Assembly (NCBI GenBank): GCA_027625915.1
Contig: JANTQA010000009.1
Coordinates: 1-64,000 of the forward strand
Direction of reading: 5' to 3'
Length of the DNA: 64,000 nucleotides
From: Anaeramoeba flamelloides
Lineage: Eukaryota > Metamonada > Anaeramoebidae
Both the position numbers and the translations under genes were made by a program. Positions within the stretch are counted from its first letter, which is position 1; each line of letters begins with the position of its first letter. Positions 1-64,000 of the stretch are shown piece after piece. The notes beneath the pieces are model-generated. The model searched no databases. It was not told where the DNA came from and was given only the letters and a program-made list of their open reading frames with translations.

Positions 1-1673
1 TTGTTAAAGATTGTTGGGCTTGAGTACCACAAAAAAACAGGGCATAGAAAAATATGATTTCTTAATAAATTTTTCTTTTCAGTGATAAAAAACCTAAAAA
101 ATTTTTCTAGATATTTTTTGTTTTCCAGATTGAAAGTTACATTAGTTTCGTCAAATATTATTATGATCATTATCCATTCGTTTTCATTATTATTCTGATT
201 ATTATCTAAAATGGTTTTGTTGTTGTTGTTGTTTTTTAATTTTGAGATTTTTTTTTGGATTGGTTCAAATATTTCAAATAAATTATCGATATTTTTACAA
301 TCAGAAAATTTAATTTGTGTTTTAGATTTAATAGCTTCTGAAATAGCCATTAATATCCGATAAAATAAGCTTTTTTCTGGATTTTCTGACTCTTCCTTTT
401 TAATGAGATTCTGTCGGAAAGAATTGTATAAAAATAAATGATGTTTTTTAAAATTCTCAAATGAATGATTTAAATTGTTTATTTTCTTTTCTTGTTCTTG
501 ATTTGTGTTTGTTTTAAGCGCTTCCGTTTGACTCATAAATATATTGTAAAAAGAATTTCTAAAAAAAATGGATTTACTCATTCTCGTTTTACCACACCCA
601 CTAGAACCAAACCAAGTAAGGTTAGTAAATTTTTGGCTTCCATGTAAATCACTTTTCATTGAAAGAAAATCTTCGATCATTCCTGTAGCTATTTCTTGCA
701 TTTCCTCTTTTCGGTTTACAAATGGAATGATTTCTTCTATATCTTTATATTGAAAGTTGCTACTAATGTCATTAAGGGACTCTAATTTAAAGTAGGAGTC
801 TTTTCTTAATTGTGTTTTTTGAAGAAATTCTTCACCCAATTTTTTTATTTTTTGCAAAACAAATTCTTTTTTTTGGTTTTTTGTGTTTTATTTTTTTTTT
901 TTAAAATTTTCTTTAGAAGAAAAAATGAAAAAATGAAATTAAAAAAAAAGAAAAGAAAGGGTTTATATATAGACGAGGAAGTTACCTTGAGTTTTGTGTT
1001 CTTGTTGGTTTTTCGTTACTTTTCCAATTGAAAGATCTTTTGTATTTTTAGTAAGCGCACTCATATTAACTCTTTCAAATTGTTTATCGATCCTGTTGTT
1101 TTCTTCTTTGATAAGTTCATTTTGCTCTTTGATTTCAAGGTTTTGTTCTTTAATAAGTTCATTTTGTTTATCAATTCTTTGGTCTTGTTTGTCTATCTGT
1201 TGGTCTTGTTTGTCGATTTGTACGTTTTGTTTGTCTATTTGTTGGTTTTGTTTGCTGATTTGTACGTTTTTTTCATCAATCCCTCTTACTGAAATAATCA
1301 TTTCGCCAATTTTTTTTTTTTTTTCATAATCTTCTTTTGCATTTTTTAAATGTTCTTTTAACTCATCAAAGTCCTCGTCAAAAATAAGTAACTCTAATTG
1401 TAATCCACGAAGTTTTTCTTGAATTTCATTACGTTCCTCTTGAATTTTTTTACGTTCCTCTTGCATTTCCTTACGTTCCTCTTGCATTTCGTCACTTTTT
1501 GCTTGCATTTCCTTACGCTTCTCTTGCATTTCGTCACGTACCTGGATCATCACATCACGTTCATTTTCAAGTTTTGTTTTTCTTTGTTCCATTTTGTTTC
1601 GTTTTGCTTTCATTTGTTTCCTTTCCTTTTTCATTTCTTCTTCCAGTTTATTGTTTCGATCCATATTCATCAT
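1..1673 (-). CDS. Crinkler-like coiled-coil P-loop NTPase, cut by window edge
   Basis: Not a named gene; recognised by domains. The first exon (about 987-1673) is a charged coiled coil. It opens with E/K/R/M-rich repeats and ends in heptads of the form IDKQNQQ. After an inferred intron the second exon (1-865) has a Walker A loop GSSGCGKTR at about 583-609 and a hydrophobic Walker B strand ending IIIFDETN at about 142-175. This matches the P-loop NTPase module of Crinkler/CR effectors, which usually powers or regulates a C-terminal nuclease or kinase; that C-terminal part lies beyond the left edge. The outer ATG is at 1673; an ATG at 1664 aligns with the start of the paralogue at 3895. The two genes diverge from a shared 2.2-kb intergenic region. 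Both exons are open throughout. Family-level call is fairly firm; effector versus internal defence role is unknown. Confidence 0.72.
866..985 (-). other. Inferred phase-1 intron, coiled coil to NTPase
   Basis: The donor is CAAG|GTAAC and the acceptor is a run of A followed by AG. Removing 120 nt keeps the frame in phase 1. The paralogue on the other strand has a phase-1 intron at the same protein position. In-frame stops lie inside the removed stretch, which supports splicing. Confidence 0.6.
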
Positions 1674-1773
1674 AAAATTTAATTTATTCAAAAAATAAAA
1701 AGAATTTATTATCGAAAAACGGAATAATAAAAATCTAAAAAATGATTAACACAGTTGAGAATTTAAAACAAGA

Positions 1774-1806
1774 AAAATCACAGAAATCACAGAAATCACA
1801 GAAACC
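1774..1806 (+). repeat. Short 9-bp tandem repeat (ACAGAAATC type)
   Basis: About three units of the 9-bp motif ATCACAGAA, ending in AGAAACC. It belongs to the dispersed family also seen at 8.0, 17.3, 18.3, 57.0 and 63.9 kb. Confidence 0.85.
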
Positions 1807-3640
1807 AAAACATATTCTTTTCAGAGTTTGGTGTAATCCGAAAATTCAAAAATGAATGATACTTATTTCGAGAAAGAGATCAGTATAATTTTATTTTGAT
1901 TTTTTCCAAAAATGATTTTCCAAAAAAGGTAAAAATTATTTCTTTTCATATTTTATCATTTAATTCCCTTTTGAAAAATCATCCAAAATAATTCGAAAAA
2001 AATTCAAAGCAATTTTTGAATTCCCTTGAATAAGAGAAAATCGAATTTTTGAATTCTTTTTGACAAAAAAAGTTCTAACAACACAAGATTTATTTTTCTT
2101 TCTTTATTGTTTTTGTTTTGAATTTAAAGACAAAATTTGATATTCAAATTTAATGTTTAGCTGAATTTATAAAGGTTTTGAAGTGTTGGTAAATCCTATA
2201 AAGATTTATTCAATGAGATTTTCAAAAGAAAAAATGTCAATTTATTTTCAAGAATTTTGAATTTCTATTAAAGCTAAAAATGACAAATAATATTTGAAAA
2301 AAAAGAGCTTTTTGAGAAATTTCTCCATTTGGGATAAAATTTAAACCCTTGGCACATTTGTAGAGAATTTTATAATCTTTTTTTTGTGATATGGAAGTCA
2401 AGTTTAGAGGGTTTTCAATTTTCACCTAAAAGGTTAAATTGGAGGAAAAAGAAAATTATTGAGAACAATTTCTTTGTTATTTTAAAACTCAATTCAAATT
2501 TGATAGAAAAATGGACGACCACACTACAATTGTTTGATATTGAAAGAAATCCATCTAATTCCTCATTCTTAAAAAAAAAAAAAGGATCATTTTTTTGAAT
2601 TTCTTAAACCAAAAAAAATTCTTTTTTGAAAAGAAAAAAAATAGCAAACTTCTCATTCTGCAAATTGATTCCAATTAGATCCTTCAATGAAAAATTTCTA
2701 AAAACCTTTACACAACCCCCAAACACAATTCTTCTTCAAACAAACAATTGGATTTTGAGAGAAACGATCCAGACAAAAAAAAACATTTATCCAAGAAAAA
2801 TCAAACCAATCCCATCTTTTGTGTATTTGGCTTGCCAAATTCTGTTCAAAATTCAATTCTTGTTCATACAATCCTTTGATTCATGGTGTTGGGGGAACTC
2901 TTCTGAATGAAAAAACAAAAACAACAAAACCAAAAAAACCAAAATAAAAAGACCACAATTTCTTTGACAGTTAAAAATTGATCTTTTTTGTTGATACAAT
3001 GGAACAATTCAAGAAACCTCAATGTCAAAATTTTCATTGGTGGTGTGATCTTTGAAGATCAGAGTTCTTTATTGAGAGTTTTTGAAATGATGATCCAATT
3101 TTTTGGCAAGATGATTTTGTGATTATTTTTCTTATTCATTTTTATGAAGATTAACAATGGTTGTTCGAATTTACTGCACCTCCAAAATTTCTTCTGTAAT
3201 TTTTCATTAAAAAATAATACACATATAAAATCATTTTTTTGGGGGATCCCAAATTTGGAGAATATTTCCATGGGACATTCCCTTTCAAAGTTTACTGTTG
3301 GGATTGAAACAAATTCTTTTTTGGAAATTCCTTCAATTGCAAACCAAGTCCTTAACCCATTTAGCCAATCAATTTTAAATTAAAATAAGAAGAGTAAAGA
3401 GTTAATCATATTTAAATAAACCAAAATGCTTCCAAACACAGCTCATTCGGATCTTATTTTGAAGAGAAAAAATAAAAATTTTATGATAAATTTAGGATTC
3501 TTTATAAAATCATAAACCACTTTTCATTCCAATTCAGCAGTAAATTTCGAAATTAAATCCCAAAAGTTGATTCAACTCAAAAAAAATCAATTATTCTTTC
3601 CTGTTTATTCAAAAAGCAATCTAATTTTTCAAAAACAAAA
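1807..3640. other. Gene-poor intergenic stretch with weak coding remnants
   Basis: AT-rich DNA between the two divergent NTPase genes. Short open stretches at 2237-2425 (minus) and 2386-3383 (plus) look vaguely protein-like, and the minus one faintly recalls the start of a TLDc domain, but none has a convincing motif or start. It probably holds the promoters of both flanking genes, though no specific element can be named. Confidence 0.4.
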
Positions 3641-3717
3641 TGACTCAATCAAATTTCTCTGAAAAAGTATCATTTATTTTTATTCTTAGAAATTTTAATG
3701 AACTGAAACAAAAGGTT

Positions 3718-3826
3718 GATGTTTCTTTGATTTCTGTGATTTCTGTGAATTTCTGTGTTTCCTTTGATTTCTGTGGTTCCTTTGGTTCCTTTGGTTTCTT
3801 TGGTTCCTTTGGTTCCTTTGGTTCCA
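3718..3826 (+). repeat. Mixed 9-bp tandem repeat (GATTTCTGT and GGTTCCTTT)
   Basis: Units of GATTTCTGT pass directly into units of GGTTCCTTT without loss of the 9-bp register, so the two repeat types are variants of one array. Opposite in strand to the array at 1774. Confidence 0.85.
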
Positions 3827-3894
3827 AAATTATCATTTTTTTTTTTATTTTCTGAATTTTTTGTTAATTTCTTTTCCAAATTTTTTATTAATCA

Positions 3895-6733
3895 TGGATC
3901 AAAGAAAAAGAACCAAGCTTGAAAAGGAACGTGACGAAATGATCGAAGTACGTCAACAAATGGAAGCAAGAAGAACAAAGCTTGAAGAAGAACAGGATGA
4001 AATGAAAAAAGAACTGAATGAAATGAAAGAAAAAAGAAACAAACTAGAAGAAGATCGTGATGAAATGAAAAAAGAACTTAATGTACTTTATGAGGAATTG
4101 GATGATTTAGAAATCAAAATAGAAGAAAAAGAGCATGATGAATTAAAATTAAGAGATACTGATTTTTGACAAGGACTTTGAAACAAAATGAAAAACAATT
4201 TAAAGAGAATGAACAGAAAAATTCAGAGAAAAGAAAATCAACAAAGAACAAAACCAACAAATCGATAAACAAGATGAACGAATAGACAAGCAAAATCAAC
4301 AAATCAAAGAACAAAACCTTCAAATAGACAAACAAAATGAACAAATCAAAGAACAAAACGAACTCAAAGAACAAAACAACAGGATCGATAAACAATTTGA
4401 AAGAGTTAATATGAATGCGCTGACAAAGAAACCAAAAGGTCTATCAATTGTCAAAGTTCCACAAAACCTTCCACAAGAACAAAAAACTCAAGGTAAGTTT
4501 CCTCTCAAATTAATATTTTTACAAAAAAAAAACACAAAAACACAACAAATCACAAACAAAACAAAAAATAACCTTTATTTTTTTTTTTTATTAATTTTAA
4601 TCTTAATCTTTTTTTTTCTTTTTTTATCAAAATGTGATTCATTTTTATTTAAAAAAAAAGAAAAAGGATTTAAATCATCAAGTTTCACTTTTATTGATCG
4701 AGAAGTGGAAATTTTAACACTTGCAAAATCTATGATTCTTGTTGAGCGATGTAAAATTTTGGAGAGTTCTGGTGAATTTTTGAAACCAACACTCTTTTTT
4801 CTCTCAAATATGTTTGGAAGTGGAAAAACATGGTTTGGATATCATTTTATAAATCAATTACGCAAAATTCTTGAAGAGACAAGCAACACATTACGAAATC
4901 CGCAAATTGCCAAACTAATAAGGGAAATCAATAGATATAATGATGAGAAAATTGATTTATTAAATTCCAAAATTGTTCTAATTGAGATGACAGATATTCC
5001 ATCATATGAAGGATTTGAAGAGTACCTAATGAAAGCAATATTTAAAGAAATAGAATTTGAGATTAGTGAAGAAATGAGAAAAGAATTGAAAAGAAATCTT
5101 GAGAAAAATTCAATCTCACTTTTTTTATTTGATGCAACCAAACATCATCACTTTTATATTTTTCTTGATGAAATTGATCAAATTGAAGAATGGGATTTTA
5201 CTAAAAATATTGGTTTTCAAACTTATATCAAAAATATAGAACAAAACCAATCAAGTAAATTAACTTTTAATCTCGTAAATCTTCAAAAATATTATTACTT
5301 TTGGAAAAAGGAATTGAAATTTTTGATAAGTTTGAAAAATTTGCATCTTTTATGTGCAGGAAAGTCTTGGAATTTTAGTTTAATCGGTCAAGGGGTTTTA
5401 AAATACAAAAATAATCGAGAAATGAGAGTTTCACCAACTGATTCTTTTAGAATTTCACTTCCCCCTTTCACCAAAGAAAATTTAATTCAACTTTTCAAGA
5501 AATCATTTATTTATTTCAATAATCAAAATACAGATAAGAAGAATTATAAGAATAAGAGTGTTACTTACTATCAATATATGTTTGGTTTAAATAATAATAA
5601 AGTAGAAAAAGAAAAAGAAAAAGAAAAAGAAAAAGAAAAAGAAAAAGAAAAAGAAAAAGAAAAAGAAAAAGAAAAAGAAAAAGAAAAAGAAAAAGAAAAA
5701 GAAAAAGAAAAAGAAAAAGAAAAAGAAAAAGAAAAAGAAAAAGAAAAAGAAGGCGAAAATGAGAAAGTTGATGAAAAAATTATAAAAAAAGAAAATGAAA
5801 ATGAAAATGAAACAGAAAATGTTAATAAAGAAATTATTAATTATTTTTTTGAACAAGTTCTGATCAAAACAGGAGGAACACCAAGAATGATTGAATGGAT
5901 CCGAGTTCTTCTTGAAGAGAAATATTATAATAGTGGAGAAAAATCCCCGCTATTTGATAATAAAAGGATTATTGATCAATTTTTAGAACAAGTTTTTATT
6001 AGAATGACTGAAACAATGGAGAGAAAAATAAGATCATTTGGTAATATTCCCGAAGACTTAATTTGTGAATATTATTTTTTGATATTTATTGGGGCACTTG
6101 GTATTTATTTTTCAACTGAAGATTTTAAATTTCAAATTCGAAATAAAAAGAATAATAAAATTGTTTCATACAATGCAATGTATCTTATTGATAAATTTAA
6201 TCTCCGTATCAAAGAAATTGAAGATATGAAAAACAACAGAAAGATTGGTAAGAAATTTAAAATCATTGTTTCTGGTTATTTAATTGAGTATCTAAGAGAT
6301 GAACCAAGATTTGAAAATGAATATAAAACAATCAACCCCTTAAAATTATTGAACATAGACGCGCCGAATGAAATAATTGATCAAGGAGAATTTTTTGAAC
6401 AAATTATTTTAAAAATTTTGGCATTCCAATTAATTATGACAAAGAATTTAAAATTATTATCTCCACATATTAATTCTTTATTTTGTGATTTAATTCAAAC
6501 CAAACAAAATGAAAAAGAAAAAAAAAAAGAAAAAAAAAAAGAAAAAAAAAAAAAAAAAAAAGAAAAAGAAAAAGAAAAAGAAAAAGAAAAAGAAAATGAA
6601 AATGAAAATGAAAATGAAAATGAATCTAATAATCAGGTAGAAAAATTTTCAAAATCAGATATTGATGATTATGTAATACCATTTAAGTTTCCATTAAATA
6701 AACCAATTATCTCTTTACAAAAAATTGAAAAAG

Positions 6734-6765
<32 letters not shown>

Positions 6766-7623
6766 AGAAGAAGAAGAAGAAGAACAACAACAAGAACAAG
6801 AACAGGAACAAGACATAAATAAATTGATTAACAAATTTAATAATCTAACAACAATGAAACAACAAAATTGGAAGTTACTTTTTAAAATTATCAAGGAAAA
6901 ATATGAACACCCAACAACTATCATTTTAAAACCAGGACCACAATCTCATTCAGCTGATTTATATTTAATTCACACAGTTAAAGAGGGAAACGCAAATATT
7001 AGATTTATTGTTCTCGCAATCCAAGCAAAAAATTATTCAACCACTACATCTTTTAATGTTTCTACTCTTCAAAAAGAAATAAAAAAAACACAACTTTTAC
7101 TTAAATACACAAAAGGGAAATTTAACATTGATCTTATTTTTCTAATTTGCATAACTAATTTAAAGCAAGGAGGTGAATTTAATAGAATATTTAAAAGAAA
7201 ATCTGACTTTTTGTATCTTCCATTATCCAAAACCAATGAATTGAACAATAAGAACATTAATGATCTTCAGAAAGAAATTCAAAAATATAAAAAATATTTT
7301 AAAAAATGTTTTGTTAATGATGAAATTCTGAAATTTTCTCCAAATTGTGTTGTGATCAAAAAAAAAAAAAAAAAAAAAAAAAAAACAAAGACAAGGCGAA
7401 TGAAGAATATGAAAAAATGCTGACAATCCCAGAAAAAATGAATCTTATATTTTTGCACCCAAATCAATTAAAATCATTTCTTGGGGAGAAATGCTATAAT
7501 GCATTAAATGATTTAAAAAAATCTAAAAAAACAATTACACGAATTTTTACACCTATAAAGGCAAAACCAAAAAAAAAAAAAAAAAAAATGATGATGAGGA
7601 AGAAAAAAAAAATAAATAAATAA
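3895..7623 (+). CDS. Crinkler-like coiled coil + NTPase + REase-fold nuclease (interrupted)
   Basis: Paralogue of the left-edge gene. Parts in order: coiled coil (3895-4492) with heptads IDKQNQQ; inferred intron; P-loop NTPase with Walker A MFGSGKTW at about 4810, Walker B FYIFLDEID at about 5150 and a conserved SPTDSFRISLPPF block at about 5431; two lysine/glutamate linkers made of GAAAAA repeats; then a domain at about 6830-7350 with HSADLYLI and, about 20 residues on, VLAIQAKNY. The latter fits the D...(E/Q)xK core of restriction-endonuclease-fold nucleases. NTPase plus REase is the classic layout of CR effectors, where the nuclease is the damaging part. The ATG at 3895 matches the paralogue. 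The frame is interrupted about four times, so the copy looks broken or mis-assembled; high similarity of surviving domains suggests this is recent. Confidence 0.7.
4493..4660 (+). other. Inferred phase-1 intron, same site as in the paralogue
   Basis: Strong donor CAAG|GTAAGT after the residues KTQ, as in the minus-strand paralogue. A poly-A run ending in AG at 4660 restores phase 1. The stretch happens to stay open, so retention is possible, but it encodes a hydrophobic and T-rich tract that does not fit either flanking domain. Confidence 0.55.
5605..5750 (+). repeat. (GAAAAA)n in-frame hexanucleotide array
   Basis: About 24 perfect copies, read as alternating Glu-Lys inside the NTPase gene. 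It separates the ATPase core from a following helical region and is likely to vary in length. Confidence 0.95.
6510..6780 (+). repeat. (GAAAAA)n / (GAAAAT)n and poly-A linker tracts
   Basis: Several imperfect GAAAAA and GAAAAT runs and a poly-A/(AGA)n run sit between the NTPase and nuclease parts. They encode EK, EN and R-rich linkers. Confidence 0.9.
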
Positions 7624-8023
7624 AAAATGGAAGAAAAAAATAAAAAATGATTAATAATATAAACCAATTCATGTTCATTTTCGAAAATTTTGAGATTATT
7701 CTAACAAGAATAATCAAAAGAAAAAGAAAAGTAAAAAAAATTAAGATATACTAAAATGAAGAAGAATAATCAAAATTAGAAACTCTGAAAGAAAAAAAAA
7801 AAAAGAAAAAAAAATTCAATATCAAAATCAACAACTGAGACATTATATGGTTTATTCCAATAAATAAATTTTTTTTTTGTTTTGGAATTGAATTTTTTTT
7901 GCAATTTTCAATTTGGAATTTGAAGAGTTGTTTGTTAGATATATATTTTAATAAAACTATTTTGGAAAAAAAGTTCAACAGGAAAACAAAAATGAAACCC
8001 ATGATTTTTGATTGGAAAATTAA
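7624..8023. other. Intergenic, nothing recognised
   Basis: A/T-rich downstream flank of the nuclease gene with poly-A runs. No gene, hairpin or repeat of note was seen. Confidence 0.5.
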
Positions 8024-8136
8024 GAGAAATCACAGAAATCACAGAAATCACAGAAATCACAGAAATCACAGAAATCACAGAAATCACAGAAATCACAGAA
8101 ATCACAGAAATCACAGAAATCACAGAAATCACAGAA
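8024..8136 (+). repeat. 9-bp tandem array, about 12 units of ACAGAAATC
   Basis: Nearly perfect 9-bp units over about 110 bp, closed by AGAAACC. Because 9 is a multiple of 3 the array is open in all frames and would read NHR repeats, but there is no gene context. Confidence 0.95.
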
Positions 8137-9670
8137 ACCTGAAAATGAAAGGAAATAAGATTTATTCCAATAAATCAAAGAAAAAATTAAACTGATTAAG
8201 GAAAAAATCAAGATTTAACACAATAATATTTTTTACAAGAATATCTTTTAATGCTAAGGTTTTTCTTTGATTCATCCGTTTCTCAAAAAATTTCTTGAAA
8301 AAATTTAACTACTTTACAGATCCCAAAGAAAATTATTTGTTCAGATCTCAATGGAAAAGGAGATATAAATTGTTTTTTTTTTTGTTGATTCAATTGATGA
8401 TGATAACAAAATGATGAATTACATTTTGGAGTTAATTTACATCTTGTTTTAATTGAAATTACTTTCCGATGTCGTGGTTGCTGTGATTCTCTTAATATGT
8501 TTCTAATTAAGGGATCATTCTCTCTCTTGGCAACAGGGCAAAAATTTAAAATATATTATTGGTGATATTATTTAGTTTCGTATTTTGTCTATTAGATCGA
8601 CAAAAAAATTAAGATCCATAAATAGACACATAAAAGAAAAAATCATTTTTGTGATCAAACTGTATTTTTCCATTTTTGAACATAAACAAATTTCTCAAAT
8701 TAAAGTGATTTCATACAGAATAAAAAGAAAAAACATTATATACTAATATTTTCATCACCATTACATTACAAATTGTATTTAATAATATAAATACGAAAGT
8801 GAAGATTGTTGTTTTTTTTTTTTAGGTTAGGGTATTTCCTTTGGATAAATAATAAATCTTATAATTGAATTTCTAATCACATGTTAGTATTATTTTAATA
8901 AGAATAATTTCCATCAATAAAATTTTTCAAACAACCTCAAAATTTAACTCAGAAATTGGTATTTTATTTTATTATTAAATTTTGCACATCTGAAATTTAA
9001 TATTTTTGTTAAGATAATTTCGAATTACCTCATTTTACTTTAAAAATTGAAAATCCCTTTTTTTTTTTTTTTCTGAAAAATATTGTGTGAGATGTTATAA
9101 AGAAACTTGTGGGCACCAACAAACAGTTTTCGAAAAAAAAACTTTTTCAAATTCTGAAAAATTTTTCATTATTTTTTTTCAATTTTTGAAAATGGGAAAT
9201 TTTACTTTTCAAAATCTTTCAGCAATTAAAAATTTCTTCCAAAGTAGATCTTACAAATTCATTGAGAAATTTTTAATTAAAAACCAATCTTATTTTAGAA
9301 TTTATTTATGGATATTAACTTCTACTATTAATATTTGTTGAGATTGGAATCGAAATATTTTTAATTAAGCTTGCAAATAAAATTATTTTTTTGTTTTTAA
9401 AAACTATACTTTCCAACATAAAAATAAAAATATTAGCCTCCATATTCATCAAATAACTTAATAAAAACCAATAACAAGATTACTTTTATTGATTGGTTTT
9501 ATCTTGGAAAGGTGTGAAATTTGAAATTTCAAAAATTAGATTCAGTATTCCGAAACTGTTTAGATGGTGTTCACTCCTCCATTTCATAACCCTAAACAGA
9601 ATTTACAAACAATTTTTTTTTTTTCAGATCTCTTTAAGATTTCATTTTTTTATTTTTTTAAAAAAAAAAT
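8137..9670. other. AT-rich, no gene seen
   Basis: About 1.5 kb of AT-rich DNA. Short open frames at 9087-9341 and 9493-9749 lack domains and composition typical of genes and are judged chance. Confidence 0.5.
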
Positions 9671-10070
9671 ACTACACGAGTGCAAAATGAATGTCTCTAT
9701 TTTTAGAGTTTTTTTGATAAAATTTGATTTTTTAGAACAAACTACTTGAATCATATCCCGTGCGCGACGGGACCAAAAACTCCAATGAAAAAAGGATCAG
9801 TCCTTTGAGAATTATGAGATTTAATGAAGGATTAATTGTGCCTGAGCGATTTTGAATTTTTGTTTCAATAATTTATTTTGAAATCTAAAAAGTGCTCAGG
9901 CACAATTATTTATTAATGAAATTAGTTAACACTCCTATATAATACCAGTTATTAATTGAAGTTTTTGGTCCCGTCGCGCACGGGATGTGACCCAAGTAGT
10001 TTGTTCTAAAAAATCAAATTTTATCAAAAAAACTCTAAAAATAGAGACATTCATTTTTCACTTGTGTAGT
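9671..10070. mobile_element. Fold-back MITE, 0.4 kb, GC-rich hairpin core
   Basis: The first ~110 bp (starting ACTACACGAGTG) return as a reverse complement in the last ~110 bp (ending CACTTGTGTAGT). Inside is a second inverted pair around TGCCTGAGC/GTGCTCAGGCA. The arms carry a GC-rich CCCGTGCGCGACGGG block that stands out from the AT background. No coding capacity. Family unknown; target duplications are not clear. Confidence 0.85.
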
Positions 10071-10694
10071 GACTGAACCAAATCTTTTCTTAAGACGAAA
10101 AATTATTTTCGAAATATCGAATTAGGTTACAGAAAATCCAAAAAGAGATGTTCTGTTTATGATTTTGGATAATCAATTTATGAAAAAATCGTTACTTCCA
10201 ATTGATGAATTCACATTCATGATATTTTCGAAAAAATTACCATAAATTTCCTCAGATACTAACTCCATCTCTAAAGTTTATTATACAATCTATTTTATTA
10301 CAAGAGAAGAATATCTTATATATAAAATTTTCATTAAATATTCAAATAACAATGTATATATAATTTTCAAGATATATATTCCTTAAGTGTCCAAATGTAC
10401 AAATCCCGATTTTGAAAAGTTTTAGATATTCCATTTTTATGATGAAAATAAATTGGTTGAGATAAAACATGTTTTCAAAATTTTCATAAATTTCTAACAC
10501 TTTTACATTATATTTCGAAACACATAACCGCTAGTTGAAAATTTTATCAGAAAAACTAATTTATTCTTAAAGATTAATTCTCAAAACACAAAATTTTTAA
10601 TCAAATCTCAATTCAAAATTTGACAAAAAATTCCAAGCTTTATTTATAACGAAAAAACACATTTTCATATCTTTGAAATTATAAATAATATTTT
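10071..10694. other. AT-rich, no gene seen
   Basis: Spacer between two fold-back elements with no open frame of note. Confidence 0.5.
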
Positions 10695-12900
10695 ATATCC
10701 CTTTACGGACCAAATCGACCCACGCCGATTTTGAAAATTTTATCATAAATTTATCTTACTCTGAGAGTATGACAAAATTTGATATTTCCTAGAGGGGGAG
10801 GACCATATAGATTTTTCTCTCTAGATCTAAGCTTTTGAAGATCGACAAAATTTTAAAATTTTTTATATGTTTTTTATATGTAATATAATGAGTGAAAATA
10901 ATTTTGGAATTTTTTTTTTCAAAAAAAAATTTTTTTTTTCATTTTAATATTTTAGTAAAATTTGATAATATTAATAAAAATAAGTAATTGTTTAATAAAC
11001 TAAATAGTAAAAATTATTCAAAAAAATACATTTTACAAATTTTTTTCTCGTTTTTTTTAAAATTTCTAATTTGAAATCTATTCAATCAATTTTTTTATTT
11101 GATTTAACCAAAATGGGGTGGGGTTGAAACAAAATTATAATAATTAATGTTATCAAAAAGAATTTGTAGGTTTAGGGCAGATGCGCTTCGCGCACCCGGC
11201 CTAAAATCACCCAATTCTTTTGATAACATTAATGATTAAAATTTCGTCTTGTACCACCCCAAATTTTTTACCCGCCCATGACGAAATTTTAATCATTAAT
11301 GTTACCAAAAGAATTGGGTGATTTTAGGGCCAGTGCGCGGATAAAATTTTTCAAAAAAATACTATTAAGTATTAAATAAATATATTTAAATATAAAAATT
11401 AACAGAAAAAGATCTTTCAAATTTTGAATTGTATTTTTTTAATAAATAATGTTCTTTAAAAAGATATAAAATTTTTCATAAATATTTATAACTTATCTTG
11501 TTAAAACTAACAACATTGGTTCAACTCTAATAAATTTTAGATGAAATGATAACTTTATACATCCTTTGCAATTTGGTTTTCTAACATATTTAAAACAAAA
11601 ATTTTTTCAAAGTGAATAATTATTGTTTATAAAATAAAATTCAAAACTCCTCTCAATATTTATGTATGTGTTAATCATTGATAATTTATTAATTCTGGGT
11701 TAATGGGAAATTTTAATTTAATTTTTTTTCATTTACGTGGTTTTATTTTTTTTTTGAGTGAAGTGTTTTTTATGAGATACGTCACTCATAAAAAATAATT
11801 TAGAAATAATTAATTCGTTTTTAAATCATTTTTTTTAAAATTACTCTAAATGAGAAAACGCAAAATAAAGATTGTTTTATAATTTATCATAAAATGAATT
11901 ATGATGATCAACAAGTTATTTATGACAACTATTTTTTTTTCATTTTTTAATAATTGATCAATTTTAATTTTTAAATTACTTTACAACAAATTAATCTAAT
12001 AAATAAAGAACATATCATTTTCCTTCTTTTTTTTAATTATTTTTTTCATTACAAATGAAAAAGAGAAAATTTTATTATTGGTGGTTTTTCAAATAAAATT
12101 TGAATAATGTAAATAAATTCATTTTAAAAACTTAGAATTAAAAAAAATTAATAATTTTTTAGATCATATCAAAATTTGAAATATCTTTTCCATTAATTTT
12201 TATATTTAAATATGTTTACTTAATACCTAAAAGTATTTTTTTGAAAAAAATTTATCCGCGCACCGGCCCTAAAATCACCCAATTCTTTTGGTAACATTAA
12301 TGATTAAAATTTCGTCATGGGCGGGTAAAAAATTTGGGGTGGTACAAGACGAAATTTTAATCATTAATGTTATCAAAAGAATTGGGTGATTTTAGGCCGG
12401 GTGCGCGAAGCGCATCTGCCCTAAACCTACAAATTCTTTTGATAACATTAATTATTATAATTTTGTTTCAACCCCACCCCATTTTGGTTAAATCAAATAA
12501 AAAAATTGATTGAATAGATTTCAAATTAGAAATTTAAAAAAAAACGAGAAAAAAATTTGTAAAATGTATTTTTTTTGAATAATTTTTACTATTTAGTTTA
12601 TTTGATAATTACTTATTTTTATTAATATTATCAAATTTTACTAAAATAATAAAATGAAAAAAAAAAATTTTTGAAAAATACAAGTTCCAAAATTATTTTC
12701 ACTCATTATATTACATACAAAAAACATATAAAAAATTTTAAAATTTTGTCGATCTTCAAAAGCTTAGATGTAGATAGAAAAATCTATATGGTCCTCCCCC
12801 TCTAGGAAATATTAAATTTTGTAATACTCTCAGAGTAACATAAATTTATGATAAAATTTTAAAAATCGGCGTGGGTCGATCACCGTCCTTAAAGGGATAT
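10695..12900. mobile_element. 2.2-kb long-inverted-repeat (fold-back) element
   Basis: Inverted arms of roughly 730 bp (10695-11430 and 12170-12900) start and end with ATATCCCTTTA/TAAAGGGATAT and match closely, for example CGACCCACGCCGATTTT against its complement. Each arm holds a nested sub-palindrome built on ATTAATGATTAAAATTTCGTC and GC-rich blocks such as GATGCGCTTCGCGCACCC. The ~740-bp centre has no gene. Non-autonomous. The close arm match implies recent activity or gene conversion. Confidence 0.9.
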
Positions 12901-13977
12901 AGATAGATATATACAAAACTGAGAAATTTTTAAAAATCAGAAAACTTCAAAAGTTGATTTAGAGAAATTCTGTCCAGACTTTCCATATGTACCTAATTCA
13001 TTTCAAAACATTATTCATTTGGAGAGTACTTTACATAATCCACAAAATCTTCAACATTCAAAGATCCTAAAAAATCATTTTTGCCAGAAATTATCATCTT
13101 GTTTGAGCAAAGCGAGATTTCTGACTCCACATTCCCTTGCGCCTTGCATTTCAACAACATCCACCCCAAATGCTAACACCCCAAATCGACTCAGCCTAAT
13201 AACACCCCCGTTATGCGATAGCCCTGCTTACTCCGCGCGAGAAGCGCCAATAGCATCAACAACAACAACAACAACAACATCATCATCATCATCATCATCT
13301 AACATTAACATTAACATTAACATTAACATTAACATTTACTTTGAAAAATTTATCTTGATATCAAATTTTTTTGTTTATATATTGTATATATATATATATT
13401 TAGCCTTTTTGGATCTATCATTGTTCTCATTTCAAAAACCTACCTACCTACCTACCTATTCACTTCTGTGCCAAACCAGTAACTTCTGTTCCAGGACGAG
13501 GGGTTCTTGCACTGTATCTAAAATGAAGGTTCAATTTGAGCAAGCAATTTTAGCAAGTTTTTCTCAACAATCAACTTTATGGACTATGATGAACTATAAT
13601 CTTCTTCCTATTGATCATGATCAACCATTATTTGTAACAAACAAACAAACATACATCAATCAAACCACAAACAATAATTGATTCACAAACATAGAATTCA
13701 CATAACCATTATCCACAGTGTCATTATTCACAAAACTTTCAGATATTTCAATTCACAATAATTCAAAACAAGAATTTACAACAATTCACATAATCACAAT
13801 AATTCACAACAATCAATTTACAACAATCAATTCACTACATTATTCAATCAATTAACAACAATTAAACACATCTCCCGATTCACAACATTGAAACTACCAA
13901 ATAAAATCATCTTCGATTCAAAGCAATAAAACTTCAAATAAAATCTGATTGAAGATCCATATTGTGTAGAATTTTTT

Positions 13978-13980
<3 letters not shown>
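12901..13980. other. Gene-poor region with simple repeats
   Basis: Holds (CAA)n, (ATC)n, (ATTAAC)n and (CCTA)n tracts between 13257 and 13460 and many CACAA/ATTCACAA words to 13860. An open frame at 13019-13681 spans the repeats. Its tail (from about 13521, MKVQFEQAILASF) looks somewhat protein-like, but no family was recognised. Confidence 0.5.

Positions 13981-14058
<78 letters not shown>
13981..14058 (+). repeat. (GA)n(GT)n compound microsatellite
   Basis: About 17 GA units pass into about 21 GT units. Confidence 0.97.
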
Positions 14059-14061
<3 letters not shown>

Positions 14062-14229
14062 GGAAAAAACCCAATCATACAAATACAAAAACAAAAAGAG
14101 ATATTTTATAAAGGTTTCATTAAGAGTAATGAAGAAAAGAATAACAAAAGTATAATTACGAAAAAAAAAAAAAAAAAAGAAATGAATAAACTTTTCTTCA
14201 AGATCTCATTTCTCTCAAACAAGATTCTT

Positions 14230-14335
14230 AAATCTTCGTATTTTTTAGGAAATCAAATCAATCCACATTCTTCACATAGATTCTCTCTTCACAGTCTTGG
14301 CAATATGCTAAGCTTCAACCCTTTTGATTGTGATC
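14230..14335 (-). pseudogene. Decayed B-box zinc-finger fragment
   Basis: Read on the minus strand, a short stretch gives AYCQDCEER followed, in a shifted frame, by LCEEC. This is the Cys pattern of a B-box, with no usable start. It resembles the copies at 55.1 and 56.5 kb, and the T-rich leader next to it is also shared. B-box fingers normally mediate protein contacts in TRIM-like proteins; this copy cannot be functional as it stands. Confidence 0.5.
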
Positions 14336-14344
14336 TTCTTTAAA

Positions 14345-17252
14345 GGGGAACTGTCACATAAAATTGTTGTTTTTTTTGTTCTTCTTTTTCTTGTTTTTCT
14401 TTGTCTTCCTTTTTGGTTTTTCTTTTTTTGTTTTGAATTTTTTGGTTTTTCTTTTTTTTTTTTGGGTAATTTGTAGTGGCCATTTTGGTTATGGTTAATG
14501 TTGTTAGGTTCGAGAGTTTTTAATTTGAGAAATGTTAGGGTAAATTAATAAAATCCCAAGTTTAAGTTTAGTAAGAAGGGATAGTCTAGCAAAGTAATAA
14601 AAAAAAGAAAAATGAATTTATTTCTCATATTTCAAAAATTATTTAATTTTTACTAAGTGGTGTGTGTTGGCATCCTTACAAATAGAAAAAAGTTTGTAAG
14701 AAAAAATTTTAGAAAACTAATATTGATAACGAAATTAAGCTAACCCAAAAAAAAACAACCAAACAATTATTTAAAGAGTTGTTTGGTTGTTCAAATTATT
14801 TTTATTTTCAAAAGCCAAAACTAAAGAGAGAAAAATCTTCTTAATTGAGTTGTTTTTTAAAAACAAGTTTCAGAGAAGAAGAATTAAGTGTTCTTATTAA
14901 AAAAACAAATAACAAGCTAAACAAAATTGAAATTCATTTTCTGGATCTTTCTTTCTCTTTATTTAAATATTTTCTTCAAATTTCCAATTGTTAATTCAAA
15001 TTATCAAAATTAGATTTTAAACATTATATTCGAAAATCTCTCTTGGAATTTTTCTTCTTTTGTTTTTATGAAAAAACACATCAATTATAATACTAAACTT
15101 CTTTCTTTTTATTATTGTTTTTAGGTTGTTTCTTTTCTCATTCACAAAAAAAGAAAAACAAATAATTCTTTTTTTAGGGTGTTTGTTTTAACAAGTATCA
15201 AAACTAATTCTCTTGTTGATTTCACATTTTTTTTCATAAAGATATTTTGAATTTTTGAAGTATTTCTTGTTAGGTTTTCTAAATTTTATATTTTTTTTCT
15301 GATTTTTTTAGATTAATTTTTTTCTTGAATTCAATGGGAACAAGATTAAAACAAACTTTATTTTCCTTAATTCCTTTCTCATCATAAATCACAGAAACAA
15401 AAAAAAGAGAGTTTTTTTTTGAAAATTTGGAAAATTTTGTTTCTTTCTTTTCCAGAAATAAAGAGAAAATAGAAGAATGCTCTAGAGACACAAAAATTAA
15501 ATATTAATTTTCTATCTTTTAGAGTTTTCTCTTATTGATTTTGTAATTACTAATAGATAAAATAATTCACATTTCGAAATGAACAAATAAATTCCACCAC
15601 TGAGATGTTAAATAAAATATTTCAGTTCACTTCTTTCTTCTTCTGGAAAAAGATATTTTCCCCAAAAGAGATCTATTTGAAAATTTTTTGTGGATGGTTC
15701 CCTTTTTTTCAGAGTAGCGTATTTTAAGGGTGTTTAGAAACCTTTATTTTCTTTTTTTACCTTCAGGTAATAGAGAGTGTGTGTGTGGTAGTGAACCTAG
15801 AAACTTAATTGAATTTTGTGTGTGTTGAGAATTAAATTACATTATATCCCAATTTCAGAGAAACTGTTTTCAATTTAGATTTCAATTATATATCACCATT
15901 TTTAGAGAAATGAATGATCGTTCATTTTTTCTCTATTAATATTTAATTTTTAGTAATAGTAAGATCTTGAACTCTCTCCAATTGTGATTTCCCAATTTCT
16001 TCGATACCCCTTTCTAACAAATTTGAGTCAAAAATCCAAATTTTGTTTCTAGAATATCTTGAATATTGAACCGAGATATAAAAGATTGATAGATATATAC
16101 AAAAAATGAACTTAAGGTACTAGTATTTTTGAAAAATTAAATTGAAATCTTTTTGAGATTCTTAAAAATTTGTTTTTTTTTTTGAAAATTGTGTTTAGGA
16201 TTAAGAAATCGATGAGTTAATATCATCTAAACATATTTGTAAAAATGAGTCTGTTTTTTGAAATCCGAATTTGAACATTTTTCCAATATAAAACCAACAA
16301 AAAGTAACCTATATTCTTTTTATTAATAATTAAGTAAATTCTTGAAAAAGCTGTATCATTTTTAAAGTTCTATATTGGAAAGCATCGCTTTTTAAAACCA
16401 AAGAATTTTTTAGTTTGAATTTTGAATTTTTAATATTTGGATACCAATCTCGACAAATAGAACAAACCGAACCTTATATTGATAAATAAATCACACTTTG
16501 AATGGGATTTATTTATCAGAAATTAAAAATGAAATTCATTTTTATCTTATATAAATTTTTAATTGTTTTAAATTTTACGAAGGCAATTTTTGAATTTTCT
16601 AATAAAACTTTAAAAACATATAATGTAAAATGTTTGAATATTTTTAAATTTTTTTTAAGAATTTTTTTTTTCATCATAATAATCGATATTGAAATTGAAA
16701 TTGTATTCTCAATAAACAAATGGGTTTTGATTTTTTTAGGGTTTAAAATATTAGATAACATATTTTTTACTCGAAAATTTAATTTGATAATCCCAAATTT
16801 CATATTAAAATAAAACCAAAATTTATTACTAAACAATTTCAAGTTGTTTGAAAATAATTGTTGATGAAAAAAATTTCTCTGTAAAATAATACTAAAATTT
16901 GAAAATTAATTGAAAAAAGGTGGATTGATAATTAATCGGATTTAAATTTATTAAAAAAATAACAAAATCTTTACATTTAATATAATGATAATTCTATGAA
17001 TTTAGAATCTAATTTTGTTCAAAATTGTAATTTTCAAAATAAAAAGTCATTATTGGTTTAGAAATTTAATCAATTTAAAAATTAAATTCTCTTTTGTTAA
17101 AAAAATGGAAAAAAAATTTTGATCTTCACTTAAAAAATTTTCTTTTATCGGTTTATTCCTAGATCAAAATTTTTGGAAAGATCCAATAAACAAAATTCTC
17201 AAGTAGATATTTTCACCTATAACATATTTTAAAAATTATGCCCTATTGTTGA
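14345..17252. other. Long gene-free AT-rich stretch
   Basis: Nearly 3 kb without a credible gene. Apparent frames at 15279-15491 and 16502-16842 are low-complexity and occur on both strands. A small inverted pair, TTTCCAATATA at about 16280 and TATATTGGAAA at about 16372, is the only structure noticed. Confidence 0.5.
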
Positions 17253-17350
17253 GAGAAATCACAGAAATCACAGAAATCACAGAAATCACAGAAATCACAG
17301 AAATCACAGAAATCACAGAAATCACAGAAATCACAGAAATCACAGAAACT
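17253..17350 (+). repeat. 9-bp tandem array, about 10 units of ACAGAAATC
   Basis: Same unit and same AGAAAC(C/T) closing as at 8.0 kb. Confidence 0.95.
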
Positions 17351-17499
17351 GATCCCTTTAAAAACATCATAATTTGTATTAAAAATCCAAAATCTTTTCT
17401 TCGTTTTCAGAATATTTACCTCTAAAAAAAAGTAAACCTAAATTTAAAGTGGTAACAAGTCTTTATCTTATCATAATAATAAAAAAAATCCAAAAGAAT

Positions 17500-17900
17500 T
17501 TAAAAATAAGAATTTTCGAAAATAATTCTTTCCTGTTATCAAAATCACATTTTTTTCGTTTTTAAAACATTTTGTGGTGAAAAATTTCCTTCTTTCTTTG
17601 CTTTACTTTGCTTTACTTTTCTTGACTTTTTAGAAAACAAGAATTATTAAAGTTGAGAAACATTACTTTATTATAATCAAAATTGATACAAATAAAGATG
17701 TAGATATCTCACCACTGTTTCTTAAGAAAATTGATAAATTTGTACCAAATCCCCTTTATTTAATTGTTGAGAATTTTATTTTCTTTTTTTTTTTTTTTTT
17801 TTTTTGAAAAAAACTTTTTCTCTTGGAAATTTCCAATTTAAAACCAAATCAGAAACTTATTTTTGAATTGGATGTTTAGGATCTACAATTTTGATTTCTT
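17500..17900. repeat. Inverted segmental duplicate of 57.0-57.4 kb
   Basis: Shared words in opposite orientation include TAGATCCTAAAC, GATTTGGTTT, GAGATATCTACA and ACGAAAAAAATGTGA, in the same order with small indels. It forms part of a larger duplicated B-box locus. Confidence 0.75.
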
Positions 17901-18194
17901 TCAACAATAACTTTGTAAACAATTATTTGTTTTTTCCTTTTTTTTCATCAACTTTTCTCTTTTCTCTTTACTCGTTTTCTGTTTTTGTAACCATTATTTT
18001 TCAATCAAAACAAAAATAAACAATAACAACCACAAAGCAAACAAGAAAAAACAAATGACAAACAAGATCTCAATCATTGTTCGCATTTTTTGGGTTAAAT
18101 TAAACAATGAAACATAAAACTGAAACAGAAATAGAAATATAGCATTAAAGACATTATTGTTTTCTCAGAACACACTTTTTGGATGTAATTGAAG

Positions 18195-18432
18195 TTTCTG
18201 TGATTTAACAGATCTTGTAATAAACAATTGGTGTGATTTATAATTTTTGGTTTCTGTGATTTCTGTGATTTCTGTGATTTCTGTGATTTCTGTGATTTTA
18301 ACAAATCTTGTAATAAACAATTGTCGTGATTTACAATTTTTGGTTTCTGTGATTTCTGTGATTTCTGTGATTTCTGTGATTTCTTAGATTTCTTAGATTT
18401 CTTTGATTTCTTTGATTTCTTTAATTTCTAGC
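18195..18432 (+). repeat. Two ~100-bp units each ending in a GATTTCTGT array
   Basis: The unit ATCTTGTAATAAACAATTG ... AATTTTTGGTTTCTGTG occurs twice, each time running into 9-bp GATTTCTGT units. The second array drifts into GATTTCTTT. This shows the 9-mer array being copied together with a flanking segment. Confidence 0.85.
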
Positions 18433-18639
18433 TGATTTGACTTACAGAATAAAATTTTAAAACAGGATATCAATTTTAATATATTATGAAGATTCAATGG
18501 ATAGGGTTGGAAAGGGTGTGGTGTTGTTATTGTTTTTCTTTGAAAAAAAAAGATAATTGTTTTTTGTTGTTTTTTGAAAGAATAATAAAAAAAAAAAAAA
18601 ATAAACTACAATACAACACAATAATACGATCATTTGAAG

Positions 18640-19035
18640 ATATTGTAGGAATTTTTTGAGAAGAGAAAAAAACATTCAACAAATTCAATCAAAAGATAAT
18701 TTTAAAGATTACAGTTATTTTCAAAGAAAAAGTGTGTAAATTTCTTTTTCAAAAATATTTTTGTATTAAAAAGCTTTATTTTCAAATTAATAAAGTTATC
18801 ATAAAGTGAAAAATATTTTTGTTTTTTATTTTGACTCACACTTTTTTTAAACTTAAAATAAGAGAAAAATGCTCATTCTAAGAATATTGCTCACTTTTAT
18901 AAAATTTTTTTGTTTCAAAAAAGTTTAAAAACAAAAAGAAAGGTTTTTCCCTTTTTTAAAAAATCCAAAACCACCCCCAAAAAAAGTTTTGAAAAAGTGT
19001 TTCACTTTTTGAAAATTAGCTGAACTCAAAACTCA
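18640..19035. repeat. Direct segmental duplicate of 54.41-54.79 kb
   Basis: Both segments share in order GAATTTTTTGA, TTTTTCAAAAATAT, AAAAAGCTTT, TTTATTTTGAC, AAAAATGCT, AAAAAAAGTTTTGAAAA and CTCAAAACTCAAAA. Each lies just 3' of a minus-strand B-box fragment. Confidence 0.8.
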
Positions 19036-19209
19036 AAATTCAAAGATCCTTAAAAATTAAAAGAAAAAAAAATTCAAAAATTAGAAGAAAAATAAAAAAA
19101 AAGAAAAAAAAATTACTTCTGTTTAGGGAATGTATGGTTCCTTTGGTTCCTTTGGTTCTTTGAAAATGAATTCTTTGTCTTTTTTTAATTTTTGGAGTGT
19201 GTACCTCTA

Positions 19210-19405
19210 ATTAACAATTTTGACAATAACGGATTTGACATTTGATGCAATAAAATTCTGCTTTTTTTTTTTTACAGATTTCACATTCAGGTATTGGAAG
19301 AGCAACGGGAATTTTAAAGTATTTTTTTCTTTTTGGATTATGTCTTCTTCTTCTTTTTTTTTTTTGGATTGAGATTTCTAAGAGTTGTTCATTTGAAAGT
19401 TAGGG
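19210..19405 (-). pseudogene. B-box-like zinc-finger fragment
   Basis: On the minus strand the frame reads PECEICKKKKAEFYC IKCQIRYCQNC and then stops, giving three CxxC pairs in the spacing of a B-box type finger. The open stretch upstream is lysine/arginine-rich and has no ATG, so the first exon is missing or lost. Zinc binding and protein contact would be the expected role of an intact member. Its 3' flank is duplicated at 54.4-55.3 kb next to another B-box fragment. It could be an exon of a spliced gene, but no complete gene can be drawn. Confidence 0.5.
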
Positions 19406-19756
19406 TTATTTTGTTTGGTTTGGAAAAAATTGGAAATAGTTAAAAAATGAAAAAAAAAATAAAAATAATTTTCTGTTCTTATTTTTTGGGAATTTTAATT
19501 TATGATGGTAGTTGAAAAACACAGTAATTTCGAATAATTGACCAATTTTTTTTTTTAGGGTGTGTAATTAAATTTACAAATTTTTTGTGTATGGCGAATT
19601 GTACTCTTTTTAACATTTTTTCAAAAAGGAATGAATCTATTTTGTTTTGTTGTTTGTGAAACTTCATTTTGACTCCAATTATTCTTGAGTAAAAAACTAT
19701 ATGAATCAGATCCATTCACTTTTCTTTTATAAAAAAATAATCAAGAAAATCAAGAA

Positions 19757-19828
19757 AAAGAAGAAGAAGGAGAAGGAGAAGGAGAAGAAGAAGAAGAAGA
19801 AGAAGAAGAAGAAGAAGAAGAAGAAGAG
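19757..19828 (+). repeat. (AAG)n / (AGG)n microsatellite
   Basis: About 24 triplets, mostly AAG with interspersed GAG/AGG. Confidence 0.95.
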
Positions 19829-19929
19829 GTTGTCAATGTTAATTTTCTTTTTTTCTTTAAGGGGTGTGGACCCATCATAACCCCTTTAGAATTTAAAGAT
19901 GTTCTAGTATATAGATAATCATATTAGTT

Positions 19930-20850
19930 CTATTTGGTTAGGTTCCTTTGGTTCCTTCGGTTTCTGTGATTCCTTCGCTCTCCTATATGGTTCTAAAAAA
20001 GATCAAACTCAGTAAAGAGTTAGGTTGACCTTTAGAGCTTAGAGTAGATATTTGATTCCTTCTTTTCTCCGAATATGATTGTTGAGTAAGACTTAATTGT
20101 GTAAGTGTCTGCTTTACCTTAAGATATTTGTTTAGGTAGAATACTCCCTACTTCTCCAATTTGGTTCTTAGAAAGATCCAATTCGGTAAGCGTTTGATTG
20201 AACCGTGCAGCTTCGCTTGTGAAGACTTGTCAAACTTCTTATGGAACTGTCTAATCTTAATGATGTGAGTAACAGGTGGATAAAAAGCACCAAAGAATTG
20301 AATAACTCACAACTTAATACAATAATCAAAGAACAAAAGATAATTGTGGGTTGTTTGACAAAGTGTACAATAGGAAAATCCTCAACAGCTGAACACATTA
20401 CATAAAACAGCATTACCTTATTCGAACAAATTGGGCTTCAAGTCCACTCACACACTAACAGCGAAAACTTAGGTCTTTGGTTCCTTTGGTTGCTTTGGTT
20501 CCTTTGGTTCCCTTGGTCTCTTTGTTTTCCTTCTTTCACTATTTACTTTTGATTCGAAGAGAGATTCAATACAGATTGCGTAGCGTTTGGTTGAACTGGT
20601 TAGGTTAGTTTAGGTATTTGGTTTCATTGGTTCCTTTGGTTCCTTGGGTTCCTTGGGTTCCTTGGGTTTCTGTGATTCCTTGGTTTCGTTGTGTTCCTTC
20701 CTCCTCTCCTATTTTCATTCTTAACTCAGATCCAAATCAGAAAGTGCTTTGTAATTTGATTTGAATCTTTTTAAAGTGTGTTTGAAAAAGATGTGTTTTG
20801 GATCCTTTGATTTCTGTGGTTTCTGTGATTTCTGTGTTGTGTGTTGTGTG
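19930..20850 (+). repeat. Higher-order repeat: GGTTCCTTT arrays plus a degenerate ~150-300-bp unit
   Basis: Four blocks (starting near 19940, 20150, 20475 and 20630) share the order GGTTCCTTT array, CTTCTC-rich link, a GATC(C/A)AA(A/T)TC(A/G)G word and a TTGATTGAACC/TTGGTTGAACTGG word. A final GATTTCTGT array closes it near 20845. Less AT-rich than its surroundings and without a believable gene; the frame at 20168-20413 falls inside the repeat. Confidence 0.6.
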
Positions 20851-21040
20851 TTTTTTTTTGTATAAAAACAATTTGTATTTTTATCACTTTATGTTTGTTG
20901 TGATCGTGGATATCACAGATACTTGTTGTTGAGTTACTAAAAGGGTATATATGATTAGAATGTTGGAATAGAAAGTGGAATTGGCAATTTTTTTGGTTTT
21001 AATTCTGACTAGAGAGGATCTTTCATCAAAGAGTATCGTA

Positions 21041-21140
21041 CCCTGACATACTCGAGACACTGAATCAATTCGCGAGACAATTCTAAAAATGAAAGAATTT
21101 GATTTTGAACAAATATTGTCTCGAGTATGTGAGTATACAG
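21041..21140. mobile_element. Short MITE with CTCGAGACA inverted ends
   Basis: Inverted ends ACATACTCGAGACA ... TGTCTCGAGTATGT flanked by TA on both sides. Related to the 565-bp element at 59.4 kb, which has the same CTCGAGACA core. Confidence 0.7.
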
Positions 21141-21656
21141 TAGAAAGTGAAAGCCAAATAAATTTATTGTTGTAAATTACCAGTCGACGTTTGCAATTGG
21201 ATCATACATCAGTTGTCAATAAATAGAGAGAAAGTATTGTAAAACAAAACAACTCCCAAAAAACAAAATTAAAAACGGGATTTATTTCAAAGCACGGGCT
21301 ATCTTTGGAACACTGTTGTTTTGCTCACTAATAGCAAAAAAATTAAGTATTCGTTAAAAAAAAAAAAATAAATAAAGTTGTTTGTTACAAATTGTTTCCA
21401 ATTCCTGAAGGAAACATTACATAACAGTTGTCCTTAGATGAACTTATTCCTTCTTGCTGATTAAAAGAAGTATGTTATATTGATAATAACTTCATTCTTT
21501 TGGGTTTAATTTAATCATTTTTTTTAAAAATATATTTTATTTTTACATTTTCCACTGTCATTTAATTTCTTTCCCTTCCTTCTCTCGTTCTTTCCTTTTT
21601 TTTTACAATATATATTTTATTATATCGAAATCCTTTCTTATCAACTTTTTCAAAAG

Positions 21657-25129
<3,473 letters not shown>

Positions 25130-26002
25130 AAAAAACATTGTATTTTTTTATTTTTTTTATTTATTATTTAAAGCAGGAATTGTTAAATTCGTCTTATTTG
25201 CCCAAATTCCTATTTTTTTTTTATTTCGAGACGGACAGTAGCTACCGGGCTACAAGAGACTTTCAATTTTTTTAGAAAAAAATAAAACTTGAATCGTAAT
25301 TTTCTGATATATTAATCTACCTATAGATGTTTATTAATGAAACTTATATATCGCGTTTTTTAATATTAACCCTGAAAAATTCTAAAATCAAGTTGATTTT
25401 CAAAAAACAATATTTGTTTGGGGGTATAAAAAATCAAAAAATTTGAATTTTTAGATTATTGTAATGCGTGAAGTTTGGTTACATTTTGGTTTGTTATTTT
25501 TTCAGTTATTTTAGACAATAATTTCATTTTTAAAAAGTATTTTAAATTAAAAATAAAATTGAATCAACCTCGGTTTTTTTGGAAATGACTAAATACTGAT
25601 CGGATATCGATAAAAATTTAGATTTCATTTTTAAACAAATTATATTATCATAAAAAATTTTAAAAAATCAAATAATTGATCAGACCTTCAAAATATTGCT
25701 CAAAAGTGTAAAAGTAATATTTTCCAAAAGCCTCGTTCTATTCAAAACCCAAAATTTTCTTAATAAATCAACCTCATAATTTTTTTTGAGTAATGTTGAA
25801 ATGTTAAACTTACCATTAAATATAAATTTTATCAATTTGAATTCAATTTCAACTGTACAAAAATATTAAAAAAAAGTTTTTTTTGGAAAAACATCATACT
25901 TTTTGTTAAAAAATTTATGAATTTTTTTAAACAATTTTAACCTTGAATTTTGTATTAATTTTTTGAAAAGTTAAAAAATTACTTCATACAATTTTAAAAC
26001 TA
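25130..26002. other. Intergenic AT-rich DNA
   Basis: No gene. A small hairpin GTAGC taccgg GCTAC at about 25239 is the only non-random feature noticed; it lies about 110 bp after the kinase stop. Confidence 0.45.
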
Positions 26003-26737
26003 AACTAAAATTCAAATTTTGGGGCCCACCAAAAAGTCAATATTGAAAAAAAAAACTCAATGGATAACACTAGTGAAAAAAAATTGAGAAAACTCGTTCT
26101 ATTTCTTACTGTAGATTGGTATTTTTAAATTAAACTCAAGTAAACTCAAAAATAAAAAAAAATAAAAAAATAAAAAAAAAATCGCTGTGCCCTAATTTTG
26201 AACTGACCATTACAAATTTTTTATTTTTTTTCTTTTTTTAAAAAAACCATTTATTGATTTTCCCTCCCGTTTTAGAACCAGATTTATTCTCGTCTCCATT
26301 GAGAGAATCAAATTATCCATAATTTCCCAACTAATCCCTTCCCAAACGTTTATTAATTCTTCAATGAATTCCTCTTCAGTTTTTGGTCTCACATCTTTCA
26401 AACGCTTATCCATTACACTCCATAAATTTTCTATGGGATTTAAATCTGGCGAGTTTGGAGGCCAAGGGTTTAAAACTAGACACCGTTGATTAAAATATTC
26501 CATGGTCTTTTTGGAGGTATGTGGCCGTGCTCCATCTTGTTGAAAAATCCATTTGAGTCTACCGTATTTTTTATTTGCCTGTTTGATAACTTTGGATTTT
26601 TTTAGAATGTCGTTAATATACGACTCTGTGTTGACTGAACCTTTAATAATAATTAAATCTGTCTGGAGCTTATAGCTAACCCCCCCCCCCAAATTAAAAG
26701 TTTTTTACCAAATTTTTGCTTTTCAACAAAAACCGAA

Positions 26738-26774
<37 letters not shown>

Positions 26775-27508
26775 AAGATCTCATCCAAAAAAAAAAAAAA
26801 AAAAAAAAAAAAAGAAAGAAAAAAATACCTTCTAACTCGTTTCTCATTCTCCAAATTTTTTTTGTTTGTGGATTCAAATAAAACCACGATTCGTCAGTAA
26901 ACATGACTTGTGTCCAATCAGTTCGCAACGATTGGTGGTCAAGGGCAAATAATAGTCGTTTAGCTATTTGCGTCTCATTCAAACATTGCCTAACCCTCGG
27001 TGGCTTATATTCAAAACCCAACGATTTTCTTATTCGGTATATTGTACTCAGTGAACATTTTGAGTTGGGGAATTCATCAATACATTTTCGGATAATGTAC
27101 GACTACTTAATGTCCTATTCATTTTAGTTTCTTTCAGAACGTATTCTTGCAATTCCAAATTTTTTTGTTTATTTTTTCTACCTCTTTTTTTCTTGTTTAA
27201 TCTGTTTTCATCTTCCCATATCCTAATCAAATACCGAACTTTCTTGATTCCAATAATCAATTCTTTGGAAATTTCTCTCAAAGAGTAACCTTGCTCATGA
27301 AGTGTTATGATTTTAAAATGAATTTTTTGTTCATTCATCAAAAAAATTAAAAAAAAAATAACAAAAAAATGAAAATTCGAAATTTATTTGAAATTGAAAT
27401 CACCTTAAAACTCAGAAACAAATAAATAAACTCAATGATTTGTTTAAAAAACTAGATACTATCGTTTTTCATGGTCAAAAGGTGTGCCCAAATTTTTAAA
27501 TTTTAGTT
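26003..27508 (-). mobile_element. Tc1/mariner DNA transposon, 1.5 kb
   Basis: Inverted ends AACTAAAATT...GGGGCCCACC (left) and their imperfect complement (right, ending GGTGTGCCC...AATTTTAGTT) lie directly inside TA dinucleotides, the expected target duplication. The enclosed transposase is of the Tc1 type. Arms match over about 45 bp with several differences, so the copy is not young. Confidence 0.82.
26210..27341 (-). pseudogene. Tc1/mariner transposase (DD34E), frameshifted
   Basis: Cut-and-paste transposase read right to left. The N-terminal part (27048-27341) has a helix-turn-helix (EQGYSLREISKELI) and a basic GRKNK patch. The middle part (26773-27021) has the first catalytic Asp in VMFTDESWFYLN. 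The C-terminal part (26210-26692) has WIFQQDGARPHT and SPDLNPIENLW, with 34 residues between the second Asp and the Glu, hence DD34E. The three parts are in different frames. The middle-to-end break falls at poly-A runs of about 30 and 25 nt (26740-26812) and a C10 run (about 26682). All catalytic residues survive, which suggests recent inactivation by slippage or assembly error. Confidence 0.88.
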
Positions 27509-27657
27509 TATGTATGATTTTTACAAACGCATACATATTTTGATTATGTATGAAGTTTCAAAATATTATTTTTTTTTAAAAAAAGTGTCCCACCCGTGAG
27601 TCTCATTGTCCAGAACGGATTTAAACTCTTTTTTAAAAACTGGGTTTTTTATCAAAA

Positions 27658-28177
27658 TTGTTTGGACTGTTGAATGACAATTATAAAAACAAAGAACCAC
27701 TCTTAGAAGAAGGTGAAGAATTTCAAATAAAATATCATAGCATCATAGAGAATTGGGAAGCTATCAAAGAGTTACTCGACTCGAAGTACTTTTCAGAGGA
27801 CATTATTGGTTATAATAATAAAAGCAGATTCTATCCAAATGGGCTACTTGACAAACATAAAAGAAACCTAATTTATACTTTAATATTTTTTTTTAACTTG
27901 GCCATGGTGAAGATTTCTTGCAGAAATAAATATGGAACCATTTATTTTAAAATTCAATTCCCAAATAATGATGAAGAAAAATTGAAACGAAACGCGGGAA
28001 AAAAGAGAAAGAAAAAAGAAAAAATAAAGAAAAGAAAAGAAAGGAAGAAAAGAAGAAAAGAAAAGGAAAAGGGGAAAATGGAAAAAGAAAAAAGAAGAGA
28101 AACGAAAAAAAAAGAAAGTAGTGACAAGCACACAAGAAAAAGGGTTAGATACAATTTAAGAAATCCTAAGAGCATTT
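27658..28177 (+). CDS. Hypothetical protein fragment, ended by a MITE
   Basis: Open frame of about 170 codons up to the MITE. The first 100 residues (LLNDNYKNKEPLLEEGEEF ... YGTIYFKIQF) have normal, non-repetitive composition with a hydrophobic segment LIYTLIFFFNLAMVKI. The rest is a K/R/E tail ending KRVRYNLRNPKS. There is no ATG near the 5' end, so an upstream exon is likely. The insertion of the 223-bp element cuts it off; the final residues in the frame come from the MITE. No family recognised. Confidence 0.4.
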
Positions 28178-28400
28178 CAGTCGGTCCTAAAAATAAGGCA
28201 CAAAATTTGTTGGTAATTTAAGGCACAAAAAGTCCCAAAATAAGGCACAATAAAATTTTTGAAATTTGTTTAAAAGCGCCTATTTTTTATATTTTGGGTT
28301 GATTTAACGATGAAATCAAAAATTTTATTGTGCCTTATTTTGGGACTTTTTGTGCCTTAAATTACCAACAAAGTTTGTGCCTTATTTTTAGGACCGACTC
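28178..28400. mobile_element. Tc1-type MITE, copy 1 (CAGTCGGTCC ends)
   Basis: 223-bp near-palindrome starting CAGTCGGTCCTAAAAATAAG and ending in its complement. Arms hold AAGGCACAA words. Over 90% alike to the copy at 33198. Confidence 0.92.
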
Positions 28401-29251
28401 TAGTGTAAATCTCGTTGAAGAAAAATGTGTGAGGTTTACTAACGCTCCAAAACCTTTATAAATTAGACTAAACATTACATTTCAATTCATAACTTAGTCT
28501 TTAAATTAAAAACTGAAACAACAAGAAAGATAGATCTTGTGAAAATTGTTTCCTATTACAATCTGAAAAAACTCACTGGAATGGATTTTTTAAATATTTT
28601 AATCAATATTTTGACTCTTAGTAAAGTGAAATTGTATGTTTTTAAGGATATCACAAGTTTAAATTGAAAAATTAAAAAAAAATAAGGAGAGGTTTTCATT
28701 CTAAAATAACGAAACATAGTATTCAAATATTGTCTAAATAATATATTTTTCAATTTATAAAAACACGATTTCCAACTATTTAGGAAAAAACTCCCAATTT
28801 CATTTTTTCATGATTTTTTTGAAATTATTTTTAGTTTTTTTTTCAATTTTTTTTTTTTAATTTTCATTTCAATAAAAAAATAAAATATAAATATTTTTTT
28901 TTAATTTCGACATATTCAAAGTAAAACAAAATTTTGTAAAGTTTTCAATTTTAGTAATTATTTTTACTAATAAAAACAAATAATTTGTTTTTTTTTTGAA
29001 AGTTTTTATTTTTTTTTTTTGAAAAAAATTTAAAAAATTTTGAGAGATGAATAACTTGAAAAATGTTTTATTACTTTTTTTAAAAACTTTTTTGAAATTA
29101 TCAAATTTTGAATCAAATCAAAAATCTTTTTTGAAATTTTTTTGGTTGTTGAATCGAAAAAATAAATTTTATTTTCAAGAAAACTCTGAAAAGTTTAACT
29201 TGGGTATTTGTATTCATTTGGTTAGTCAATGAATGTGTTCCAATATTGGAA
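28401..29251. other. AT-rich, no gene seen
   Basis: Poly-T/poly-A rich. A 20-bp palindrome GTGTTCCAATATTGGAACAC sits at 29236-29255, exactly at the left edge of the 1.8-kb repeat. Confidence 0.5.
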
Positions 29252-31032
29252 CACAAGTGTAAATTGAAAATCATAAAAATGAATTTTTTTTTTCATTTTT
29301 CTTGTTTAATTTTTTCAAAAAAATCCATCAGGCAAACTCAAAATTCTCTCCGAACTCGGGTTTTTAAGATATTACCCAAAATCATTTTTTATTGTAAAAA
29401 AAAAAAATTGTGGCCAAATAGGGAAATTTCTATTTTTGGGCAAAAATATTTTTTTCATTTTTTGACCCTTTAAAAAATGAAAAATAAAACATTTTTTGTT
29501 TAATCCCAAGTAATCTTGTCCATATCTTAAAATGGATTTTTAAGAATTTTTTTTTCAAAAAAAAATTTTTTTAAATTTTTTATATAGGAAACATCAGTAA
29601 AAATTAAAAATACTAAAACTTCCACTTATTTTTCAGAAAAAATTTTTTGATTTTCCCAAGTGATCCAGAAATTGGTAGTTAATTAAGATGTGTTCTTTCA
29701 AAAAAAAAAATAAAAATAAAAATTGAACATAAACTCGCATACTAATTACAGTTACCTTAATTGATTTTTTTTGATATATAAAAAGATAAAAAAATAAAAA
29801 AATATATAAAAATTTCGAATTGATCTGGATTCGATCCTGTGCTATCAAAATTTTCTTTATTTGTTAGATCTGGTGCTCTACCAACTGAGACATTAGACTA
29901 TTTGTTGTAAAATGAAAATATTTTTTTTTTCAATTTTTTTAAATTAAAATTTTTTACTAGTTAATTATTACTAAAAAAAATTTAAAATTATCAAAGTTTT
30001 TTTTTAATTTTTTTTTCAAAAAAAAATTTTTTTTACAAAATATACCTTTTCGTTAAACTTTAAATTTTCAATAAAAATTTTACAATTTTTTTTTTTTTTT
30101 TTTTTAGTAATATTTCCTATTAAATTTTTTTAAGTAATTTCTATATAAAAATATATATATTAGTAAAAAAAAAAATTTTTTTTGAAGAAATTGTGTGAAT
30201 TTAATATATTATTTTAGACGTTATTTGAGACTAATAAAAAAGATTTTTTTGAATAAAGAGTTACTTACTTCCATATTATAAAAAAAATTATTTTCAAAAT
30301 TATTTTCCAAAATTAAAAAACAATTGAAAATTGAAGAAAAAATCTAAAATTTCAAAAAACACTAAAATAAAATTTAAAAAAATATTAACCCCAGAAAAAA
30401 AATAATTTTTAAACTTGTTTTTATTAAATAAATATTTTATTTTTTTCAAAAAAATTTGTCATCATTTTTTCAATTTGAGTCAATTTTTATATACAATTAA
30501 ATTCAAAGTTTATAAAATCCATAGAATCGAATAATGATATTCAAGTAAAAAAAAAAAAAAAAAATTTTTTTAATCAAATAAAACTATGTTTTAAAATTTT
30601 CATTTGTTTATATCTTAGAGTTTTGATAATTTTATTTTAAAAATTTTTACATAAAAAAAATTTTTTTTATATATACAGCAGCAAAAAAAAAATTAAATTT
30701 TTTGTTTTTTTATTTTTTGACTGAGCTCGGAAATAACTCCAAAATCATATATTTTACTAAATTTTAGTCTAGTGAGATCAATCTAAAAAATTGTAAAATT
30801 AAATATTTTTTAATAAATTTGCCCTAATAAAAAAAATAAAAAATTCAAAATTAAAAAATTATTTTTTTTTTTTTGAAAAAATGAAATTGGACAATAACTT
30901 CTATAATTTAGGAGATATGATATTAAAAATTTCAAAAATCGATTTTTTAGAGATATTTATGGGGGTCTGGTAAAATAATTTACCCAATGCCTCCATAATT
31001 TAAAATTTTTAATTTTTAAATTTAAACTTGTG
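29252..31032 (+). mobile_element. 1.8-kb repeat with tRNA-like insert, copy 1
   Basis: Starts CACAAGTGTAAATT and ends AAATTTAAACTTGTG. Nearly the whole length recurs inverted at 41126-42915. No open frame of weight, so non-autonomous. In copy 2 the ends are flanked by TA on both sides, which suggests a Tc1/mariner-type mover. Many AT-only runs differ in length between copies. Confidence 0.85.
29819..29903 (-). other. tRNA-like sequence in repeat copy 1
   Basis: On the minus strand it reads TCTCAGTTGGTAGAGC (A-box/D-arm) and GGATCGAATCC (B-box/T-loop) about 55 nt apart, the normal tRNA spacing. D stem is nearly complete, but the anticodon and T stems do not pair well. It looks like a decayed tRNA or a Pol III promoter kept inside the element. 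Confidence 0.6.
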
Positions 31033-31490
31033 AAGTACAAAATTTACTCAATTTCGTGAAAAAACAAGAAAATTTAAATATCATTTTTTCTTTTGTTGTT
31101 TTTAAAACAATTTTTTCTTTTATTTTTTTTTGGTTCCGTTAAATTGTTGATTTCAGATTTTGGGGTTTTGAAAATTTAGTTGTTTCTTTTGAGAAAGAAA
31201 CAATAAACTAAGTAATTTTTTGTTTTCTTTTTTATCTTTTTTGATTTATTTTTAGAGAAAAAAACAAAAAAAAAACATTTTAAAATGAAGTAAATGACAA
31301 AAAAATCTTAATGGTTGTGAAATTTGTTTCCCAACCATGCCCACCCACCACCCCTACCAGGCCAAGTATGGCCTTTTAATTAATATATTTGCCTTCCAAA
31401 TAATTGGAAGGCAAATTAAAAAAAAAATAAAAAAAAAAACGATCAAAAATTTTTTTAACATTAGGGACCTTACTAGTCCCTAATTTTAAA
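31033..31490. other. AT-rich, no gene seen
   Basis: Contains a short inverted pair TTTGCCTTCCAA/TTGGAAGGCAAA at about 31390 but no gene. Confidence 0.45.
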
Positions 31491-31569
31491 AAGATTGTTA
31501 TTTTGGCCTAATTAGGCCATTAAGTTGGACTTAGAGTCCAATACCAAACTCAGACACACCGAACACACA

Positions 31570-32215
31570 CACACAGCCTCAGTCAACACAGCCTCAGTCA
31601 CCAGCCACATCCATCATCCACAAGCCTCATCCCTCATCCCTCATCCCTCAACTTCAACCTCAACCTCAACCTCAAGCCTCAAGCCTCAAGCCTCAACCTC
31701 AAGCCTCAACCTCAAGCCTCAAGCCTCAACCTCAAGCCTCAACCTCCAGTATAAGCCTTCAGCCTCAGTCCTCAACCCTCAACAACAGTCCTTCAGCCTC
31801 AGCCTCAAGCCTCAGCCTCAACCCTCAGCCTTCAACCTCAACCCTCAACACCAGTCCTTCAGCCTCAGTCTCAAGTATCAGCCTCAGTCCTTCTGCCTCA
31901 AGCCTCAGCCCTCAGCCCTCAACCTCAAGCCTCAACCTCCAGTATCAGCCTTCAGCCTCAGCCTCAAACCTCAGCCCTCAAGCCTTATCCTCAGCCTCAA
32001 CCCACAACCTCCAGTATAAGCCTCAGCCTCAGCCCTCAAACCTCAAGCCTCAAGCCTCAGCATTTGCCCTCAACCATCAGCCTCAAGTATCAGCCTTATC
32101 CCTCAAGCCTAAAGCCTCAATCTCAACCCTTCAGTCCTCTAGCCTCAGTCCTCAGCTTCAAGCCACAAGCCTGAGACACAAAACCCCAGCCTCAGCATTT
32201 GTTCTCATCCTCCAG
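31570..32215 (+). repeat. CCTCAA/CCTCAG minisatellite
   Basis: About 640 bp built from 6-bp words CCTCAA, CCTCAG and GCCTCA in irregular 12-18-bp units. The pyrimidine-rich strand is strongly skewed (C and T over G). An open frame at 31525-32019 is a by-product of the repeat. Confidence 0.92.
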
Positions 32216-32341
<126 letters not shown>

Positions 32342-32639
32342 CAAGGGAGAGACCACATAGAACCATACAGTAAACACTCAACATAGAATAAACATATATA
32401 AATTCCACAGCGAATTCAAATATAATTTCAAATATTCTAAAATTCATATTGCACTCTCTATTTTACCTTTGTTAAAATATTGAGAAATCTAAAACATACT
32501 AAGAAAATATAAAATTTCTTAGACTATTTACAAACTATGAAACTTTTTCTCCCCTGTATACGATTTACCAATTAATTAAAGTTGCTTAATTTCTTTCTGA
32601 AGCTTTCTATTGACTCATTTCTTTTCAACATTTGCGCCG

Positions 32640-33197
32640 CTTAGAATAATACCTTGGGCCATAATAAAAAATTAAATTAACCTTTTCTAAGTTAATTTAA
32701 TTTAGGTATCCAACTTAATCCATTTTTTCTTTCTTTTTATTCAAACCCCTTCCAAGAATAATTACATTTTTAATCATTTAAATTATAATAAAAAAGATGA
32801 ATAATTCCAATTTAATAATTAAGATTTAATATAATTAATCAGGCCAGTTTTAAGTTAATTTCAAATTTTTATTAAACTTCCAAAATTTAAAAAATAATAT
32901 TTTTTTTTAATGAAACATACACATAAATAAGCTTGTAAATATTTATATATTTACATGTTGATTTTTTTTTATTTTATTGGGAGGAGGGGAGACAGTCGTC
33001 TGCATTTGACGGAAGGTTTTTCGAAACCTTTTAGCATATTACTTTAATGAATTTCTATTTTGTATGTCCTCGAGAAATTTGTAATATGGATAGTGTCACT
33101 TAGCAGTATCTGGGTGTCCAGAAGCTTACCCATTAAAAGATTTCCCTTTGTGTCAGCTACTGTGGTGGTGTGTTTATCCCCCTTTACAATTGTATTA
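32640..33197. other. AT-rich, no gene seen
   Basis: No domain-bearing frame. A short open stretch at 33044-33268 on the minus strand overlaps the MITE and is not supported. Confidence 0.5.
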
Positions 33198-33420
33198 CAG
33201 TCAGTCCTAAAAATAAGACACAAACTTTCTTGGTAATTTAAGGTACAAAAAGTCCCAAAATAAGGCACAATAAAATTTTTGAAATTTGTTTAAAAGCACC
33301 TATTTTTTATATTTTGGGTTGATTTAACGATGAAATCAAAAATTTTATTGTGCCTTATTTTGGGACTTTTTGTGCCTTAAATTACCAACAAAGTTTGTGC
33401 CTTATTTTTAGGACCGACTG
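33198..33420. mobile_element. Tc1-type MITE, copy 2
   Basis: Starts CAGTCAGTCC, ends GGACCGACTG, and is flanked by TA on both sides, as expected for Tc1/mariner insertion. Nearly identical to copy 1, so both moved fairly recently. Confidence 0.95.
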
Positions 33421-33943
33421 TAATTACTTCATTGGAATTTTTAGAATTGTAGTCGAAAGTATATACTCAGCTTTTTTAATTTTGTATTAAAAAGGCGCTT
33501 GTCTGAAGAGGAAAGAAAATAATTTTTTATAATTTTATTTACTTTACTATACTTTCATCAACTGAGTCCAAGATAATCTGAAAAAATAATTTAAAAAAAA
33601 TCATGAAAATATTATTTTTTTAATTTAATAAGAAATTTTGAAAAAAAAGAATTTAACTTATTTAGCTTTATATTTCGTTTTAATCATAAATATCTGATAA
33701 TATGTTTTTTTCATCATTTTCATCAAAAAATGATTTTAAAAAATAAATTGGAAAGAAAATATAATTATAAACTTATTCAAGATTTATTTTAAAGAGTCAA
33801 AAAAATTTATTTGAAAAGTTAGAAATATATTTTAAATTTAAGAAATCAAATAAATTTATTAGAAATATTAACATAAATTGTTATTTTTTTAAAAAAATTG
33901 TTTTTTTTATTTCAATTGTACCGAAATTATCTATTTACACACA

Positions 33944-33980
<37 letters not shown>

Positions 33981-35000
33981 ATTTTTCAGAACAGATTAGA
34001 TAATAATTTTTCAATTTTTCATAATATTTCCTTTTATTACGAATTCTTTAATTAAATATGTCTACATAAGTAAATTAATTTTCTAAAAAATATTATTTTT
34101 GATAAAATAATCTAATTAATTTGTATTTTATTAATATAAATACATTATTGATTTTTTAGTAAATATAGTAAAAATTTAATAATACAAATTTTAAAATTAC
34201 TATCTCAAACTAATAAAATGTAGTTCATTATAATTGTTTTTATTTTTACTTCACTTAGTTAACAAACGGAATAGTTTTTATTATTCAATAATTTTTTAAA
34301 AACAAAATATTTTTAAGGATATTTATTAATTGAATATTCATTAAGCAAAATTCAATTATTTTAGATTTAATGTTTTTTAAACTATTTTTGAAACCCAATA
34401 AAAAATAATTAAAAAAAATCAAAAATATGTTTTAAATTTTTATAAACCCCCGATTTTCTCATATTTCTTTTCAGAGTTTTTTACATATTTGATAATCTAA
34501 AATGTTTATTAATAAACAAAATACCAAAATTATTTCAATTATGTATTTAATTTAGATTCTAATCAATTTTCTGATATTTGAATTGAATTTTGGAAAATAC
34601 CAATAAACAATATTTATTTTATTATATTTTTTTTTAAATCTTAATAATGTGTTTTTTGAATAAATTCATAGAAATTTGATTTTTTAAATTTATTTTACGA
34701 TTTTTAAAAATAATTTTATTATATTCTAAAAAAAATTATTGTAATATTTTCTTTATTATTTATTCAAAACACGTTTAAAGTAAAATATTCTTATAAAATT
34801 AAGGGTGGTGGGTGGTAAACCACTTTCACAAAGAATAATTACTTCTAATCATAATTTCAATCAATAATTATATTGATACAAATTAAATATTTTTTTTTAC
34901 AAAAATCTAATTCTATTTTAATAATTGATTTTTATATTTTAATCTCGTAATTATTAATATTTTTTTTTCAAAATTGAAATTTTCATTTTTTAATAGTTTA
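33421..35000. other. AT-rich flank of TNP2-like transposon
   Basis: 1.6 kb without a gene, with a (TA)n tract at 33948-33980. It may include the 5' terminal region of the transposon that follows, but no inverted ends were found. Confidence 0.45.
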
Positions 35001-35012
35001 TAACAACAAAGT

Positions 35013-38000
35013 ATGAAAACACGTTCACAGGTTTGTTGTTTAAAGAGTTGTTTAAATTGCGAATCACATGATTTTGAACGTTTAAGCAAACGATTAGAGA
35101 CACTAATCAAAAAACATAAAAAAAATAATTATGAGTATCTAAATCATTTTTTGAAGAAAAAAGTTACAAGTAAAGGTTTATCATGTTTTCGAATTCATAA
35201 AGAATGTCAAAAAAAATAAGAACACTTAAATGCTGTTTTAACCAAGCTATAATTCTGGGTAAAAAACGCCAATGTTTAACAAATTTTTATAAATGTGATT
35301 TGATTAGTAGTAACTTATATAAAAAATGTAAAGAAATGAACATTGAACTCAGAACTAATTTAATTTGTAAAAAGCATTTCACTCTTTTGAAAAATCTTTA
35401 TAGAAAAGAATTGTATTCAAATTTCAAGCAAGAAGAACTCCAAACTGAAAAAAATCTTGAGAAAACTCAGAATAATACTTTTTTTTTGACTACAACTCAA
35501 GAAGATGAATCATCTTTTAATGTTGGTGGTATTGAACTTGATTCTCTTGATAATACTCCCACAAATGAGCCAGATATTTTTAATATATCATCAGATTCCG
35601 ATTCTGAAACTGAACCAAAGTCTTTTCAACTTGTTCCAGAAAGCATTAAAACTCAAAATGAATTTAATTTTTATGCAAGAAATCGAATAAATCATTCTAA
35701 AAAAAGTTACTGGAGAGAATTGACGAAACAACTCGATTTGGAAATAGTTTCAGATGATGATGATGATGATGATTCAGATTATACTGAAGATTTATCTGAC
35801 TTAAATATATTGAAAAAAATTCCTGAGAACGAATATATTCAAAGCAATACAGTTACAAATAAAAGATTATCTAAAAAATCATTAAAGAATATCAATGTTC
35901 CAAATAACTTAGAAGAATTACAATTTCAATTAAATTATTTGAAAGAAAATATCACCGATTTTAATTTTGATTTATCACAGTTTAATGTTTTTTGTCCAAC
36001 CGAAAAAAAATGTTCAAATGACCCAAAAATAATAAGTTTTTTAAATCAGCCGAGATTAAAATATAAAGAATTTTTACAAAACCAAACTCTTCAAAAAGAT
36101 TTGTTTAAATGGAAAATTCAATCTAATACACCTGGTATTCATTTTAAAAGATTGTTAAAAATTCTTCAACACTATCATAATGAAGATAATTTATTATGTA
36201 CACCTCGTGTAATAAGAAAACACATGCTTCAAGATATTGGTTATGATAATATTTATGAGTATTATAATGTTAAAACTAATAATACAGAACCAACTAAAGA
36301 GAGAGTAAATACAATTAAATTGCATTGGGATTCGAAGCCTGATGACAATAATAAACCTCTTGAGCATGAAATTGAGGTACCATATATTACTATAACAACT
36401 TGGTTAGATTTGATTTTACAGTCTAAATTGAAAGATTATTTATTAACAAAAGAAATTTTGGATTCAAATAGTGACGTAAATGGACCAAATTTCCAACCAA
36501 TGGAGTTTTATAATACAAAAAAGTTTAAAAAATATAATATTAATCCTATAGACAATCAATATGATTATATGTTTTTTATTAGTCTTTTTATTGATTCACA
36601 GGCTCATAAAAGTTCAATGAGAGATAATATCAAGGGTATATATATGTTCATTGAAAATTTTAATGTAGGAGCAAGACTAAAAAATCACTCAATTTTCTTA
36701 TTAATGAATCTACCTAAAGAAGTTCCAATATACGACTTGAAAACACGTTTACCCTTTATTAGTGAATTACTACAATTGGAAAAAACAAATACATTATTTG
36801 GTTTTAAAGTTTTTATTAAATTGTGTTCAATTATCGGGGATACCTTAGAGCAACAACCTGCTGCGGGTAAAACAAGTCATTCTTCAGTTCAAGTTTGTAG
36901 GCATTGTAGTATTTCAAAATATGAAAAAAGTTTTAATCTTGGGAGGAATATTATTATTCAAAAAAATGATTCTAATATTAAAACCTCTCTTAAAGAAAAT
37001 CTTGATTGTATTAGAAATTCAAACAGAAAAAGAAAAGAAAATCTAAATATTCTAAACAATGATAAAACAGAAGAATTTCAATCTATCCAAATAAATAAAA
37101 AAAAGAGAGTAAATAAAATTGATTTAAATTTTGAACTTATTCAAAAAAGAATTGAAATAGAATTTGAGTTATCAGATGATACTGATAATATTGAAAATGG
37201 AGAATATATACCATTAAACACTAATATAGTATTTGAAAATCCATTAAATAATATATCTCAAGATAATATAAAGAACAATACAGAAGTTTTAAATAGTTTA
37301 TATTTGACAGATATAGATTTTTCAACAAAAAAAGAGATAATGTGTTTCTAAAAGAACTTCAGAAATTTTTAGTTTTACTTGATATACAAAAAAATCAAGA
37401 AGATTACCGAATATTAAAAAAGAAAATATCAAAAAAACATGGAGTTTTATTACAAAGAGGTAATCCTTGGCTTCATTTATTCAATTTAAAAAGTTATAGT
37501 TTTTATCATTTCACGATTTGTTGGGTTCATTTATTACTTGAAGGGTTATTTAAAGATGGACTTATAGTTTTAAAAAAATTATTGGGGAAAAAATATATTG
37601 AGATGTTATCTGAAAATATCAAAAGTTTGATAAAATTTTATTCTTGGATTAATATTCCATTGAAACCCTTTGAAGTCAAATTAAATGCTATGGAAGTTCT
37701 GGACTTTTCAATGATATTAAGCATAGCAATTCAAATAACTGAATATGAATATTTTAAAAATAAAATGAAAGAGTTTGAGAAGGAAAAGTCTAGACATCAA
37801 ATAAAAAATAACCATTTTCAAGAAGAGAAAATGAATTTTAAGAAATTATTTGAAAATGAAAGAGATGAAATAATTTTTAATTTATTTAAAAAAGAAAAAT
37901 ATGAGAAATATTTAAATAATTTTTCTTTTTGGAAATTAAAATATTATGAAAAAATCCCAAATGGGAATAAATTAAATGTAATTTTAGAATGGATTAATGA

Positions 38001-38868
38001 ATTTAATAATTTAATTTCAAATCTCTTTTTACCTTCAAGGAATGAAATCGATGAAATCAATCTCGAAAAATTTTGTATTAGTTTTCGAATAATTCATTTA
38101 AAATTATGTAATTATAAAGATTTACCTTGCTCAAGTGTTAATTTTATCCAAAATAAATCTAATAAAAGAAAAAAATCTAATTTTTACCATCTAAAAAGAA
38201 AAACAAATATTCATTATCTGAGACACTTACCAAAATGTATCGGAAAAAATGGTTCAATGTTTACTTTTTATTTAGCCCTTGAACGTTTCCATCAGTAATT
38301 TAAATTAAAACGCCGTAATTTAACTTTAAAGGGTACAAAATTATTAATAAATTTAATTGAGAATGAAATATTAAGAAAGATTTATGATATTAGTTTATTA
38401 GAACGAGAAAATATCATAAAAAATTCAAAATATGAATACAAAATACTTCCAGATTTATTAAACTACTTAAAAAATCTTCTTAAATTAAAGGAAAGTGAAT
38501 TAAACGATTTAAAAATTCTATTTTATTTTATAGATAATAAACATATTTTTAAAAAAAATTATTTTATTGAAACTTTTGATAATGAATATTTTTTAATCCA
38601 CAAAATAATTAAAAAAATGAAAAAAATACAGGTTCAAGATAAAGAAATTAAACAAGATGAAATATATATTCTTGCATATAAAATCATAAAAAATGATTCA
38701 ATTTACACATTAAAATATCCATTATGTCTCATTAAAGGTAAAATAAAAAAAATATACATCTAATACCACTTTCAAATTATTTTAAAGAAAATTTAAATGA
38801 TTATATTTTAAATGAACATTTTATTTCACATCTTCCCAGATTTTTAGATTATGAGTTGGATAAATAAA
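35013..38868 (+). pseudogene. TNP2/Plavaka-like DNA transposase, frameshifted
   Basis: Three main open segments: 35013-35219 and the start of 35204-37351 form a Cys-rich N terminus (CCLKSCLNC; CCFNQ...CDLI...ICKKH), probably a zinc-binding DNA-reading module. The long segment has an acidic region and then a catalytic-type stretch (FFISLFIDSQ, FLLMNLPKEVP, IIGDTLEQQPAAG, VQVCRHCS) typical of TNP2/Plavaka (CMC-like) transposases. 37342-38298 continues with the helical C-terminal half, and coding continues past a TAA at 38296 to about 38868 (SHLPRFLDYELDK). Frame changes lie at A-runs near 35208 and 37328. Terminal inverted repeats were not found. Superfamily call is moderate. Confidence 0.6.
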
Positions 38869-38869
38869 C

Positions 38870-39456
38870 AATAATTATTTATTTATCACTAAATATTGGT
38901 AATTTTTAATTAAATATTTTTATTATTTATTTTATATATTATCTTTAATTTTTAAAAAAAGTTATATATATAATTTTTTTTGAATAATCAATTTCTTATA
39001 ATATTAATTACTTTTATTTATCTAAATTCTTACATATAATAATAATTTATATATATATATATATATATATATTATATTATATTATATTATATTAATAAAT
39101 AGAAAATGGCAACAAACAGATTTTATAATAATTCATAATAATGAACGACAATGGAAATAATTTCAATGAACGTGATATTTTCATGGGTTTATTTCTTATT
39201 CAATTTTTCCTTTTCCTTTTCTTATTTATTCTTCTTTTATTCTTTAATAAATTAAGTGCTTTTTTCTCTCTTAATTTATTATTTTTAATGTATACATTTT
39301 TTACTAATTATTAAAATTAAATAATTTGTTCTGATAAACTAATTTTTCTTTCAAAATTGAAAATATTATATATATATATATATATATATAATAAAAAATA
39401 AATTTTCAAAAAAAAATTTTTTTTTATTTTTTTTTTTTTTTTGTGATTTGTATTAG

Positions 39457-39502
<46 letters not shown>
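38870..39502. other. AT microsatellite-rich spacer
   Basis: (TA)n tracts at about 39050-39095, 39368-39390 and 39463-39502 between the two large transposons. No gene. Confidence 0.6.
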
Positions 39503-39506
<4 letters not shown>

Positions 39507-41125
39507 GTTAATCAAATAATTCCAAAAAATGGAATTTTTAGAATTGAAAATAATTTTGAAATTAGTTTGAGATCTGTATTAATTCCAAAAAGAATTGGTT
39601 TAAAATAAGCATTTAAAGAATTTTATTCGTTGTATTGTTACAAAAGAAAAAATGAGAATTTTGATCCAATTCCAAAAATTTATTGAGAATTATTAATTTA
39701 AAATTCAAGTGTTTCCTAGTCGTTATTTTTTTTTAGTAGAATTTTTGAATTCTTTTTTGATGGAAGGGGGGTTTCTCAATGAATTACTAAGTTTTGTGAC
39801 ATATTAAATTAATTCTATTTTTTTTTTATTTTTTTTTATTTATATTTACTTTTTAATATGAAGAAAACCAAGCGTGTAATAAAATTAATTGAAAAAAAAG
39901 AAGAAGAAAAGAAAAATCGATTTCAGAAAGATTCAAGAAAACATAGAAAATACCATATTCAACAATCTAATAATGAAGAGGTCAGAGAAAACAATAAAGA
40001 AAAAGAAAAGGAAAAGGAAAAGGAAAAGGAAAAGGTGAATGTGAAGGGTCAAAAGAAAAACAAAAAAAGTATACATAAAGTCCTGGTTTCTTTAAAAACC
40101 GTGGAGAATTTATTGAGGGGTAGTGAATTTGAATATTTTTCTTTGGTAAGAGATAAGAATTATGTTGCCTTGTTTGAGAAAGGTTATTTTCAAGTAGTTT
40201 GCACAACATGTAGGAAACAGATGAATGGGAAAAAATCAACACTTTTAACCCATTTAAAATCAAAAACACATAAAAAAAGTTTAATTTATAATGAAAAAGA
40301 ATTCAGTGGTAGTCTCAATGAAAATTTAGTTTCAATTTTTTTTCAAAATGGAATAAATTTACATAAAGGTGCTAAGTTATTAAATTCCAGAAATTTCATA
40401 AATTTAATCAAATTTAATACTATCTTTCCATCTGAACCAACTTTACGAAGAAGTATTCCAACGATTTTTGAAAAAGAAAAAGAAAAGATTATTTCAAAAT
40501 TAAAAGAAAGAAAATTTTCAATATTATTTGATGAAACTACAATATCCAATTCAAGGAGTATTATTGGATTGATTTGTTCAAATTATGAAGCAAGTATTTG
40601 TATAAGAGTGACAAAGATACAGAAATGTGATGCAATAAGTATTTATAACTTTATTTTGTAAAATCTGAAGCAATATTCAATTAACTTTAATCAAATACTT
40701 TCTCTAACTTCTGATGGGGCAGCTGTTTGTTTGGCCGTTGGTAAATACTTTCAAGCAAAAAACATTCAACATGTTATTTGTGGTGCACACACATTACATT
40801 TAATAACTGGATTATTAATTAAAACATTTAATTTAGTTAATATTTTGGTAATTGAAGTTAATACATTTTTTTCACTTGGGAAACAAACATCACGTAAAAA
40901 GAGATGGGTTGATGAATTTTAAAGATTAATTAGTAAACCTTCAATAACTAGGTGGGGAAATCGGTTTAAATGTTGTTTTGATATATTAGAAAATCGAGAT
41001 AATTTAATTAATTTTGTTAAAAGGGAAAAAGAATCAGAAAATAAAAGAAAATTACTCGAACTACTTAGAAATGTTGAATGTATCGAACATCTAAAGATTG
41101 TTAATTATTTTGGTGAATTGATGTA

Positions 41126-42915
41126 CACAAGTTTAAATTTAAAAATTAAAAATTTTAAATTATGGAGGCTTTGGGTAAATTATTTTACCAGACCCCCATA
41201 AATATCTCTAAAAAAATCGATTTTTGAAATTTTTAATATCATATCTCCTAAATTATAGAAGTTATTGTCCAATTTCATTTTTTCAAAAAAAAAAAAATAA
41301 TTTTTTAATTTTGAATTTTTTATTTTTTTTATTAGGGCAAATTTATTAAAAAATATTTAATTTTACAATTTTTTAGATTGATCTCACTAGACTAAAATTT
41401 AGTAAAATATATGATTTTGGAGTAAATTCCGAGCTCGGTCAAAAAATAAAAAAACAAAAAATTTAAATTTTTTTTTTGCTTCTGTATATATAAAATAATT
41501 TTTTTTTATGACAAAATTTTTAAAATAAAATTTTCAAAACTCTAAGATATAAACAAATGAAAATTTTAAAACATAGTTTTATTTGATTAAAAAAAATTTT
41601 TTTTTATTTTTATTTTACTTGAATATCATTATTCGATTCTATGGATTTTATAAACTTTGAATTTAATTGTATATAAAAATTGACTCAAATTGAAAAAATG
41701 ATGACAAATTTTTTTGAAAAAAATAAAATATTTATTTAATAAAAACAAGTTTAAAAATTATTTTTTTTCTGGGGTTAATATTTTTTTAAATTTTATTTTA
41801 GTGTTTTTTGAAATTTTAGATTTTTTCTTCAATTTTCAATTGTTTTTTTAATTTTGGAAAATAATTTTGAAAATAATTTTTTTTATAATATGGAAGTAAG
41901 TAACTCTTTATTCAAAAAAATCGTTTTTATTAGTCTCAAATAACGTCTAAAATAATATATTAAATTCACACAATTTCTTCAAAAAAAATTTTTTTTTTTT
42001 ACTAATATATATATTTTTATATAGAAATTACTTAAAAAAATTTAATAGGAAATATTACTAAAAAAAAAAAAAAAAAAAATTGTAAAATTTTTATTGAAAA
42101 TTTAAAGTTTAGAGAAAAGGTATATTTTGTAAAAAAAATTTTTTTTGAAAAAAAAATTAAAAAAAAACTTTGATAATTTTAAATTTTTTTTAGTAATAAT
42201 TAACTAGTAAAAAATTTTAATTTAAAAAAATTGAAAAAAAAAATATATTCATTTTACAACAAATAGTCTAATGTCTCAGTTGGTAGAGCACCAGATCTAA
42301 CAATTAAAGAAAATTTTGATAGCACAGGATCGAATCCAGATCAATTCGAAATTTTTATATATTTTTTTATTTTTTTCTCTTTTTATATATCAAAAAAAAA
42401 ATCAATTAAGGTAACTGTAATTAGTATGCGAGTTTATATTCAATTTTTATTTTTATTTTTTTTTTTGAAAGAACACATCTTAATTAACTACCAATTTCTG
42501 GATCACTTCGGAAAATCAAAAAAATTTTTCTGAAAAATGAGTTGAACTTTTAGTATTTTTAATTTTTACTGATGTTTCCTATATAAAAAAATTAAAAAAA
42601 TTTTTTTTTTGAAAAAAAAATTCTTAAAAATCCATTTTAAGATATGGACAAGATTACTTGGGATTAAACAATAAATGTTTTATAATTCATTTTTTAAAGG
42701 GTCAAAAAATGAAAAAAATATTTTTGCCCAAAAATAGAAATTTCCCTATTTGGCAACAATTTTTTTTTTTTACAACCAAAAATGATTTTGGGTAATATCT
42801 TAAAAACCCGAGTTCGGAGAGAATTTTGAGTTTGCCTGATGGATTTTTTTGAAAAAATTAAACAAGAAAAATGAAAAAAAAAATTCATTTTTATGATTTT
42901 CAATTTACACTTGTG
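41126..42915 (-). mobile_element. 1.8-kb repeat with tRNA-like insert, copy 2 (inverted)
   Basis: Reverse-complement copy of 29252-31032 inserted in the hAT coding region, flanked by TA at 41124-41125 and 42916-42917. Ends CACAAGTTTAAATT/AATTTACACTTGTG. Confidence 0.9.
42262..42346 (+). other. tRNA-like sequence in repeat copy 2
   Basis: TCTCAGTTGGTAGAGC (42274 on) and GGATCGAATCC (42327-42337) keep Pol III box A/B spacing. It is nearly unchanged from copy 1 while AT-rich surroundings have drifted. A possible anticodon loop CTAACAA has no matching 3' stem, so a working tRNA is doubtful. Confidence 0.6.
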
Positions 42916-43821
42916 TATAATTTAATTATTGGAATTCAAAAAAAAAATATATCAAATGAAACAGTAACAGACTGGAAGAATTTAGGAGAGTTTTTATTTA
43001 AATTGCCAAATAATTCAATAAATTTTGTTTTAAACTCAATAAAAAATAAAACAAATTATATTTCAAAAAGTTCGCCGAAATTAATAAGAATTTTTATTAC
43101 AGATGTTAAAAATAAATACTATCCTCGATACTTAATAACAGATAAAATTATGAATAATTTTTTTCTTTTCTCTCCCTTTTTTATTCGACAATTAATTAAT
43201 AAACCAACAGATGGTATCATTTCAATTATCAATAATCAAATGATACCACCAAAACACAAATTTCAATGGAATTTATTTAAAAAATTTATTTTCAATAATG
43301 AACTAGAAAAAAATATTTCAGCAATTGATTTTTGGAAAAAAAATATTACTCGTTTTCACACACTATCAACCTATATTCTTGAAAAATTAAGTGTACATCC
43401 AACTTCCTGCGAAGTTGAAAGATTATTTTCCTTAGTAAAATTGGTTGATACAAATCAAAGAAATCTATTAAAAATAGAATCCTTAGAAGCAGAAGCAATT
43501 ATTAAATATAATAATTGTTAATTTATTTTATTCTTTTTTATTAATATTTTTATTTTTTTATATATTCACTTTTTTTTTATTATTTTTTTAGAACAATCAC
43601 TTTTTTCAATTTACTTTTTTAAGTTTTAATGGTTTTAGAAGTTTTTTTTTGTTTTAATGATTTAAAAAGTTTTTTTTTTGGAGTATAAAATTTAAGATGT
43701 AAAAAAGAATTTAAAAATTCTAATTTATAGTTGTAAAAGGAATTCAAAAATTCCATAGAATTTAATTAGAATTATTTTTGATGATTTTTCAAAATGGAAT
43801 TAAATGACGAACTCTGTATAT

Positions 43822-44110
43822 CCCTTATAAGCCCAAATCGACTACTCTCAATTTTTGATTTATTGTCATAAACAAACATTATTTTTTGTACAGAAAAAAT
43901 TTTGATATGCGTAACCACGGCACGGTCACTTTCTGACAATATAGCACGATAACCACCCTTATTTTGACATTTTTTCACTATATCATAAATTTTTTTAAAT
44001 AATTCAATTTTGATAAAATTTTTAATTTTTTTTAATTTTTTAATTTTTTGATCGCGATCAAATAAAAAGATTACTTAAATGACTAAATTCTTGTGATCTT
44101 ATTATTAATC
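43822..44110. other. AT-rich, no gene seen
   Basis: Right flank of the hAT element; nothing recognised. Confidence 0.4.
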
Positions 44111-44119
44111 TTATTATTA

Positions 44120-44330
44120 TGATTCACGGGGGTGATAAAATGTCAAAATTCGAACTATTGAAATATTTTCAAAATATGGGCTAAATTGTTTGTGAGAGTG
44201 GGGGCGCAAGCGCCCCCCACCCACACTATCATTATAGCACATATTTCAAAAATATTTTAATAATTACAATTTCGTCCCCACCCACCCCCTACTACCCACC
44301 CGTAGACGAATTTTTAATCATTTTTATTTC
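44120..44330. mobile_element. Small fold-back element with GC-rich core
   Basis: Centre GGGGGCGCAAGCGCCCCC is a perfect GC hairpin. On both sides AAATATTTT/ GAAATAT words repeat inverted, then CCCACCC blocks. A MITE-like hairpin without coding capacity. Confidence 0.6.
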
Positions 44331-44799
44331 GAATTTTATAATTTTTTTATCTTTGTATTTGATCGTAGAACGATACTTAGAATGTAAAAATAGAATAAAT
44401 AATTTTTTAAAATTCTTTATTATCCAATAATGTATATTTTTAATATTCTTTAATCGGAAACAAAAATAATATCAAAACTTTAATTAATTGTTTGAAGTAA
44501 AATAAGTGTTTCATGAAAAAATTCAGTTTCAAAAGAACTGATTTAAATCTTCAAATATTTTTAAATACAAAGATATTTATTTTTAGAAAATAGTGAAGTT
44601 TTTTAAAAAAATTGTGACGTTTTTACGAAAAATTAATTTAAAAAGAGTTAAATTTAAAAAAAAAATCATTTTTTTTTAATTCACTTTACCTTAAATATGT
44701 CTTCAAATAGAAATCAAAAGGGGGGGATAATATAAAAACAATTTTTAAGAAGATTTAAAAAAGATTTATAATATCGAAAGGGAGAAAAGCTCATATGTA

Positions 44800-45062
44800 G
44801 TTATAATGTTGATGAAGAAGATACTGATGAGATGGAATATTTATTTTATGAATAAAAAAATCAACATCTGATGAAAATGATAAAATACATAAATTAGATG
44901 AATTAGATCTCATTGAACATAATAATAAAAATTTAAGTCGAAATTGCCATTTATGTTATTTAACAACAAAAATTGAATCCAAAACACATTATAACTGCTA
45001 AAAATATCAAATAAATTTACATAAAAAATGTTTTCAAAGATTTCATCATATCAGATTCGCTA
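44800..45062 (+). pseudogene. piggyBac transposase C-terminal remnant
   Basis: One frame reads SRNCHLCYLTTKIESKTHYNC, a stop, then KYQINLHKKCFQRFHH. This is the C-terminal Cys/His zinc finger of piggyBac transposases (CxxC ... YxCxxC ... CFxxxH), with one Cys changed. An acidic stretch precedes it, in shifted frames. The catalytic domain is gone. Confidence 0.6.
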
Positions 45063-45693
45063 AAATCTACAAAAATATCATTTTTTAATTTTATATTACT
45101 GATTATTTTATTTTCCAATTAATTAAATTTTTAATCCTTTTATTGGATACTTATTAAAATTATTTAAATAAATATTTCCTTTATATTTATTTTTTTTACC
45201 TTTTTAAGTAACTTTAAATATATATGAGATACATATAGTAAATATATAAATAAAATAAAAACCAAATTTTAGTGAAATACTAGGTTAACATTATTGAAAT
45301 AAAAATAAACTCTAATAACGAATAATTTTTTTGTAGGCTTTTTTTTTTTTTTAATTTTAAAGAAAAATGTTTCTCTTGAATTATTTTATTTTTTTATGAA
45401 CTCTTGATACATTTTTTATATGTTATTTAGAGAGAAAAATGAAATTTTTCTCAATATTTTTAATTAAATTTTTTTAAAAAAATTTATAAAAATTTTCTTA
45501 CTTGTGTTGTGTATTAGTTCTTGTCACTGGTTATTTTTAAAAAGAATTATTGAAATGGGTTTAAAATTGCTAATTAAAGAAGCATCACTATTATTTATTT
45601 TAGAGCCCTTGAGAATTTCAAAATGATTTTGTAATTTTAAGAATAAATCCCATTCAAAGTAATTTAAATTATATGTAATTACTAAGTTTAAAT
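45063..45693. other. AT-rich upstream region of the deaminase gene
   Basis: No gene. It presumably holds the promoter of the following gene, but no motif can be singled out. Confidence 0.4.
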
Positions 45694-47006
45694 ATGTTTC
45701 TAGGTATGGTGGTCTTTTTTAGTTTTATCACATTTTTTGAAAATCATTTTTTTTCATCTGACTTATCTTTAAACATGGAAATTGTTTTTCATTTTGAAAC
45801 ACCACCAAAATTTGCACTTTTGGTCAGCTATTTTTTTCCAAAATTGAAAGTGAAACCTTTTGCTGATACTGTTCAATTATTAGAACCAACTTTATGTGAC
45901 ACAAAAACAAAAAAAATGATTGTGTTTGGAAATTATACAATTGCCAAACACTTGGCAAGACTTGGAAAAAAGGCACGTGATCTATTTGGAGATTATCTAA
46001 CCCAAATTGATCAATGGTTAGAAGTTACTTCATCAACTGAACCTATCCAATCTTATTTTTCACTTTTAAATAATTATCTCCAATTAAGAACCTATTTTAT
46101 TGGAAATACAGTCACCCTTGCTGATCTTGCTATTTTTGTTAACTGTTTAAAAGGTGAGAAATTTTTTTTTTCTTTTTGGTTTTTCTTTTTTTCTTTTTTT
46201 TTTCTTTTTTTAATTTTTTTTTTTGTTAAAAAATTTTTTCTTTATTGCCTTTCGTTTTAACCGTAACCTATTTAAATAGTAAATAAACAACTTCAAAATT
46301 CTAAATTTGTTCATTTGAAAAGATGGTTTAATCATATGTCAATGATCCCACAATGTAAAAGACTTATCGATCTCAAACCTTTCAGTTGTAAAAAGCAAAG
46401 ACAACGTATTAGAAATGATAACAATCAGACTTTTCACCTTTCTTCAAATTATTTTCCAAAATTAATAAAACTGGTTAATTGTTTTTGTAATGCTAAAATT
46501 TATTTTGAAACATCTCAAAATTCTGAACAGCCTTTATTAGAAATAAAGAAACAAAAAAAAACTTTAGAAACTATAAATAGTTTTAAAGGTGAAGATAAGA
46601 TCATTAAATGGCTTTGTAATGAATACAAGTATCAACATCTTTTAATTGAAAACAAAGAAAATCAAAAATTTAACGCTATCAAAAAAATTTTTCAAAAACT
46701 CAAAAAAAATTGTAGAGAGTATGAATTATCCAAAACAAATGAAATTAGTAGGGGGGGGTAGTGAAAGAGATAAACAACAAAAAGGAGATCAAAACAAAAA
46801 TAAAGAAAACAGAACTAATCAAGAAAAGAATCCAAATGAAAGTTTAAGTATCAAGGATCAAAAAAATAATGAAATTCAAGTTAGTGTAAATACAATTATA
46901 GATTCTCTAGAAAAATTACAAAAATATTTAAATATTTTTAACAACTTTTTTGGTGGTACCCATATGAACCAAATTGATCTATTTGTTTTTGTTCACATAA
47001 AAGAAT
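45694..47006 (+). CDS. Tandem GST-like domains of GluRS type (5' part of the deaminase locus)
   Basis: First domain: MEIVFHFETPPKF ... IVFGNYTIAKHLARLGKKA then GDYLTQIDQWLEV, LNNYLQLRTYFIGNTVTLA and, after an intron, HLKRWFNHM. This order is that of the N-terminal GST-like domain of eukaryotic glutamyl-tRNA synthetase and its partners, which docks proteins in synthetase complexes. No synthetase catalytic domain follows. Instead a second, more diverged GST-like unit runs from about 46440 (NYFPKLIKLVNCFC) to LEKLQKYLNIFNNFFGGTH and IDLFVFVHI, with an intron at the same place. The likely start is the ATG at 45775 (MEIVF), with 45694 as an upstream option. The whole locus to 50398 reads as one transcription unit with about three frame interruptions, all in low-complexity tracts. 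Confidence 0.7.
46154..46279 (+). other. Inferred phase-1 intron in GST domain 1
   Basis: Donor AAAG|GTGAG after NCLK, acceptor AAATAG|. Splicing joins NCLK to NKQLQNSKF and then HLKRWFNHM, which fits the GluRS GST fold. 126 nt, T-rich. Confidence 0.8.
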
Positions 47007-47096
47007 GTAAATTTCTTTTTTTCTTTCTTTTTTTGTATTGTTACATTAATTCTAATAATTATTAATTTCTTTTTATCTTCATGATTTAAAAAATAG
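47007..47096 (+). other. Inferred phase-1 intron in GST domain 2
   Basis: Donor GAAT|GTAAAT, acceptor AAATAG|. Position in the domain and phase match the intron in domain 1, so the two domains arose by duplication after the intron was present. 90 nt. Confidence 0.75.
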
Positions 47097-49105
47097 TTAA
47101 ACATTTGATAAGAGATAATACAAATTTGTCAAATTTAGAAATTTGGTTAAAGGACATGTTTCTACTCCCACAAATTCAAAATTATGAAAATTATCCTCTT
47201 TTTAAGAATCCTAATCAAAATAAAAAATTTGGTACATTAAATGAAAAAATAAAAGATAAAAAAAAACTCAAAAAATATTTAAAAAATATTTTTATTAATT
47301 TGTATACCTATAGTGTTGAAAATTATCAAGAACCAACCGAAACTAGTATAACACAATTTTTTTTCAATAAGTTATCAAAATTGTTGGTAGGTAAAGAAAG
47401 ATGTGTTGCTATAACTCTGAAAAATGGTACTGTTTATTTCTCTTCAAATTCCCAAACAAAAAAAACAAATAATTTTGTGGGCGTTATTGAACATATTCTA
47501 AAAGAAACGAAAACAAATACATTTGAAATTCAAACTCACATTACAATTCCAAATGAAAAGGGAGAAGAAATAAATAAAATTAAAATCACACACATTAATG
47601 CAAAAAAAGAAAATAATAAAATTCTAATTGAGAAAAGTTCTCGAAATATTGATATTTTAATAACTCAAGAAGATCACAATTTTACGGAACTATTAGATTT
47701 AGAAATAACTTTAGAATTAGATGCAGAATATGTTCTTCAACAAACTGATATTATAATTAAAAGAAACAAAATTTGTTCTCATGATTTAATGAGAAAATTA
47801 TCCAATTTAATACTTCATTTGTTTGATTGTTTGAAGATAGTTGTGGAATGTAAAAAAAACAATATTTGCCTATCAAAAATGGAAAGAAAAAATATTTGCC
47901 TATTAAATATGAAAAGAAAAAATTTTTTAGATCCATTAATAATGCAAATTTATTCAAGAAGTGACTTCAATAAATTAAATGCAGAAAAATATATACTTAA
48001 TAATGATTTAGAGAAATTGACTGATGAGATTAATAAGATTTTTGAAGATTTTCTTGTAAAAGATAAAATTGAATTGGGAGATTATAAATTTAATGAAGAA
48101 CATAAAAAAATAATAATAAGCTTTTTTACTTCTCTTAGAGAAATTGAAAAAATAATCAAAGAAAACATATTTCAAGAAGATTTTTTTTTTGTTCTGAATT
48201 TTATTCTATCTGCTACATATTTGTTGCACCGTTGTGAGAAAATAAGCCAGGAGATTAAAGAAATCAGGAATTACAAGATTAAAAAATTAGAAGATATTAT
48301 TAATAAAAAAGATAAAAATAATGATTCTGAAGACCAAGACATTCAAAAAAAAGCAACTATTAAAGAAACCAAAATCAAAATTGTTTGGAAACCATATAAA
48401 CTTACATTTTTTGGAAACCAAAATGGTATTCATGCAGAAATGGTTATTTTTAATCAACTAGGAAAATTGGATTTTATTTCAATTTCTAAACAATGTTGTC
48501 CACAATGTTATTACTTTCTGAATAAAAATAGTATTAAAAATACAGGATGTCATGGAAAAATTATTGGTAAATGGAAAATTGATCAAAAAATAAGTGAAAA
48601 AATTTTAGACAAAAAGACATTAGATGAAATTACAAAAATTTATAATGATTTTACTTCAAAAACTGAAGAAAAAGATAAAGAAGAAGAAAAACAAGTAGAA
48701 AAAGAAAAACAGGAAGAAAAAGAAAAAGAAGAAGAAGAAGAAGAAAAAGAAGAAAAAGAAAAACAAGAAAAACTAGAAGAAAAAGAAAAACAAGAAATTA
48801 AAACTATCCAAAATTATAATAATACTATTCAAGATTTAATTTCAAATACTCAAGAAAACGAAGAAATAAAAATAGAAAAAGAAAAAGAAAAAAAAAAAAA
48901 TATTAAAAAAAGAAAATATAATGAAATTTCAAAAGAAACTACAAATGAAACAATTTATAAAATATTTAGATTAAATGATCCAAAAAATAAAATGAAAATT
49001 GGATCAAAAATAGAAAGAAAAAGAAAAAGAAATAGAAAAAGAAAAAAAAAAAGAAGAAATAGAAAAAGAAGAAAAACTAGAAGAAAAAGAAAAACAAGAA
49101 ATTAA
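47097..49105 (+). CDS. OTT_1508-like nucleic-acid deaminase domain (middle of the fusion)
   Basis: Open for over 650 codons. It first completes GST domain 2 (LEIWLKDMFLLPQ), then a 400-residue region of mixed helix/strand (VGKERCVAITLKNGTVYF) and a deaminase core at about 48380-48590: NGIHAEMVIFNQL, ISISKQCCPQCYYFL, then GCHGKIIGKW. His-Ala-Glu plus CPxC are the zinc and proton-shuttle residues of the cytidine-deaminase fold; the ISK-xx-C-xx-C and HGK-x-W surroundings resemble the OTT_1508/fungal family found in Orientia, Wolbachia and fungi. All metal ligands are present, so activity is plausible. Substrate is unknown; relatives are thought to act on nucleic acids. An EK-rich linker follows, containing a ~250-bp internal duplication (IKTIQNYNNTI occurs twice). 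Confidence 0.75.
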
Positions 49106-49300
49106 AACTATCCAAAATTATAATAATACTATTCTAGATTTAATTTCAAATACTAAAGAAAACGAAGAAATACAAATAAAAAATAACCAATCAAAAGAAA
49201 AAGTAAAAAAAAAAAGAAAAAGAAAAAGAAAAAGAAAAAGAAAAAGAAAAAGAAAAAGACCCAAGAAGAAAAAGAAAAAGAAAAAAAAGAAAATATTTTA
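48670..49300 (+). repeat. EK-coding linker with internal duplication
   Basis: AAAACTATCCAAAATTATAA and its downstream flank occur at about 48800 and 49103, each between GAAAAA/GAAGAA arrays. The copies differ at few sites, so the duplication is recent. Confidence 0.9.
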
Positions 49301-49315
49301 GGTATACTAACAAAT

Positions 49316-50398
49316 TTGTCGGGTTTTAATCAAAAAAAATATATAAATTATTATCAGTTGAGATACAAATTTCAAAATGAAACAGAAAATAATGTTTCTA
49401 ATCAAAGAGTTTTAATTGGTTTAAAACAGTTTAATTTGTTAGTAGAACAATTATCTAAGATAACAAAATTGAGTGTAAATATTTTAAATACTCAAAAAAA
49501 GGATACTAACAAAATTTTGAAACAAGAGAAAAAAATAAAAGATAGTGAATTACCTTTAGAAGAATTAAACAATTTATTTAGAAACAAAGAACTAAATGAT
49601 TTTGAAAATTTTTCAAAATCTTTTAAAGGTTATTACAATAAAAAAATAGAATTGAATGAACATCAAGATGCTTACAACCTTTTAAACTTATTGTTTTATA
49701 GAATTACTAAATCAAACAATTTTGAATATTGTACTTTATTAAAACAATTTTTTGGTTATACTTTCATTCAGCATTATAATTGCAAAGAATGTAGCCATCT
49801 TTTTGAAAGAAAAGAAGAATTTTTTACTTTATCTTTAAATATTAAAAAAAACAAATCTTTAGAGGAATTGTTAAATTTATTTTTTCAACAAAAAATATTA
49901 AATGAAGAAATACAAATTTCATGTGAAGGATGTGTTAAAAAAACTCTTGATTCAAAATATTATGTTCAAAATTTACCTAAAAATTTAATTATTCATTTAA
50001 AAATATTTGAATATGATTTCATAACCAAAAGAAAAAAGCTTATACAATTAGGGAATGTTTTGAACCCTCCTTTAGATATTTGTATTCAAAATGTTATAAA
50101 GAAAACCGAAAAGGAAATAGGAAAAGAACAAAAAGTAGAAAATGGAAATGGAACTGAATTAGGAAACGAAATTAATGAAATGAGTAAAAATGATTCTCAT
50201 GATTACAAATTATTCGGAATAATATACCATAATGGAAAAACTCAAGAAAGTGATTATTGTTCAGAATTTTGGTACGGTGGAAAATTCATACCCTCTGAGC
50301 ATAATACTCCAATAAACATGAACAAGAACAATAATCAATCAAAATCTGAAAACAATAATGATAAATATCCATATATTTTATTTTACACAAGTAAATAA
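49316..50398 (+). CDS. Pseudo-deubiquitinase (USP fold without catalytic Cys/His)
   Basis: USP-family landmarks in order: a box-I-like stretch KKYINYYQLRYKF where Lys sits at the catalytic Cys; HQDAYNLLNLLF (QQDA box); two CxxC zinc pairs, NCKECSHLF and SCEGCVKK; LPKNLIIHLKIFEYD; then DYKLFGIIYHNG, SDYCSEFWYGGKF where Asp replaces the His of GHY, and YPYILFYTSK at the C terminus. Active USPs remove ubiquitin; this one lacks both catalytic side chains but keeps zinc and core motifs, so ubiquitin binding or scaffolding is more likely. Open frame extends upstream (NILGILTNLSGFN), so the stated start is only where the clear USP part begins. It follows the deaminase and linker in the same direction, and I infer one fused protein. 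Confidence 0.75.
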   Translation: MSGFNQKKYINYYQLRYKFQNETENNVSNQRVLIGLKQFNLLVEQLSKITKLSVNILNTQKKDTNKILKQEKKIKDSELPLEELNNLFRNKELNDFENFSKSFKGYYNKKIELNEHQDAYNLLNLLFYRITKSNNFEYCTLLKQFFGYTFIQHYNCKECSHLFERKEEFFTLSLNIKKNKSLEELLNLFFQQKILNEEIQISCEGCVKKTLDSKYYVQNLPKNLIIHLKIFEYDFITKRKKLIQLGNVLNPPLDICIQNVIKKTEKEIGKEQKVENGNGTELGNEINEMSKNDSHDYKLFGIIYHNGKTQESDYCSEFWYGGKFIPSEHNTPINMNKNNNQSKSENNNDKYPYILFYTSK

Positions 50399-50400
50399 AT

Positions 50401-50484
50401 TTAATAATTTGAACTTTTATTTTATTAATATTTGGTTGTTTTTTCAGTAGAAAATTGTAGAAACTTTAAAGGTATCAAAAAAAC

Positions 50485-50515
<31 letters not shown>

Positions 50516-51138
50516 CAGTATTTAATCTTCGATAGCAATAAAAATAATTTAAATACTTTTTGATTGTTATGCCCCCATTCTTTTTTTGATTATTAACATT
50601 TGAGATTTTTCCAAAATAAAACTTTTAATGATTGGATTTTTTTAAAAATAATTGAAGAATTCAAAGTTTTTGATCTATTATTTTTTTGAAAAAATTAGAT
50701 TGAAATTGAAAAGTACTTCATAAGAATTGAATTTTTTAATATTTTTTAATTTTATTTTCCGTTTTACAATAAATTTTTCTCTGAAAATCAGTAGATCATA
50801 TTTGTATAATTGATTGTCAACAAATAAAAATGCAAACTTAAATTTTTTTAACAGATTGATGAAGATTTTTGGGAATAATTTATTTGAAAAAAAAATATTG
50901 TTTGCATATCTTAAATAAATATAGATCTTTAATAAGAGACATTACAATTACTCATATCAAGTGAATCAATCAAAGTCCTAAATTAGGATTTTGTTTTTTT
51001 ACTTTTTTTTAAGATATTTTTTTAAAAAAATTAATTCTTCTCTTTTTCAAAATATAACATTTATAAGGTATCATATCAAAATGTTTAAAAATAGTATGAC
51101 TTCTCCACATTTAATTAATTTTTATTTTTAAAATGTTA
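50401..51138. other. AT-rich, no gene seen
   Basis: 3' flank of the fusion gene with a poly-A run at 50488-50508. No structure noted. Confidence 0.5.
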
Positions 51139-51139
51139 A

Positions 51140-51642
51140 CATCAAAATTTTTATTTTTAATTCCATTTTTAACTACAAATAATACACACCTTAAATTGAT
51201 ATATCTCTAAAAATATAGTTTTTTTTTATGAAATTCAATTTTTAGATTTAACCCAATTTACTAAATCTTAGTATCACAAATCGGAAGACGTTTAATTTAC
51301 CTCTAATTAAAATTATGTTATTAATTTTAGAAAAAAATAAAAAATAACTTCGTGAATGATATGGGTAACTTTTATTTGTAAAAATAATTATTTCACTTTT
51401 TTTTTTTTTTTTTTCAAACAAAAGTTATTCAATTCCAAGTTCATTTTTACTATCTTTCTTGAATTAATAGGAAAAAAATAATGATTTAAAAAATTATATA
51501 TACTCAATTTGTATTACTAAGATTTAGTAAATTGGGTTAAATCTAAAAATCAAATTTCATAAAAAAAAACAAATTTTTAGAGATATATCAATTTGAGGTG
51601 TGTATTATTTATATTTAAAAATAGAATTAAAATTAAATTTTT
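51140..51642. mobile_element. Fold-back element, ~0.5 kb
   Basis: Arms at about 51140-51290 and 51505-51642 are reverse complements: AATACACACCTTAAATTGAT against ATCAATTTGAGGTGTGTATT, and GATTTAACCCAATTTACTAA against its complement. Centre is AT-rich with no gene. Confidence 0.85.
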
Positions 51643-52385
51643 GTGATTCGTTTCCTTAGAAAAAATTAAAAAATTTTTTTAAAAAAATCCAATTAAAAAG
51701 AAAAATAAAAATTGCAAAATTTCAACAAAAATCAAAATTTATCTTTATTTTTAAATATTAAACAATTGAAATTGAAAAATGATTATATTCAATCATTTTT
51801 GAATTTTAAAATAAGAATAAAATTTTCAAAAAAAAACAAAAATCGACTATTTTTAATTCATTTTTAATAAAAAAAAATGAGAAAAAAATTGGCACAAACA
51901 TTATAGTATAGGGAAGGGTTTGGAATATTTTAAAAAAAAATTTCATGTGAAATATTTGATTGACAAAAATCGCCTAATGTTGGACGATAAGTTGGAACAT
52001 ATATTAGGTTATTTTAGTCACTAACCACTCTAGAGAAGTATAATATGTTGTTTAAAACTTTGTTAGGAGCACTAGAAAAAATGATCAGTCCTAATATGCT
52101 ATTTTGGTACAAAATCTTAGAAAATTAAACAAAATATTTTCAAAAAGAAAAAATTAATTAATGTTTATTTGGAAAAAAACAAAAAAACTTCACAATTACC
52201 TTCATTGAGTTTGTTTCTAGATTTGAAAAGATCTCTTGATACTGTCAATTCTAAAATAAATTGAACAACATTTTCATTTGGCTTTCCAAAAAAATCAAAG
52301 AATTAAAATTATCTGAAAGCCCCTATTCTAGAAGTGGTAACAGAATATAACCCTAATTAGTAAATTAAAAACTATTAATATTTCC
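51643..52385. other. AT-rich, no gene seen
   Basis: Nothing recognised. Confidence 0.5.
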
Positions 52386-52389
52386 AAAT

Positions 52390-53360
52390 AGATTTTAAAA
52401 AATTTTTGGAATACTAAATGAAAATTTTTTCCAATTTACTTTGCAACAGATAGTAACCATTGTGAAAAAAAATTGGGTCAAGCTGAAATTTTTTTTCCAT
52501 TTTTTAAATTGTAAATATGAACAAAATGGTTTTTTGAAAGGATCATTTTCTGAAAAAGTATTACTCTTATGAAAAAAAATATTAACCATTTCTAATTAGA
52601 AAATATGGAGTTGGTTTCGAAACACAAATTTCAAAAACTTTAGTATTTCTCTGGAGTGCTAAAATGACAAAACTTTGATTTTAATTGGAAACTTTACTAA
52701 AAATGTGATTTTATTTTAATTCAATTATCTCAAAAGTTCTTGTTTTTAATTGATAATATGACCAAAAATGAATTTTCTTTTTAATTAAGATTCTTGTAAT
52801 GCCCTTTAATTAGGTCTTGAGATATTCTAAAATTTCTGATTTTTGTTATTTTGAGGTTTTTATTGTAAAACCTTACTAGAAAATCAACAATTTATCAAAA
52901 AATACCATTTTTGGAAAATCTGGTTTTTATAGTTTAATAAATTGTTTCTTTATAAAACCATTTTATCAATTCAAATAAATTCTATAGTATAAACATTAAA
53001 CAGAAGTAAGGGATTTAATTATATTCTCAATCTTTAAATTCTTATTTTTAGTAAAGTTTACAATTAAAATTGAACTTTTCTTGTTTTAACACTCAAGAGA
53101 AATACTAAAGTTTTGAAATTTATGTTTCGAAACCAACATCAGATCACCTAAAAGGGTATTGTTAATACTTTCTCTCAAAAGGTTAACACTTTTTCAGAAA
53201 ATGATCCTTTCAAAAAACCATTTTGTTCCAATTTACAATTTAAAAAATGAAAAAAAATTTCAGCCTGAACAATTTTTTTTAATGACACAATTTTTTTTCA
53301 CAATGGTTATTTCACAATTAAAAAAATTGCGCAATATTATTTATTGCGAAATATGTAATA
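52390..53360. mobile_element. Fold-back element, ~1 kb
   Basis: Arms of about 315 bp (52390-52705 and 53045-53360) share in inverse order AAACCATTTTGTTC, AGGATCATTTTCTGAAAAAG, TTTCGAAACC and AGTATTTCTC. About 340 bp of unique AT-rich centre. Arms have several indels, so older than the 2.2-kb element. Confidence 0.85.
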
Positions 53361-54405
53361 AATTGTGTAATTGGAGACTAATTGTGGAATAAAACCTTTA
53401 TTTTTCAATTTACCAATTATATAAGGAAAAACACTAAAATATAACTGAATTTGAATTTTTCAAGAGATCTTAAAACAAATTTATACTTTAATTTTTTTTT
53501 TTTTTTTAGAAAAATGTTTTTTTAACACCAATAAATGATTACAAATTAGGAATTTAAATAAAGCCAAATATTAAATTGTTTAAATCTCAAAAATAGTAAA
53601 AATTCTGTCACAGTACTTTACTGTTAGAAATAATTGTTATTTTTTGTAATAACATCTTCTTTTCAAAAAACAACAAAAACAAAATTTGAAATTTGAAAAC
53701 ATTTGCTAATTTCGGTAAAGAAGAGAAACTAGTTTGAAAATGTTAAACCAATTAAATTCTTTACAAATTGAAATGTATTCTTTTCTCCATTTTTTAAGTT
53801 GGATTGTTGTTGATCGAACATTTAAATCATTTGTAAACAATGTTTACGAATTATTTGTTTTTTTTTTTTTTTTTTGAAAACAATAAATAGGTTGTTACTT
53901 CAAAAATGTAATTTTCACAACAGAATATATCTATTTAAATCTTTGTTTTCTTTGTTTGCTTCCAATTGTTGTTTATTTTGGAGATCCATGAAATAAATAA
54001 TTTTTTTTGTATTATAGAGAGATTTCTTTGATTTTCTTTTATGTTAGCCATCTCTAAAGTGGAATAATAAACCTCACAAATTGATTCTCTTTCGATTTCT
54101 AAGGGTTATTTTTTGTATAAAATAAATTACGAAATAAGTGACTTATTGTGTAATAAATTAAATTTCTTTATAATTTTAATTACGAATATTGTGACTTATT
54201 TAGCAATTTGTGTCTAGTTTCGCAATTTGAAACAAATTTCGTAATTTGGTTTATATTAAGCAAAGGGTCTAATCATTATCTCGAATTTCACTAATTCATT
54301 ATTTTTGATCCTTTTTTCAAAAAAAACTTTTATCCGGTACAGTTGATATATTGTTGAAAAATGATCGACAATAAAACACTTAATCTGATAATTTGAAAAT
54401 GTTAT
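53361..54405. other. AT-rich, no gene seen
   Basis: No gene. It may be a diverged extension of the duplication seen at 54.4 kb. Confidence 0.4.
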
Positions 54406-54409
54406 TGTA

Positions 54410-54790
54410 GAATTTTTTGAAGAGACAAACCCTTAACAAATTCAAAAAAAAGAAGGATTTTTAATGATTCAAGCTATTTTAATTTAAAAAAGTGAGTAAT
54501 TTTTACTTTTTCAAAAATATGAGTAACATAAAAAGCTTTTTTTAAAAACTATTAATTTTAGATAAAGTGAGGATTAATTTCAATTTTATTTTGACATAAG
54601 CACTCACATTTTTTTAAATCTTAAAACAAGAAAAAATGCTTCTTCTAAGTATATTCTTCACTTTTTTGTTTTTTAAAAAAAGAGAAGTTTTTTCAATTTT
54701 TATAAAAATCCTAAACCACCAAAAAAAGTTTTGAAAATGGTTTCACAGTTTTTTAAAATAACTGGGTGAAGTCAAAACTCAAAAATAATG
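54410..54790. repeat. Direct segmental duplicate of 18.64-19.03 kb
   Basis: See the partner segment. Order and orientation are conserved and a B-box fragment follows in both places. A MITE has inserted at the right-hand border here but not at 19.0 kb. Confidence 0.8.
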
Positions 54791-54800
54791 GGTTAACATA

Positions 54801-54997
54801 CAGCCAGTCTCATTTTTAAGGCACAAACTTTGATGGTAATTTAAGGCACAATGAAATTTCACTTTTAGGTACATTTTTTCGGATTGTGTTTTCAAAGTAA
54901 TAATTTTACAGTAATTGAAAATTTTGTGTCTAAAAGTGAAATTTTGTTGTGCCTTAAATTACCATCAACGTTTGTGCCTTAAAAGTAGGACTGACTG
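54801..54997. mobile_element. Tc1-type MITE, copy 3 (diverged)
   Basis: Starts CAGCCAGTCT, ends GGACTGACTG, flanked by TA. Shares the TTAAGGCACAA and GGTAATTTAAGG words with copies 1 and 2, but the centre differs. A related subfamily. Confidence 0.88.
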
Positions 54998-55039
54998 TAA
55001 ATAAAAAAAAGTGAGATGAAAAAAAAAACCATCAAACAA

Positions 55040-55172
55040 ACCTGGTTCAAGATCTGTTCTAATATGCTTCTTAAATCTCCTTCTTTTGTGCATTAGGTCA
55101 CATTCTTGACAAGAATTTTCTTCACAATCGTGCAATAAACTACAGCGGCAATATTTCGAACACCATCACACC
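55040..55172 (-). pseudogene. B-box zinc-finger fragment
   Basis: Minus-strand frame reads WCSKYCRCSLLHDC, EENSCQECDLMHKRRRF, KKH, IRTDLEPG: Cys/His spacing of a B-box. A stop lies just before the first Trp, and no start is seen. A possible donor CCAG|GTTTGT follows, so this may once have been an exon. Inverted partner at 56480. Confidence 0.6.
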
Positions 55173-55179
55173 ATATTGT

Positions 55180-56475
55180 TTTCTTGTTGTTGTTGTTGTT
55201 GTTTTTTTCTTTTTTTGGATGGATTGAAGGATTAGTAGTGATCATTTTTGTTCACGGTGGGGTTTTTAATTGGAGAAAAGTAGAGTAATTGGGTATTGAA
55301 TAAATTATAAAGGAGTGAAGATCCAAGTTTAAAAAAAATGATTTCTTTTAAATTTCTTCAATTTCTTCTATTTCTATTTTGAAACTAAAGTATTTTTTCG
55401 AGTGCTTTTAATAATTATTAAACTCATCCAACGACAAAAACAACAACTTTGTTATTTTGTCAAATTGTTTTTTTGAAGTAGAGAAAATCTTTTTGTTTAG
55501 AGAGTTTGGACTAGTTTATGTTAATTTAAATTAGAAATAATGTGTAGATTGGATCGTGATGAGCATATATAGCCCGATTAAAGAAGACCCAAAATTTAAA
55601 ATGTTCATTTTGGAGATGAAAGAGTGTATTGGGTTGTTTAATAATTGAAAGAGAATTGGAATTTTCATCAAACCTCCAAGAGAATTATTTAATACTTTTT
55701 GAGTGAAAACCCACCAAAATAAAAAGTTTTGGGAATTGATGTTACAAAATAAAAGCAAAATGTACAATAGTTTCATTTGTTCAATTAAAATATTTTCTTG
55801 ACAATTGCACATTCCAATTCAACCAAAATATTTAAGGAGTAAGATCAACAAAGTTCTTTTCTCGATTTTATTTATCTTTTACAGAGAATAATAATTCTTC
55901 TAAACTTCTCTGACATATACAAAAGTTCTCCAACAACATCAACATCAATCAGTAAAAAAATTTTCGTATTCTTTTGAAAAAAAACTTTTAATAACCTTCA
56001 AAGAGGTTATTATTTTGGTTTTTGGTTGAGTTTAGGAATATCCGAAAATTCATATGTTTAATACTTTTTGAAAGGGTGGAGAAATTTGATACAAATCGAA
56101 AGAAAAGTAGTGAACTAGAATTCGAAGAAAACTAAGTAACCGAAGAAACGAATCAAAATAATTTTCACTACAACTTTCTTAGGACTTTTACCACACTTTG
56201 AGACAGTTTCTAACACTTTCAGAGGGGTTGAAAATTTTAGACAAGGAGAAAGGGAAGATCTAAGAACGAAGAAACTTGAAAATAAAATTAGGAATTCCAA
56301 AAAATCATTTTTATTACAAATTTACCTTCGGTAATTTAGTTTGACCGAAATACCCTTACCTTTCCAATTGAAAACCTAGAACAATAAACAAAAATGATCA
56401 CTACTAATCATTCAATCCATCCAAAAAAAGAAAACAAAACAACAACAACAAGAAGAAAACAATATGGTATGATGA
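55180..56475. other. Spacer between two inverted B-box copies
   Basis: The ends are inverted duplicates (GGATGGATTGAAGG... at 55213 and ...CAATCCATCC at 56420). The middle has no recognised gene; minus-strand frames at 55531-55812 and 56115-56300 have no domain. Confidence 0.55.
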
Positions 56476-56479
56476 TTTT

Positions 56480-56612
56480 CGAAATATTGCCGCTGAAGTT
56501 TATTGCAAGATTGTGAAGAAAACCTTTGTCAAGAATGTGATTTAATTCACAAAAGAAGAAGATTTAGAAACCATATTAGTACAGATCTTGAACAAAGTTT
56601 GGTTTGTAGTGA
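56480..56612 (+). pseudogene. B-box zinc-finger fragment, inverted partner
   Basis: Plus-strand frame reads FSKYCR, stop, SLLQDCEENLCQECDLIHKRRRF, RNHISTDLEQ. More decayed than the 55.1-kb copy, with two stops upstream and one Cys codon changed to a stop. Flanks also mirror the 18.5-19.4-kb locus. Confidence 0.6.
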
Positions 56613-56925
56613 TTTTTTTTTTCTTTTTTATTATTAATCTCTTTTTTTTTGAATTTTTTTGATGTTTTCTCTTCTCGTTCAAAAAATTCGACAATATTTT
56701 CAAATGATCTATTTCTGAGAGTGTATTGTAGTATTTTTTCATTTTATTTTTATTTTTAGCAAAAAACAAACAACTTTTTTTTTTCATAAGAACAATAACA
56801 ACAACAATAACCCGGCCGTTCCAACTCCACCATGAACGTTTGTAATATATTGAAATTGGTTTCCTGTTTTAAAATTTTATTCTGTAATACAAATCACAAC
56901 GATACCAAAGAAACTCTACAGAAAT

Positions 56926-57028
56926 CACAGGAAATTAGAGAAACCTCCAATCACATAATTTGCAAATTGTTAAATTACAGTATCTGTGAAATCACAGAAA
57001 TCACAGAAACCAAAATTATAGAAACCAA
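56926..57028 (+). repeat. Scattered 9-bp ACAGAAATC units
   Basis: AAATCACAG units occur singly and in short runs, between unique words, and close with AGAAACC. An eroded array. Confidence 0.75.
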
Positions 57029-57420
57029 ATTGTAGATCCTAAACCCTTCAATTTCAAAATGAGTTTTTGATTTGGTTTAAATGGGGACATTTTAAGGAAA
57101 AAAGTTTTCCCCAAAAAAAATAAATAATCCAAAATTCTCAACAGAGAGAATTGAGGGAATTTGGTTAACTTTCTTTTTTATCGATTTATTTATGAAATAA
57201 ACAAAAGAGATATCTACAACTTGACAAGTAACAATTTTTATAATAAACAAAAGAAGTGAAGATAACTTTAATAAAACTCTTAGTTTCTTTAAAGTAAAGA
57301 AAGAAATCATTCAGAGTAAATTCTCTTCGAAAATGGTTCTATGGTTCTATGGCACTAAAAACGAAAAAAATGTGAAATTGAAAACAAGAAAGAATTTGGT
57401 GAGAATTCTTATTTACAAAT
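57028..57420. repeat. Inverted segmental duplicate of 17.5-17.9 kb
   Basis: TAGATCCTAAAC, GATTTGGTTT, GATATCTACA and ACGAAAAAAATGTGA follow in the reverse order and strand of the 17.5-kb segment. Confidence 0.75.
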
Positions 57421-59418
57421 TATTTTGAGTTGTTTTTTATGATGAACAGATTAACACTCTTTACCACCTTAAATTTAGGGAGTAGTTTATTAGTTTACTT
57501 TTTTTAAGGCGAAAATAAAATAAATCAACATCAAATTTCCAATACTTTTCTCTTTTTTTGAAAAAAATACTTTGTATCCGTTGATTAAAGACATATCTTA
57601 TATTTTTTTTATTCTTTCTCATTTAAAAAACATTTCAAATTCTTGAAAAAAAAATTTTCATTCACCATTATTAGCAAAGATCTTCAATTTTACTAAATTG
57701 GAACAAATCTCAGGATTTAAACCGAGATTTCAAAAGCAATACATCTAAAATTTACTTTCAAATTACCCTTTTTCTTTTTATTAGAAATTTCATTTTTTTT
57801 TATTTAGGGTTTCTTCGATTTCTTCAATATCAATGATTTCTAAACTATTTTTCAAAAATAGTAAAACAGTTTAAACACCACGTATAAATAAAAAATGTGT
57901 ATTTGAAGTCAATTCATCAGAATTTGTTTGAAATTAATTTTTTAGTTTTTTTTTTTCAATTTTATTATTTGTTTTGGAGATTGAAAACAAAAATTAAAAG
58001 ACCTTAGTTTATAAACTGAATTTCAAAATTAGGGGCATTTAAAAGATGTTTAATTTTATTGTTATGTGTGATTAGTCAACTTAATATTCTCAAGCAAACA
58101 CCCATAAAACTACTATATTTAGTATCTAATTTAAAGAAACTGTCTTAATTAAAATAAATTATCCAAATGTTTATTTCATTTTTTTCGATTTATACTCAGA
58201 ATAATCGCCAATTTGATTCTTCTTTTTATTTTTTCATAAAAAGGTTCACAACAATTTGTCTTAAGAGTGAGATTAAAAAAAGCACTAATAAAAAGATTTT
58301 AAAATAACAAACTGTCAACTTTAAAAGAATGGTTTTAATCAAAACAAGTTTCTTTTCAAATTAGCTTGGATAATGAAAAAGATTCGATCTTGGGTGTACA
58401 AATTTGATGCGAAAGTTTGATCTTCTTTCCCATTTCATTTAGATCGGTTTAATAAAAAAGTTAGAATTTTGTTTGTTTGTTTTCTTTTCTTTTCTCTCTT
58501 TACTTTTTCTTTTCTTTTCTTTGTCTTTTTTTTTCTTTTCTTTTTTAAAAAACGTTGGAAATACAAAATCAATAGAGAGCAAAGTTTGGGATAAAATCAA
58601 ATGTGCAGTTATCGCTAATCTGATGAATTTAATCGAAAAGAGACTCAAATTGTTTTGAGAACATAAAGATGAAAGAATAAGAAATCCCTTTGAAAATGAT
58701 GAAAATCCATTTCAAAATGAAGGGCAAATTTTTTTTGTGATTTTTGAGATTATTTTATTTATTCTTTGATTTACAATAAGAAATAAAACATTTTATGGTC
58801 TTAAAGACATTTTATTTTGATTTCTGATTATTTATTTTATTTGTTGAGTTTTAGTTTTGACAAAATGTTATGAAACAATTTTTTTTTCGAGTGAAAATTT
58901 GCCCCTAATTTTGAAATTCAGTTTACTTGATATGAGTCTTTAGAAATTGATTGGAGAAGAGTTGTTTTCACTGGTTTGTCATGGTTCTTTATTAATCCAC
59001 AAAAACTGAGGATTTGGCATAGGAAAAATAACACAAGAAGTATTTTTTTTTTAAAAATTAAAAAGTACAAAAATGCTATTCTTATTTCATCAAAAACATG
59101 ATTTTGATGAGTATTAAGCATACACACAAAACAAAATTTTTTTTTGATCGAATGTGATCAAAAATTTTTAATACATTTATTTTTTTTTTAAAAAAAAAGT
59201 AATTGTTTCAAAGAAAAACGAAACCAATTGATGAAATGATCAACATACTGGATGAAGTTTGGAATAATTACCTCATAGGAAACTTCAAAAAACTTAGTCC
59301 AACCAACAAACAAAAGAATTAAAAAAGTTATTGAAAGATGAGGGTAGTCAATAAATTGGGTTTATTGATTTTTTGTAAATAAGAATAAAAATTAAGAAAC
59401 GTCATTTCAAAAATATTA
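57421..59418. other. AT-rich, no gene seen
   Basis: Two kb with no domain-bearing frame. A stretch at 58550-58730 (plus) has protein-like composition (SKVWDKIKCAVIANLMNLI) with one stop, but no family is recognised. Confidence 0.45.
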
Positions 59419-59983
59419 CAGTATGCTAACAAACTCGAGACACTAGATCAAATCTCGAGACAATTTTCACTTGAACATTTTTTTTTATTTGAGACACTTT
59501 TTTGGAGAGACACTTTTCTTGTGAGACATTTTTTTTTATTCGAGACATTTTAATTTTGATACTAAAGACATAAAAATAGTCAAAAAGGGGTCGAGTTGTA
59601 AACAAAAAACTAACACAAACGGTCTCGATCCATAGTTAATCTAGATACATTGAGATATTTTGCCATTGAAACAAAGGGAAATTTTCGAAAAAAATGAATT
59701 ATTTGAAAAACAAATATTAAAATCCTCTTGAAAATTGAGGAAACTTGCAAAGATATTGAATATTTTAAATAATGTAAATCTTGACTGAAAATTGTGTAAT
59801 CTTTTTTTTATTTTCCTTTAAATTCAGAAATTGCGGTTTAACTCTTCAAATAAACTCTCCCAAACAAATGTCTCAAAAAAGAAAATTTTTGTCTCGATTA
59901 TCGAAAATTGTCTCGCAAAAAAACTGTCTCACATGGAAAATGGACTAGATTAAAAAAAATATCTCGAGTTTGTAAGCATACTG
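59419..59983. mobile_element. Tc1-type MITE with CAGTATGCT ends, 565 bp
   Basis: Starts CAGTATGCTAACAAACTCGA and ends TCGAGTTTGTAAGCATACTG, flanked by TA on both sides. CTCGAGACA/TCTCG words recur inside both halves. No coding capacity. Confidence 0.92.
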
Positions 59984-59985
59984 TA

Positions 59986-60449
59986 GAACACTTTTTTATT
60001 TTTCCATAATTTTTATTTTTAATTAGTTACTTTGTTTTAATTTTGAAATAAAAGATTAATTAGTTTTAACTTATTATTAATGTTATTTGTATTTTAAATG
60101 AAATATCGAAAATTAAAAAAAAAATATTCCAAAATTTCATTTTTGGGTGTTTGGTTATTTTTGAAAAATAGTTTATATAAAACAAAAAAAAAACATTCTT
60201 TTTTATTATTCTTTTATTAAATTGAAATTGAAAATTTTTTCTATTTTATGAGATTTAATCGAAAGATGGAAATTGAGTTTTCCTATTTCTTAATTTCCAA
60301 ATGAAAAATAATAGAGAGAAAAAAAATCAATTTCTTCTATTTAAGTGTGTATGACAAATTTTCACTTTTAGGGTTTAGGGGATATAACAGTTCACACATT
60401 GTGAAAAATAGATTTCTTTTTGTTAATTAACTACAAAAGTTGTTTCCAG

Positions 60450-60493
<44 letters not shown>

Positions 60494-61224
60494 TTAACTC
60501 ATAAAAACTTAGAACAATTGGGTTTCTATTCAAGATCTCAAAAACTTTCAACCCATTTTTTTTCTTAATTTTTGTATGTTTTTTTGTTTTTCAATAAAAT
60601 AAATCTTAAATTAAAAAATATTTAAATGAAAAAAGAAAAAAAAAACAAGAATGTTTCATTTTATTAATAAAAATAAAAAAAAAACAAACAATTTCAATTT
60701 TGTTTCCAAAATAGAAAATAAAGATCAATAATAATATTTGATTTTTAATTTTTAATTTTATTTTGCTGAAACAAAATTCCAACAATGTAATTTCAAAAAA
60801 ATTGGAATTTAACAAAAAAAACAAACCCACACATAATGGAAATAATGTTTTAAATTTATTTGTCTCAAAAGATACTATTTCGATTAAATCAATAAATAAA
60901 AAAATATTTTCATTTATTATTTTGAATTATAAGAGTAAAAGAATTTCTATATATTTAAATATCAACCTTTAGAAAAAGCTTTCTTTTATTGTTCCTAGTT
61001 TACAACTTTTTTTTATTTTTTATGGAGAAAACAATTCATTTTATTCTTAATTTTCTTTGAATTTTTTGATTATTTCCAAATTTTTTTATTTTGTTTAAAT
61101 GAATCTTTTCTTTTTTTAATAGAATTATTCTACTTCTTCATTTATCTTTCGAATTTCTTCTTATCTTTTAACAAAAAAATAAATCGTAAAAAAAAATCAA
61201 TTCAAATTTTCTATTTTAAATTAT
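59986..61224. other. AT-rich, no gene seen
   Basis: Contains (TA)n at 60449-60488. Frames at 60606-60830 and 60763-60972 are opposite-strand low-complexity reads of one another. Confidence 0.5.
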
Positions 61225-63920
61225 TTGCAATTTCTTATTCAAAATTTAAATAAAAATTCAGAAAATAAAATTCTGAAAAAAAAAAAAAAAAACAACATCA
61301 ACTCAATATTCAAAGAAACTAAATTCACTGCCGTTGGAAGTGAAAAGTGTACCATTCACCAAAAGAAGAAACTGCCGAGGTATTGTAAGAGTTGTCAAAA
61401 ATTAATTTGCTCTGAACAAAGGTAACTTTGAACGTACCAATCATGAAACAATTACATTTGATCAACCAAATATAATGCGATTTTTATAAAGAATAAAGAA
61501 TTAATCAAAGAACAAAAGAAAACTATAAAAGGCTCATTTTCAAAAAATAAATGGAAAACTTTGAAACAATTGAATTCTGATGATGAAAAGAAGTTGGATG
61601 ATCAAAAAAACAAAATACACCGGAAAGATCAAAATTTTATAACACATAAAAAAAAAACTATTGAATTTGCTTGAACAAAATGAAACAAAATTAACTAATG
61701 AATTTTGTTTCAACAAAGTTCCAATCTTATGAATAATAAAAAAGAAACAATCAATAATTAAAAATTGTGAATCACAAAAACTTGCTCAACAAATTTCAAG
61801 AATTAGAGTCACAACATTAATCAAATAAAATTCATTTGAATTTTTTTAAATTATTTTCATAAATGGAATTAACTAAAAGTTTGAATCTAGTTTTTTTCTT
61901 ATTATTATTTTTTTATTTTTATCCCTTTTCTTTTCTTAAAAATAACTTTTTTCATTTTTGAACATATATTTTTAAAAAATAAAATAACTATTTAATTTTT
62001 GAACAATAATTTTACTATAAAAAGACTATTAAAAAAATAGAACAAGACAAACCAGAATTTACAATTTCTCTAGATTATATCAAGAACACAAAAATTTACC
62101 CAATTTGAATTTTTTTGTCTTGATCATAAAAAATTATTATGTAGTCATTTTGCAATTGTTGAATAATATCACTTGTCAAAAATCAAATAATTTCAAAAGA
62201 AAATGAAAATCCAAAATAAAATGGAAAAAAATTGATCAATGAAATCAAAAGATTAATTCAATCGAAAAATAGTGAATTTGTTGAAAAAAAAATTTCAAAT
62301 GAAAAATTAAATTGCTTGAAAAAGAAAAAGAAAAAAAAATCTTGATTTAGTTCTTAGAAATTATCAAAAAGTTAAATGAATGAAATGATACAAAATCCAT
62401 TCAACAAAAATGAATCTTGAAAATTATAATTGAACAAAATTAAAAATATTTGAACTTTAACAAACAATCAAATGAAATTCATCCCTAAAAAGAACTCTGT
62501 AATTTTGTCAAAAAATTTTAAGAATAATAATCAAAGAAATCCAAAATTTCAATAAAGATATGATGAAAATTATCAAAAGATCTATTGATCAATTATTTGG
62601 TATTGAAAAAAAAAAAATAATAATAATGAAAATGAAAAAGGAAATATTCAATTCATTTGTAATCCAAAATTTTAATATAAGGAGAATAGCATTTCATTTC
62701 AAATGAAGTGAATAAATAATTTACAAAACTGGAAATTAAATTTGCCTTTATGATCTCAATAAAACTCAAATTATTATTATTTCTGAAATTCAAATTTTAA
62801 AAAAGAAATTGTAATTTTCAATTCTTTTAGAAAATCAATTGAAGGGAAGGAAACAATAAATGCCCAAGATTTCAAGATCAAAATTGATTTTTTTTTATTT
62901 TTTGAGAAAGAAAAATTTTCTCATGGAGAAAAAGATCAAAGAAATAACCAAAATTTCAAGAAGGAAGAAGGAAAAAAGTTTTGATTGGAGACCAATTATT
63001 CAAAGAAGAAGAAGAAGAAGAAGAAGAAGAAGAAGAAGAAGAAGAAGAAGAAGAAGAAGAAGAAGAAGAAGAAGAAGAAGAAGAAGAAGAAGAAGAAGAA
63101 GAAGAAGAAGAAGAAGAAGAAGAAGAAGAAGAAGAAGAAGAAGAAGAAGAAGAAGAAGAAGAAGAAGAAGAAGAAGAAGAAGAAGAAGAAGAAGAAGAAG
63201 AAGAAGAAGAAGAAGAAGAAGAAGAAGAAGAAGAAGAAGAGTATGAAATTAATTTCAAAATAATTTAATGCAAAAGTTACCAAAATCCTATATTAATGGA
63301 TTCATTGATAAAGGATGAATTATTTGTAGAAGAAGAAGAATCAGAAATTTTTGTAAAAGAAAATCAATCCAAAATTTCAATAAAATCCTTCTAAAAATGG
63401 TGATCCAAGAAGCTTAAGGAGGCTTCAATTCAAAATTGAAGAAAGAAAATTCAATTCAAAAATCGATTGATTGATGGATTTGGATTGGGAATATCAAACA
63501 TTTCCATCGTAAAATGCGACAATAAAGGAAAAATCAATTATTTTGATCAAAATTGAAAAAATCAATCCCTAATTTGGAAGATTTATAGACAATCGATTGG
63601 GATACAAATAGAAGATTTAAACAATCCCAAAATGAAATAAAAATTTATTTTTTAATTAATTGGTCTGGGGATCCCAAATTTTACAGAAAAATTCTTCAAA
63701 AATGCTTGTTTATCAGATTAAAGAATTGGAAAATATATTGCTTTTCAATTCAAATGTGAACTAATCTTTGGAGATAGATAAGATTTGAATTTAGGATGTG
63801 GATGAAGGTAATATGGATAATAATAAATGGAACATATTCAGATCTTGGCTTTACTCATCAAAAACCAATATGGATATTGGAATGTGGATCAAGTCAAGTA
63901 GAGAATTTTTTTTTTTGAGC
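61225..63920 (+). pseudogene. Decayed B-box / coiled-coil / TLDc gene
   Basis: B-box at about 61341-61480: CTIHQKKKLPRYC KSCQKLIC, then, in another frame, FERTNHETITFDQ completes the finger. Lysine/asparagine-rich coiled-coil pieces in shifting frames follow (for example 61500-61660, LIKEQKKTIKGSF). The TLDc remnant at about 63430-63900 has DGFG, VKCDNKGK, IILIKIEK then FGRFIDN, a WGDPKFYRK stretch and YSDLGFTHQKP. TRIM-like proteins with B-box and coiled coil often end in an interaction domain; TLDc domains act in oxidation resistance and V-ATPase regulation. At least six stops or frame changes spread over the length, including G-poor ordinary sequence, so this is real decay, not only assembly noise. 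Confidence 0.62.
63003..63241 (+). repeat. (AGA)n/(GAA)n triplet array, about 79 units
   Basis: Pure triplet array of about 238 bp inside the decayed TLDc gene. Reads poly-Glu, poly-Lys or poly-Arg depending on frame; the frame of the gene would give Glu or Lys. Confidence 0.98.
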
Positions 63921-63921
63921 A

Positions 63922-64000
63922 GGTTTCTGTGATTTCTATGATTCCTGTGATTCCTTTCGGTTTCTTTCGGTTCATTAGGTTCCTTAAATTTCTGTGATTC
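63922..64000 (+). repeat. Mixed 9-bp array at right edge
   Basis: GGTTTCTGTGATTTCTATG runs into GATTCCTTTCGGTTTCTTTC and GGTTCCTTA units; the array continues beyond the window. Confidence 0.85.

Follow-up and report, generated by a model that had tools for sequence, protein, structure and literature searches.

A selectively maintained copy of the N-terminal GluRS domain in a predicted GST-deaminase chimera of Anaeramoeba flamelloides

Anaeramoeba flamelloides is a free-living, anaerobic amoeba. A locus on a 90.8-kb contig of its assembly (positions 45775-50398 of the 64,000-nucleotide stretch analysed here, hereafter the window) begins with a GST domain, GST1, which arose, along with its intron, as a copy of the N-terminal domain encoded by the organism's own glutamyl-tRNA synthetase (GluRS) gene. 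Both this origin and the purifying selection on the copy, which is well supported, are new. GST1 is followed by a probable second, degenerate GST (GST2), an OTT_1508-type deaminase and a stretch related to ubiquitin-specific proteases (USPs). The reading that we prefer, and to which we give an even chance, is that of a chimeric nuclear gene whose product would dock where GluRS docks and deaminate RNA there.

An earlier note, made from the sequence of the window, had described GluRS-type GST domains, a deaminase and a pseudo-USP lying on one strand. The profile searches it proposed were run, and GST_C, OTT_1508_deam and UCH each matched at the coordinates named for them, all on the same strand (Table 1).

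Table 1. Features of the locus and its upstream flank (window coordinates)
Feature	Position	Strand	Basis
Dispersed repeat, outside the protein, immediately 5' of the gene	43817..45216	.	Own-genome matches
Exon 1, N part of GST1, copy of GluRS N-terminal domain	45775..46153	+	P0001 residues 1-126; GluRS identity; GST_C and Arc1p_N_like
Intron 1, T-rich, phase 1, common to the GluRS gene	46154..46279	+	P0001; GluRS comparison
Exon 2, end of GST1; DNA similarity to GluRS stops near 46384	46280..46405	+	P0001; DNA alignment
Intron of P0001, yet open and coding-like; probably N half of GST2	46406..46715	+	Open frame; coding score; weak GST1 match
Exon 3, comprising a spacer plus the C half of GST2; eight-G run near 46752 breaks the upstream frame	46716..47006	+	P0001; GST1 comparison
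Intron, T-rich, phase 1, site equivalent to intron 1	47007..47096	+	P0001; GST1 comparison
Exon 4, end of GST2, some 410 residues that match no family, and the OTT_1508-like deaminase	47097..48680	+	Open frame; OTT_1508_deam E 7.2e-9; single genomic place
Deaminase core: HAE 48428-48436, CPQC 48497-48508, then GCHGK..W	48428..48580	+	Motif masking
Glu/Lys linker, purine repeats, duplicated block; deaminase-frame stop at 49103; frame shifts, then returns	48681..49292	+	Frame analysis
Pseudo-USP: Cys box missing, GAT (Asp) at 50252 for the paralogs' His, two CxxC pairs retained	49293..50398	+	UCH E 7.1e-10; nine-paralog alignment

Origin and maintenance of the first GST domain

In profile searches, the stretch 45679-46260 matches Arc1p_N_like (E 5.6e-6, 27 bits against a cut-off of 27 bits) and also GST_C (E 2e-4, over its cut-off). 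Its own genome contains exon 1 twice, once at the locus and once in a GluRS gene at C51, with 87% protein identity between the two, and the DNA of GST1 and of the GluRS gene is 84.6% identical over 655 positions that include the intron. The two domains share descent, and the GluRS type that the earlier note had assigned to this GST is confirmed by its source. The gene at C51 carries a class I synthetase catalytic domain (E 3.3e-84); profile search found none in the public gene model of the locus, P0001, so that the locus is not itself a glutamyl-tRNA synthetase.

Comparison of GST1 with the GluRS domain yields a dS of 0.378, a dN of 0.059 and a pairwise omega of 0.16 (bootstrap 0.08-0.27), an estimate that covers GST1 only; had one of the two copies evolved neutrally, a pairwise omega near 0.5 or above would be expected. 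The changes in GST1 appear clustered, with 10 of 21 falling within one 30-residue window, but since 643 of 20,000 random draws were equally clustered this is suggestive only. Arc1p_N_like matches number 11 in the genome, the locus and GluRS included, and the nine others may possibly be GST partners.

P0001 comprises 934 amino acids, already joins GST and deaminase, and ends at 49105, ahead of the USP stretch. Its public name, eEF1 epsilon-1, is a misnomer. The best solved relative of GST1 is the GST of human EPRS (E 1.7e-10, compared with 1.6e-5 for eEF1 epsilon-1), its identity to the organism's own GluRS domain reaches the value given above, and eEF1 epsilon-1 (AIMP3) is a small single-GST protein, unlike a model of this length with a deaminase. 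With a contig of length 90,792 in both cases, P0001 seemingly derives from the same assembly and was not counted as independent support for the frame.

The second GST domain and the deaminase

The plural in which the earlier note had spoken of GST domains is upheld by GST2, which aligns to GST1 with a score of 76 as against 28.8 +/- 5.3 for shuffled sequences, none of 2000 shuffles scoring as well. Its intron has the same phase as intron 1 of GST1 and lies at the matching place. The 310-base intron that P0001 places at 46406-46715 is doubtful, because this stretch is open and resembles coding sequence, in which it departs from the other two, T-rich introns: 103 codons are open (1 of 1000 random sequences was as long), GC1/GC2/GC3 amount to 0.30/0.20/0.15, and the coding score is 0.16 versus -0.42 and -0.81 for the other two frames. 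By the same score the short exon 2 is hardly coding (0.02). The stretch matches the N half of GST1 weakly, with 68 of 2000 shuffles equally good. By means of this predicted intron P0001 bypasses the eight-G frame break; as assembled and without the intron, translation would stop at 46761, once GST1 and one half of GST2 have been read.

A single open frame of 671 codons spans the end of GST2 together with the deaminase, and the fusion of GST and deaminase is well supported by this predicted frame. Open frames were compared with 1000 first-order random sequences per frame: the longest open run was 527 codons in 47098-48680 (random maximum 128), 367 in the USP stretch (99) and 126 in exon 1 (125), and in none of the three is the open frame due to chance.

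The OTT_1508 type claimed for the deaminase is borne out by the match of 47090-49105 to OTT_1508_deam (PF14441; 35.9 bits, cut-off 27), which reaches 62 of 64 profile positions and begins at the H of HAE. Masking the H and E of HAE cost 6.9 bits and shifted the start of the match, masking the two cysteines of CPQC cost 18.9 bits, and 13.1 bits were lost when the C, the H and the W of GCHGK..W were masked, as compared with 1.8 bits for a neighbouring cysteine. The HxE and CxxC zinc-site motifs, as defined in PMC12754623, are thus in register with the profile, and an OTT_1508-like deaminase with intact motifs is now at hand in a metamonad. The match to dCMP_cyt_deam_1 is weak (15.4 bits, below the cut-off of 25), and a single-sequence structure model (mean pLDDT 44.5) is too poor for confirmation of the fold.

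The deaminase occupies one place only in the 254-Mb genome. No relative came to light among 5.8 billion proteins in a word-based search, which sees only relatives sharing short exact words; at E <= 0.01 P0001 alone was found among 8000 candidates scored from a larger set, and at E <= 10 P0001 alone among 561 candidates. In searches limited in the same way, 53 stretches in genome_contigs and seven in viral_contigs fitted a pattern, and none was confirmed.

Linker and pseudo-USP

The earlier note had seen only linkers or introns between the parts. This holds with the reservation that the frame changes at the eight-G run and twice more in purine repeats at 48.9-49.3 kb. Frame changes in purine repeats recur elsewhere in the window, in two further regions that look like genes.

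The stretch 49187-50398 matches UCH (PF00443) at 39.3 bits (cut-off 23.9). Its best solved relative is USP9X (E 5.5e-13), and it is 28-42% identical to nine paralogs from a genome that holds 63 USP-family matches including the locus, of which 36 lie within open frames at least 2000 amino acids long. Among the nine paralogs the catalytic Cys box is kept in eight and the His box in all. In their alignment the locus shows a gap at the Cys box and SDY in place of GHY, and the third box is absent, which sustains the earlier description as a pseudo-USP. It follows that a role with ubiquitinated partners, at which that note had the USP fold aimed, could only be one of binding. The locus resembles USP9X-type proteases in its USP fold as judged by profile, and differs from them and from the paralogs in lacking the catalytic boxes and in lying outside any giant USP open frame. 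No relative at E <= 0.001 was found among 4100 candidates in a search that leaves out proteins much longer than the query, the giant paralogs included. NCBIfam and PADLOC gave only weak matches to unrelated families, and these fell to the USP stretch (E 0.0034 and 0.023).

Of the proposed three-part fusion, the joining of GST and deaminase stands by the long open frame and P0001, and the public model stops short of the USP. The USP is likely to be on the same protein, but the frame breaks in purine repeats leave this unproven.

Proposed role and competing explanations

We propose that a duplicate of the GluRS docking domain was placed ahead of an older GST copy, now degenerate, and an OTT_1508-type deaminase, probably with the dead USP domain next on the same protein. 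As GST1 keeps most of the docking domain, the protein would take a seat at a synthetase complex of the Arc1p/AIMP type, or pair with another GST there; the strongest argument for docking is the retention of GST1, under selection, as a copy of the host GluRS domain. The deaminase would thereby be held beside tRNA and translation and deaminate RNA, most likely from adenosine to inosine as in fungal OTT_1508-like (OLD) editors, and the pseudo-USP may add a ubiquitin-binding or scaffolding tail. More speculatively, and with clearly lower probability, the captured and selectively maintained docking copy could seat the editor on the synthetase complex with the dead USP as sensor or tether, forming a translation-linked switch for tRNA or mRNA editing in Metamonada. 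The literature searched contained no description of OTT-type editing in Metamonada, and on synthetase-deaminase chimeras it gave only unrelated work. Should docking and editing be confirmed, an editing enzyme would have been aimed at translation by duplication of the first exons of a synthetase, with the source gene of the docking domain nameable in the same genome and its selection measurable, which raises a direct question as to the RNAs that bear inosine in the vicinity of the synthetase complex.

Fungal OTT_1508-like deaminases perform A-to-I editing in mRNA (PMC12754623); they belong to the same Pfam family and have the same zinc-site motifs, and RNA adenosine deamination would be the chemistry here too. 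The fungal OLD enzymes are paired with a zinc-finger factor, whereas at the locus the deaminase is joined to a GST of GluRS origin and, probably, to a pseudo-USP. The GST-like N-domain of yeast GluRS binds Arc1p (PMC4394549). GST1 copies such a domain, of the kind by which GluRS and EPRS belong to synthetase complexes, but is followed by a second GST and a deaminase in place of a synthetase catalytic domain. In Trypanosoma brucei the synthetase complex includes MCP3, a protein with a YbaK-like editing domain and so a precedent for keeping a tRNA-related domain of this kind at such a complex (PMC4394549); MCP3 is a separate protein, is no deaminase and has no captured GluRS domain fused to it. 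A gene of Leishmania mexicana likewise bears an OTT_1508-like annotation (PMC12315365).

The most serious competitor, though we consider it doubtful, holds that GST1, GST2 and deaminase form one gene as in P0001 and that the USP is a separate gene or dead fragment behind it. The end of P0001, the stop in the deaminase frame, the two frame changes of the linker and the third catalytic box missing at the USP end all speak for such a division; yet the USP stretch is devoid of an in-frame ATG upstream of 50180, and its long open run, its codon periodicity (the same as that of exon 4) and its identity to the paralogs argue against it, as does the recurrence of purine-repeat frame changes elsewhere in the window. 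Less probable is a docking decoy, in which GST1 would be the maintained part, compete with GluRS for its seat and tune the synthetase complex while the deaminase is inactive or just structural. The restriction of the selection estimate to GST1 and the early stop that follows the eight-G break would fit this, but not the 671 open codons of the deaminase exon with HAE, CPxC and GCHGK..W all kept. We already disfavour, as very improbable, a decaying chance product of repeat-mediated duplication: repeats on both sides, the lack of relatives in the searches and the frame breaks would agree with it, and the long open frames and an omega whose upper bound lies well under the neutral expectation weigh against it.

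A variant of our preferred reading, differing in purpose, would make the protein a conflict effector, a weapon responsive to viruses or symbionts like the fungal OLD-ZAO module; the GST would bring the deaminase onto the host's tRNA or mRNA, so that translation is shut down or reprogrammed upon infection. We regard this as unlikely, if somewhat less so than the decoy. The fungal OLD deaminases belong to an antiviral programme (PMC12754623), the contig that carries the gene is short and rich in repeats, and the protein searches gave no relatives; against this, no ZAO-like neighbour, a zinc-finger transcription factor gene with an editable stop, was recognised at the locus, where 50398-62860 holds no open frame of at least 120 amino acids (smaller or intron-split genes may escape), and a dispersed repeat and a hAT fragment identified by profile search lie upstream.

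An Rfam scan across the window gave 0 matches. The upstream flank (43600-45770) gave 58 match rows in its own genome, the locus itself included, the longest at 87-89% identity, and many of the matches lie on short contigs or close to contig ends.

The gene model and its deaminase

The 90,792-base contig that holds the window at 1-64000 belongs to a genome of 254 Mb in 76 contigs. A protein search returned a single protein from the metamonad Anaeramoeba flamelloides, the 934-aa P0001, publicly named 'eukaryotic translation elongation factor 1 epsilon-1 [Anaeramoeba flamelloides]'. P0001 is most likely a public model from the same assembly and hence lends no independent support. It unites GST and deaminase in four exons (see table) and ends upstream of the USP stretch.

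Exon 4 carries a Pfam match to OTT_1508_deam (E 7.2e-9). The earlier note had proposed such a deaminase from its HAE and CPxC motifs, and alignment to the profile bears this out, as the match starts at the H of HAE and needs both cysteines of CPQC as well as GCHGK..W. Both profile and sequence searches find the deaminase exon only once in the genome. The last part of the second GST domain (GST2) and the deaminase share a single reading frame that runs for 671 codons without a stop; the 527 codons ahead of the linker exceed the longest open run in all 1000 first-order random sequences (maximum 128), and a gene boundary between the two parts is impossible without splicing. The approximately 410 residues between them match no Pfam family. 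The protein is a new architecture within a known deaminase family, masked in databases by the name eEF1 epsilon-1; the portions of the literature on OTT_1508, OLD-ZAO (a fungal OTT_1508-like deaminase and its zinc-finger partner), Anaeramoeba and synthetase-deaminase chimeras available to us held no account of such a protein.

Features of the locus and its flanks
Feature	Positions	Basis or remark
hAT C-terminal fragment	ends 43521	Pfam
Dispersed repeat	43817-45216	58 match rows in own genome for 43600-45770, locus included
P0001 exon 1	45775-46153	Exact mapping of P0001; splice ends from sequence
P0001 exon 2	46280-46405	Exact mapping of P0001; splice ends from sequence
P0001 exon 3	46716-47006	Exact mapping of P0001; splice ends from sequence
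P0001 exon 4	47097-49105	Exact mapping of P0001; splice ends from sequence
Dispersed repeat, ~0.85 kb	52455-53310	Many large contigs, 66-76% identity, inverted arms

The two GST domains

Exon 1 matches Arc1p_N_like and GST_C (Pfam), and the former match rises to E 1.5e-8 once exons 1 and 2 are spliced together, as in P0001. The closest solved structure for the GST of P0001 is the human EPRS GST domain (E 1.7e-10), with eEF1 epsilon-1/AIMP3 behind (1.6e-5). In a six-frame search of its own genome, exon 1 was found at its own locus and at just one other place, C51:1708816-1709190 (87% identity). The gene at the latter place contains tRNA-synt_1c (E 3.3e-84) and an anticodon-binding domain (E 8.3e-22) and is, judged by these domains, of the glutamyl-tRNA synthetase (GluRS) type, a label drawn from the kinship of its GST to EPRS and the general gene pattern, as the tRNA-synt_1c family spans E and Q enzymes. 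Locus and C51 gene are 84.6% identical in DNA over 655 aligned positions, intron included (76 of 120 aligned intron positions identical); the alignment begins 35 bases upstream of the ATG, with clear identity there only immediately before it, and stops near 46384, past the GST domain.

Free drift of a chimeric copy would leave about half of the divergence neutral and omega at around 0.5 or more. Over 160 codons, and for the first GST domain (GST1) only, dS is 0.378, dN 0.059 and omega 0.16 (bootstrap 0.08-0.27, 1000 replicates), which identifies GST1, on this comparison, as a duplicate of the GluRS docking domain that has been maintained. No changes relative to the GluRS copy fall in residues 133-156; among these is a KRWF stretch aligned to identical letters at EPRS chain positions 148-151, which we take to lie in helix alpha7. 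Ten of the 21 changes in GST1 fall within one 30-residue window (65-91). In human EPRS, Interface 2 is formed by alpha7 and the alpha4-alpha5 loop, and Interface 1 by alpha2 and alpha3 (PMC6760448). Since equal clustering arose in 643 of 20000 random draws, a loss of Interface 1 in GST1 is only hinted at. Candidate partners with GST domains do exist, as nine of the 11 Arc1p_N_like matches over the cut-off in the genome lie outside this locus and the C51 gene.

GST2 has no Pfam match in P0001. Residues 211-310 align to GST1 with a score of 76 (2000 shuffles 28.8 +/- 5.3, maximum 52), and a slightly longer piece scores 76 against the GluRS GST (shuffles 29.1 +/- 4.8, maximum 58, 0 of 2000 reaching it). 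Because these scores exceed all shuffles and a phase-1 intron sits at the matching place in both domains, GST2 reads as an older duplicate of this type of domain. The N-terminal half of GST2 probably falls within 46406-46715, an interval treated as an intron in the public model. This interval is open for 103 codons (as long in 1 of 1000 random sequences), has a coding score of 0.16 in its own frame against -0.42 and -0.81 in the others, and is without the T-richness of the two clear introns; its match to the N half of GST1 is weak, being equalled in 68 of 2000 shuffles. The frame closes past an eight-G run near 46752, a break that is either real or an assembly error; run-length errors would be possible if this assembly is one of the published A. 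flamelloides assemblies, which relied on nanopore reads that were corrected afterwards (PMC11550330).

The linker and the USP stretch

Pfam places UCH in 49187-50398 (E 7.1e-10), with USP9X as the closest solved relative. The stretch shows 28-42% identity to nine aligned paralogs, in which the catalytic Cys is kept in all except L011, where Asp takes its place. In the window's USP, the Cys box is a gap in this alignment, SDY replaces the GHY of 9/9 paralogs and the third box is absent, while two CxxC pairs are retained; judged by these residues, it should be inactive as a deubiquitinase. The USP family is very large in this genome: the stretch has 63 matches, itself and, for example, L003-L011 counted, and 36 of these are inside open frames of at least 2000 aa.

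The earlier note had suggested that the USP is joined to the GST and deaminase parts, and we consider this fairly probable. The USP stretch is open for 367 codons (random maximum 99) and shares its codon periodicity with exon 4 (GC1/GC2/GC3 0.30/0.20/0.15 versus 0.31/0.20/0.15); as a separate gene it would be without an evident start, because its first in-frame ATG does not come before 50180. A Glu/Lys linker encoded in purine repeats separates deaminase and USP and contains a duplicated block; as read from the sequence, its two copies are spaced by 304 bases, so that the second is in a shifted frame; the frame afterwards returns. Frame changes within purine repeats also occur near 6.7 kb and 24.2 kb, in two gene-like regions of the window (4213-7423 and 22563-25129) taken by eye to be single genes.

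Proposed working and genomic surroundings

The yeast synthetase complex depends on contacts that Arc1p makes with the GST-like N-domains of GluRS and MetRS (PMC4394549). Because its GluRS N-domain copy appears to be maintained, the protein may be able to occupy the place of GluRS at an Arc1p-type complex. In Neurospora, OTT_1508-like deaminases act in an antiviral programme, where they carry out A-to-I editing at a limited set of mRNA sites (PMC12754623). The simplest joint reading would be an RNA deaminase tethered at the synthetase complex, with tRNA, mRNA or viral RNA as candidate substrates and housekeeping or conflict as candidate purposes.

The longest copies of the 43817-45216 repeat are 87-89% identical, and many of its copies lie on short contigs or near contig ends; a search with 50399-54000, which covers the repeat at 52.5-53.3 kb, gave at least 121 match rows in the own genome. 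This repeat-rich setting could have favoured the duplication. Transposon remains lie in 39813-43521, 26210-26704 (-) and 35201-38763, with matches to the hAT C-terminal domain (E 2.3e-6) and DDE_3 (E 3.6e-13) and a long frame pair that is without Pfam match and transposase-like by eye; the 55 bases at 42862-42916 have exact inverted copies at 29251-29305 and on contig C9. Further along the contig, at ~66.6-67.9 kb (L013 2642-3892, -), a 417-aa open frame resembles a piggyBac-type transposase by eye.

The gene-like regions at 4213-7423 and 22563-25129 both have a coiled-coil-like start, followed by a P-loop-like GSGKTW motif in the former and a kinase-like HRDLRISN in the latter (Pkinase E 2.1e-6, under the cut-off); by eye, we presume a resemblance to Crinkler-type genes.
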